From: Fimbriiglobus sp.
GTDB taxonomy: Bacteria > Planctomycetota > Planctomycetia > Gemmatales > Gemmataceae
Length of the DNA: 42,338 nt
Direction of reading: 5' to 3'
Assembly (NCBI GenBank): GCA_025351325.1
Contig: JANXWE010000157.1
Span: 1-42,338, forward strand
Numbering within the stretch: position 1 is the first letter of the stretch; every line of letters begins with the position of its first letter. The position numbers and the translations under genes are program-made. Below, one piece after another: positions 1 to 42,338 of the stretch. The notes below the pieces were generated by a model that was not told where the DNA came from, searched no databases, and saw only the letters and a program-made list of their open reading frames with translations.

Positions 1-1
1 G

Positions 2-190
2 GGGTTGACGTTCCAAGTCCGCCCGAAGCCGCGCGAGGCGGACAGCCGGATCCCCCAGACGCCGTTCTCGGCCGGATTGCCCGTGGCCCTGTTCGACGGG
101 AGCGTCCGAACCATCCGCGCCGGGGTGGCCCCGGAAGTGTTCTGGGGCCTCGTGACCCCGGCCGGAGGCGAGGTGGTTTCGCCCGATTGA
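2..190 (+). CDS. DUF1559-type prepilin-like protein, C-terminal fragment
   Basis: The reading frame enters from the left edge and stops with TGA at 188-190, so only about 62 C-terminal residues are visible. The segment PVALFDGSVRTIRAG followed by W and AGGEVV matches the usual end of DUF1559 (SBP_bac_10) proteins, where a 'DGSVR' strand is followed by W...T.AGGEV. These are planctomycete pseudopilin-like proteins with an N-terminal prepilin methylation motif, present in many paralogs and of unknown function. The N-terminal motif lies outside the window and cannot be checked. Confidence 0.75.
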   Translation, partial: GLTFQVRPKPREADSRIPQTPFSAGLPVALFDGSVRTIRAGVAPEVFWGLVTPAGGEVVSPD

Positions 191-280
191 GCGGGTGCGC
201 GAATGAGCGAAGGTAGGCACAAGTACCCGTTCCCGTTCGTCGACTGAATTTTTTCCTATTTGAAATTCATGTCTATGTCG

Positions 281-1978
281 CTATCGACTGTGCAGATTAT
301 CACTCATTCCCCACCCACCCACCCACCGCAGCACCGGCATCCCCTCCACGAACTTCAAATCACCTTGGAGGCACGGGCGCTTGTATTGCTCGGCGGAGCC
401 GCCACTGGTGGCCAGTCGGGCACGATCCCATGCCGCCCAGGTGCCCGGGGGAAGCAGGGCCACGCGGATCGGGCCGAGCCGGCCGCTTTGCCGTTTCGCC
501 GCGTATTCGATGTTCACCTCGGCGAGTGCCGCATCCAGGGCCGGAAACGGCGTGCGGTCTTCCGACTCTTCCAGAAGGATCGCGTAGTGCGGCTGCGTCT
601 CGTTCCACACCGGGGCCACGGTGTAGGCGCTCACGGCCCAGCCGAGTGCCGCCATCGCCTGGGTGACGTGGTGTTCCGACAGCTTCTCCCCGGTCATGTT
701 GGCGAAGCGGTTGCCCTTGCCGAGGAACTCGACCATGGGGGTACGGCCGAGGAACCCGGTCACACGAACGAGGTCGGAAATGTGGTAGCGGTACAGCCCG
801 GCGTTCGTCGTGGGAATCAGAAAGTACGAACCGCCGAGTTCCAATTCGTGGGCACCGAGGACGACGGGATTCGCCGAGTCGATCTCGGATTCGGGGATGA
901 ACTCGTAGAAGTGCGAGGCGATGTCGAGCACGCCCGACGGCGTGCCATTGGCCAGCGGGATCGTGAAGCGGCCTTCACTGGCGAGCAGGCCGAGATCGCG
1001 GATCGGGGCGTCGCCGAAGAACTGGGGCACCTGCTTGAGGTACGGCCCCATGCTGCCACCCGTCCAGGTGCCGATGAGAATGGTGCCGGGGTGCCAAACG
1101 TCCATCGGCCGGAGGGCACCCGTTTTCTCAGCGATGGCCGACAGCAGCCGCGCTGCCGCGGGTCTCGGTTTCAATTTCGCCTGGAGTGCCAAGCGGACGT
1201 CCGCGGGGACGGCCAACCCCGGATCGAGGGTGCCGTCGTGTAGATCGCGCAGCAGCGATTCCTTGTGGGCATCGAGTATGCGACCGAGGGTCACGAGGGT
1301 GCTCGGATTCGCCGCGAGGAACATGGCCACGGGGGTACCGAGGCTGAGCCGCAAGGCCAAATAGTACTTCGCGAGCGGGTCGGTGAGTTTCCCGCAGACG
1401 GACGGAATCGCGTACTGTCGACGGGCGAAGCGACGCTGGGCCTGGGCCGTGAAACCCGAGAGATTCCCACACGGAATGCCCGCTTCGGTGCGGAACTCAT
1501 CGGGGTCGCCGACCATCTGGACGATGGGCCGAAGGCCTAGCACGCGGTCACGGTGATCGCGATAGGCTTGGATTCCCCAGTACGTCCAACTCCGGCGATA
1601 ATCGCGCAGATAGCGCTGAGTGATGGGAATGAACTTTCGTGCTGCTGTGGTGCCACTGGTGAGCGCGAACTGCAGCACCCGGTCGTCGGCGATCAACGCA
1701 TCCGTTTCGCCGAGTTTCATCCGCTCGATGTAAGGTGCCAGCCGTTCGTACGGAGCGACCGGCACTTGGCGACGGTAGTCGGCCAGGTTGCGAATTTCGG
1801 CGAAGCCGTGATCGCGGCCGAACGCCGTGGCGGACTGCCGCGCAATGATCCGCGTCAGCAATTCGGCCTGAACGGCAGCGGGATCGTCGCAGCTCGCCAG
1901 GAAGCGTTGGAGCTTGCGCCGCAACGGCACCACGGCTAACCGAGCTGCCCGGATCATGAAATAACGTAACAGTGGCAT
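281..1978 (-). CDS. GH3 auxin-responsive-promoter family protein (acyl-adenylating enzyme fold)
   Basis: 565 residues, a typical length for the GH3 family. The motif FALTSGTTAARKFIPIT near residue 105 is the phosphate-binding loop of GH3 enzymes. Further family-like stretches follow: LIGTWTGGSMGPYL, GLLASEGRFTIPL, and a later YRYHISDLVRVTGF. Plant GH3 proteins adenylate a carboxylic acid such as a jasmonate or auxin and join it to an amino acid. Bacterial members are common in planctomycetes and Bacteroidetes, but their substrates are unknown. The start ATG at 1978 follows no strong ribosome binding site, and an in-frame Met at residue 8 is an alternative. No signal peptide is seen, so it is probably cytoplasmic. 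It stands alone, with a short gap to the exported protein upstream. The family call is firm; the acid substrate is not inferable. Confidence 0.88.
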   Translation of the reverse strand: MPLLRYFMIRAARLAVVPLRRKLQRFLASCDDPAAVQAELLTRIIARQSATAFGRDHGFAEIRNLADYRRQVPVAPYERLAPYIERMKLGETDALIADDRVLQFALTSGTTAARKFIPITQRYLRDYRRSWTYWGIQAYRDHRDRVLGLRPIVQMVGDPDEFRTEAGIPCGNLSGFTAQAQRRFARRQYAIPSVCGKLTDPLAKYYLALRLSLGTPVAMFLAANPSTLVTLGRILDAHKESLLRDLHDGTLDPGLAVPADVRLALQAKLKPRPAAARLLSAIAEKTGALRPMDVWHPGTILIGTWTGGSMGPYLKQVPQFFGDAPIRDLGLLASEGRFTIPLANGTPSGVLDIASHFYEFIPESEIDSANPVVLGAHELELGGSYFLIPTTNAGLYRYHISDLVRVTGFLGRTPMVEFLGKGNRFANMTGEKLSEHHVTQAMAALGWAVSAYTVAPVWNETQPHYAILLEESEDRTPFPALDAALAEVNIEYAAKRQSGRLGPIRVALLPPGTWAAWDRARLATSGGSAEQYKRPCLQGDLKFVEGMPVLRWVGGWGMSDNLHSR

Positions 1979-2014
1979 CGCATGATTGTATTGCGTTCAC
2001 GCACGGGGAACTTG

Positions 2015-2965
2015 CTACTTCTTCACCTCCGGCTGCGCTGGCATCGGCACGGGCATTGGTGCTGGTGGCGGTGTCGGGACACCGAACAAATCGCGGTGGA
2101 CTCGTCGCTGCATTATTTCGGCGTTGGCCGCATCCGTGATGTAGAAGACGTTGTTGTTCGAAACCACTTTCAGGTCGCTCATGTCGGTCAACAGTTCCAA
2201 CACGGTGAGCAACCGAACGCCGTCGAATGTGCCCGAGACGAGCGTTTGCCCGGCATTTTTCATGCGGACGTCGAGCACGATGTTTGCGCCGGTGAGCTTG
2301 CGGAGTTCCCGGATCGCATCGGTCAGCGGTTTTTCGTCGATGGCAACCGAGACCGCTTCGCCGAGCAGTTGTTCGGCGATCACGGATGGGGGGAGAAATT
2401 GCGATGTTCCTTCACCACCATTGTTGTTGGCCCCCGGAACAACTGGCGGGAGGAACGCCGGCCCGATGAGCACTTGGTTGTGGCGGATCCGGTAAGTGCA
2501 TTTGCCGGGCAGTTGGGCGCACAGGTCGGTCAACACGTCCGAAAGGGTCATCCCGGCGACGATGCTCAGGCGGATTTTCACATCGTAAATCATTTGAGTT
2601 TGTTCGCCGACCGCTTCGGCATGGTGAGCGATGAAGACCGTTTCAGCACCGGTCGACAACTGGGCCGCACCGCCAGCCTCACCACCGAAGTTCGGGAACC
2701 GCTTGAAGGCGGCCAAGTCGAGCCGCACCGTCAGGCCGTGTTCCTTGGAAAGAACCTTGAAGAGTTCGCGCACGGGCACTTGATCGGCGTCGAACTTCGG
2801 CGTCGCCTTCAACAGTGCCCGCACCGCCGTTTCATCGGCCGGGGCCGACTCTTTCAACGCCGCCTTGACCTTGTCCGGTTCTGCGGCGTTCGCCGCTGTG
2901 AACCCGTACGAACCTGCACCGATCGCCAGTGCGGCCAACAACCGAACCGTGAAAATCCATCGCAT
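2015..2965 (-). CDS. exported protein with two secretin N-terminal (STN)-like domains
   Basis: 316 residues. It begins with a signal peptide (basic start, hydrophobic LLAALAIGAGSYGF, then ANAAEP as the likely cleavage area). Two similar segments can be seen: about residues 50-165 (FDADQVPVRELFKVLSKEHGLTVRLD, later GMTLSDVLTDLC...YRIRHNQVLIGP) and about 190-290 (VSVAIDEKPLTDAIRELRKLTGANIVLD, later GVRLLTVLELLTDMSDLKVV...VFYITD). The pattern of a short strand, a helix 'L.DAI..L...TG.NIV' and a final 'v..n.v.yIt' strand is that of STN or secretin short domains. The tail is rich in Pro and Met. Such proteins are abundant in planctomycetes with no assigned role. There is no secretin barrel, so it is not a full outer-membrane secretin. 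Confidence 0.7.
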   Translation of the reverse strand: MRWIFTVRLLAALAIGAGSYGFTAANAAEPDKVKAALKESAPADETAVRALLKATPKFDADQVPVRELFKVLSKEHGLTVRLDLAAFKRFPNFGGEAGGAAQLSTGAETVFIAHHAEAVGEQTQMIYDVKIRLSIVAGMTLSDVLTDLCAQLPGKCTYRIRHNQVLIGPAFLPPVVPGANNNGGEGTSQFLPPSVIAEQLLGEAVSVAIDEKPLTDAIRELRKLTGANIVLDVRMKNAGQTLVSGTFDGVRLLTVLELLTDMSDLKVVSNNNVFYITDAANAEIMQRRVHRDLFGVPTPPPAPMPVPMPAQPEVKK

Positions 2966-3300
2966 GATTCAGCCCCATTCAAGACATATGAGAAACCGGA
3001 AGTCACCTCGCACGATTGGTAACGGATGCCCAGTGGAATCCGTTGGCGCCGACGTTATCCGACACGCCCAATTCGAACCCGATTCGTCGGATTGCGCATT
3101 CGGTAATGATTCCGCACGGTGGCGCTTTTGCAACGGGTGCGCAGAAGGGGTGGACATCCGACTTTGCAATCCGGGGGTTCTGGGTCGGATTGAATTGGTA
3201 TCGCTCTCGATTGAGCGCAAGCTAACAGCACTAGCAGTCGAGGTTGCCTGATATGGCCACGGATGCACCAGGAATCATCACAGGCGGGGGAGAAAAAGGA
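2966..3300. other. gene-free divergent intergenic region
   Basis: About 335 bases lie between the start of the STN-like gene (leftward) and the start of the YTV gene (rightward). Both promoters should be here. I see no convincing ORF, tRNA or strong hairpin. The rightward gene is preceded by a purine-rich ribosome binding site, GGGGGAGAAAAAGGA, ending just before the ATG at 3301. A long leftward frame across this region belongs to the antisense of the neighbouring genes and is not credible. Confidence 0.6.
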
Positions 3301-5259
3301 ATGAACACTTTGTTTCGGAATGTCTCGTTGCTGAGCATGCTGGTCGCTTGTGCGACCGGCTTGGAAGGCCGGGCGGCCCACTGCGGATTCTGCCGCTATC
3401 CGGTGGCCTGCGTCTCGCAAGAGCAGTGCGCCCCGGTTCAACTCGCCCCGCTCGTGTCGTACCGCACGGTGACGGAGTACCAAACCGAAGTGCAGTACCG
3501 CCCGGTATCGCGGACGGTCTATCAACCGCAGACGTTCACCGGCCAACGGACGGTGTACGACACCGTCACGGAAGCGGTGCCCTACACCACCAGCCGCAAC
3601 GTCGTGGAACAGCACCAAGCCCTGCAAAATTACGTGATCAACCGCCCGGTCTACGAGACGTCGTTCCAAGAGCAGCGCTACACCGTCAACCGCCCGGTGG
3701 TGCGGGAGTTCCCGATTCAGATTCCGTACAGCACGTTCCACAACGTCGTGGAGCAGCACGTCCGCCAAGTGCAACGCACGGTGAATCGCCCCGTGGTTCA
3801 AGAATACACCGAGCCGGTGCAGTACACGATCAACCGGCAAATCGTGGAGCAACACGTCCGTGAGCAGTGCTACACGGTGAATCGCCCGGTAGTGCAAGAC
3901 TACACCGAACCGGTGCAGTATGTGGTGAATCGCCCCGTCTACGAACAGCACGTCCGCGAAGTGCAACACACCACGTATCGCCGTGTGGTGGAGCCGTATA
4001 CCGAACCGGTCACGACTACCACCGTACACCCGATTTACGAACAGCACGTCCGCGAGCAGCGCTACATGACCTGCCGCAACGAGACGCAAACGTACCAAGA
4101 GCCGGTGAACTACACGACGTACCGCACCGTGCCGGAAACGCACACGAGCTACCACCCGGTGACCCGTTACCGCACCGAAACGGAGATGCAAACGCAAACC
4201 CGGACGCGAACGGTCGTGGAACCCGTGACCACCGAACGCGTCGTTCAAGTTCAGGTGGGTGAGTACCAAACCGTCGCGGAATTCGTCCCCGGCCCCGTGG
4301 TGACACGCTCCATCCGCTTGCCGGGAACCTGTGCATTCGACCCGAACACATGCAGCACCCACTATTGCCCTGGCCAACTGGTCTGTGAACAAGTGCAGTG
4401 CCCCGGTCACACCGTCTGCAAGAAAATCTTTGTGCCGCGCACGGAGTGCCGGACCATCACCGAAACGCATTGCGTCAGTCGGCAAGTGTGTGAGCAAGTG
4501 CAAGTTCCGGTGTGCCGGACAGTGGCCTACACCGAGACGGTCGCCCGGAATTACACGGTCTGCCGCGTGGTGCCCGAAGTGCAAACCCGAATGGTCACCC
4601 GCACCGTGGTGCAACGCATTCCCGAAGAGCGCGTCGTCCAAGTTCCGTACACCACCTGCCGGATGGAAACCCGCCAGCAGACGCATCTGATCACCCGGCA
4701 CCGTTGCTACACAGTGCCTGAGGTTCACGTGCAACAGATTCCGTACACGACCTGCCGAATGGTGCCGGAAACTCACACGCGGCTCGTACCCCGTCGGTGT
4801 GTCAGCTACGTTCCAGAAACCCGCACGGTGCAGATTCCTTACACAACGTGCCGGATTGTGCCAGAAACGCACACCCGTTACGTCACCCGTCGGGTCTGTT
4901 CGATGGTGCCGGAAACCTATGTGCAGAACATCCCGTACACGACGTGCCGCACCGAGCGTCAGGATCACGTGCGTACGGAAATGCGTCGCACCGTGGAGTA
5001 CGTGCCCGAAGAGCACGTCCGCCAGATTCCGATCCGCACCTGCCGAATCGTCCAAGAACAGCAACAGCGGGTTGTGCGGTACTGCACCACCCACACCGTG
5101 CAAGAGCAGCACGTGCGGTGCGTGAATCGCACCGTTTGCCGGATGGAGCCGACTCAAGAAACGCGGATGGTGCCGACTACCGTTTGCGAAATGCAAGCGT
5201 ACACCGTCTGTCGGCCGGTGACTCGCTGCGTACCTGTCTGCGTGCCGTGTTGCGAATGA
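3301..5259 (+). CDS. secreted YTV-repeat, cysteine-rich surface protein
   Basis: 652 residues from ATG 3301, chosen because a strong purine-rich ribosome binding site abuts it and a signal peptide follows (MNTLFRNVSLLSMLVACATG). The rest is almost entirely repeats. In the first half a 16-residue unit recurs exactly every 48 bases: at 3640, 3688, 3784, 3832, 3880, 3928, 3976, 4024 and 4072. Examples are YTVNRPVVQEYTEPVQ and YTINRQIVEQHVREQC. In the second half PYTTCR-like motifs recur exactly every 96 bases (4645, 4741, 4837, 4933, and a variant at 5029), giving 32-residue units such as those containing PYTTCRIVPETHTR. A cysteine cluster lies between the two halves and another ends the protein (CVPVCVPCCE). 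The alternating Y/T/R/V pattern suggests extended beta strands and disulfide links. This matches the planctomycete YTV family, thought to be cell-surface or wall material; the exact role is unknown. Confidence 0.88.
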   Translation: MNTLFRNVSLLSMLVACATGLEGRAAHCGFCRYPVACVSQEQCAPVQLAPLVSYRTVTEYQTEVQYRPVSRTVYQPQTFTGQRTVYDTVTEAVPYTTSRNVVEQHQALQNYVINRPVYETSFQEQRYTVNRPVVREFPIQIPYSTFHNVVEQHVRQVQRTVNRPVVQEYTEPVQYTINRQIVEQHVREQCYTVNRPVVQDYTEPVQYVVNRPVYEQHVREVQHTTYRRVVEPYTEPVTTTTVHPIYEQHVREQRYMTCRNETQTYQEPVNYTTYRTVPETHTSYHPVTRYRTETEMQTQTRTRTVVEPVTTERVVQVQVGEYQTVAEFVPGPVVTRSIRLPGTCAFDPNTCSTHYCPGQLVCEQVQCPGHTVCKKIFVPRTECRTITETHCVSRQVCEQVQVPVCRTVAYTETVARNYTVCRVVPEVQTRMVTRTVVQRIPEERVVQVPYTTCRMETRQQTHLITRHRCYTVPEVHVQQIPYTTCRMVPETHTRLVPRRCVSYVPETRTVQIPYTTCRIVPETHTRYVTRRVCSMVPETYVQNIPYTTCRTERQDHVRTEMRRTVEYVPEEHVRQIPIRTCRIVQEQQQRVVRYCTTHTVQEQHVRCVNRTVCRMEPTQETRMVPTTVCEMQAYTVCRPVTRCVPVCVPCCE

Positions 5260-5280
5260 TGAAGTAGATTTTAGAAGTGA

Positions 5281-5310
5281 AGCCATCCCGGAGTCGGGAT
5301 GGCTTTTTTC
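5281..5310 (+). terminator. intrinsic terminator of the YTV gene
   Basis: A perfect 10-base stem, AGCCATCCCG paired with CGGGATGGCT, with a GAGT loop, is followed directly by a run of six T. It begins 21 bases after the YTV stop codon. The T run is only on the rightward strand, so it ends the YTV transcript. It does not look suited to ending the leftward tatC transcript that converges on it. Confidence 0.9.
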
Positions 5311-5330
5311 GTGCCCGCGCCGGGGCGGTC

Positions 5331-6497
5331 TCACACCGCGACTTGGGTTTCGTCCACCACCACCGGGTGCGTCTGCCAGCGGGGCGGGAAGTAGTAGCAG
5401 ACCAACACGCCGATCACGTACAGCCCGAACATCGGCACGAACAAGTACAGCATCGTGACCGCGTCGGGCGTCGGGGTGATCACGGCCGAGAACGCGGCGA
5501 GGATGAACACGGCGTAGCGCCACTTCCGCCAATACATTTCGGCGGTGAACAGCCCGATGCGATTCAAGAAGAACATCACCAGCGGGGTCTGGAACGAGAC
5601 GCCGAACACCAGCGGCAGCATGATGGCGAAGCCGAGCCACTCGTTGAGCCGCAGGTCGGGGTCGAGATCGACGTAGCTGTTGAAGCCGAGCAGCGCCTTC
5701 ACCGCCCCCGGCAGCACCACGAACTGGCACAGCATGGCCCCCGCGAGGAACAGCCCCACGCTGACCGGCAGGTACAAGTGGATGTGTTTCTTCTCGTGCG
5801 GATACAGCCCGGCGGCGAAGAACGCCCACATCTGGTAGAAGATCCACGGACTCGACAGCAGCACCCCGCAGAGCAGGCTCACTTTGAAGTAGACCATGAA
5901 CGCTTCCTGTGTGCTCAGCGTGGTGAGGTAGCGGCGCGTGCCGAGGTAGCCCTGGCCCTCGTCGCCGTACGAGCTGAAGTGGGCCGGGTAGACCCGCACC
6001 GTCATCTCGATTTCGGTCTGCTCCGGGTTGACCCGTTTGATCCCGAAGGCCTGTTCCAACGGCTCCAGCGGCATGATGATCGGCATCGGTTTGTCGGCGC
6101 CGAGCAGCGCCTTCTTCTCATCGTCGGACAAACAGGAGAGGTCGCCGTCGTTGTCGCGGAGTTTTTGGCGGATGCGTTCCGCTTCGGCCGGTGCCGTGTG
6201 GGTGATGTCGACGAGCTTCTGCTGGGCGGCCGGGGACGCATTGCGGCGGGAGTAGAAGTTCCGCACTTGGGTTTCGACCGGCTCGGTGATGATCCGCATC
6301 GCCGGCCGGCCCATGCCGAAGTTCGGCTGACCCATGTAGTCGCCGATCCCGTCGAGGATGAAGCCGATGATCAAGCAGAAGGCCAGGCCGAGCAGGGCTT
6401 TGATGAGCCGGCTGCGCAATTCTTCGATGTGGTCGCCGAACGACATCCTCGTGTTGTCGAAGATGTCGTCGGGGTAATCGGGCCGGGTCCGTGCCAT
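5331..6497 (-). CDS. tatC: Sec-independent protein translocase TatC
   Basis: 388 residues from ATG 6497, chosen because GGAGAG sits about 7 bases upstream and the next residues are the conserved start DHIEELRSRLIKAL. TatC is the multi-spanning inner-membrane receptor for twin-arginine signal peptides and works with TatA/TatB. Family landmarks are TM1 (about 33-50), TQEAFMVYFKVSLLCG near 195-212, SSPWIFYQMWAFFAAGLYPHEKK, and the later helices ending in MLYLFVPMFGLYVIGVLVCYY. It is much longer than the usual 240-260 residues. The excess is a roughly 145-residue soluble, charged segment (about 50-195) between TM1 and TM2, which should face the outside of the membrane. No tatA or tatB is adjacent. 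The neighbours are unrelated and it is probably monocistronic. Confidence 0.92.
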   Translation of the reverse strand: MARTRPDYPDDIFDNTRMSFGDHIEELRSRLIKALLGLAFCLIIGFILDGIGDYMGQPNFGMGRPAMRIITEPVETQVRNFYSRRNASPAAQQKLVDITHTAPAEAERIRQKLRDNDGDLSCLSDDEKKALLGADKPMPIIMPLEPLEQAFGIKRVNPEQTEIEMTVRVYPAHFSSYGDEGQGYLGTRRYLTTLSTQEAFMVYFKVSLLCGVLLSSPWIFYQMWAFFAAGLYPHEKKHIHLYLPVSVGLFLAGAMLCQFVVLPGAVKALLGFNSYVDLDPDLRLNEWLGFAIMLPLVFGVSFQTPLVMFFLNRIGLFTAEMYWRKWRYAVFILAAFSAVITPTPDAVTMLYLFVPMFGLYVIGVLVCYYFPPRWQTHPVVVDETQVAV

Positions 6498-6677
6498 GGC
6501 GTCTCTCCGCAAGCGTGCGTAGGCTTGAAGCCCAACCACGTGGCGAAGGTGCACGGTCGGTTGGAAAAACAAAGTGTGTTGCCATGATAGTGCGCGGGCG
6601 GCGGATTCTCAAGCGTGAACCGTGCGCACTTCTCTACAACAAGCCTGCGAACGTCTCCCCACCCACCGGATCGTCCC

Positions 6678-7661
6678 ATGGCCGCTGCGCTGTATTTCGT
6701 CGGGTTGGATGTCGGCGGTACTACCATGAAAGCCGCCGTGGTCGACGGCAACGGGAAAACCTTCCCGAGTGTGGCCCTGCGCACGAATCCGGAGCGGGGC
6801 CAAGATGCCGGCATTGATACGATGGGGGAGACGATCCGCCAAGCCATCGCCGCCGCGAAGTTGACCCTGGCGGACATCGCAGCGATTGGCGTGGCCACAC
6901 CCGGTCTGATGGACATCCACGCGGGGCTGATCCTCGATCCGCCGAACCTGAAACCGTGGAAGAACGTGCCGGTGCGGGACCGCATCGCGGCGCTGTTCGG
7001 GAAGCCGACGGCGTTCCAGAACGACGCCAACGCGGCCGCCTTCGGTGAGAAGTGGACGGGGGCCGGCCGCGGTGCCCACAGCATGGTGATGTTCACGCTC
7101 GGCACGGGCGTCGGTGGCGGGATTATCGTCGGTGATGCGATCATCGAAGGCAAACACAGCCACGGCGGGGAGCTGGGGCACCTGCGTATCGACCGGCCCG
7201 ATTGCGGGCGATTGTGCGGTTGCGGGGCGCGCGGATGCCTGGAAGCCTACGCGAGCGCGACCGCCGTCACTTGCCGGGCACGCGAAGAAATGGCTAGCTG
7301 GCGCGGTTCGACGACCCTCAAACAATTCTACACCGCCAACGACGACGACCTGACCGCCAAAGTGATCTTCGACCTGGCCCGCGCCGGCGATGCCTGCGCC
7401 ACGAAAGTGGTCGACGACACCGCGTATTGCTTGGCACTTGGGGCGTGTGCTGCCATCGCCGCGATCGACCCGGAGGTGATCGTCTTCGGCGGCGGCGTCA
7501 CGGATGCCGGGGAATGGTTCCGGGCGAAAATCGACGCCGACGTGCGCCGGTTCGGGCTGCCGTTCCCGGTCGAAAGCGTGCGGATTGTCTTCGCGGAATT
7601 GGGTTCCGATGCCGGGTTCATCGGTGCGGCGGCGTGCGCGAAATTGTTGGTTCCCCGGTAG
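6678..7661 (+). CDS. ROK-family sugar kinase (glucokinase-like)
   Basis: 327 residues from ATG 6678, where the conserved ROK N-terminus FVGLDVGGTTMKAAVVDG begins; an upstream in-frame start would add a non-conserved tail. The ATP phosphate loop is DVGGTT, and the sugar-site strand is FQNDANAAAFGE. The phosphate-2 motif is TLGTGVGGGIIV, and the ROK zinc motif CGRLCGCGARGCLE lies near residues 176-190. The C-terminus has VIVFGGGVTDAG, the adenosine motif. ROK kinases phosphorylate glucose, other hexoses or N-acyl-hexosamines in the cytoplasm; the combination here is closest to glucokinases. There is no DNA-binding domain, so it is an enzyme rather than a ROK repressor. It converges on the oxidoreductase gene with a 2-base gap. 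Exact sugar specificity cannot be read from the motifs. Confidence 0.88.
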   Translation: MAAALYFVGLDVGGTTMKAAVVDGNGKTFPSVALRTNPERGQDAGIDTMGETIRQAIAAAKLTLADIAAIGVATPGLMDIHAGLILDPPNLKPWKNVPVRDRIAALFGKPTAFQNDANAAAFGEKWTGAGRGAHSMVMFTLGTGVGGGIIVGDAIIEGKHSHGGELGHLRIDRPDCGRLCGCGARGCLEAYASATAVTCRAREEMASWRGSTTLKQFYTANDDDLTAKVIFDLARAGDACATKVVDDTAYCLALGACAAIAAIDPEVIVFGGGVTDAGEWFRAKIDADVRRFGLPFPVESVRIVFAELGSDAGFIGAAACAKLLVPR

Positions 7662-7663
7662 CG

Positions 7664-10573
7664 TCAGTCGGTCGCCAATCGCTGCAGCGGCTTGCGCAAC
7701 TTCGCCCAGACTTCCGGCAGCAATCCGTAGGCGAGTGCCAAATACTGGATCGGGTGCAAGGCCCGTTTGCGGCTCCCCTCTTGCATTTGCAAGCGGCAGG
7801 CGCTGCACTCGGTGCTGCCGAACAGCACCCGCGGGCGCTTCAATTCGTCGAGCATCGGCCGGCCGGCCACCAACGAATCGGCGTAGTTCGCGGCGCGCAG
7901 GCCATAGGTACCGGCCATGCCCGAGCAGCTTTTATCGATGGTGTAGACTTCCAAACCGGGGATCAAGCCGAGCAGTTTCGGCCCGGCCGGCTCCCCGCCG
8001 AGCGCCTTCACGTGGCACGGCACATGGTGGCCGATTTGCAAGTCGAGCCGCTGCGGAAAGTCGGTGCGCAAACTCCCCGCTTCGTGCAACTTCCACAAAA
8101 AATCTCCGAGTTCGTGGGTCTGCGCGGCCACCAACTTCGTATCCACGTCGTCGAAGAGATCGAGGTAATCCTGCGACAGCGTGAGCGCGGCCGTCGGCTC
8201 GGAACAGACGATCTGATAGCCGGCACGGGCCAAGTCCACCAGTAACCGGACGTTGCTGCCGGCGATCTCACGAGCGGTGTCGATGTCGCCCTGCGTCAGC
8301 GCCGCCACCCCGCAACCGTTCTGGCGCGGGGGAACGTAGACGTCGAAACCGTGGTGCTTCAGCACGGCGACGGTTGCTTCGCCGATCAGCGGATCGTTGT
8401 GGTTGGCAAAGGTATCGACGAAGTAAGCGATCTTCGGTCTGTCCGAATCGACGTGCGGGCGGCGGTTCCAACCGGCCGTCTTGGCCCGCCGCAAGAACGT
8501 CCGGTGCGTGAACTTCGGCAGCGTCCTTTTGCGGCTCAGTCCGAAGGCCCGTTCGATAATCCAACGCGCCGCCGAGTTCCCGAGGATGCGGTTCGTACTG
8601 AACGCGAAGTTCCCGGCCAGCGTCATTAGCCCTTCGATGCGGGCCAACGCCCAATCCCCACGGTCGAGACCGTGTTCGGCGTGATACGCCGCTTTCGCTT
8701 CCAACGCCAGTTTGGGGATATTCACCTGACTCGGGCATTCACTCCGGCACATTTTGCAGTTCACGCACTGCTCGGCGATTTCGCGGGCCTCGGCGCTCGA
8801 CAGCCCCTCGCCGTCGTCTTGCAGCAACCGGTACAAGTTGGCTTGGGCACGAGGGCTGGATGCTTCGCGCCGGGTGGCATGGAACGTCGGACACATCCGC
8901 GTCGGCGGTGTCTTCGTCCGGCAATCGCCGCAGCCGTTGCACCGGCCCGCTTCCACGTCCGGCGCCGTTGCCGTCCAGAGAAACAGCGGCTTGCGCGGAG
9001 TTCTAATAACCGGTTCGCGCAGGGGCCAGGCCGCGCGGCTCGGATCGGGGCCGACGATCTTGCCGGGGTTCAGCAAGTTCTTCGGATCGAAGATCCGCTT
9101 CAACTCCGCAAACGCGGGCACCAACTCGCCGTACTGCTTCACGACCCACGGTGTGCGGGCCAAGCCGACGCCGTGCCGCGTGCTGATGGTGCCGCCGAGA
9201 CTGATCGCCAGATTGAAGATTTGATCGGCGATGGCCCACATTTTCAGTCGATCCTCTGCGGAATCGAGATCGATCAACGGCCGGGCATGAACTTGCCCCG
9301 TGAGGGCGTGAATCAGAAACGAACCGGTGAGATCTTGCCGACGCAGCAATTCAGCGACCCCGGACACGTAGCGCAACAGGCTCTCGGCGGGTACGGCCGT
9401 GTCTTCGACGAACGCCAGCGGTCGGGCCTTCCCCGAGTTCGCATACACCCCGGATGTCGCCGCAGTCCCGAAACGAGCGACTTCGGCCAAGGCGTCCGGG
9501 GAGGTCGCCGGTTCGATCAGTTCTTCGACGGTGAAGATATCCCGCACCAGCCGAATCGCCGCGTTCAACTGACTACGTGCCGTCCGAACCGAATCGGCTT
9601 CGACACTCAGGATCGCAATGGCCGCTGTGTTCGCCGGGAGTGCAATTGTCGTGCGGGCCATGGCGCTGCGCGACAGCGATAATAGCCGTTGATCGAGCAC
9701 ATCACACGACACGACCCCCTCGGCGACGCGGAGCGACAATCCCGCGCGGAGGGCCTCGTTCAGCGTCTCGAAGGCCAACACCGTGGCCCCGCAACCGCGG
9801 GCGAGTGGGATCGTCTTCAGTTCGGCTTCGGTGGTGATCGCGAGCGTTCCCTCGGTGCCGATGAGCAACCGTTTGAGGTGCAATCCGGCCGCCGTGGAGA
9901 CATCGTGAAGAACGTAGCCGCAATGGTGGTAATTCGTATGCGGTCGCTGCGTCTGAATCAGTTCTTGATTCACCGAAAGCAGGGCCGACGTCTGCGATCG
10001 GATTTCCATCGTCCGGACGTCGTGGGACGTGATCCGGCTCGGGCCGAGTGACGCGGGGGTGCCGTCGTCCCAAACGACGTTCAACGATTGGACGACGTCG
10101 CGGAAGTAGCCGTGAACCGAAGCGTTGGCACCGCTGGCATTGGTGGCGATCAAACCGCCGATGGTGGCGGTCGCCGCACTCGCCGGATCGGGGCCGATGC
10201 GGCGACCGACTTTTGCGAGCGCCGCGTTTAACCGACTCAGAGTCACGCCGACTTCGACGCGCACCGTGTCGCCACGGATGGCCAATTCTTGGAAGTTCTG
10301 CGCGAGGTCGATCATGATCCCCGGCCCGAGCGATTCCCCGGCCAAGCCCGTCCCGGCCCCACGTGCCATCACCGGCAGATTGTTGGCATGGCAGTAGCGC
10401 ACCAACACGGCAAGGTCGTCGGCATCAGCGGGAATGGCCACCCCGTGCGGCATGATTTGGAAAGGGCTGGCGTCAGTGGAATAGAGCGTTCGCGTTGGAT
10501 CATCGAAGAGCAGTGCCCCGCGGAACTCGCCGCGCAGGTCGTCTCGGATTTGTTGGTCGGAGGTCACAGACAC
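7664..10573 (-). CDS. FAD-binding / (Fe-S)-binding fusion oxidoreductase (glycolate or D-lactate dehydrogenase type)
   Basis: About 969 residues if the GTG at 10573 is used. This start is uncertain: GTG 10567 is also possible, and a farther start would run under the neighbouring toxin gene. The N-terminal half is a GlcD-type FAD domain, with PVMARGAGTGLAGESLGPGI and IGPDPASAATATIGGLIATNASGA near the FAD site. The C-terminal half is GlpC/LutA-like, with two 4Fe-4S clusters (CNGCGDCRTKTPPTRMCP and CVNCKMCRSECP) and cysteine-rich CCG-type segments (QNGCGVAALTQGD, SCSGMAGTYG). Such fusions oxidise a 2-hydroxy acid and pass electrons to the respiratory chain on the inner face of the membrane. Substrate cannot be assigned. 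It converges with the ROK kinase and diverges from the toxin-antitoxin pair. Confidence 0.88.
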   Translation of the reverse strand: MSVTSDQQIRDDLRGEFRGALLFDDPTRTLYSTDASPFQIMPHGVAIPADADDLAVLVRYCHANNLPVMARGAGTGLAGESLGPGIMIDLAQNFQELAIRGDTVRVEVGVTLSRLNAALAKVGRRIGPDPASAATATIGGLIATNASGANASVHGYFRDVVQSLNVVWDDGTPASLGPSRITSHDVRTMEIRSQTSALLSVNQELIQTQRPHTNYHHCGYVLHDVSTAAGLHLKRLLIGTEGTLAITTEAELKTIPLARGCGATVLAFETLNEALRAGLSLRVAEGVVSCDVLDQRLLSLSRSAMARTTIALPANTAAIAILSVEADSVRTARSQLNAAIRLVRDIFTVEELIEPATSPDALAEVARFGTAATSGVYANSGKARPLAFVEDTAVPAESLLRYVSGVAELLRRQDLTGSFLIHALTGQVHARPLIDLDSAEDRLKMWAIADQIFNLAISLGGTISTRHGVGLARTPWVVKQYGELVPAFAELKRIFDPKNLLNPGKIVGPDPSRAAWPLREPVIRTPRKPLFLWTATAPDVEAGRCNGCGDCRTKTPPTRMCPTFHATRREASSPRAQANLYRLLQDDGEGLSSAEAREIAEQCVNCKMCRSECPSQVNIPKLALEAKAAYHAEHGLDRGDWALARIEGLMTLAGNFAFSTNRILGNSAARWIIERAFGLSRKRTLPKFTHRTFLRRAKTAGWNRRPHVDSDRPKIAYFVDTFANHNDPLIGEATVAVLKHHGFDVYVPPRQNGCGVAALTQGDIDTAREIAGSNVRLLVDLARAGYQIVCSEPTAALTLSQDYLDLFDDVDTKLVAAQTHELGDFLWKLHEAGSLRTDFPQRLDLQIGHHVPCHVKALGGEPAGPKLLGLIPGLEVYTIDKSCSGMAGTYGLRAANYADSLVAGRPMLDELKRPRVLFGSTECSACRLQMQEGSRKRALHPIQYLALAYGLLPEVWAKLRKPLQRLATD

Positions 10574-10584
10574 ATGATATGGTG

Positions 10585-10613
10585 CTGACGCGGTTTCCCC
10601 ACAGGAGTAGAAT
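10585..10613 (+). promoter_or_regulatory. candidate sigma70-type promoter of the toxin-antitoxin operon
   Basis: A -35-like CTGACG at 10585-10590 and a -10-like TAGAAT at 10608-10613 are separated by exactly 17 bases. Transcription would begin just upstream of the GAGGGA ribosome binding site of the toxin gene at 10635. The call rests on consensus alone, and planctomycete promoter consensus is poorly defined. Confidence 0.4.
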
Positions 10614-10634
10614 GAACCACCATGAGGGACTCCA

Positions 10635-10994
10635 ATGGACGCGGATGAACTCCTGTCCTTTTTGACTCTGGTCGAATTCGACCAAGAGTGGAATGATCTC
10701 GGGTTTGACGACCGCGATCTGGCACGGCTCCAGATCAGAATCATGGCGAACCCGGAAGCCGGCACGGTAATTCCTCAGACGACCGGCGTCAGGAAGATCC
10801 GCTTCGCCCGCAAGGGTGAAGGAAAATCTGGGGGTGTGCGGGTCTGTTACGCGCACTTTCCGATCGTAGGCATCGTCTTGTTGGCGACGGTTTATGCGAA
10901 GAACGAGAAGGCCAATGTAAACGCTGAGGCCCGGAAACGGATGCGCGAGATCGTGGCCCGATTTCAGCGGCGAATCAAGGGAGCACAGTCATGA
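10635..10994 (+). CDS. higB: RelE/HigB-family toxin
   Basis: 119 residues, with GAGGGA just upstream of ATG 10635. The core TTGVRKIRFARKGEGKSGGVRVCYAHF, then VGIVLLATVYAKNEKANV, is the pattern of HigB/RelE-type toxins ('G.RK.RF....GKSGG.RV.Y', then 'L..vyaKnek..ls'). These are ribosome-dependent mRNA endonucleases that slow translation when the antitoxin is lost. The toxin gene comes first and overlaps the antitoxin gene by 4 bases (ATGA), the usual HigBA order. It lies immediately beside, and points away from, the FAD/Fe-S oxidoreductase. The family assignment is strong; activity of this copy is not shown by the sequence. Confidence 0.85.
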   Translation: MDADELLSFLTLVEFDQEWNDLGFDDRDLARLQIRIMANPEAGTVIPQTTGVRKIRFARKGEGKSGGVRVCYAHFPIVGIVLLATVYAKNEKANVNAEARKRMREIVARFQRRIKGAQS

Positions 10995-11359
10995 CCAAAA
11001 CGAAACCAAAGCCTGAAGTCAGTACCGTTGCCGACCGAATTATCCAAGCTTTAGAGATGTTAGATGCGGCCTTCGCCAAGGGCGGCATGGAAGAGGTCGA
11101 GAAGCAGTTCCGCGTAACGCGGGTCAAGAAGCCACCGATCACACCCGAGGATGTGGTTCGCATTAGGAAGAAGCAACTTGGGGCGACCCAAGAACTATTC
11201 GCGTCGCTGCTGGGGGTACCCGTCGGCACCGTCCGCGCTTGGGAGAGGGGTACCGAAGTGCTGTCGGCGATGGCGGAAAAATTCCTCAACGAGATGCGCT
11301 ACAACGGCGACTACTGGAAGCAGCGGGTTCAAGCCGTGACCGCCAAGCGCGGCCGCTGA
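10991..11359 (+). CDS. higA: HigA-like XRE-family antitoxin
   Basis: 122 residues, starting at the ATG that overlaps the toxin stop by 4 bases, so translation is probably coupled. The C-terminal half holds a helix-turn-helix of the Cro/C1 type: VVRIRKKQLGATQELFASLLGVPVGTVRAWERG. The N-terminal ~45 residues (AFAKGGMEEVEKQF) probably bind and neutralise the toxin. HigA-type antitoxins also repress their own operon, normally together with the toxin. The ribosome binding site lies inside the toxin gene. Confidence 0.85.
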   Translation: MTKTKPKPEVSTVADRIIQALEMLDAAFAKGGMEEVEKQFRVTRVKKPPITPEDVVRIRKKQLGATQELFASLLGVPVGTVRAWERGTEVLSAMAEKFLNEMRYNGDYWKQRVQAVTAKRGR

Positions 11360-11406
11360 TGGAATATAAAAGAATTGCGATCTAACATGTCCGTCGGAGA
11401 CCCCTC

Positions 11407-12513
11407 ATGAAGGCCCTACTCACGTACTTGCTGCTCGTCGGCGTTGCCTGCGCGGACGAACCGCCAATCAAAGGAGTCGTCGAGCGTCTCCCGCTCAGCG
11501 GCGACAACCGCCCGGAAATCGACAAAGCGTGGTCGGGGACTCCCGAAGCCCAACGGCCGGGCATGACGTTCCTCTTGGCCAATATGCCCGAGAAAGACCT
11601 GCGGACGTTGAAGGCCGACTTCCTGCTGAAGAATCACGAGTTGGCTTACAAGGCCCGCAAAGATTTCGCTTGGGGCAAAGCCGTTCCCGACGACATCTTC
11701 TTCAACAACGTCTTGCCGTACTCCAACCTCGATGAAGCCCGTGATGCTTGGCGCCAAGAGCTGTTCGACCTCGCCGCCCCGATGGTGAAGGATTGCAAGA
11801 CGGCCACCGAAGCGGTGATGAAACTGAACGCCGAACTGTTCCCCAAGCTCAAAGTCGGCTACTCGACCCAGCGCAAGTTGCCGAACCAAAGTCCGAAGGA
11901 ATCGATCGACCAAGGCAAAGCGACATGCACGGGCTTGTCGATCCTGCTCAGCGATGCTTGTCGTTCGGTGGGCATCCCAACTCGCGTCGTCGGGATCCCC
12001 AATTGGAGCAACAAGCGTGGCAACCACACGTGGCTCGAAGTTTGGGACGGCGACTGGCACTTCACCGGCGCTTGCGAAGCCGATCCCAAGGGACTGGATC
12101 GCGGCTGGTTCATCGGCGATGCCGCGCAGGCCCAGAAGGACGTGCCGGAGCATTCCATTTACGCCGTCAGCTTCGCCAAAACCAGTACGCCGTTCCCGAT
12201 GGTCTGGGCGCCGAATCAGAAAGACGTGTCGGCCGTGAACATCACCGACCGCTACACGAAGGTGAAGCTCGACCCCAAATTGGTTCGGGTGATGATCCGC
12301 GTGACCGGGCCGGACGGCAAGCGTCTGAAGGAGATGGTCTCCATCGAAAAGTTGACCGGCCAATCGAAGGGCGAATCGGCCGACACTAACGATTTCCTCA
12401 CGTTCGATCTGCCGCCGGAGCGCGACTACAAACTGACCGTCGGCACGGCCGAACAGACGATCCGAACCAAAGCCGCCGGCGAGCAGCAGTTGATCGAAGT
12501 GAAACTCAAGTGA
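11407..12513 (+). CDS. secreted transglutaminase-like (papain-fold) protein
   Basis: 368 residues with a short signal peptide (MKALLTYLLLVGVACADEPP). The middle holds a transglutaminase-core pattern: the nucleophile Cys174 in QGKATCTGLSILLSDACRSVGIPTRVVG, then His207 in GNHTWLEVWDGDWHFTGA, with an acidic residue a few positions later. The Cys-to-His spacing and 'P.R.v.G' segment are typical of the bacterial transglutaminase-like superfamily, whose members are mostly cysteine proteases or amidases. After the core, a region of about 90 residues looks like a beta-sandwich or carboxypeptidase-regulatory type domain (VMIRVTGPDGKRL... and DYKLTVGTAEQTI). It probably acts outside the cytoplasmic membrane. 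It ends 3 bases before the convergent efflux operon. The substrate is unknown. Confidence 0.82.
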   Translation: MKALLTYLLLVGVACADEPPIKGVVERLPLSGDNRPEIDKAWSGTPEAQRPGMTFLLANMPEKDLRTLKADFLLKNHELAYKARKDFAWGKAVPDDIFFNNVLPYSNLDEARDAWRQELFDLAAPMVKDCKTATEAVMKLNAELFPKLKVGYSTQRKLPNQSPKESIDQGKATCTGLSILLSDACRSVGIPTRVVGIPNWSNKRGNHTWLEVWDGDWHFTGACEADPKGLDRGWFIGDAAQAQKDVPEHSIYAVSFAKTSTPFPMVWAPNQKDVSAVNITDRYTKVKLDPKLVRVMIRVTGPDGKRLKEMVSIEKLTGQSKGESADTNDFLTFDLPPERDYKLTVGTAEQTIRTKAAGEQQLIEVKLK

Positions 12514-12516
12514 CTG

Positions 12517-15500
12517 TCAACTGGACGCCGTCAAGATGTCGTTCCCCTGTCGGATCGCCGGCATTCCTTCGCCATTAGAGTCCACGACGGTATCGACGTC
12601 TTCTTCGAGAACCGGTGTGAGAATCACCACATCCGACTTCTTACGAAACAGTCGACCAAGACCATTCGTGATGTCATCCCAAATCGAATACGCCACCGGG
12701 GTGATGAGCAAGCTTAACAGCAGCGACAGCATCTGACCGCCGAGGATCACCTTGGCCATGCTGGCGCGGGCGCTGGCCCCCGGCCCCTCGCCGGTGGCGA
12801 TCGGAATCATCGCCGCCACGAGCATGATCGTGGTCATCAGGATCGGCCGGAGGCGGGCCTCGTTCGCCCCGAGAATTGCTTCGGTTCGCGGCAGCCCTTT
12901 CGCCCGCAGTACGTTCGTATAGTCGACTTGCAAAATGCCGTTCTTCTTGACGATGCCGAAGAGCATGAACAGGCCGATCATCGCGTAGATGTCGAGCGGC
13001 GTCTGCAAAAACCAGAGCGAGACCAACGCGAACGGCACCGTCAACGGCACGGCCATGAGGATCGTCAACGGGTGGACGAAACTCTCGAATTGGGCCGCGA
13101 GGATCATGTACATGAACAAGAATGCCAAGCCGAACGCGAGCGCGAAGTTCGAGTTCGAGTCGGCCATCAACTTCGCCTCGCCGAGTTGCTCGGTTCGGTA
13201 GTCGGTCGGCATCTCCAAGGAATCGACCTTCGCGTTGATGACGGGCAGCGACTTGCCGAGCACGACGCCGGGGGCGAGGTTGCAGGTCACCGTCACTTGG
13301 CGCTGGCGGTTGTACCGTTCGATGGTGGCCGGGCCGCGCTCCGCTTGCAGTTCGGCGACGTTTCGCAGTTCCACGAGTTGCCCGGTCGCACTCGGCACCG
13401 TCAACGAGGAAATCGCTTCACGACGGTTGCGGTTCTTCAAGTCGGCTCGCAACCAAATGTCGTACTGATCGGGGCCATCCTTGAACTTGCTGATCGGCTC
13501 ACCGCCGACGAGCACCCCGAGCGTCGAGGCGATGGCTTGCACGTTCACGTTCTGGTCGCCGGCCTTGCTCCGGTTGATGATCACTTGCAATTCCGGGGTT
13601 CGCACGGCGGCGTTCGTGTCCACATCGGTGTAGTCCGGGCTGGCCCGCATCCACTTCACGATCTCGGCGGCGTAGGCGTCGAGCTTGTCGCCGTCCGGTC
13701 CGCGGATGCTGAGTTCCACCTGGGCGTTCTTGAACGCGCTGCCGCCGAACAGTTTCACTTCCTGCACCACGATCCGGAGATCGGGGTACGGGGTCATCGC
13801 CGCGCGGGCGTCGGCCATCGCGTCCTTCTGCGAATACTTCCGGTCGCCCAAATCGACCATGCGGCAATAGATGGTGACACGAGTGACATCGCCTTGTCCT
13901 TTACCGATCCGACCGCTCGTTTCGCCGATGGTGGTGAAGACGTTCGTGATGCCGCGCACGGTGGCCAACTTCGTTTCGAGTTCCGCACAGATCGCGCTCG
14001 CCTCTTGAAGCGTGGTTCCCTCTGGCAGTGTCCCGGCCACTTCGAATTCGCTTTGATCGTCCTTCGGCACGAAGTCCGAACCGACCGCTTCAAAGAGTGT
14101 TGGTGTGGTCATGAGTACCAGCAAAGCGATGCCGACTACGACCACCCGGTGCCAACCGTGACGGCCGCCGAGCGACCACCCGAGTACGCCGAGGTACCGC
14201 CGGGTGACCCAGCCCCAGACGCCCCGCTGCGAGTGGCTCCGGCCCTCTTTCTTGCCCGCGTTCTTGGGGGCACGCAAGAAATGGGCACACAACATCGGTG
14301 TGAGGGTGAAACTGACCACCATCGACAGGATGATCGAGAACCCGACGACGAACCCGAAGCTGTTGAAGAACCGGCCGACCTGCCCGGACATGAACGCGAT
14401 CGGGGCGAACACCACCGCCAGCGAGAGCGTCGTCGCCAGCACCGCCAGCGCGATCTCTTTGGTGGCGACACTGGCCGCTTCCAACGGCGTACGTCCGTAA
14501 TCTTCCATGTGCCGGAAGACGTTTTCGAGCACCACCACCGCATCGTCGATGACGATGCCGACGGCGAGGATGAGGCCGAGCAGGGTCATGCTGTTCAGGC
14601 TGAAGCCCATGAGATCCATCAGGGCGAAAGTGCCGATGACACTCGTCGGTACGGCCAGTGCCGCGATGATGGTCGTGCGCCAGTCGCGGATGAACAGCAG
14701 CAGCACGGCCGAAACGAGGATCGACGCCAGCAGCAGGTGGAACTTCACCTCGTCGATCGAGCCTTTGATGAACTTCGATTGATCGCGGATGATCTCGACG
14801 CGGATGTCGGCAGGGAGCGTCGGTCGAATCAGCTCGAGCCGGGCCTTCACCGCCTCGGCGACCTTGACGGTGTTTCCGCCCGACTGCTTCTGGACGATCA
14901 AACTGACCGCGATGTCGCCGTCGAGCCGGCTGAGGCCGCGCGGCTCTTCGATCCCGTCTTCGACACCGTTGCCCGCACCCGCGCCGACTTCGCGCAGTTG
15001 GATCTGATGGCCGTTCCGCGTGGCGAGAATCAGGCTCTCGAAGTCGCGGACGTCCTTGACGCGGCCGACGGTGCGGAGGCCTTCTTCGCGCCGCCCTTGA
15101 TCGATCTTCCCGCCCGGCAGTTCGAGGTTCTGGTCGGCGAGCGCGCGGCGAACATCGAGCACCGACAGTTCGCGGGCACGGAGTTTGTCCGGATCGACGG
15201 TGACGTTGATGGCCCGTTGTTGACCACCGACCAGGATGACCGCCCCGACGCCGTAGACGTTGCCTTCGATGTCTTCCTTCACCAGCTTCTTGGCGATCTC
15301 GGTGATCTCACGCAGGCTGCGCTTCCCGGAAATGGCGATGGTGACGACCGGCGTGGCATCGAGATTGAATTTCTCGACCTTGGGGAAATCAGTACCGGCC
15401 GGCAGTTGCCCCTGAACGAGGGTCATCTTGTCGCGCAGCTCTTGGGCCGCGATGTCGCCGTTCTTTTCGAGCTTGAAGCCGACGACGATTTGCGACACGC

Positions 15501-15756
15501 CTTCCCGCGTGGTGCTGCGCAGTTCGTCGATCCCGGACACCGTGTTCACCGCCTCTTCGACCGGCTTGGTCACCGCCGATTCCATCTCGTCGACGCTCGC
15601 CCCTTTGAGGGTGGTCGTGACCACCACCACCGGCACATCGACGTTCGGAAACAGCTCGACGCCCAACCGCGAGTACGAGGCAATGCCCAACACCACCGGC
15701 GCGAGGATGAACATCAGCGTGAAGACCGGCCGACGAATGCAAATATCCCAAATCAT
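12517..15756 (-). CDS. RND-family efflux transporter, inner-membrane permease (AcrB/HAE1 type)
   Basis: 1079 residues from ATG 15756, chosen because the classic permease start MIWDICIRRPVFTLMF begins there. RND permeases take drugs or other amphiphiles from the membrane or periplasm and exchange them for protons. Visible hallmarks are FPNVDVPVVVVTTTLKGAS after TM1, the TM4 segment GIVIDDAVVVLENVFRH with the two proton-relay Asp residues, a second half repeating the fold (QSEFEVAGTLPEGT), and the late helices FGIVKKNGILQVDYTN and ARLRPILMTTIMLVAAMIPIA. Length and paired organisation match a complete transporter. It follows the adaptor gene in one leftward operon controlled by a TetR gene. An outer-membrane TolC partner is not in the window. 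Substrate class is not predictable, though HAE1 rather than heavy-metal type is favoured. Confidence 0.93.
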   Translation of the reverse strand: MIWDICIRRPVFTLMFILAPVVLGIASYSRLGVELFPNVDVPVVVVTTTLKGASVDEMESAVTKPVEEAVNTVSGIDELRSTTREGVSQIVVGFKLEKNGDIAAQELRDKMTLVQGQLPAGTDFPKVEKFNLDATPVVTIAISGKRSLREITEIAKKLVKEDIEGNVYGVGAVILVGGQQRAINVTVDPDKLRARELSVLDVRRALADQNLELPGGKIDQGRREEGLRTVGRVKDVRDFESLILATRNGHQIQLREVGAGAGNGVEDGIEEPRGLSRLDGDIAVSLIVQKQSGGNTVKVAEAVKARLELIRPTLPADIRVEIIRDQSKFIKGSIDEVKFHLLLASILVSAVLLLFIRDWRTTIIAALAVPTSVIGTFALMDLMGFSLNSMTLLGLILAVGIVIDDAVVVLENVFRHMEDYGRTPLEAASVATKEIALAVLATTLSLAVVFAPIAFMSGQVGRFFNSFGFVVGFSIILSMVVSFTLTPMLCAHFLRAPKNAGKKEGRSHSQRGVWGWVTRRYLGVLGWSLGGRHGWHRVVVVGIALLVLMTTPTLFEAVGSDFVPKDDQSEFEVAGTLPEGTTLQEASAICAELETKLATVRGITNVFTTIGETSGRIGKGQGDVTRVTIYCRMVDLGDRKYSQKDAMADARAAMTPYPDLRIVVQEVKLFGGSAFKNAQVELSIRGPDGDKLDAYAAEIVKWMRASPDYTDVDTNAAVRTPELQVIINRSKAGDQNVNVQAIASTLGVLVGGEPISKFKDGPDQYDIWLRADLKNRNRREAISSLTVPSATGQLVELRNVAELQAERGPATIERYNRQRQVTVTCNLAPGVVLGKSLPVINAKVDSLEMPTDYRTEQLGEAKLMADSNSNFALAFGLAFLFMYMILAAQFESFVHPLTILMAVPLTVPFALVSLWFLQTPLDIYAMIGLFMLFGIVKKNGILQVDYTNVLRAKGLPRTEAILGANEARLRPILMTTIMLVAAMIPIATGEGPGASARASMAKVILGGQMLSLLLSLLITPVAYSIWDDITNGLGRLFRKKSDVVILTPVLEEDVDTVVDSNGEGMPAIRQGNDILTASS

Positions 15757-15768
15757 TGATTCACTCCC

Positions 15769-15845
15769 GGCGAGCCGAACTCCGTCAGGAGTCGGGTGAG
15801 TCCTCAAATGCAATTCACCCGACCCCTCACGGGGTACGGCTCGCC
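15769..15845. repeat. 31-base-arm palindrome between adaptor and permease genes
   Basis: The arms are 15769-15799 and 15815-15845. They pair at 27 of 31 positions around a 15-base loop. The outer end is GGCGAGCCG / CGGCTCGCC and the inner end is GTCGGGTGA / TCACCCGAC. It fills nearly the whole gap between the adaptor stop codon and the permease start. It may be a repetitive REP-like element, an RNA hairpin that lowers permease expression relative to adaptor, or both. Confidence 0.8.
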
Positions 15846-17083
15846 TAACGCACTGCCACTTTGCTGCCATCGACCACTTGGCTGAATCCGCTGGTCAGTA
15901 CCGGTGCCCCGGGGGGGAACGTCCCCTTCACTTCGATCCAATCTTTTTCGCGGATGCCCACTTCCACCGGCACCGCCTGGGCGTGATCGCCCACGTGCAT
16001 AAAGACTTTGTTCACCCCGGCGAACGACACGAGTGCTTGGGGAGGGATGGTGACCAGTTTGAGTTCGTCGCCGAGAATCGATACTTGGGCGAAGCCGCCG
16101 GGCTTCAACTTGCCCGCCAAGTTGGGCACTTCGACCTCGACTTGGAACGTCCGGTTGAGCGGGTCGATGGTCGGGTTGACCCGGGCCACGCGGGCGGCGA
16201 ACGGTTTATCGCCGTACGCATCCACGCGGACTTCCACCGGTTGACCGACCCGCACCTCGGCGGCGTGGCGCTCCGGCACCGTGACCCGGAGTTTCAACAG
16301 GTACGGCATGACCAAGCGAAACACGTTGGTGATCGGCAGGCTCTGCACCCGTTCCCCGGTCGACACCATCCGCTGGGCCACGGAGTAACGCAGCGGCGGG
16401 GCACTCGGCCCCAGCAGCGCCGCCCAAGCCACCCAGCCGGCCGGTTCGGGCACCCGCAATTCGGCATCGCCCAGCCGCTGTTCGGCGATGGCCAACGCCA
16501 CCTGACGCTGCTTGGCCCGCGCGTACGCGGCGTTCGCCCCGCTGATCGCATCGCGGTTGCGGGCCTTGGCGACGTCGTAGTCGAGCTTCATCTGCAAGTA
16601 TTCGAAGTCCGAAATGGCCTTCGACGCTTGCAACTTCGGGAACGGCTCGAAGGTCTTTTCGGCCTTCACGAAATTGATCTTGGCGATGATCACGGCGTCG
16701 TTGGCGTTCACGTCGAAATGGTCGAACGTTTCCTTGGTGAGGTTGAGCGCCCGCATCTCGGTGTCGAGTGCGGCTTGCGCTTCGGCGACCCCGAGTTTGA
16801 GATCGACGGTGTCGACCTCCAAGAGCACCGCACCCGGCAACGCCATGTCCCCGACATCGTAATAAATGGCCCGAATGCGACCGTCGACTTTGAGCGCCAA
16901 GGGAACGTCTTCTGTGCCGTTCAATGTGCCCGTGCCCAACACGCGCTGTTGGTACGAACGGACTTCGATCGGTGCCACCGTAATCGGGATCGGTGGCACC
17001 TCTTTGGTGGCCGTGCTCACGGCCGACTTCGGCGAGCAGCCGGTCAGCAGGATCAACGGGAGTAGCATCAACCAGCGTCGCAT
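15845..17083 (-). CDS. RND efflux periplasmic adaptor lipoprotein (HlyD/AcrA type)
   Basis: 412 residues from ATG 17083, chosen for the GAGGGATTCC ribosome binding site just upstream and the lipoprotein signal that follows (MRRWLMLLPLILLTGCSPK, lipobox LTGC). The mature protein would be lipid-anchored and would link the permease to an outer-membrane channel. Adaptor features are the first lipoyl half-motif VDGRIRAIYYDVGDMALPGAVLLEVD, a long helical hairpin (about residues 100-205), a beta-barrel segment (LKLRVTVPERHAAEVRVGQPVEVRVDA) and the membrane-proximal part (LVTIPPQALVSFAGVNKVFMHV). Between hairpin and barrel a hydrophobic stretch (GWVAWAALLGPSAPPLRY) interrupts the usual second lipoyl half. 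It is co-oriented with tetR (19-base gap) and the permease. Confidence 0.9.
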   Translation of the reverse strand: MRRWLMLLPLILLTGCSPKSAVSTATKEVPPIPITVAPIEVRSYQQRVLGTGTLNGTEDVPLALKVDGRIRAIYYDVGDMALPGAVLLEVDTVDLKLGVAEAQAALDTEMRALNLTKETFDHFDVNANDAVIIAKINFVKAEKTFEPFPKLQASKAISDFEYLQMKLDYDVAKARNRDAISGANAAYARAKQRQVALAIAEQRLGDAELRVPEPAGWVAWAALLGPSAPPLRYSVAQRMVSTGERVQSLPITNVFRLVMPYLLKLRVTVPERHAAEVRVGQPVEVRVDAYGDKPFAARVARVNPTIDPLNRTFQVEVEVPNLAGKLKPGGFAQVSILGDELKLVTIPPQALVSFAGVNKVFMHVGDHAQAVPVEVGIREKDWIEVKGTFPPGAPVLTSGFSQVVDGSKVAVR

Positions 17084-17102
17084 TGGAATCCCTCGGCATG
17101 AA

Positions 17103-17759
17103 TCAATTTGTCTTCTTGGCGTGGCGTTTCCGCTCCGCGTCGCTGAACACGCCGTGGCCGATGACATCGAACACATCCGCCATCTGGGTCTCGGGGTCAG
17201 CCGGTCGACCCGAGAGGAGATTCGTCAAAATCGTGCCGTAGAGCAAGTCGGCGATCACCGCCATGAACCGTTCCTGTGGCATTGGCCGCAACACGCCGTC
17301 GTCCTGCAACCGGCGGAAAAAGGCTTCGTGCTTCTGGCACTCCTGTTCGTCCTTGGTGCTGAAATACAGCGACCGATGACTGTGCGGAAAGGCCGCCCGC
17401 TCTTGGATGAATAGTTCGGTCATCTCGGGGCGATCGTGGAAGAACTGCAAGTAGGCCCGGATCACCTGCCGAAACTGGACTCGCGGCGGCTCCGCCGTGG
17501 CCAGCACCGCATCCATCGTGACGGTGAGTTCTGCCAGTCCCCGTTCGACGGTCGCCAGGAACAGCGTCTCTTTGGTCGGAAAATAAGAATAGATGGTGCC
17601 ATGACTGATCCCAAGCCGCTCGGCAATGCTTTGAACTTGGGTGCTGGCAAAACCCATGTCCGCAAACAGCTTCGTTGCCACCGCCAAGATTTCCGCCTCG
17701 CGGCGGCTTCTCAAGTCGGGGTTCTTCGGTCGGCCCGGTTTGCGGCTCACCTCGGCCAT
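17103..17759 (-). CDS. TetR/AcrR-family transcriptional regulator
   Basis: 218 residues. The N-terminal helix-turn-helix spans about residues 20-65: REAEILAVATKLFADMGFAST, then VQSIAERLGISHGTIYSYFPTKETLF, the TetR signature. A basic lead-in (RKPGRPKNP) precedes it. The C-terminal ligand-binding part is all helical (VIRAYLQFFHDRPEMTELFI...). TetR proteins repress transporter genes until a small ligand binds. It is the first gene of the leftward operon with the RND adaptor and permease, and so probably represses its own operon. A short palindrome 32 bases upstream of the start is a candidate operator. The inducer is unknown. Confidence 0.92.
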   Translation of the reverse strand: MAEVSRKPGRPKNPDLRSRREAEILAVATKLFADMGFASTQVQSIAERLGISHGTIYSYFPTKETLFLATVERGLAELTVTMDAVLATAEPPRVQFRQVIRAYLQFFHDRPEMTELFIQERAAFPHSHRSLYFSTKDEQECQKHEAFFRRLQDDGVLRPMPQERFMAVIADLLYGTILTNLLSGRPADPETQMADVFDVIGHGVFSDAERKRHAKKTN

Positions 17760-17791
17760 GGGTACGAAAACCTCAACGAGAGTTAATTAAC

Positions 17792-17801
17792 TGACCAGTC
17801 A
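17792..17801. promoter_or_regulatory. candidate TetR operator upstream of the efflux operon
   Basis: TGACCAGTCA is an inverted repeat (TGAC-CA-GTCA) next to an AT-rich TTAATTAA palindrome at 17783-17790. On the leftward strand a -35-like TTGACT (17802 to 17797) overlaps it. A TetR dimer bound here could block transcription of tetR and both efflux genes. The short length makes this tentative. Confidence 0.4.
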
Positions 17802-17834
17802 ATCATCTAATGATAGCAAAGGGAACGTGGGTCG

Positions 17835-18198
17835 GTCAGGGTCTGGATCCTCGGCATCGCCGGGGTGTTGATCCTCGGCTGTTGCGGGGATGGCGGATTC
17901 TTGGCTTACAAGTTCAGCGACCCCAAGTGGGAAAAGTTCAGCCCGCCCGATGGCAGTTGGAGCGCGGACTTCCCCGGCAAACCGAAAATGGAATCGAAGC
18001 CAATCGAATGAGCGCCGGAAGCGAGGAACGCCACGTTTTATTTGGCCCAGCGGTTGTTCGGCCGGGAAGCGTTTCTTGTTGGTTATGCAGAATTGAATCC
18101 GCTCGAACTCCGGCGCTGAAAAACTGGCTGGTGAGATCATTGATACTCTCCAGAGCACTCCCATGACGAAGTCATGCAGGGAATGCCCACGAGGATGA
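17835..18198 (+). pseudogene. decayed remnant of a membrane-anchored secreted protein
   Basis: From 17835 one frame reads VRVWILGIAGVLILGCCGD, a membrane segment, then FLAYKFSDPKWEKFSPPDG and SWSADFPGKPKMESKPIE. It then hits TGA at 18009, but the same frame continues sensibly (ARNATFYLAQRLFGREAFLV, GYAELNPLE) to a second TGA at 18117. A +1 shift near 18108 continues as SGAEKLAGEIIDTLQSTP to TGA at 18196. No start codon or ribosome binding site precedes the membrane segment. One in-frame stop, one frameshift and a missing 5' end indicate a dead gene. The 'F.PPDG.WS..FPGKP' look is familiar from secreted planctomycete proteins of unknown role; that likeness is from memory and not checked. Confidence 0.6.
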
Positions 18199-18221
18199 AT
18201 CCTCGTGGGTATTCCCTGCAT
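18174..18221. repeat. 23-base-arm near-perfect hairpin
   Basis: Arms 18174-18196 and 18199-18221 pair fully apart from one G-T position, around a 2-base centre. The core is GCAGGGAAT.CCCACGAGGA and its complement. A T-rich TTCTTT follows on the rightward strand, so it could act as a terminator for rightward transcripts. It overlaps the 3' end of the gene remnant and is preceded by a small CATGAC-GAA-GTCATG hairpin at 18162-18176. A mobile palindromic element is an alternative. Confidence 0.75.
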
Positions 18222-18328
18222 TCTTTACAATTTCGGGCATTAACCTTGCACGATTATAACTGCAAGTCGAAAGAGTAACGTCATCCGAACCCATTACTGA
18301 ACAGTAGTTTGTAATTGTGTGACAATCA

Positions 18329-18392
18329 TTACTCTGTTTTGTGTCTGCAGGAGGAGGGTACTCTGCAGACACAAGTACAAGTGCCAGAGTAA
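18329..18392. repeat. nested compound inverted repeat in gene-poor spacer
   Basis: An inner perfect 12-base inverted repeat (TTGTGTCTGCAG at 18339-18350, CTGCAGACACAA at 18363-18374) sits inside an outer perfect 8-base pair (TTACTCTG at 18329-18336, CAGAGTAA at 18385-18392). A further copy of AGAGTAAC lies at 18272-18279. The spacer from 18222 to 18494 holds no convincing gene and is more AT-rich than its surroundings. It could encode a structured RNA or be a protein-binding or recombination site. Confidence 0.6.
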
Positions 18393-18494
18393 CATGTGGA
18401 CGGCCCATCCGAATGACTCAGCACCCGGATTCTATTTCCAAGCGATTCACCCAACATTGCTGGTAACCCGTCGATAAACATGTTAGGGCGCACC

Positions 18495-19067
18495 TCAAAC
18501 TTGTAGAACCGACGTCCGACCGCTAGGGTTTTCACCGGCGGCGGGCGGGAACGGCAACCGATCAGCGGGGAACAAGTGCCAAGCCGCCTGCCAATTGCGG
18601 CAACTCCATACGTCCTTGGGAAGGGCGAGATCAGCTCCGGGAACCGGTTCGATGGGCAAACGACGCACGCCGCCGACGGTCACGATGACGTTTTCGTCTT
18701 CGTATTCGACCGTCGAGTCGGCGTCCGGAACCAAAAGCAAATGCAGATGCTGGGGGTAGTATCGCGAAAAAGCTGATACGCCGCAGAGGTAGAGGAATGG
18801 CTCCGCGTTCTCGATTGTTCCTTCAGCGATGAACCCGGCCGGAAACCCCTTTTGTTTAGAAATCAATCCGGAACGAACACCCTTGAGACAGGGCATGCAG
18901 TGAGTGCGCGCGTCGAACCCGGTGACGCTGGTGAGCCAGAGGAATTGGTAGAAGTCCGTTTTCGTCTTCAGTTGCAGAATGGGTTGCACGGTGTATCCCT
19001 TAAGTATCTGTGGCCGCGGTGTGAAACGGAATGTCAAGCCGGGTACTTTTGCTAAATGGTACCCCAT
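18495..19067 (-). CDS. hypothetical protein
   Basis: 190 residues from ATG 19067. I do not recognise a family. The composition is protein-like: mixed hydrophobic and charged stretches such as ILQLKTKTDFYQFLWLTSVTGF, CMPCLKGVRSGLI, QHLHLLLVPDADSTVEYEDE and NVIVTVGGVRRLPIEPVPG. There is no signal peptide or membrane helix. Four cysteines (CMPC, LYLCG, WSCRNW) are scattered. No ribosome binding site is obvious before the start, and GC at third positions is less extreme than in neighbours. It sits in the gene-poor island next to the remnant and repeats, so it may be recently acquired or itself decaying. Confidence 0.45.
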   Translation of the reverse strand: MGYHLAKVPGLTFRFTPRPQILKGYTVQPILQLKTKTDFYQFLWLTSVTGFDARTHCMPCLKGVRSGLISKQKGFPAGFIAEGTIENAEPFLYLCGVSAFSRYYPQHLHLLLVPDADSTVEYEDENVIVTVGGVRRLPIEPVPGADLALPKDVWSCRNWQAAWHLFPADRLPFPPAAGENPSGRTSVLQV

Positions 19068-19211
19068 CCAAGTTACGTGAGCACCCGGATCTGATGGGAA
19101 CTTGGCAGGCCACTCACTGTTTTCATTTCATTCTCATTTGCACACGCACCCCCTAACGACCATGATGATCGTGTGGGACATCCCCCACCATTCCACTCCG
19201 GAGGATCGACG

Positions 19212-20270
19212 ATGCGTAGGACGATGGCAGCGGTGGCGGTGGCCCTGTTGGGCGCGGCGGTGGCCGATGGCGCCGAATTGAAGAAGGGCACACCCGAAGT
19301 GAAGTCGATCTCGGCATTGGCTTTTAGTCCGGAAGGTGTCTTGTTTATTGGCGACGCCCAGTCGGCCAGCTTGTTCGCGGTGGACACCGGCGATACCAAA
19401 CCGAGCGGTAAAGAAGACATCTCGGTCGAAAAGATCGATTCGATGATCGCCGACAAACTCGGGACGACGGCCGCGAACATCCTGATCAACGATGTGAAAG
19501 TGAACCCGGCGTCGGGCAACGTCTACCTCGCCGTGACACGCAAAGGGGCCGGCGGGGGATCGTTGGTCATGAAGCTCGACCGCTCAGGCAAACTCGGCGA
19601 GTTCGCATTGAAGGATGTCCCGTTTGCTTCGATTGCGATTCAAAATCTGTCGGACAAGAACAGGCAAGATGCGATCACGAGCCTGGCGTACGTCGAAGGC
19701 AAAGTGATCGTGGCCGGGCTATCGAACGAAGAATTTTCGAGCACCTTGCGAGTGATCGCGTACCCGTTCGAGGAAGCCGCAAAGCCGACGAGCGTCGAAT
19801 TCTTCCACGGTGCCCACGGCAAATTCGAAACGAATTCGCCGATCCGCACATTCGTGCCTTACAAGATCAACGGGGCCGAGCACTTGCTCGCGGCCTACAC
19901 CTGCACGCCGTTGGTTCGGGTGCCCTTGGTCGACTTGAAACCGGGTGCGAAGATCAAAGGGACGACGATTGCCGAACTCGGCAACCGGAACCGTCCGCTC
20001 GACATGATCGTCTACACCAAGGACAAACTGGATTACATTTTGATGGCCAACAGCGCCCGTGGCGTCATGAAGATCCCAGCCGCGCCGTTCGCCAAAGCCG
20101 ACGGCATCGAAGCCCCTGTCAAAGGGGGTGGCACGGCCGGGGTGAAGTTTGAAACGATCAAGGAACTCGTCGGGGTGATGCAACTCGACCGGCTCGATTC
20201 CGAACGGGCCTTAGTGTTGATTCAGGCCGACGACAAGAGCCTGAGTTTGAAGTCGATCCCGCTCCCGTGA
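19212..20270 (+). CDS. secreted protein, probably a beta-propeller, function unknown
   Basis: 352 residues from ATG 19212, chosen for the GGAGGATCGACG ribosome binding site and the signal peptide that follows (MRRTMAAVAVALLGAAVADG). The mature part has repeated strand patterns typical of propeller proteins: KSISALAFSPEGVLFIGDAQSASLFAVD, VKVNPASGNVYLAVTRKG, ITSLAYVEGKVIVAGLSN, LDMIVYTKDKLDYILMANS. No catalytic motif or heme site is visible. An exported location is likely. It is followed by the YiiX-like gene in the same direction after 138 bases, so the two may be co-expressed. A binding or scaffold role is possible but cannot be shown. Confidence 0.75.
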   Translation: MRRTMAAVAVALLGAAVADGAELKKGTPEVKSISALAFSPEGVLFIGDAQSASLFAVDTGDTKPSGKEDISVEKIDSMIADKLGTTAANILINDVKVNPASGNVYLAVTRKGAGGGSLVMKLDRSGKLGEFALKDVPFASIAIQNLSDKNRQDAITSLAYVEGKVIVAGLSNEEFSSTLRVIAYPFEEAAKPTSVEFFHGAHGKFETNSPIRTFVPYKINGAEHLLAAYTCTPLVRVPLVDLKPGAKIKGTTIAELGNRNRPLDMIVYTKDKLDYILMANSARGVMKIPAAPFAKADGIEAPVKGGGTAGVKFETIKELVGVMQLDRLDSERALVLIQADDKSLSLKSIPLP

Positions 20271-20408
20271 TCCTTGCCAAGGTCAACTCTGCCGGTCATT
20301 CGGACTCGAACGGCCGGCATTCTTCATTTCCGGTCGCCGACGATTCAATTCTTGACTTTTCTTGCATTTCCGTGCCGAAACGAGTTAAAACCTCGCACGG
20401 AAGCGATC

Positions 20409-21224
20409 ATGACTAGTCTCACGTTCCTGTTCCTGGCGGTCACACTTTCCAGCGATACCGGTCCGTGGGAACAACAGCCATTCGGGCAATTGGCCAAACC
20501 ACAATCGAGCTTGCATTTCACCGTCCAAGGGCCGCTCTCGAGTTACGTCCCCGCGCCCGGGGACATCGTCTTTTCGACCTCGGACAAACCGCGAACCAGC
20601 TTCTTTTACCGCTTGGCCCTCGTCGGTTTACCTTCGCATGTCGGCATTGTGGTTCGGATGCCAGACGGCCGACTCGGCGTATTTGAAGCGGGCGGTGGAG
20701 GTGAATTGCGAACACGAACTACTCCACTCGGAACCCGTTTCGGTCGGAAGGGTGACCGGGCCATTTGGATTCGCAAACCGATGAATCCGCTGACAGCCGA
20801 CCAGGAACTGAAGCTGAACGAATATGCCGCGGTGAGTCAAGGCAAGGGCTACAGTAATCGGCGGGCATTGGAACTGGCCTGGATGTTTCTCAATGGCACC
20901 CGGGGGCCGATCCGCACCATGTTCGACGGCAAGCCGAAGGGGTTCCGTGACGACTACGTATGCAGCGAAGCCGTGACCGAAGCGTTGGTCTACGCCGGTC
21001 TGATCGACTCGGAAACGGCCCGACCGTCGGCGACCGCACCGCGGGATCTCCTGCTCGACCGCTCGTTGAATTTATACATCCGCCGGCATCCACCATTGGC
21101 CTGTGGCTGGCTCCCCCCATCCCTCTGGGTCGGCTGCGATGGTGTGACAGCCGAATGTCAGTGTTCACCAATTGGTAGTGTCATCCCGATGCCGAAACGT
21201 GGCCTGTTGCGGTTCAGACGCTGA
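20409..21224 (+). CDS. YiiX/YebB-like permuted NlpC/P60 (papain-fold) hydrolase
   Basis: 271 residues from ATG 20409, preceded by GGAAGC; the longer upstream frame lacks protein character. A weak signal sequence (MTSLTFLFLAVTLSSDT) begins it. In this permuted family the His comes before the Cys. Here His77 is in LVGLPSHVGIVVRMPDGRLGVFEA, and Cys185 is in RDDYVCSEAVTEALVYAGLI. PAPGDIVFSTSD before the His matches the usual 'GDivf' strand. Family members are cysteine amidases or lipid hydrolases acting on cell envelope material. The C-terminal ~50 residues are rich in Pro, Trp and Cys (three cysteines) and are not part of the core. The enzyme class is well supported; the substrate is not. Confidence 0.8.
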   Translation: MTSLTFLFLAVTLSSDTGPWEQQPFGQLAKPQSSLHFTVQGPLSSYVPAPGDIVFSTSDKPRTSFFYRLALVGLPSHVGIVVRMPDGRLGVFEAGGGGELRTRTTPLGTRFGRKGDRAIWIRKPMNPLTADQELKLNEYAAVSQGKGYSNRRALELAWMFLNGTRGPIRTMFDGKPKGFRDDYVCSEAVTEALVYAGLIDSETARPSATAPRDLLLDRSLNLYIRRHPPLACGWLPPSLWVGCDGVTAECQCSPIGSVIPMPKRGLLRFRR

Positions 21225-21272
21225 TCACCGACAATCCTAACACTTGCGATTCGCAAGCCGAGGATCGTCGTG

Positions 21273-23207
21273 ATGCGTTACCCAATTCTGTTGCTGCTCT
21301 TCGTTTATCCGGTATTCACGTTCTCCGTCGAGCCAAAACCTTTCGCACCAGAAAATCTGACCGCGTGGTGTATCGTTCCGTTCGACGCCAAGAAACGAGG
21401 CCCCGAAGAGCGGGTGGCAATGCTGAAGCGTCTCGGCTTCAGCCGCTACGCCTACGATTGGCGTGCCGAACATTTGCCGTCGTTCGACAAAGAACTGGAA
21501 TTGTTGAAGAAGGAGAAAATCGCGCTGCAAGGAGTCTGGTTCCCGGCGACTATCGGCCCGGATGGCGAGACGATTCTCGTGTTGCTCAAGAAGCATAAAC
21601 TCGAAACAGAACTGTGGGTAATGCTGCCGCAACCCGACTCGAAGTTGAACCAAGAGGGCAAAGTGAAAACGACCGCGGCACTCTTGTCTGCGCTCGCGAA
21701 GAAGGTGGCCACCCAAGGCTGCAGGATCGGCGTGTACAACCACGGCGGTTGGGCTGGGGAACCGGAAAACATGGTCGCGGTGGTGAAGGCCTGCGGCGAG
21801 AAGAACGTTGGCATCGTCTACAATTTGCATCATGGCCACGACCACTTGGCGAAGTTCGATGACTACCTGAAATTGATGGCGCCGTACCTCTATTCCATCT
21901 CGCTCAATGGCATGGAGGTTGGCGGCGACAAGAAGGGCAAAAAGCTACTGGTAATCTCGGATGGTCATGAAGATCGCTCGGTATTGAAGTCGATAGTGGC
22001 GAGCGGGTATGCGGGGCCGTTCAACATACTCGGCCACACCGACGACGACGTGGAAGATCGGCTGACGGATAATTTGGCGGGTTTGAAACACATTGTTGAT
22101 GGAGCGACGACGCGTTCGGGATTCCTCACGTTCACGCCGAACAGCGTGCAAATCCGAATCGCCGCACCGAAGCCGGGTGCGCCGCTGGCATTCGTCGCCT
22201 CGAATTTTCCGTTGCCCGAACGGGCGCGATTGATCGCGACGAGCGAGTTCAACAAAACGGGATTCGTCGTGACGGTCGATCGAGACGGCGCCGATCCGAT
22301 TCAAGGCGCGGGCCTCATCGCCGATAATCGGTTGATCTTCACCCCGCGATTCCCACCGACCCCGGGCTTGCGCTATCGTGTCGTCATCGACCGGGCACCG
22401 CTGGGCGACGCGCGACCGGATCCCGCGATCCGCGCCACAGCCATGCTCCGCAAAGTTCCCCCGGCTAAACCGACGGAGATTGAAACCCTCTTCCCCACGG
22501 CCGAGGTACTTCCCGAAAACACTTTGCGGTTCTACCTCCAGTTCACGGCGCCGATGACACGCGGGAACGTCTATCGCCACATTCATTTGCTCGACGAGAA
22601 GGGCAACGCGATCGAGGCCCCGTTCCTCGAACTCGATGAGGAACTCTGGAGCCGCGACGGCAAGCGTCTGACATTGCTCTTCGATCCCGGCCGTGTGAAG
22701 CGCGGGCTGACGCCACGGGAGGAAGACGGCCCGATCCTCGAAGACGGGAAGAAGTATACGCTAATCGTCGACAAAGACTGGGAAGATGAAACCGGCTTCC
22801 CGCTTCGGGAATCGCTGAAGAAATTATTCCGTGTGACCAAGCCCGACACTGCACCCATCGAGCCGAACTTGTGGAAAGTGTTTGCCCCACAGGAAGCGAA
22901 CACCGGACTGAAAGTGACCTTCGAGAAGCCACTGGATCGGGCGCTCGCGGAGCGGATGCTGAGGGTTTGTGATTCGGAAGGCACGGTGGTGGCGGTGGTC
23001 GTCACGGTGAATCCGACTCAAACCGGCGTGGAGATCGCACCGATAACCAAGCCCTGGCGAGCCGGCAAATACCGACTGGTGATTGATAAGCGACTTGAGG
23101 ATGTCTGCGGCAACCGGGTCGGGGTCGCGTTCGAACTCGACCCGCTCCGCCCGGCTCCAGTTGAACCCGAGGCGAAGTTCGTCGAACTACCGTTCGTGGT
23201 GAAATGA
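21273..23207 (+). CDS. secreted xylose-isomerase-like TIM-barrel protein fused to Ig-like domains
   Basis: 644 residues from ATG 21273 (a GTG directly before it is possible); AGGA lies about 8 bases upstream. The signal peptide is MRYPILLLLFVYPVFTFS. Residues about 25-275 resemble an AP-endonuclease-2/xylose-isomerase TIM barrel: EERVAMLKRLGFSRYAYDWR, LGHTDDDVEDRLTDNLAGLKHI, GIVYNLHHGHDHLAKFDDYLKLMAPYLYSISLNG. The His-rich GHDH strand is the expected metal/active-site edge. The rest (about 280-644) carries repeated strands such as ENTLRFYLQFTAPMTRGNVYRHIHL and NTGLKVTFEKPLDRALAERML, typical of Ig-like (Big_5-type) domains on secreted proteins. Its stop lies inside the convergent acyltransferase gene's 3' end. 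A sugar-isomerising or binding role is possible but unproven. Confidence 0.78.
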   Translation: MRYPILLLLFVYPVFTFSVEPKPFAPENLTAWCIVPFDAKKRGPEERVAMLKRLGFSRYAYDWRAEHLPSFDKELELLKKEKIALQGVWFPATIGPDGETILVLLKKHKLETELWVMLPQPDSKLNQEGKVKTTAALLSALAKKVATQGCRIGVYNHGGWAGEPENMVAVVKACGEKNVGIVYNLHHGHDHLAKFDDYLKLMAPYLYSISLNGMEVGGDKKGKKLLVISDGHEDRSVLKSIVASGYAGPFNILGHTDDDVEDRLTDNLAGLKHIVDGATTRSGFLTFTPNSVQIRIAAPKPGAPLAFVASNFPLPERARLIATSEFNKTGFVVTVDRDGADPIQGAGLIADNRLIFTPRFPPTPGLRYRVVIDRAPLGDARPDPAIRATAMLRKVPPAKPTEIETLFPTAEVLPENTLRFYLQFTAPMTRGNVYRHIHLLDEKGNAIEAPFLELDEELWSRDGKRLTLLFDPGRVKRGLTPREEDGPILEDGKKYTLIVDKDWEDETGFPLRESLKKLFRVTKPDTAPIEPNLWKVFAPQEANTGLKVTFEKPLDRALAERMLRVCDSEGTVVAVVVTVNPTQTGVEIAPITKPWRAGKYRLVIDKRLEDVCGNRVGVAFELDPLRPAPVEPEAKFVELPFVVK

Positions 23208-24320
23208 ATCGACCAATACCGACCGGGCCGATTCTCCATCCATCGACACACGCTTTTGAAAGATCACCGGTTCCGGTGGCTTCGGCTTGCGCTGAATCCA
23301 GTTCAACAATGGCCGTTCGACCCAGCGGTGGAAGAGCATTCCGCCGCCCCAACACGCGAGCAGCATGAATGCGATCCATGCCAAATGCGGTGTGGTGGAA
23401 TGGGGCCATTCGAGAATATTGAAGTGGATCGCCAGCCCGATGGGGCCGTGCCAGAGGTAGATTGAATACGAAGCGTCGCCGGTGGCTTGCAACCACCGCG
23501 GCAACCGGAGGGTGCCCTGTCGTTCGGCGGCGATCACACCGTAGACGATCAACGCCGACGAAGGGCCGAAGATCAACGTCCGCAACAGCAATTTTGTGCA
23601 GAGTGCGTAGGGCTGGCCCGGAGTCGCCATCGCCACGATGCCAACGGTGACCCAAATCAGGCCCGTGAAAATCGTGCACCGGCCCCAACGCGGGGTCGAA
23701 TTGCGGATGACATACGCTACCCCGCAACCGAGTAAGAATTCCCAGATCAACGGGCTGACGAGGGCTTCGCCAATTGTCGCGGCATGGAACGAATCATCAT
23801 TTTTGAACAGCTGAGCCACACCGATGAGGATTGCCCAGGCGATGAGTGCCAGCGGCGCCATCCGGCGCGGAACCAGCAAGAAGAGACCGAAGACGGCGTA
23901 GAAGATCACTTCGTACATCATCGTCCACGCTGGCCCGATGTAGTAATTGGCGTCCGGGGCTGGGGTGAGGGTCAACCACGAGAGCCAGTACGTGTTCATG
24001 GCACCGAAAAACGCGAAGTTCGTCAAGGGCACGGCGATCAACATCATGATCCAAAAGAGCGGGTAGACACGCCAGAATCGGCGGAACAAGTAACCCGGGA
24101 TCGCCCGTGGTTTGCCAAAGGAATCGGCTTGGGAATAGGCGATGATGAAACCGGAGATCACGAAGAACAGATCGACGCCACCGTAGCCGAACCAGAGGAA
24201 CGGCCGGAGGAATTCGCGGGCGATGCCGAACTGACTTTCCCAACCCCCCAAGTGGATCCCGAGAACCAGCAGGCAGGCGATTCCGCGAAGCCCTTGCAAA
24301 TTGTGCAGCGTCGTGCGCAT
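23187..24320 (-). CDS. acyltransferase family 3 (OafA/YrhL-type) membrane protein
   Basis: 377 residues, with GAGGG just upstream of ATG 24320. About ten membrane helices are visible. Family hallmarks are the start LQGLRGIACLLVLGIHLGGW with the conserved His in TM1, then GYGGVDLFFVISGFIIAYS and YLFRRFWRVYPLFWIMML. Later comes YSIYLWHGPIGLAIHF. These enzymes move acyl groups, often acetyl, from the cytoplasm onto sugars of exopolysaccharide, O-antigen, peptidoglycan or antibiotics. The sequence does not identify the acceptor. It overlaps the end of the TIM-barrel gene by 21 bases and diverges from the cytochrome gene. Confidence 0.88.
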   Translation of the reverse strand: MRTTLHNLQGLRGIACLLVLGIHLGGWESQFGIAREFLRPFLWFGYGGVDLFFVISGFIIAYSQADSFGKPRAIPGYLFRRFWRVYPLFWIMMLIAVPLTNFAFFGAMNTYWLSWLTLTPAPDANYYIGPAWTMMYEVIFYAVFGLFLLVPRRMAPLALIAWAILIGVAQLFKNDDSFHAATIGEALVSPLIWEFLLGCGVAYVIRNSTPRWGRCTIFTGLIWVTVGIVAMATPGQPYALCTKLLLRTLIFGPSSALIVYGVIAAERQGTLRLPRWLQATGDASYSIYLWHGPIGLAIHFNILEWPHSTTPHLAWIAFMLLACWGGGMLFHRWVERPLLNWIQRKPKPPEPVIFQKRVSMDGESARSVLVDSFHHER

Positions 24321-24492
24321 GATTCCCTCACGGTCGATGACGATCCGCCAAAGGAATACCCCGATTCGGACTTGCGCGGCAAGACGAAGTGCAAAAGGGC
24401 AAATTAAGTACCACAGGGTTCTGGCTCATTTCGTCGGCCACTTCCCCGCCTGGCTATACTTCTTAGACGGCTCTTGGCTCTGGGGAATCGAA

Positions 24493-25839
24493 ATGCTGCG
24501 GGGATTGCTCTTCGTTCTGTTAGCCAGTTGTTCCGCGTCACTCGTGGCAGCGGAGCGGGAACTCACACCAGCAGAACGCGGACAGAAGACGCTTGAAACG
24601 ACCGCCACGATCAAAGCGTTTTGGCCGAAGGTCTCTTACGAGAATGCCTGGAAGGTTTGGGGCCTGAAAGAAAAACCAGCGAACTATGCGGCGCTCTTCC
24701 GGGAACGTTATGGTCTACACGAAGCGCCGTATGCCAACGATGGTTTGCCCATGGGCCTCCGCAAAGCCGACATGCTCTTCGGCAAAGGGATTGGCATCGA
24801 CTGCATGACTTGCCATGGTGGATCGATTCTCGGCAAATCGATGATCGGCCTCGGCAACAGTTCGCTCGACGTCGAAGCGCTCTTCGAGGAAATGGCGGCG
24901 GCCGCGAACAGTCCGTCCAAAGTACCCTTCGCATTCACCCGGACACGCGGCACAAATGAAGCGGGCGGCTTCGCGGTTTACCTACTCGGATACCGCACCG
25001 ACGATTTGAACCTCACGCCGATCTTCCGCGAACTCGGGCTGCACGATGACAGTTGCGAAGACACTCCCGCATGGTGGCTGCTGAAAAAGAAGAAGACGAT
25101 GTACCACGTCGGCGCCACGGATAGCAGAAGCGTTCGCAGTCTCATGCAGTTCATGATGCACCCGCTGACGACACCTTCGGAGTTCCGGGACTCCGAGCCG
25201 CTCTTCAAAGATGTCCAACAATACTTGTTGAGCCTTAAGGCGCCGAAGTACCCGTTCGATGTCGACGCTAAGAAAGCCGCCGCGGGAAAGGCTGTGTTCA
25301 CTACCAATTGCGCCAAGTGCCACGGCACCTACGGCGACGACTGGACATACCCGAACCGGATCGTTTCGCTCGACGAAATCGGCACGGATCGAAAGCGGTT
25401 CGAGAATATCGGGTCGAAGTTTGCGGCGGCGTACAATTCAAGCTGGTTCGCCAAAGAATCGAGCGGGAGTTGGTTCTTCCCCGGCTATCCGATCCGCGAA
25501 ACGGATGGCTATCAAGCCCCGCCACTCGATGGGATCTGGGCGACGGCCCCGTACTTTCACAACGGCAGCGTGCCGACGTTGAACGGAGTGTTGAACAGCC
25601 GGGCACGGCCAAAGATTTTTACGCGCAGCTACCGCACTGACGAAGTGGATTACGACCAGGACAAAGTCGGCTGGAAGATCACGGAAGTGCCGGCACCCAA
25701 GTCGACCATCGCCGCGATTGAACGGCGTAAGGTCTATGACACCAACCAGCCAGGCCGTGGGAACAGCGGCCACATCTACGGCGACAAACTGACGGACGAG
25801 CAACGCAGTGCGATCATCGAATATTTGAAGACTCTGTAG
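24493..25839 (+). CDS. exported diheme cytochrome c (peroxidase/RoxA-like)
   Basis: 448 residues from ATG 24493, where a signal peptide begins (MLRGLLFVLLASCSASLVAAE); a longer upstream reading crosses the divergent promoter and is rejected. Two heme-c sites are clear: CMTCHGG with Cys104/Cys107/His108, and CAKCHGTYGDD with Cys273/Cys276/His277. The C-terminal part has GYQAPPLDGIWATAPYFHNGSVPTL, a motif shared by diheme cytochrome c peroxidase-like, MauG-like and RoxA-like proteins, and IVSLDEIGTDRKRFENI resembles a RoxA-type segment. It should work in the periplasm in electron transfer, peroxide reduction or oxidative cleavage. Between the heme sites the order is unusual for a plain peroxidase. 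It overlaps the convergent kinase gene by 26 bases. Confidence 0.85.
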   Translation: MLRGLLFVLLASCSASLVAAERELTPAERGQKTLETTATIKAFWPKVSYENAWKVWGLKEKPANYAALFRERYGLHEAPYANDGLPMGLRKADMLFGKGIGIDCMTCHGGSILGKSMIGLGNSSLDVEALFEEMAAAANSPSKVPFAFTRTRGTNEAGGFAVYLLGYRTDDLNLTPIFRELGLHDDSCEDTPAWWLLKKKKTMYHVGATDSRSVRSLMQFMMHPLTTPSEFRDSEPLFKDVQQYLLSLKAPKYPFDVDAKKAAAGKAVFTTNCAKCHGTYGDDWTYPNRIVSLDEIGTDRKRFENIGSKFAAAYNSSWFAKESSGSWFFPGYPIRETDGYQAPPLDGIWATAPYFHNGSVPTLNGVLNSRARPKIFTRSYRTDEVDYDQDKVGWKITEVPAPKSTIAAIERRKVYDTNQPGRGNSGHIYGDKLTDEQRSAIIEYLKTL

Positions 25840-26782
25840 TCACCGTTTGTCGCGCCAACACTACGGCACCCAGTGCGGGGTCGGTGACAACTTCCACCGT
25901 GCCCGGTGATACGCCACACTCGGCGAGTGCCCGCAACAGCAGGAATCGATACTCCGCATTGTTCGTCAGCACGCCCCCGGCCAGCGCGACGGGCAGATTG
26001 TCCGTGGGCAACCCGTTCGTTTTCACAGCTCCCGCAGCGGTGCGGGCAAGTTCCGTCGCTTCTTCCGTGACGATCCGCGTAGCCACGGGATCACCTTGCT
26101 TGGCCGCTTCAAGTACCAGCGGAGCCAAGCCCGCGATGGCGGCACGATCCCAACTTCCGCGGTAGACAGCGGGGATCAAATCCGGGGCTTCATTCAGTTT
26201 CATCGTCTCGACGAAGCGATGAACCAATACAGTCGGCAGATCAATGCCATCGAACGCTCGGCAGGCCGATTGCAGCCCACGTACTGCAATTCGGTACGCA
26301 CTGCCCTCGTCGCCAAGGAGGTGGCCCCAGCCGCCACAGCGACCCAGTTCCCCAGCGGGGGTTTTGACGAACGCGATCGAACCGGTGCCGGCGATGACCG
26401 CCAAACCCCAACCGTGGGCCGTTCCTGCGGCGAGTAAGAGCGTGGCGTCGTTGGCGACGCGGACTTCACGAGCTAGACCGACCCGTGCGGCCCAGGCGTG
26501 GATGACATCCAACCCTTCTTGACGATCGATCCCCGCGAGACCCAAGCAGACGGCGGCGACGCGGCCACGGGGGACATTCGCCGAAAGGAAGGCGTTGTCG
26601 ATGGCGTCATCGAGCGCGCGGAGTGCGGGGTCAACGCCGATGGCTTGGATGTTCGAGGGGCCACCCGACCCGCGACCGAGTACGGCACCCGTCGCCGCAT
26701 CGGCTAACAACGCGACCGTGTTCGTACCGCCACCGTCGATTCCGAGCACCCAATTTGCGTGTTCTGGTCGGCGCACCATCAT
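25814..26782 (-). CDS. BadF/BadG-type ATPase, probably an N-acetylglucosamine-kinase-like sugar kinase
   Basis: 322 residues from ATG 26782, which overlaps the stop of the upstream protein kinase gene by 4 bases (ATGA); a second ATG follows at once. The fold is ASKHA: phosphate-1 loop NWVLGIDGGGTNTVALLAD, a catalytic area LGLAGIDRQEG and VANDATLLLAAG, phosphate-2 loop LAVIAGTGSIAFV, and adenosine motif VALAGGVLTNNAEY. The segment CGGWGHLLGDEGSAY is typical of N-acetylglucosamine kinases of this family rather than benzoyl-CoA reductase activators, and no iron-sulfur cysteines are present. It likely phosphorylates an amino sugar salvaged from the wall. Translational coupling with a Ser/Thr kinase-like protein is unusual. 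Confidence 0.85.
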   Translation of the reverse strand: MMVRRPEHANWVLGIDGGGTNTVALLADAATGAVLGRGSGGPSNIQAIGVDPALRALDDAIDNAFLSANVPRGRVAAVCLGLAGIDRQEGLDVIHAWAARVGLAREVRVANDATLLLAAGTAHGWGLAVIAGTGSIAFVKTPAGELGRCGGWGHLLGDEGSAYRIAVRGLQSACRAFDGIDLPTVLVHRFVETMKLNEAPDLIPAVYRGSWDRAAIAGLAPLVLEAAKQGDPVATRIVTEEATELARTAAGAVKTNGLPTDNLPVALAGGVLTNNAEYRFLLLRALAECGVSPGTVEVVTDPALGAVVLARQTVTTESSNIR

Positions 26783-28218
26783 GGACGTTTCTCGTGAGAC
26801 TTCTTTCGATCCACTAACTCCGTCAGTCCGACTGCGGATAACTTCGACCACCGCTCCGCACCGGGAATCTTGTCGTCCAAAGCGATCACGGCTTGCCAAG
26901 TGTGAGCCGCCTCGGCGGTATCGCCGACTTGGGCGAATGCCAGCCCACGCAGGTACAACCGCTCACTTTCGCAAGAATAGTCGAGCTTAGCACCGTCATC
27001 AATGGCCCGACGCAACTTCCGACGATCCGACAATTTGATGCGAGCCGCACGGACTTCCTCGGTGTATTCACCGGGGTATTTAGTCGAAAGTGGCTCGAGG
27101 TACTCGTCCCAGGCCCTGTCCCAATCGGCCGGGTTGTCCGACGCGAGCAGCGGCTGCGCGGAGGTGTACAACTCGGTCGCGGTCGGGCGCGGCCAAAACC
27201 AGAGGAGCAACGCCACCGCCACCAGGGCACAGAACAGTGGGATCACCACTTTCGGGCGCGACATCAACGGCTTCGGACGTTCCCAACTCTCCGTTTCCGT
27301 GGCCGAGTTGTCATCCACCAGCGCGGCCATGGTGTCGGTGCCATCGGTGACGGGCCAGTACACCGTCTCGCCTTTGCGTTCGGCCTTACCGCGGATCTGC
27401 TGCAGGATTTCGAGCACCGTCGCGGCGGTCGGGGGCCGACGGCTCGGGTCTTTATTCAACAGCACGCAGACGAGTTCATCGAACTCGTGCGGCAGTTTGG
27501 TCACAAATTGAATCGGCCGATCCGGGAGCACGTAGCAGTGCTTGTGCATGAACTCGGCGGCCGTGGCGGCGGCGTACGGCGGTCGGCCGCACAACAGCGT
27601 GTAGAGCAGCCCACCCAACGAATAGAGGTCACTGCGACGTGTCAGCGGCTTACCTGTGAAGAATTCCGGCGCCAAGAATGCGATGGTTCCGAACGGTTCC
27701 GCGGCGAGCGTGAGCGGGTTCAGGGGAAACAATTTCCCGACGCCGAAGTCGGTGACTTTCAAAACCCCTTCCGGGGTGAAGTGGCAGTTCGCCGGCTTCA
27801 AGCCCCGATGCAAGATACTCCGGTGGTGCCCGTGCTTGAGGGCCCGCGCCGCTTGCACGGCGATGCTCAACACCACGTCGCGCCAGTTCAAACCGGGGTC
27901 GTCGGGCCGTTTCAATGTTCGCAACGCCACTTCGAGATTCGTTCCACTCACGAATTCGGACGCGTAATAAGCCACACCTGCGTGGACGCCCGCATCGTAA
28001 TACCGGGCGATGTTCGGGTGCTTCAACCGCTGGAGTGTCAGCATCTCGCCCGGGAATTTTTTCAGAAATTCCGGGCGGCGAGCCAGTTCGTGATCGAGAA
28101 GCTTCACGGCCGCCAAACGGCTGGGATCGTTGACGGCGGTCGCGCGGAACGTCGTTCCGAGCGAACCCCGGCTGAGTTCGACTCCCAAAATCCAGTTTCC
28201 GATTCGTGATCCGGTCAT
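26779..28218 (-). CDS. membrane Ser/Thr protein kinase-like protein, catalytic Asp replaced (possible pseudokinase)
   Basis: 479 residues. An Hanks-type kinase domain spans about 1-280, a transmembrane helix lies near 323-342 (VVIPLFCALVAVALLLWFW), and an outer region with TPR-like helices follows (about 345-479). The glycine loop is weak (ELSRGSLGTTF). The ATP lysine is Lys39 (AAVKLL) and TDFGVGK holds the metal Asp157. The catalytic loop reads ILHRGLKPANCHF: Gly139 replaces the Asp of HRD (codon GGC, read on the leftward strand at 27804-27802). LAPEFFTGKPLTRRSDLYSLGGLLYTLLCGRPPY is otherwise canonical. Loss of this Asp usually kills phosphotransfer, so a scaffold or sensor role is plausible. 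It is coupled to the sugar kinase gene downstream and diverges from cbiX. Confidence 0.88.
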   Translation of the reverse strand: MTGSRIGNWILGVELSRGSLGTTFRATAVNDPSRLAAVKLLDHELARRPEFLKKFPGEMLTLQRLKHPNIARYYDAGVHAGVAYYASEFVSGTNLEVALRTLKRPDDPGLNWRDVVLSIAVQAARALKHGHHRSILHRGLKPANCHFTPEGVLKVTDFGVGKLFPLNPLTLAAEPFGTIAFLAPEFFTGKPLTRRSDLYSLGGLLYTLLCGRPPYAAATAAEFMHKHCYVLPDRPIQFVTKLPHEFDELVCVLLNKDPSRRPPTAATVLEILQQIRGKAERKGETVYWPVTDGTDTMAALVDDNSATETESWERPKPLMSRPKVVIPLFCALVAVALLLWFWPRPTATELYTSAQPLLASDNPADWDRAWDEYLEPLSTKYPGEYTEEVRAARIKLSDRRKLRRAIDDGAKLDYSCESERLYLRGLAFAQVGDTAEAAHTWQAVIALDDKIPGAERWSKLSAVGLTELVDRKKSHEKRP

Positions 28219-28297
28219 GCTCGCGTTCCTCCGCCTATCCTAAGACGGTAGGAATTTTGGTGGCGCTCGCCAGACGCACCCGCAGACAGGATTCAGA

Positions 28298-28678
28298 ATG
28301 CAAGCCATTTTGCTCATCGCCCATGGTAGTCGCCGGGCGGAAGCCAACGCCGATTTGGAGCACGTGGCCAGTGCCCTCCGACAACGGGCCGACGCCCCAT
28401 TCGTGCAATGTTCTTACCTCGAACTGGCTTCGCCGACGATCGAAGAAGGCGGGGCGGCCTGCGTCGAACAGGGTGCCACCGAGATGGTGATGTTACCGTA
28501 TTTCTTGTCGCCGGGCATTCACGTCCGCGAAGACTTGATCACGGCACGTGCGGCGCTGTCCGAACGGTTTCCCCGAGTCGTGTTCCGTTTGGCCGAGCCA
28601 CTCGGTCGACACCCGATGCTGCTGACCATCGTCGAGGAACGCATCCGTGAAGCGAACGCGAATGAAGCGAAATCGTAA
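28298..28678 (+). CDS. cbiX: single-domain CbiX-type sirohydrochlorin chelatase
   Basis: 126 residues, the length of short (single-domain) CbiX proteins, which pair as homodimers to make one active site. The N-terminal ILLIAHGSRRAEAN carries the conserved metal-binding His9, and YFLSPGIHVREDL carries the second conserved His. VEQGATEMVMLPYFL is the family's central strand. Such enzymes insert Co or Fe into sirohydrochlorin for cobalamin or siroheme synthesis in the cytoplasm. No other tetrapyrrole gene is in the window. Because CbiX and SirB are hard to separate by eye, the metal is not assigned. AGG precedes the ATG. It converges on the vWA gene with a 15-base gap. Confidence 0.88.
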   Translation: MQAILLIAHGSRRAEANADLEHVASALRQRADAPFVQCSYLELASPTIEEGGAACVEQGATEMVMLPYFLSPGIHVREDLITARAALSERFPRVVFRLAEPLGRHPMLLTIVEERIREANANEAKS

Positions 28679-28693
28679 GCAATCTCGTGCCGG

Positions 28694-30142
28694 TTACGGC
28701 TTGCTCATTCCGACGAAACTTCCGTCGTTCTCACGGGCGAGTGCCCAAAGGAACGCCCCCACTTCTGGGCTTTCGTAAAAGAAACCAATGGCATTGATCC
28801 GGACTTTTCGGTTGTCATGCAACGGGTTCCAATTCGACTTGAGCATGCTGAGGAGGTGCTTGGACAGGACCTCGACGCGCTGATTGTCCGGGAGCGTTTT
28901 TTCCTGCTGCGGGGACAGGCCGACGCCGCTGGTCGGCAAGCCATCCGAGAACAAATAAATGGTGTCGAGACCTGTCGAGCGGAGTCGGAAGCTGAGGTCG
29001 AACCCCTCGTACAAGTTCGTGTCGCCACCGGGTGTCGTCACCTTCAACGCATCGGTGACTTTCTTGACCGACTCCTCGCCTTTGTAATCGAGCCACTCCC
29101 GGCTGCCGAAGAGGTACTTGGCCTCGCGCGAGAAGATCACCACTTGGTACTTCTCGAGGGCGGGGTTGCTCTTCATCACTTTGCCGACGGTGTCGATGAC
29201 GCCTGGCCATTTGTTCGGGTCGGGTGTCTTCTCATCGATCAATTTCATGCTGCCAGAAATATCGATGAGGAACACAACATTCTTCCCGCTCATGGCGACG
29301 CCGGCGAATTTGTTCTCGCTGTCGATCCGCAAGCGGTCGAACTTGTCGGCGAGTTTACGATTCTCCGAACGCAGCTCCACGATGGTCGCGTTGGAATCAT
29401 CGGTGCCCTTTTGCATGTTCTTGAGCTTTGATCGCGCCGCCGATAATTCCGCCTCCGACTTTTTGGACATCGCCAAGGCCGAGGATGCTTCCTTGGCGTC
29501 GACCTGGAGCGAGCGGTACTTGGCGTCCAAGTCCGAAAGCCGGTCGTCGGCCTGTTTCTTCTGCGAATTCAACGTGTCGAGATCCTTCTGCCGTTCGCGC
29601 AGCAGCTTCTGGAGCATCGCCTCGGCACTCGACGCACTCGATAATTGCGCGTTCAAATCCGTCGCGGTTTTGTCCTTCTTCTTCATCTCGGCGAGTGCCG
29701 CAGCGGCTCGTTCTTCCATTTTGGCCACGTCGCCCCGGATGCCGACTAAGTCGTCGTTGGCGGCGGCTAAGCGATTCTTGGCATCTTTCAAATCGGACGT
29801 GGCAACGGCCACGGCTTTGCGGCTGTTGGCGAGGTCGGCGTTGGCCCGGATCACATCTTGATCTTTGCTGTCGCGTTCGGCGGTCATCACCGCGAGCGAC
29901 CCGCGCAAGTCTTGGATCGTCGCGTTCAGCACGCTCTTGGTTTTGCCGAGGTCATCCAAGGTGGCCACGAGTTCGTTCTTGGTGCGGCTCAAATCTTGGA
30001 GGGCATTCCGTGCCTTCTTGCTCTGCTCGGTGGAACTCAGCGATTCCAACACCCACAACAAAATCACACAGCCGAGAGCACAGCAAAACACGTCGAGCAT
30101 CCACATGCTCACGAGCGTCGGCTGTTTGTGTCGGGTTCGCAT
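28694..30142 (-). CDS. single-pass coiled-coil vWA protein with ExbD/MotB-like membrane segment
   Basis: 482 residues from ATG 30142, preceded by GGGGAAGGATAAACTC. The N-terminus is short and basic, then one membrane helix, LVSMWMLDVFCCALGCVILLW, carries Asp17 at its start. This is the place of the proton-binding Asp in ExbD, TolR and MotB ('..D......'). Residues about 40-277 are a long Ala/Lys/Asp/Leu coiled coil. From about 290 a von Willebrand factor A domain begins with the MIDAS motif DISGSM (Asp294), followed by TPGGDTNLYEGF and LFSDGLPTSG. The topology places the coiled coil and vWA domain outside the cytoplasmic membrane. It is the last gene of the operon with the Hsp70-like and ExbB-like genes. 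I infer it is the stator B-subunit, with vWA in place of the usual peptidoglycan-binding domain. Confidence 0.85.
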   Translation of the reverse strand: MRTRHKQPTLVSMWMLDVFCCALGCVILLWVLESLSSTEQSKKARNALQDLSRTKNELVATLDDLGKTKSVLNATIQDLRGSLAVMTAERDSKDQDVIRANADLANSRKAVAVATSDLKDAKNRLAAANDDLVGIRGDVAKMEERAAAALAEMKKKDKTATDLNAQLSSASSAEAMLQKLLRERQKDLDTLNSQKKQADDRLSDLDAKYRSLQVDAKEASSALAMSKKSEAELSAARSKLKNMQKGTDDSNATIVELRSENRKLADKFDRLRIDSENKFAGVAMSGKNVVFLIDISGSMKLIDEKTPDPNKWPGVIDTVGKVMKSNPALEKYQVVIFSREAKYLFGSREWLDYKGEESVKKVTDALKVTTPGGDTNLYEGFDLSFRLRSTGLDTIYLFSDGLPTSGVGLSPQQEKTLPDNQRVEVLSKHLLSMLKSNWNPLHDNRKVRINAIGFFYESPEVGAFLWALARENDGSFVGMSKP

Positions 30143-30146
30143 GAGT

Positions 30147-31352
30147 TTATCCTTCCCCACGCGTGGCGGGCAACGCCGACTTCAACGCGATCTTACCGAT
30201 GCTGTGGGCCGGCAAATGCGGGGTCGCCATCGGTTTTTCAAACGGGAGGATGCTGTCGAGGTGCAACTTCGGCAGCGTCCCTTGCAACCAGCGCGGCAAG
30301 ATTGCGGCCACGGCTTCGGCGGCGGCGTTCTGAGGCAGGATGCTGACGGAGGTCTGCTCGGGAGAGTGCTTGTAGATTTTCGCCGCCAACCCCGGCAAGC
30401 GACCGGCCGCGTGCGACAGCCAAACCGCTTGGGGCGGCGACTTGATCGCGGACGACAACAGCAGCTGTTGCAACCCCTCCGCGGCGAGTTTCACCAACCC
30501 CGTGCAATAGGCTTCGACTTGCTCCGCCGCATGGGCGAGGTCTTGGAACCAATGTTCCCCGCGAATTTGCATCGTGGCCCGCTGCCCCGTCCGCGTCTGC
30601 TCCAACAAGGTGTCGAGTTGGTCGTACATCCCTTGTTCGGCCTGTGCGGAATCGCGCGGATCACGCCGACAAATGCGGACGCAGTGGTCGGCCATTCCGT
30701 CGAGCAATCGGTTCTTCCAAAGTCGCAGCGACACTTGTGGCCAGAAGCCCGAGCCGAGAATCCGCACATCGGCGGGGCCGACTTGCAACAACGTGCCACT
30801 CAGGGCGAATTCATCGACATCGACGAACAGAACGCTGGCCGGGCCGCCGAGGGTACTGGCCCGGTGGGCACCGAGTGCCAGGGGTGCCACGGCAGAGCCA
30901 CGGATCGGCAAGCGACTGGCGTGGGCCAACTCGAGGGCGGTGCGAACTTGGGCGGTCGACAAGTACACCGGCAACGTCAACGCGGAGGAATCGGTTTCGG
31001 CCGAGATCGGCTTCACCAATCTGTCGAACGTGTGCTTGGTGGCGAGTTCCGGCGTGAGCACGTGTCGGCCACCGCGCCACTCATGAGGCAACCCGAGCGA
31101 GCCGAGGAAATTGCTACAGACCAAATGGGGCGATAACCGGCAGAGTGAGAGCGCTCCGACACCGACTTTCGGCACCCGTTGATCGAGCTGCAACGCCAGG
31201 GGCAATTCGTCGCCAACGTCGTCGAGCAAGATCGGGCGCGTGCGGCCTTCGCCGGCCACCACGGCCCGCGCTCGGGTCGCGTTCAGGTCGATTCCCACGA
31301 GGCGAAAGGGGACTTCCACCACCGGCGATTTTTTCGTCAGCAATCCGAACAT
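30147..31352 (-). CDS. Hsp70/actin-fold (ASKHA) ATPase-like protein
   Basis: 401 residues from ATG 31352, preceded by GAGGTGGC. The start has a phosphate-1-like strand pair FRLVGIDLNATRARAVVAG. A second half begins ASVLFVDVDEFALSGTLLQ (phosphate-2-like), and a late VWLSHAAGRLPGLAAKIYKH is in the place of the adenosine motif. This order is that of Hsp70, actin and PilM-type proteins, but glycines of the loops are partly missing, so nucleotide binding may be weak. There is no signal peptide or membrane helix, so it is cytoplasmic. It lies between the ExbB-like gene (23 bases upstream) and the vWA gene (4 bases downstream), and so is likely an integral part of that system, perhaps a cytoplasmic scaffold or ATP sensor. 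Confidence 0.65.
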   Translation of the reverse strand: MFGLLTKKSPVVEVPFRLVGIDLNATRARAVVAGEGRTRPILLDDVGDELPLALQLDQRVPKVGVGALSLCRLSPHLVCSNFLGSLGLPHEWRGGRHVLTPELATKHTFDRLVKPISAETDSSALTLPVYLSTAQVRTALELAHASRLPIRGSAVAPLALGAHRASTLGGPASVLFVDVDEFALSGTLLQVGPADVRILGSGFWPQVSLRLWKNRLLDGMADHCVRICRRDPRDSAQAEQGMYDQLDTLLEQTRTGQRATMQIRGEHWFQDLAHAAEQVEAYCTGLVKLAAEGLQQLLLSSAIKSPPQAVWLSHAAGRLPGLAAKIYKHSPEQTSVSILPQNAAAEAVAAILPRWLQGTLPKLHLDSILPFEKPMATPHLPAHSIGKIALKSALPATRGEG

Positions 31353-31375
31353 GCCACCTCACGCGGGGAAACGGG

Positions 31376-32218
31376 TCAGCTTCGCCCAGCTACCACCAAC
31401 GACACGCCATCGTGCGGCTGCGGGTCGTACAGCCGCAACAGCAAATGCTCTTGGCAGTAGTCTTGGCAGTCGATCACAAGAGTCTCTTCGCTGCGTTGCA
31501 CACTGTGCAAAATATACATCAAAACCAAGCTGAGTGCGAGCGCCACGAAGGTGCAATCGAAGGCCGTGCCGAGGTGGTCTTTCACTTGGTCGATGTATTT
31601 GTCGATGTAATCTTGAACGTCCTGATCTTTCGGCCGGCTCAAGCCCATGGCCCCCGCCAAGCCGCGCACGGTGCCGAGAAAGCCGACGGCCGGGATCGCC
31701 CAGGCCAAGTAATTCACGGTGCCCATGGTGGCGACGAACCGCGATTGTTCGACGTCGGCTTGGTTGCGGACGACTTCCGCCACATCCGGGCCGCTCTTGC
31801 TAATCGCATATTTACCCAAGCCGAGCCGGATCATGTTCGCCAGAATGGTCGAGCCGTCGCGGGCCATCACCTGATCGACTTTCCGGGCCAAGGGCCGGGC
31901 ATCTTCCGGGAGAATCCGCGCTCCTTCGTCCGTCGGCAAGAGATCGTAACCGAAAGCGGTGCGTTGCCGACGCACTTCGAAGTAGCGCCGCATCAGAATG
32001 AGTCCCGACCAAGTGAAACAGACGTAACAGACGGCCTGTTCGGGGCCAACTATCAGTTTACCAAGGCGTTGCGGAGTCCAGTTGTTCAAGAATGCCGTGC
32101 GCGATTCTTCGGTGCCGGTCATCCGCCAGAGGGGGATCACCACGCCACCCACGAGCAACAGGGCGACCCCGAGCAAGAGCCACTCGCGGGACGATCGTTG
32201 GGAATTGCGCAGCGACAT
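31376..32218 (-). CDS. MotA/TolQ/ExbB-family proton channel protein
   Basis: 280 residues from ATG 32218 (an upstream in-frame TTG gives 7 more). Helices are visible near residues 12-32, 60-80 (QAVCYVCFTWSGLILM), 165-190 and 220-240. The signature AIPAVGFLGTVRGLAGAM matches the 'P.lGLLGTV.Gm' of ExbB and TolQ, and LGTAFDCTFVALALSLVLMYI matches the last helix that lines the ion path. These proteins form pentamers around a dimer of ExbD or MotB and turn the proton gradient into motion. It is the first of three leftward genes, with the Hsp70-like and vWA proteins. No exbD, tolR, tonB or OmpA-like gene is nearby, so the vWA protein is the likely partner. Confidence 0.85.
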   Translation of the reverse strand: MSLRNSQRSSREWLLLGVALLLVGGVVIPLWRMTGTEESRTAFLNNWTPQRLGKLIVGPEQAVCYVCFTWSGLILMRRYFEVRRQRTAFGYDLLPTDEGARILPEDARPLARKVDQVMARDGSTILANMIRLGLGKYAISKSGPDVAEVVRNQADVEQSRFVATMGTVNYLAWAIPAVGFLGTVRGLAGAMGLSRPKDQDVQDYIDKYIDQVKDHLGTAFDCTFVALALSLVLMYILHSVQRSEETLVIDCQDYCQEHLLLRLYDPQPHDGVSLVVAGRS

Positions 32219-32680
32219 AGCATTACCGAGAGGGTGCAATCCGACACGCCATTTTCACCGCAGATTCGCCAGAGTCAAGTGGCAAACTCGGGCCGGGCGA
32301 GGTGTGAGATCGGGAGTTGGGCGAAGGAGTCTCGGAATGAGGGTGTGCCACATCCGGTTTCGCTCACTGTTTTTGGCCGGGAGGATCACCCAACCCGTGG
32401 GTGAGTTGCCAGGTCACCTCTGCCACCTCCATCCGGGGTCAAGGCGTCGGGATCGGTCGCTTCCCCGCCCGGATCGTAAACCCAATGAATGTGGGAGTGC
32501 CGGCAGCAGCCAAACACCTCTTCCAACTGGGTCAGGTACATACCCATCGCGGCGTCGTCGCCGGCCGAATCGATGACGCATTCGTCTTACTACATCACGA
32601 AGCGGGAGGTTTGTAAACGGTGCGGATATCGGAGTTGGGCACGGCCTGTTCGCCAGTACCGCACCGATGGCTCGCCCGGA
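32219..32680. other. 462-base region without a firmly supported gene
   Basis: It lies between the start of the ExbB-like gene and the end of dnaA, both leftward, so the ExbB operon promoter should be here. Only one short leftward ORF (32386-32547) has coding character. A weak hairpin ACCCA/TGGGT is at the 3' end of that ORF. No tRNA, terminator with a T run, or DnaA-box-like TTATNCACA was found. Confidence 0.5.
32386..32547 (-). CDS. small ORF or gene fragment of unknown function
   Basis: 53 residues from ATG 32547: MGMYLTQLEEVFGCCRHSHI, then HWVYDPGGEATDPDALTPDG and a Gly-rich tail. The codons use G or C at most third positions, like real genes here, and the amino acids look protein-like (a helix, then a CC..HSHIH cluster that could bind metal). 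The same frame reads sensibly a little upstream of the ATG (CVIDSAGDDAA) before two stop codons in a row, so this could also be the 3' end of a broken gene. No clear ribosome binding site. Confidence 0.35.
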   Translation of the reverse strand: MGMYLTQLEEVFGCCRHSHIHWVYDPGGEATDPDALTPDGGGRGDLATHPRVG

Positions 32681-34132
32681 TCAGCGCTGCAATTCTCGTT
32701 CGAGTCGGGCCACCAAATCTTTGGCCAGCCAAACCCGCTCGCCGACGGTGAGCTTTTCATCCTTCGCCAACCAGGCCCGAACCTTCTTCTCCGCGGCGAC
32801 CGCGGTGCTGTGGGTCTTCGCACCGAAATGCTTGGCAATCTGGCCGTAGGTGGCGACGGTGTGCTTCCGGCACAAGAATATCGCCAGCATCCGCGGATGG
32901 CTCACAGCCCAGGAACGTGCCTTCGATTGCAGCGTCCCCGATGCCAGCCGCAGCACCGCACAGACGGCGTGGTCAACATCCGATACCGTGATGGCGCGAA
33001 CCGTGTGCCGCAGCAAGTCGCCCAGAGCCTCCTGCACCAACTTCTGGTCGATGGGCTGCCCTGTCACCTTGGCGACGTGGCGAACGCTGTTGATGGCCCC
33101 TTCGAGTTCGCGGACGTTCCCGGGCAGGTTCTTGGCCAAGTACTTCAGCACCGCTTCGGGGATGAGCGGGTGTCCGCCGGTCGATTTCTTCCGCAGAATT
33201 TCCAACCGCGTGCTGTCGTCGGGTGGTTGCAGGGACCAAGTGGCTCCGCCCAACAGACGATCCACCAATTCGGGCATCAATTCTTCGGCCAACCGGGGGT
33301 GGCAGTCGGTGGTGACCACCACTTGCAAACCGTCGGCAATCAGGGCGTCGAGGGTGTGGATGAACTCTCGCTGGGTGCCCGGCTTGGTGGCGAGAAAATG
33401 TAAATCGTCGAGCAGCAGGGCGAAGCACTCGCGGAACTGCTTGCGAAAGGCACCGTGTTTCTCGAATCGGCTGGCCTGAACGAAGCGGGTCGTGAATTCT
33501 TCAGCGGTGATGTAGCAAGGCCGCGAGTCGGGCCACGCCTTGCGCATGCCGGCGTAGATGCCTTCGAGCAGGTGCGTCTTGCCAGTGCCCACCGGCCCGT
33601 GGATCACCAGCGGATTCGCCCCTTCGCCCGGCTCTTCGACCGCGCTGATGGCCGAAGCATGAGCCACCCGGTTGCACGAACCGGTGACGAAGTCGCTCAA
33701 GCTCTTCCAACGTCGGCCCTTGCCATCAGTCTTCACCGGCTTTGAGTTTTTACCACGCGATGCTGGTGGAGGAAGCAAGTCTTCGCCGAAGATGTGCGGC
33801 TTGCCACGATCCTTCGACTTGGGTGCCACCGGCGTACTCGCCGGTTTGGCGTCGGCTTCGGCCTGGTTCGGAAACAGCGCGGCATCGACAACAAACTTCA
33901 CGGCCGTCGCCCGGCCATAAACGGTTTCGGCAGCAGATCGCACCGCTTCGCCGAAGGTCTGTTCGAGCCACTCTTGGAATTGATGACTGGCCACGACCAC
34001 GAGCAAGTCCCGACCCGCCGCCACGAACTTCGCGTGATCGTGAAACCACATCTGGAAGCGCGGGCCGCTGATCCTTTGGATCAGCGCCGCTTCCATGCGG
34101 ATGGCCAGTGATTCCGACGGCGGTTGCGCCAC
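32681..34132 (-). CDS. dnaA: chromosomal replication initiator DnaA
   Basis: 483 residues from GTG 34132 (an ATG at residue 13 is an alternative). Domain I lies at about 10-90 (FQMWFHDHAKFVAAGRDLLVVV) and a Pro/Lys-rich linker at 90-140. The AAA+ domain has Walker A HGPVGTGKTHLLEGIY near 178-192 and Walker B ALLLDDLHFLATK near 238-250, followed by the sensor VVVTTDCHPRLAEEL. Domain IV ends with RKHTVATYGQIAKHFGAKTH and STAVAAEKKVRAWL, the DNA-binding signature, with a diverged 'THSTAV' in place of the usual 'DHTTV'. DnaA-ATP opens the origin. No dnaN, recF or gyr genes flank it, so it stands apart from the classic origin cluster. A second dnaA paralog elsewhere cannot be excluded. Confidence 0.85.
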   Translation of the reverse strand: MAQPPSESLAIRMEAALIQRISGPRFQMWFHDHAKFVAAGRDLLVVVASHQFQEWLEQTFGEAVRSAAETVYGRATAVKFVVDAALFPNQAEADAKPASTPVAPKSKDRGKPHIFGEDLLPPPASRGKNSKPVKTDGKGRRWKSLSDFVTGSCNRVAHASAISAVEEPGEGANPLVIHGPVGTGKTHLLEGIYAGMRKAWPDSRPCYITAEEFTTRFVQASRFEKHGAFRKQFRECFALLLDDLHFLATKPGTQREFIHTLDALIADGLQVVVTTDCHPRLAEELMPELVDRLLGGATWSLQPPDDSTRLEILRKKSTGGHPLIPEAVLKYLAKNLPGNVRELEGAINSVRHVAKVTGQPIDQKLVQEALGDLLRHTVRAITVSDVDHAVCAVLRLASGTLQSKARSWAVSHPRMLAIFLCRKHTVATYGQIAKHFGAKTHSTAVAAEKKVRAWLAKDEKLTVGERVWLAKDLVARLERELQR

Positions 34133-34441
34133 GTTGCTTACCAGTTTCGTCTCGGTTCGGGGCCGACGTCACGGTGCAATTTCTCCGACCGTAACGGTTG
34201 TTACGAATGCGAATGAATGCTGCGTGAAGGTGCCCACTGGTGTGAGTCTTCATTTTGCGCCGAAACGTCCGGGCGCCTACCTTGTGCTAGGTCAGTTGTG
34301 CCCCGAAACGGGGTTTTCGAGAGGCGCAACCCCTACGACTTGGCGCAGGCCAACTCAAATGCGCATTCTGCGAAATGGTTACAATCAGATTGATCGCTGG
34401 AATCCGGCCAGACATCCTGATCCCCAGAGTCGGCGTGCGAT
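34133..34441. other. 309-base region upstream of dnaA
   Basis: This spacer holds the dnaA promoter and perhaps regulatory sites. A perfect inverted repeat CGTAAC-GGTT-GTTACG is at 34190-34205, about 58 bases before the dnaA start. A small GC-rich hairpin CCCCG-AAA-CGGGG followed by four T is at about 34301-34316 on the rightward strand. I found no TTATNCACA-type DnaA boxes and no AT-rich unwinding element, so evidence for an origin here is lacking. Confidence 0.5.
34190..34205. promoter_or_regulatory. inverted repeat upstream of dnaA, candidate operator
   Basis: CGTAAC and GTTACG form a perfect 6-base inverted repeat around GGTT. It lies about 58 bases before the dnaA start on the leftward strand, a place where a regulator could act. 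No matching regulator is identified, so the role is a guess. Confidence 0.3.
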
Positions 34442-35356
34442 TCATGGCGCCGGCGGCAGTCGCAATAGGTACAAGTCCTGCAACTCATACACACAGAACA
34501 ACCAATCCCGGTATAACTTTGTTGCAGGAGCATTGCGTATATCGACACTGAGGCCCAAATCGACGTGTCCCAATCGTCCGGATTCGAGAATGGCGTGTCG
34601 AATCAGTTCGTGGCCAAGCCCCTGCCCACGAGCATCGGAAACGAGGCCTAGGTAAGCGATTTCCCAGACCCCGGCCGATTGCAGTTCCGCTAGCATCACG
34701 ACGCCCACGGGCCTGCCAGGGCCATCTACGGCCAACCACCAATCGGGCGGGTTTGGCTGGCCGTGTCGGTAGCATTCCAACTGCTGTTTAGCAGGGCGGT
34801 CCACTGTCGTCTCTGGAAGATCGAGGGTGCCGACGTAAGTCCTTTGCAAGGTGTCGGCGAAATCTGTCTCCAAAGCATCGGAATAGGGGACAAAATTCAA
34901 CTTGCTAGAAGGGTGCCGTGCGAAGTCGGGTAAACTGGAACCGTGACGCAGCATGTGCTGGATTTGTGTGACGTGACGGAATCCCCCAGCCAACAACGGT
35001 GCCGCTTGTGGAGCCTCCGCTTCACCGAGTAGGCAGTGAATGATGGTTGTGCCGGTTCGGCGAAACAGCTCCGTGGCCGACCCAACCAACGCTTCGCGGA
35101 TGGTCGAATCCATCCCGTACGGGGTGAGCACGACTCCGGAACCGCCGGGGAGAACCTGCGCGGCGATGGCCCCGACCGGCGTTCCGTTTTGACGGGCGAG
35201 GATCAACCCGACGGGATCGAACGTCCCGGCCCGAACCAGTTCGAGCAACCTGGCCGTCCGGGTATCCAAGAGATCGGCGGGGGTATGGCCCAGAGCCAGC
35301 CGGCACGCCACCGGCCATTCGGCGAGCGTGGCCGTGGCCAGTTCGATGCGGCCCAT
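34442..35356 (-). CDS. GNAT-family N-acetyltransferase, probable double domain
   Basis: 304 residues. The C-terminal half carries the GNAT acetyl-CoA loop: EIAYLGLVSDARGQGLGHELIRHAI (motif A, 'RGqGlG'), then LSVDIRNAPATKLYRDWLF (motif B). The N-terminal half repeats a GNAT-like layout (LILARQNGTPVGAIAAQVLPGGSGVVLTPYG, later TELFRRTGTTIIHCLLG) but lacks a clear acetyl-CoA loop, so it is probably a degenerate copy, as in mycothiol-synthase-like proteins. It acetylates an amine on a small molecule or protein in the cytoplasm; the substrate is unknown. It starts 2 bases after the stop of the small basic protein, indicating one transcript and coupled translation. Confidence 0.85.
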   Translation of the reverse strand: MGRIELATATLAEWPVACRLALGHTPADLLDTRTARLLELVRAGTFDPVGLILARQNGTPVGAIAAQVLPGGSGVVLTPYGMDSTIREALVGSATELFRRTGTTIIHCLLGEAEAPQAAPLLAGGFRHVTQIQHMLRHGSSLPDFARHPSSKLNFVPYSDALETDFADTLQRTYVGTLDLPETTVDRPAKQQLECYRHGQPNPPDWWLAVDGPGRPVGVVMLAELQSAGVWEIAYLGLVSDARGQGLGHELIRHAILESGRLGHVDLGLSVDIRNAPATKLYRDWLFCVYELQDLYLLRLPPAP

Positions 35357-35358
35357 GG

Positions 35359-35520
35359 CTAGGCCTTTTTGCCCTTCTTCGCGGGGGCCTTTTTCGCCGT
35401 CGGCTTCTTAACTGCGACAATCACCGGCTTTGCCGTTGGCTTCTTTTTGCCACCGAAGATGGCGTCGTAACCGTCGCCGAATGATTTACTCTCCGACATA
35501 CCAACTCGCACGATACTCAT
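35359..35520 (-). CDS. small Lys/Ala-rich basic protein
   Basis: 53 residues from ATG 35520, too short for an ordinary length cutoff. The first 23 residues are well-formed (MSIVRVGMSESKSFGDGYDA, then IFGG) and the rest is a basic tail of KKP, AKK and KKGKK, like histone-H1-type tails. I recall similar small proteins in other planctomycetes with a conserved 'VG.SE...F..GYDAIFGG' head, but this is unchecked. A nucleic-acid-binding role is suggested by the charge only. It ends 2 bases before the acetyltransferase start. Lysine-rich tails are common acetylation targets, so a functional link with the adjacent GNAT enzyme is possible but speculative. Confidence 0.75.
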   Translation of the reverse strand: MSIVRVGMSESKSFGDGYDAIFGGKKKPTAKPVIVAVKKPTAKKAPAKKGKKA

Positions 35521-35585
35521 GATGTTGCTCGCGTGGGGGAATCAATAGCGGTGGTGCCAGTGTAGCGCACTAAGTGCGGTTTGTC

Positions 35586-37871
35586 TCATTCCTTTACCGC
35601 GCGGGCCACCGTAATGCGGACATATTTCGAAGTCGGCGTCCCGCTGCGGTCGGCAATGCTATCGAGCGGTACTAGCACGTTCGTCTCGGGGAAATAGGTT
35701 GCCGTGCAGCCGCGTGGCACGTCGTATTCCACGACCACGAATCGCGGTGCGTGCCGCAATTCGGATTGAAAATGGCTGGTGAGATTCACGATTTCGCCGA
35801 CCTTCAACCCGCGTTCGCGGATGTCGTCGGCATGCATCAGGATCACCCGGCGCTCGTTGTGAATCCCCCGGTAGCGGTCGTGCATGCCGTACACGGTGGT
35901 GTTGAACTGATCGTGCGTGCGAATCGTCATCATCACCAGTTCGTCCGGCTCGAGATCCAACGTCGCCAGCGGATTCGCGCGGAAGCGGGCTTTGCCGGTC
36001 GCCGTCGGGTACTGCCCCTCACGAGGTTTGTTCGGCAGGTAGAATCCACCCGATTCGCGCACCCGCCGGTTGTAGCCGTCGAACCCTGGCACGACGCGCT
36101 CGATGCGATCGCGGATGAAATCGTAATTGGAAACCAACTCGTTCCAAGGCACCGTCGATTTCGCGCCGAGGGTCGCCGAGGCCAGTCGGGCGACGATGGC
36201 CGGCTCGCTGAGCAAGTGCGGCGACGCCGGGTCGAACTTGCCCTGGGAACGCTGGATCACCCCCATCGAATTTTCCGTCGTCACGAATTGATCGCCGCTC
36301 GCTTGGCTGTCCCGTTCCGTGCGGCCGAGGCAGGGTAGAATCAACGCCGTTTGCCCGCAGACCAAGTGCGAGCGGTTCAATTTGATCGACACTTGCACCG
36401 TCAGCCGCGTCTTCTGCAACGCCGCGGCGGTGGCGTTCGTGTCCGGGGTCGCGCTCAGGAAGTTGCCACCCATGGCGAAGAAGATTTTCACCCGGCCGTC
36501 ACGCATGGCTCGGATCGTGTTGACGGTATCGAGGCCGTGCGGTCGCGGGGCGGTGAAGTGGAACTCGTCGTCGAGGGCTTTGAGGAATGGTTCGCTCGGC
36601 TTTTCGTAGATCCCCATCGTGCGGTCGCCCTGCACGTTGCTGTGCCCGCGCACCGGGCAGACCCCCGCCCCCGGTTTGCCGATGCTGCCGCGCAGCAACA
36701 GCACGTTGACGATTTCTTGGATGGTCACCACGGAGTGCTTGTGCTGCGTCAGCCCCATCGCCCAGCAGACGATGATGCGCTCCGCTTTGGCGACCCGCCC
36801 CGCGAGCAGTTCGATGTCGGCACGGGCCAACCCGGAGACGCTCTCAATCTGTTCCCAAGTGACCTCGCCGATGCCCGCTTTCATCGCCTCGAAGCCGTCG
36901 GTGTGTTCTTCGACAAACATCCGATCCACGGCATCGCGGGCCAGCAGCGACTTCAGCACCCCTTGCAGCAACGCTTGATCGCCGCCGATGCGCACTTGCA
37001 AATATTGGTCGGCCAGCGGCGTACTGAAGCCGAGCATCCCCCGGATCTCTTGCGGGTTGCTGAACGCCAGCAGCCCCGCTTCTTTCAGAGGGTTGATGGC
37101 GACGATGGCCGCACCGGCCCGCTTGGCCTTCTGCAGTGCCGTGAGCATCCGCGGGTGATTCGTGCCCGGATTCTGCCCGAGGATCAGAATCAGTTCGGCC
37201 TTCTCGAAGTCGTCGAGCTTCACGGTTCCTTTGCCGATGCCGATGACCTCCGGCAGGGCGATGCTCGACGATTCGTGGCACATGTTGCTGCAGTCGGGCA
37301 GGTTGTTCGTGCCGAACTGGCGGACGCAAAGTTGGTACAGGAAGGCCGCCTCGTTGCTGGTGCGTCCCGAGGTGTAGAAAGCCGCTTCATCGGGCGAGGC
37401 CAAGCCGTTCAGCTCGTTGGCGATCAGGGCGAAAGCGTCGTCCCACGAGATCGGTTGGTAGTGCCGCGAACCGGGCCGCAGCACCATCGGTTCGGTCAAG
37501 CGCCCTTGTTGACCGTGCCAGTAGTCGGTCTGCTGGCCGAGTTCGTCGATGGAATGCTCGGCGAAGAACGCCGCGTCGATCCGGCGGCTGTCCGTCTCCC
37601 AGGCGATGGCCTTGGCCCCGTTCTCGCAGAACTCGGCGGTGGCGCGGTCGGTGTCGGGATCGGGCCAAGCGCAGCTCGTGCAGTCGATGCCGCCGGGTTG
37701 ATTCAAGAGTAGCAGCGCCCGCGTGCCACGCCCGACCCCGGCCAAGCTCCAAGCGTGCCGCATCGATGCAGCCACAGCCGGGAACCCGGTCGCCACCGTC
37801 TTCGGGGCTTTCAGGGTCAGATTCGAGAGGGCATCCGGCCCGAGCGCTTCGGGAATGGGTTCATTTGGCAC
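35586..37871 (-). CDS. FdhF/YdeP-family molybdopterin oxidoreductase
   Basis: 761 residues from GTG 37871. An early GGIDCTSCAWPDPD matches the CxxC segment of the YdeP/FdhF-like family, and ISWDDAFALIANELNGL begins the molybdopterin region. LILGQNPGTNHPRMLTALQKAKRAGAAIVAINP and RGSIGKPGAGVCPVRGHSNVQGD are cofactor-binding stretches. A C-terminal molybdopterin dinucleotide domain follows (TIRTHDQFNTTVYGMHDRYRG). Members include formate-dehydrogenase-like enzymes and the acid-resistance protein YdeP; the substrate is often unknown. The N-terminal four-cysteine 4Fe-4S motif of true formate dehydrogenases is absent; only the CxxC is seen. No partner subunit or FdhD is adjacent. It diverges from ligA. 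Confidence 0.88.
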   Translation of the reverse strand: MPNEPIPEALGPDALSNLTLKAPKTVATGFPAVAASMRHAWSLAGVGRGTRALLLLNQPGGIDCTSCAWPDPDTDRATAEFCENGAKAIAWETDSRRIDAAFFAEHSIDELGQQTDYWHGQQGRLTEPMVLRPGSRHYQPISWDDAFALIANELNGLASPDEAAFYTSGRTSNEAAFLYQLCVRQFGTNNLPDCSNMCHESSSIALPEVIGIGKGTVKLDDFEKAELILILGQNPGTNHPRMLTALQKAKRAGAAIVAINPLKEAGLLAFSNPQEIRGMLGFSTPLADQYLQVRIGGDQALLQGVLKSLLARDAVDRMFVEEHTDGFEAMKAGIGEVTWEQIESVSGLARADIELLAGRVAKAERIIVCWAMGLTQHKHSVVTIQEIVNVLLLRGSIGKPGAGVCPVRGHSNVQGDRTMGIYEKPSEPFLKALDDEFHFTAPRPHGLDTVNTIRAMRDGRVKIFFAMGGNFLSATPDTNATAAALQKTRLTVQVSIKLNRSHLVCGQTALILPCLGRTERDSQASGDQFVTTENSMGVIQRSQGKFDPASPHLLSEPAIVARLASATLGAKSTVPWNELVSNYDFIRDRIERVVPGFDGYNRRVRESGGFYLPNKPREGQYPTATGKARFRANPLATLDLEPDELVMMTIRTHDQFNTTVYGMHDRYRGIHNERRVILMHADDIRERGLKVGEIVNLTSHFQSELRHAPRFVVVEYDVPRGCTATYFPETNVLVPLDSIADRSGTPTSKYVRITVARAVKE

Positions 37872-37890
37872 GGCGGAAGATCACTCTTGA

Positions 37891-40017
<2,127 letters not shown>

Positions 40018-40023
40018 CATGGC

Positions 40024-40163
40024 GGTAACCCCGTTGGGGTCAGGGAGGATCGTTCCCGCGTGCCTCCAGGGGTTGCGCTCCGCTCCACCCCTGGCTACCT
40101 TCGGTTGCCCCGTTGGGGCCGCAAAAGAGGCCCTTGCGTTTCACTGACCCCGAAGGAGTTACC
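40024..40163. repeat. 140-base element with 20-base terminal inverted repeats
   Basis: The ends GGTAACCCCGTTGGGGTCAG (40024-40043) and CTGACCCCGAAGGAGTTACC (40144-40163) pair at 17 of 20 positions. Inside are a CCAGGGGT/ACCCCTGG hairpin near 40066-40094 and a GCCCCGTTGGGGC hairpin. The inside has no coding frame. It fills the gap between ligA and the TPR gene. It resembles intergenic GC-rich repeats I recall from planctomycetes and could be a miniature mobile element or structured RNA; copies elsewhere in the genome would decide. Confidence 0.7.
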
Positions 40164-40280
40164 CGGTTCGCGGTCCTACCGAAAGCATCGCTGGACTTTC
40201 CGAAACGCCACTTCCCAAATCCCGACTCGGGAGGTAAACTTTAACCACCTGCCAAATGAGCTTCGTCGAAGGGCATCTCC

Positions 40281-41954
40281 ATGTTGCACCGCTGTTTGGT
40301 TCTCATGCTGGTCTGTTGCGGAGTTGCTTCGGCGGGTGAAGTCGCCCCGGCTCCGCGAATGTTGCCCGATCCACCGATGCCCCTGACCGGCCTCGCGCCG
40401 AGCAAGCTGGTTCCGAATCTGTGCCTGTTGAAATACCCCATCAGCACCTCGTCGGAGCAGTGCCAACAGCTCTGCGACCAAGGGCTGGGGTTTTACTATT
40501 CTTACGTCTGGCTCGAATCGGCTCGGTCGTTTGAAACGGCGCTGAAACACGATCCGGATTGTGCAATGGCTTGGCTGGGATTGTACAAAGCCCTCGAAAA
40601 GTGGGGCAGCGGTGCCAAGGCCCCGTCGCCGAACGCATTTCTCGCCCTGGGCGGAACGGCTTGGCAAGGACAAGTTCCGGATCGTTTCACGAAGTCGGCC
40701 CGCGACATCTGCATCGATCAAGCCAAGGCGCTCTTGGGGAAGGCCAGCCACCGCGAGCAACTGCTCATCACGGCCAAGCTCCAAGAAAAGGGGCTGTGGC
40801 CCAACGTCGGCCCGGATGAACGCAAGAAAAAGGCAATCGGGACACTCGACGAACTGCTGACGCTCTACGACGACGATGAAGAAGGTTGGTTCGCCCGTGC
40901 TCAGATCGCCGACGGCCAGTACGCCCCAGCACCGTTTTACAAAATGCTGTTGAAGGTCAATCCGCTGCACCCCGGTGCCAACCACGAATTCGTCCACTTT
41001 TACGAGAACATCAAGCGGCCCGCGCTCGGCTGGCAATACGCCGAGAAGTACATCGCGTCGTCGCCCGGGATTCCGCACGCCTTCCATATGCAAGCGCACT
41101 TGGGAATGCGGATCGGCAAATGGCAGCAGACCACCGACTGGAGCTGGAAAGCCGTCGAACTACAGAAGGCGTATCACACGTTCCAAAGTGTGAAACCGAG
41201 CGACGATCACCAGTTCAACCACCACATGGAAACGCTGACGCGCAGTCTCGTTCACGATGGCCGGTTCGCGGAAGCGAAAACGATTCAGACCGACGCCAAG
41301 GGGTACGGTTACACGTTCAAGCCCGAATGGTTCCGAATGGCGGTGACCCTGAAAGATTGGGCCGAGACCAAGACGACCATCGAGGCGCTGCGCAAGCAGG
41401 ACAAGCCCGGTGCGGCCTACCACGCAGCCGTGGTGGCCCTCGAACAAGGGGATGTTCGCAAGGCTCAGGCCGAAGTGGACGTCCTTCGAGAATCGACCAT
41501 CAAAAAGGGTGGCAGTGCCAACCGCAACGAGTACCGAACCTGGGAAGTACAAGCCCGGCTTCTCTGCCAAACGGGTCAGTCCGAGGCGGGCTGCAAACTG
41601 TTCAAGCGGATCATCGAAAAGACCAAAGACGACTTTGGTCACCACGCGTGGGGTGGCGGGGCCTACTACATGGAAGTCTGGGGCACCAGCGTCCTCGACT
41701 GCGGGTTAGCCACCGAAGCGGAGGAAGCATTCCTGGAAGCTCTCGCGCACGATGCGGGAAGCGTCCGCGCTGCCCTTGGCCTCTGGGCACTATGTGAACG
41801 GCTCGGCCGCACCGACGAAGCCTACCGTTACTTGAAGGTGGCTCAGAAGAGCTGGGCCAAAGCCGAGCCGAAGGACTTCGAATCGATGAAAGCCGACATG
41901 GTCAAACGGGCGGGGAAAGTGCCGAGCGTCGACAGTGTGACGAAACCGAATTGA
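40281..41954 (+). CDS. secreted tetratricopeptide-repeat protein
   Basis: 557 residues with signal peptide MLHRCLVLMLVCCGVASAG. Helical repeats of the TPR type run through most of it: SYVWLESARSFETALKHDPDCAMAWLGLYKAL, EEGWFARAQIADGQY, ALGWQYAEKYIASSPGIPHAFHMQAHLGMRIG, GLATEAEEAFLEALAHDAGSVRAALGLWALCERL. The 'QGL.FYY.Y.W.E..RSFE.A...DP.CAMAW.GL' start matches a family of secreted TPR proteins I recall from several phyla, function unknown. TPR arrays hold protein complexes together. GAAGGG precedes the ATG. A DUF29 gene starts 14 bases later in the same direction, so they are likely co-transcribed. Confidence 0.82.
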   Translation: MLHRCLVLMLVCCGVASAGEVAPAPRMLPDPPMPLTGLAPSKLVPNLCLLKYPISTSSEQCQQLCDQGLGFYYSYVWLESARSFETALKHDPDCAMAWLGLYKALEKWGSGAKAPSPNAFLALGGTAWQGQVPDRFTKSARDICIDQAKALLGKASHREQLLITAKLQEKGLWPNVGPDERKKKAIGTLDELLTLYDDDEEGWFARAQIADGQYAPAPFYKMLLKVNPLHPGANHEFVHFYENIKRPALGWQYAEKYIASSPGIPHAFHMQAHLGMRIGKWQQTTDWSWKAVELQKAYHTFQSVKPSDDHQFNHHMETLTRSLVHDGRFAEAKTIQTDAKGYGYTFKPEWFRMAVTLKDWAETKTTIEALRKQDKPGAAYHAAVVALEQGDVRKAQAEVDVLRESTIKKGGSANRNEYRTWEVQARLLCQTGQSEAGCKLFKRIIEKTKDDFGHHAWGGGAYYMEVWGTSVLDCGLATEAEEAFLEALAHDAGSVRAALGLWALCERLGRTDEAYRYLKVAQKSWAKAEPKDFESMKADMVKRAGKVPSVDSVTKPN

Positions 41955-41968
41955 GGGAGACGACCGCA

Positions 41969-42338
41969 ATGACTGCCATGCCGACGATCCCACTCGATCT
42001 GGAACGGGGACTGGACGGGTTATACGAACGGGACGAGGTCGCGTGGTACGACGCGATGGCCGCGCTGATCGGGCAGGGACGCACCGAGGAACTCGACTTT
42101 GCCAACCTCAAAGAGATCCTCGAAGACATGGGAAAACGCGACCGCCGGGAGGTGAAAAGCCGACTGCGTGTTTTAATGATCCACTGGTTGAAGTGGGAAC
42201 ACCAGCCCGAGAAACGCACCGGGAGTTGGGTGAGCACGCTGAGGCACCAGCGGTCGGAACTCGCCGAAGCGGCGTCCGATAGCCGAACCCTCCGCAACCA
42301 TCTCGTCGAAGTCTTCGACGAAACTTACCGAAAAGCTG
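41969..42338 (+). CDS. DUF29 family protein, 3' end beyond the window
   Basis: The frame opens at ATG 41969, behind GGGAGA, and runs without a stop off the right edge (123 codons seen). LYERDEVAWYDAMAALIGQG, then LDFANLKEILEDMGKRDRRE, VKSRLRVLMIHWLKWEHQPE and STLRHQRSELAEAASDSRTL match the DUF29 pattern, including its 'E.mg..er.e..SrL..Ll.HLLKW.yqp' core. DUF29 proteins are small, common in cyanobacteria and planctomycetes, and have no known function. It follows the TPR gene closely. Confidence 0.8.
   Translation, partial: MTAMPTIPLDLERGLDGLYERDEVAWYDAMAALIGQGRTEELDFANLKEILEDMGKRDRREVKSRLRVLMIHWLKWEHQPEKRTGSWVSTLRHQRSELAEAASDSRTLRNHLVEVFDETYRKA

Follow-up and report, generated by a model that had tools for sequence, protein, structure and literature searches.

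An ExbB-like, Hsp70-like and vWA gene trio of Fimbriiglobus sp. and the proton-driven motor it may encode

Known motors and scope of the comparison

In 2025 a motor was proposed, from AF3 models only, in which a vWA protein is the proton-binding axle of a TolQ-like pentamer and TolR is lacking (Mol Biol Evol 2025, msaf138; PMC12204202). These models set an Asp of the vWA helix within a ring of threonines. The vWA genes of such motors occur mostly as heterologous pairs in Proteobacteria and Verrucomicrobia, an arrangement that is usual and not strict (PMC12204202). A separate family of vWA transducers, planctomycetes included, binds in models to the side of the motor, as TonB and TolA do (PMC12204202). 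Hsp70, DnaK, ASKHA and kinase are not mentioned in the text of PMC12204202.

The locus described here resembles the 2025 motors in its TolQ-like ring protein, in the Asp of the vWA transmembrane (TM) helix and in having no TolR/ExbD. Unlike them, it has a single vWA gene, whose product contains a long coiled coil, and its exbB and vWA genes are separated by an Hsp70-like gene. The sequence-only reading of this DNA had described the arrangement as one not known. This does not hold for the vWA-ended TolQ motor, published in 2025, but it stands for the Hsp70-like gene, of which that paper makes no mention. The motor-plus-vWA half is already known; of the Hsp70-like partner, which several bacterial groups retain with it, no description appears to exist.

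The window, meaning the whole stretch of 42,338 nucleotides that was analysed, comprises positions 1-42,338 of contig JANXWE010000157.1 of Fimbriiglobus sp. (GCA_025351325.1), with the genes of interest within 28694-32218. Comparison covered 44 genomes of the order (Gemmatales) and the neighbourhoods of 37 loci of the order; the order alignments held 35 ExbB-like, 34 Hsp70-like and 36 vWA sequences. TM segments were taken from hydropathy, and folds from AF2 models compared via VIA and Foldseek. Matches to Pfam MotA_ExbB (PF01618) were read against the curated cut-off of 22.9 bits.

Gene order

Three genes run leftward, the exbB-like gene followed by the Hsp70-like gene and the vWA gene, and are separated by 23 and 4 bases. 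The open reading frames on the minus strand agree with the trio and gaps given in the sequence-only reading:

31376..32218, minus strand: predicted ExbB/TolQ-like proton-channel protein (280 aa, ATG start, four predicted TM helices)
30147..31352, minus strand: Hsp70 NBD-only protein, or pseudo-Hsp70 (401 aa, ATG start, no substrate-binding domain)
28694..30142, minus strand: TM-helix/coiled-coil/vWA protein (482 aa, ATG start; Pfam VWA_2 and an alignment of 36 homologues)

The ATG of the vWA gene at 30142 is conserved, an alternative GTG at 30160 being possible. The trio is contiguous and on one strand in 36 genomes of the order; since the starts, order and strand of the reading frames are kept in them, it is not a product of chance. 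The operon contains neither an ExbD/TolR gene nor a TolA/TonB gene, and no ExbD-like gene is conserved beside it among the 37 loci. No neighbour beyond the trio is kept in more than 6 of these 37 loci, and a Ser/Thr kinase at 26779-28218 was for this reason dropped as a part of the system. A plasmid search found no vWA gene on plasmids.

The ring protein

The first protein of the trio matches Pfam MotA_ExbB at 3.6e-7 (30.4 bits vs the cut-off of 22.9). In the VIA comparison of its AF2 model (pLDDT 83.5), the best 18 matches are all TolQ/ExbB (Z 12.5-14.8), with ZorA and MotA/PomA below them. The top match reaches Z 14.8 at 5.2 Å over 212 residues, and TolQ of A. baumannii Z 14.3-14.4 at 3.2 Å; the Foldseek matches listed are all of the ExbB/TolQ/MotA type. 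The profile of the family finds no match among PDB sequences, so it is Pfam and fold that place the protein in the family. Both uphold the MotA/TolQ/ExbB-type channel of the sequence-only reading, with TolQ/ExbB best by fold. Three features of this protein are of note:

32126..32182, minus strand: extra N-terminal TM helix, residues 13-31 (hydropathy 2.37; AF2 helix 9-34)
31670..31672, minus strand: Thr183, predicted pore threonine within a GF-x-GT motif (invariant in 35 sequences of the order and 80/80 of the proteobacterial type)
31550..31552, minus strand: Thr223 of an FD-x-T motif, second predicted pore threonine (invariant in the same 35 and 80/80 sequences)

TolQ (8odt) aligns with the protein from residue 41 onward only, and the N-terminal helix is an addition relative to TolQ/ExbB. 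Thr183 and Thr223 lie in the last two TM helices and, matched by motif, are the predicted equivalents of the pore threonines of ExbB/TolQ. The ExbB/TolQ fold (Z up to 14.8), the threonine motifs and the Asp of the partner helix are shared with the TolQR-TolA and ExbBD-TonB systems. The differences from these are a vWA-ended partner with no ExbD/TolR sequence match, the extra N-terminal helix and the lack of a TolA/TonB gene. With the MotAB stator the system has in common a four-TM ring protein, an axle-helix Asp and, as we infer here, the 5:2 logic; unlike that stator, it has no peptidoglycan-binding end, and the fold score to the stator is below that to TolQ/ExbB.

It is highly improbable that the locus is a Zorya-like anti-phage system, in which a MotA-type ring and a MotB-type partner would guard the envelope. 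An ExbB/MotA-type ring is common to both, the ExbB-like protein has a weak PADLOC match to ZorA2 (7.1e-5) and ZorA appears in the fold comparison, but TolQ/ExbB fit better than ZorA. ZorAB further differs in its OmpA-like end, which is a vWA domain here, and in having no Hsp70-like partner. No effector-like neighbours of the zorC/D/E kind are conserved at the 37 loci, and occurrence in 40 of 44 order genomes is not patchy as that of defence systems is. Zorya defence was rejected on the weak match, the higher TolQ/ExbB fold scores and the lack of conserved neighbours. In the tree of ExbB proteins, all the vWA-bearing systems stand apart from the vWA-less ones, and those bearing the Hsp70-like gene cluster together (93/87).

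The vWA protein

The third gene encodes a protein with these parts:

30047..30103, minus strand: residues 14-32, single TM helix predicted to pass through the pore (hydropathy 2.34, the only TM segment)
30092..30094, minus strand: Asp17 within the TM helix, candidate proton-carrying residue (invariant in 36/36 order sequences)
29318..30037, minus strand: predicted coiled coil of about 240 residues (matches only coiled-coil models, e.g. SMC and crescentin rods)
28697..29308, minus strand: C-terminal vWA domain (Pfam VWA_2 at residues 289-401, 3.7e-9, above the curated cut-off)

The architecture claimed from the sequence, namely a single-pass helix holding Asp17, a coiled coil and a MIDAS-bearing vWA domain, was found in full. 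None of the MIDAS residues (D294-x-S296-x-S298, T375, D400) varies among 36 homologues, and the spacing between the Asp and the MIDAS is 214-375 residues (median 287, n=35 homologues). Matches of the protein to SMC, Rad50 and Jet in Pfam, NCBIfam and PADLOC reflect coiled-coil similarity only.

Conservation of Asp17 extends to the vWA1 (69/69) and vWA2 (57/57) proteins of the proteobacterial relatives, where the equivalent residue is invariant. When the helix is aligned across vWA proteins, D and G are the sole two invariant columns, and the helix motif is common to proteobacterial and other planctomycete vWA proteins. Searches of PDB and Pfam with the helix gave no match to ExbD/TolR/MotB sequences, though so short a helix may conceal a distant relation.

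The vWA protein might instead bind the side of an ExbB/ExbD-type motor in the manner of TonB/TolA, the axle being an ExbD encoded elsewhere. The published transducer family behaves so in models (PMC12204202), and other ExbB paralogues are present in the order. This reading is nevertheless very doubtful: the Asp at the axle position is invariant, the helix carries a motif of the FSLSFLDxxCCGxGA type where side-binding vWA transducers have SHLS, and the 37 loci have no conserved ExbD-like neighbour. For the vWA protein as the axle itself, the single vWA gene per locus in the order (one match in the genome of Fimbriiglobus sp.) suggests that the axle is probably a homodimer.

The Hsp70-like protein

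The middle gene has no match in a Pfam search. Over some 345 residues, its AF2 model (pLDDT 91.4) scores in VIA Z 34.9 against Ssz1 and Z 34.8 against DnaK, and its profile matches DnaK at E 7e-15; the ASKHA/Hsp70 fold assigned from sequence is thereby confirmed as an Hsp70 NBD. A PilM/GspL reading of the N-terminus was dropped after this fold match. The NBD fold is complete, as in Hsp70/DnaK and the atypical Ssz1. Unlike these, the protein stops after the NBD, has the hydrolysis residues and phosphate loops substituted and in part of the family contains an FHA domain (7/34 members of the order and 11/19 of the other set). The positions of Lys70, Glu171, the phosphate-2 GGGT and the adenosine GG of Hsp70 are substituted in nearly all 34 members. 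Conservation in the family is among the highest at a new motif, R-x-D-P, and not at the nucleotide site:

30654..30668, minus strand: R229-x-D231-P-R233, pseudo-Hsp70 family signature (R229, D231 and R233 invariant and P232 nearly so in the 34-member order alignment)

Proteobacterial members also have the motif (consensus TRFDPLHxAxxEQ, R211 and P214 invariant), and the motifs of both sets align.

The NBD-only make-up and the substituted catalytic positions make a chaperone role unlikely for the protein. A housekeeping chaperone was ruled out, a full DnaK being encoded elsewhere in the genome (C374, 646 aa, DnaK E 1.5e-119). Hsp70-like proteins can bind ATP without hydrolysing it, so a nucleotide-free role does not follow. 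With the same motor core, the protein could act as a working nucleotide switch or as an assembly chaperone for the coiled-coil/vWA protein, given the clear Hsp70 NBD fold, the deposition of Ssz1, one of the closest folds, with bound ATP and Mg (4gni), and the position of the gene directly before vWA in the operon. The substitutions, the missing substrate-binding domain, the separate DnaK and the conservation of R-x-D-P in place of the nucleotide site make this unlikely. To our knowledge, no motor of this superfamily has an Hsp70-type subunit.

Proposed mechanism

The locus is rather likely to encode a 5:2 motor powered by the PMF, with vWA as its force arm and with the pseudo-Hsp70 regulating it from the cytoplasm. 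The ring would consist of five TolQ/ExbB-like subunits, and the axle of two vWA proteins whose N-terminal helices are threaded through the ring. Asp17 would face Thr183/Thr223 of the ring and carry protons; with such a carrier on the axle, a separate ExbD/TolR would be unneeded. The flow of protons would set the axle turning or pull on it, and the coiled coil may transmit this motion through the periplasm to the vWA domain with its MIDAS, the part that would bind an envelope target. The middle protein, a putative pseudo-ATPase derived from the Hsp70 NBD, may gate, cap or scaffold the ring on its cytoplasmic side, and the FHA domain of some members could take in phospho-signals. A mechanical or adhesive role, as put forward in the sequence-only reading, is conceivable.

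Distribution in the order and beyond

The ExbB-like and Hsp70-like proteins are both present in 40 of the 44 order genomes and both absent from the other 4. A vWA gene was detected in 39 of the 40 genomes with the ExbB orthologue, the exception being one where the contig ends; the vWA gene is not one found mostly without an ExbB partner. In six genomes of the phylum, exbB and vWA with the same helix motif occur alone, which points to this pair as the core. These six two-gene systems have no Hsp70-like gene beside them, nor do two proteobacterial loci contain one, so that this gene is not essential to the core.

The planctomycete setting claimed in the sequence-only reading proved too narrow. 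An exbB-Hsp70like-vWA1-vWA2 module occurs in Gammaproteobacteria, Desulfobacterota, Acidobacteriota and another planctomycete family, and often adjoins a Ser/Thr kinase gene. Hosts of the four-gene set include Microbulbifer, Marinibactrum and Aestuariicella, and protein kinases or kinase-TPR proteins lie upstream of the proteobacterial clusters. In one genome (G026), a vWA closely resembling this one forms a fusion with a membrane Ser/Thr kinase.

These kinases, the fusion and the FHA domains would also suit a proton-gated sensor or signalling unit that does no mechanical work: its vWA domain would detect a ligand in the envelope, and its Hsp70/FHA side would relay this to the cell interior. 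The invariance of the Asp and of the two pore threonines is what a working ion path would lead one to expect, and the sensor is considered quite improbable. As to the motor, chances are about even that it represents an old module, a 5:2 motor with an Hsp70-derived pseudo-ATPase that links Ser/Thr phospho-signalling (FHA, kinases) to a periplasmic vWA arm, its axle homodimeric in one lineage and heterodimeric (vWA1+vWA2) in Proteobacteria and others. Such a module would extend the short list of proton-driven 5:2 motors by a version in which, in distant lineages, a repurposed Hsp70 domain regulates the motor or at least goes with it, and would be a non-chaperone use of the Hsp70 fold in bacteria. 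It would also allow a natural comparison of axles, homodimeric against heterodimeric, within one type of ring.

Two order genomes vary in gene arrangement. In one (G039), the trio is split over three contigs, yet all three genes are retained; in the other (G027), the ExbB and Hsp70-like proteins form a single open frame.

Organization and conservation of the three-gene system

The three-gene system is real and strongly conserved in the order. The sequence-only reading had described three leftward open reading frames separated by 23 and 4 bases; the positions and spacing agree, and all three lie on the minus strand. The system and its surroundings are as follows.

32681-34132, minus strand: DnaA-like gene upstream of the ExbB-like gene (Bac_DnaA 3e-39, Bac_DnaA_C 1e-13)
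31376-32218, minus strand: ExbB-like gene (280 aa)
30147-31352, minus strand: Hsp70-like middle gene (401 aa)
28694-30142, minus strand: vWA gene (482 aa)
28298-28678, opposite (plus) strand: 126-aa ORF downstream of the vWA gene
26779-28218, minus strand: Ser/Thr kinase gene (one TM segment, weak TPR match)

The proximity of the kinase gene is probably coincidental, because kinases occur near the operon in few loci of the order. No other conserved gene was found in the flanks of the order loci.

Of the 44 order genomes, 40 carry the Hsp70-like gene together with the ExbB orthologue, and four carry neither. The vWA gene was detected in 39 of the 40; in the remaining one a contig end cuts the locus short. 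The three genes are contiguous, on one strand and in the same order in 36 genomes. Among the non-contiguous cases, genome G030 fits a contig break, two (G008 and G021) are fragmented, and G039 has all three genes, though spread over three contigs (C50, C36, C32). The 36 include G027, where a single open frame runs from the ExbB-like into the Hsp70-like part without a stop (L053:7333-9357). This frame is possibly a natural fusion; it has an internal ATG at the usual Hsp70-like start, so two separate products may be made. In G026, where the operon is absent, a vWA domain 46% identical to that of the window is fused behind a membrane Ser/Thr kinase (L075:8402-10435).

Protein features

The ExbB-like protein exceeds the Pfam MotA_ExbB cut-off. 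Its AF2 model (pLDDT 83.5) contains one additional N-terminal helix, and the top 18 entries of the VIA ranking are TolQ or ExbB (Z 12.5-14.8), with ZorA and MotA/PomA below. The product of the last gene exceeds the Pfam VWA_2 cut-off; its single TM helix (residues 14-32), which holds Asp17, is followed by a coiled-coil stretch, and at the C-terminus lies a vWA domain whose MIDAS is complete. In alignments of the order homologues, the predicted pore residues Thr183 and Thr223 of the ring protein are invariant, as are Asp17 and the MIDAS residues of the vWA protein.

Pfam and other family-model searches gave no family match for the middle gene. The AF2 model of its product is confident (pLDDT 91.4) and has the fold of a complete Hsp70 nucleotide-binding domain (VIA Z 34.9 to Ssz1, 34.8 to DnaK); DnaK was also recovered by sequence with the Hsp70-like family profile (E 7e-15). 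The substrate-binding domain is absent, and the window's copy has no FHA domain. The protein is read as a pseudo-ATPase, since the DnaK-aligned Lys70, Glu171, phosphate-2 GGGT and adenosine-motif GG are substituted in the family while a new R-x-D-P-R motif is kept, invariant or nearly so. A separate full-length DnaK is encoded elsewhere in the genome.

Relatives in the phylum and beyond

Profile searches over 294 genomes of the phylum revealed three types of relatives. Type (a), in family f49, has exbB, Hsp70-like+FHA, vWA1 and vWA2 genes (loci L106-L108); type (b), in families f33 and f61, has only exbB and vWA (L165-L170); type (c) consists of numerous ExbB-like genes upstream of genes for two coiled-coil proteins whose helices are ExbD-like, with no vWA (L109-L125). 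The last is a second planctomycete motor-like operon, in which the two coiled-coil proteins differ and some helices bear an ExbD-like Asp; the ExbB-like protein of L110 has an N-terminal zinc-ribbon-like segment.

A named-genome scan whose query was an ExbB alignment with type (a) at its head gave 80 loci in Gammaproteobacteria (Woeseiaceae, Microbulbifer, Marinibactrum, Aestuariicella), Desulfobacterota and Acidobacteriota. The full exbB, Hsp70-like, vWA1, vWA2 order on one strand was found in 54, and in one further locus with vWA1 split; most of the other 25 lie on short or cut-off contigs with part of the gene set visible. Loci L250 and L251 have exbB, vWA1 and vWA2 without the Hsp70-like gene, which occurs in 10 of 274 sampled Gammaproteobacteria. 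Both predicted pore threonines are invariant in the 80 ExbB proteins, and the Asp in 69 vWA1 and 57 vWA2 proteins. The two Hsp70-like families are homologous across 326 columns (hhalign E 1.8e-32). In the midpoint-rooted ExbB tree, vWA-bearing systems cluster together, and within them the Hsp70-like-bearing ones cluster with moderate support (93/87).

Upstream of the operon, the gammaproteobacterial, Desulfobacterota and Acidobacteriota loci (L181-L260, e.g., L247:3-6520) usually encode lipoproteins, a membrane protein of the protein kinase or kinase-TPR type, and a PEGA+formylglycine-enzyme-like membrane protein. With the operon these genes make up a larger trans-envelope cluster.

Proposed mechanism and relation to known motors

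It is established that proton flow drives movement in TolQ/ExbB/MotA rings whose partner helix carries an Asp. The motor reading of the present system is based on co-occurrence, gene order, conserved residues, and the ring and Hsp70-like folds. In its simplest form, the vWA protein would itself serve as the axle of a 5:2 PMF motor. Five ring subunits would surround two axle subunits, protons would pass through the ring and axle, and force would reach an envelope target via the vWA domain. The Hsp70-like protein may dock on the cytoplasmic face of the ring, and FHA, where present, could allow phospho-regulation.

Motors of this kind were proposed recently, and the system is a variant of them: a ring with a vWA axle, including the Asp and the absence of TolR, has already been published on the basis of AF3 models and gene neighbourhood (PMC12204202, section 8). 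The proteobacterial loci are likely the same genes as the Idiomarina set of that paper, because both have a TolQ-like gene and a vWA pair and belong to Proteobacteria. The text of the paper mentions none of Hsp70, DnaK, ASKHA or kinase. Searches of the open-access literature found no TolQ-type motor described as having an Hsp70-type partner, though absence there is no proof. The putative pseudo-Hsp70 subunit and its spread are what is new here.

Other genes of the window

Three further minus-strand genes were observed. A GH3-family protein with the plant auxin-conjugase type of fold (281-1978, E 2e-63) is encoded in this bacterial genome. A large FAD-linked oxidase/4Fe-4S/CCG-domain protein, a D-lactate dehydrogenase-like fusion, lies at 7664-10765. 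The AcrB-type RND efflux permease at 12517-15870 has closest plasmid-borne relatives that are only 33-37% identical.
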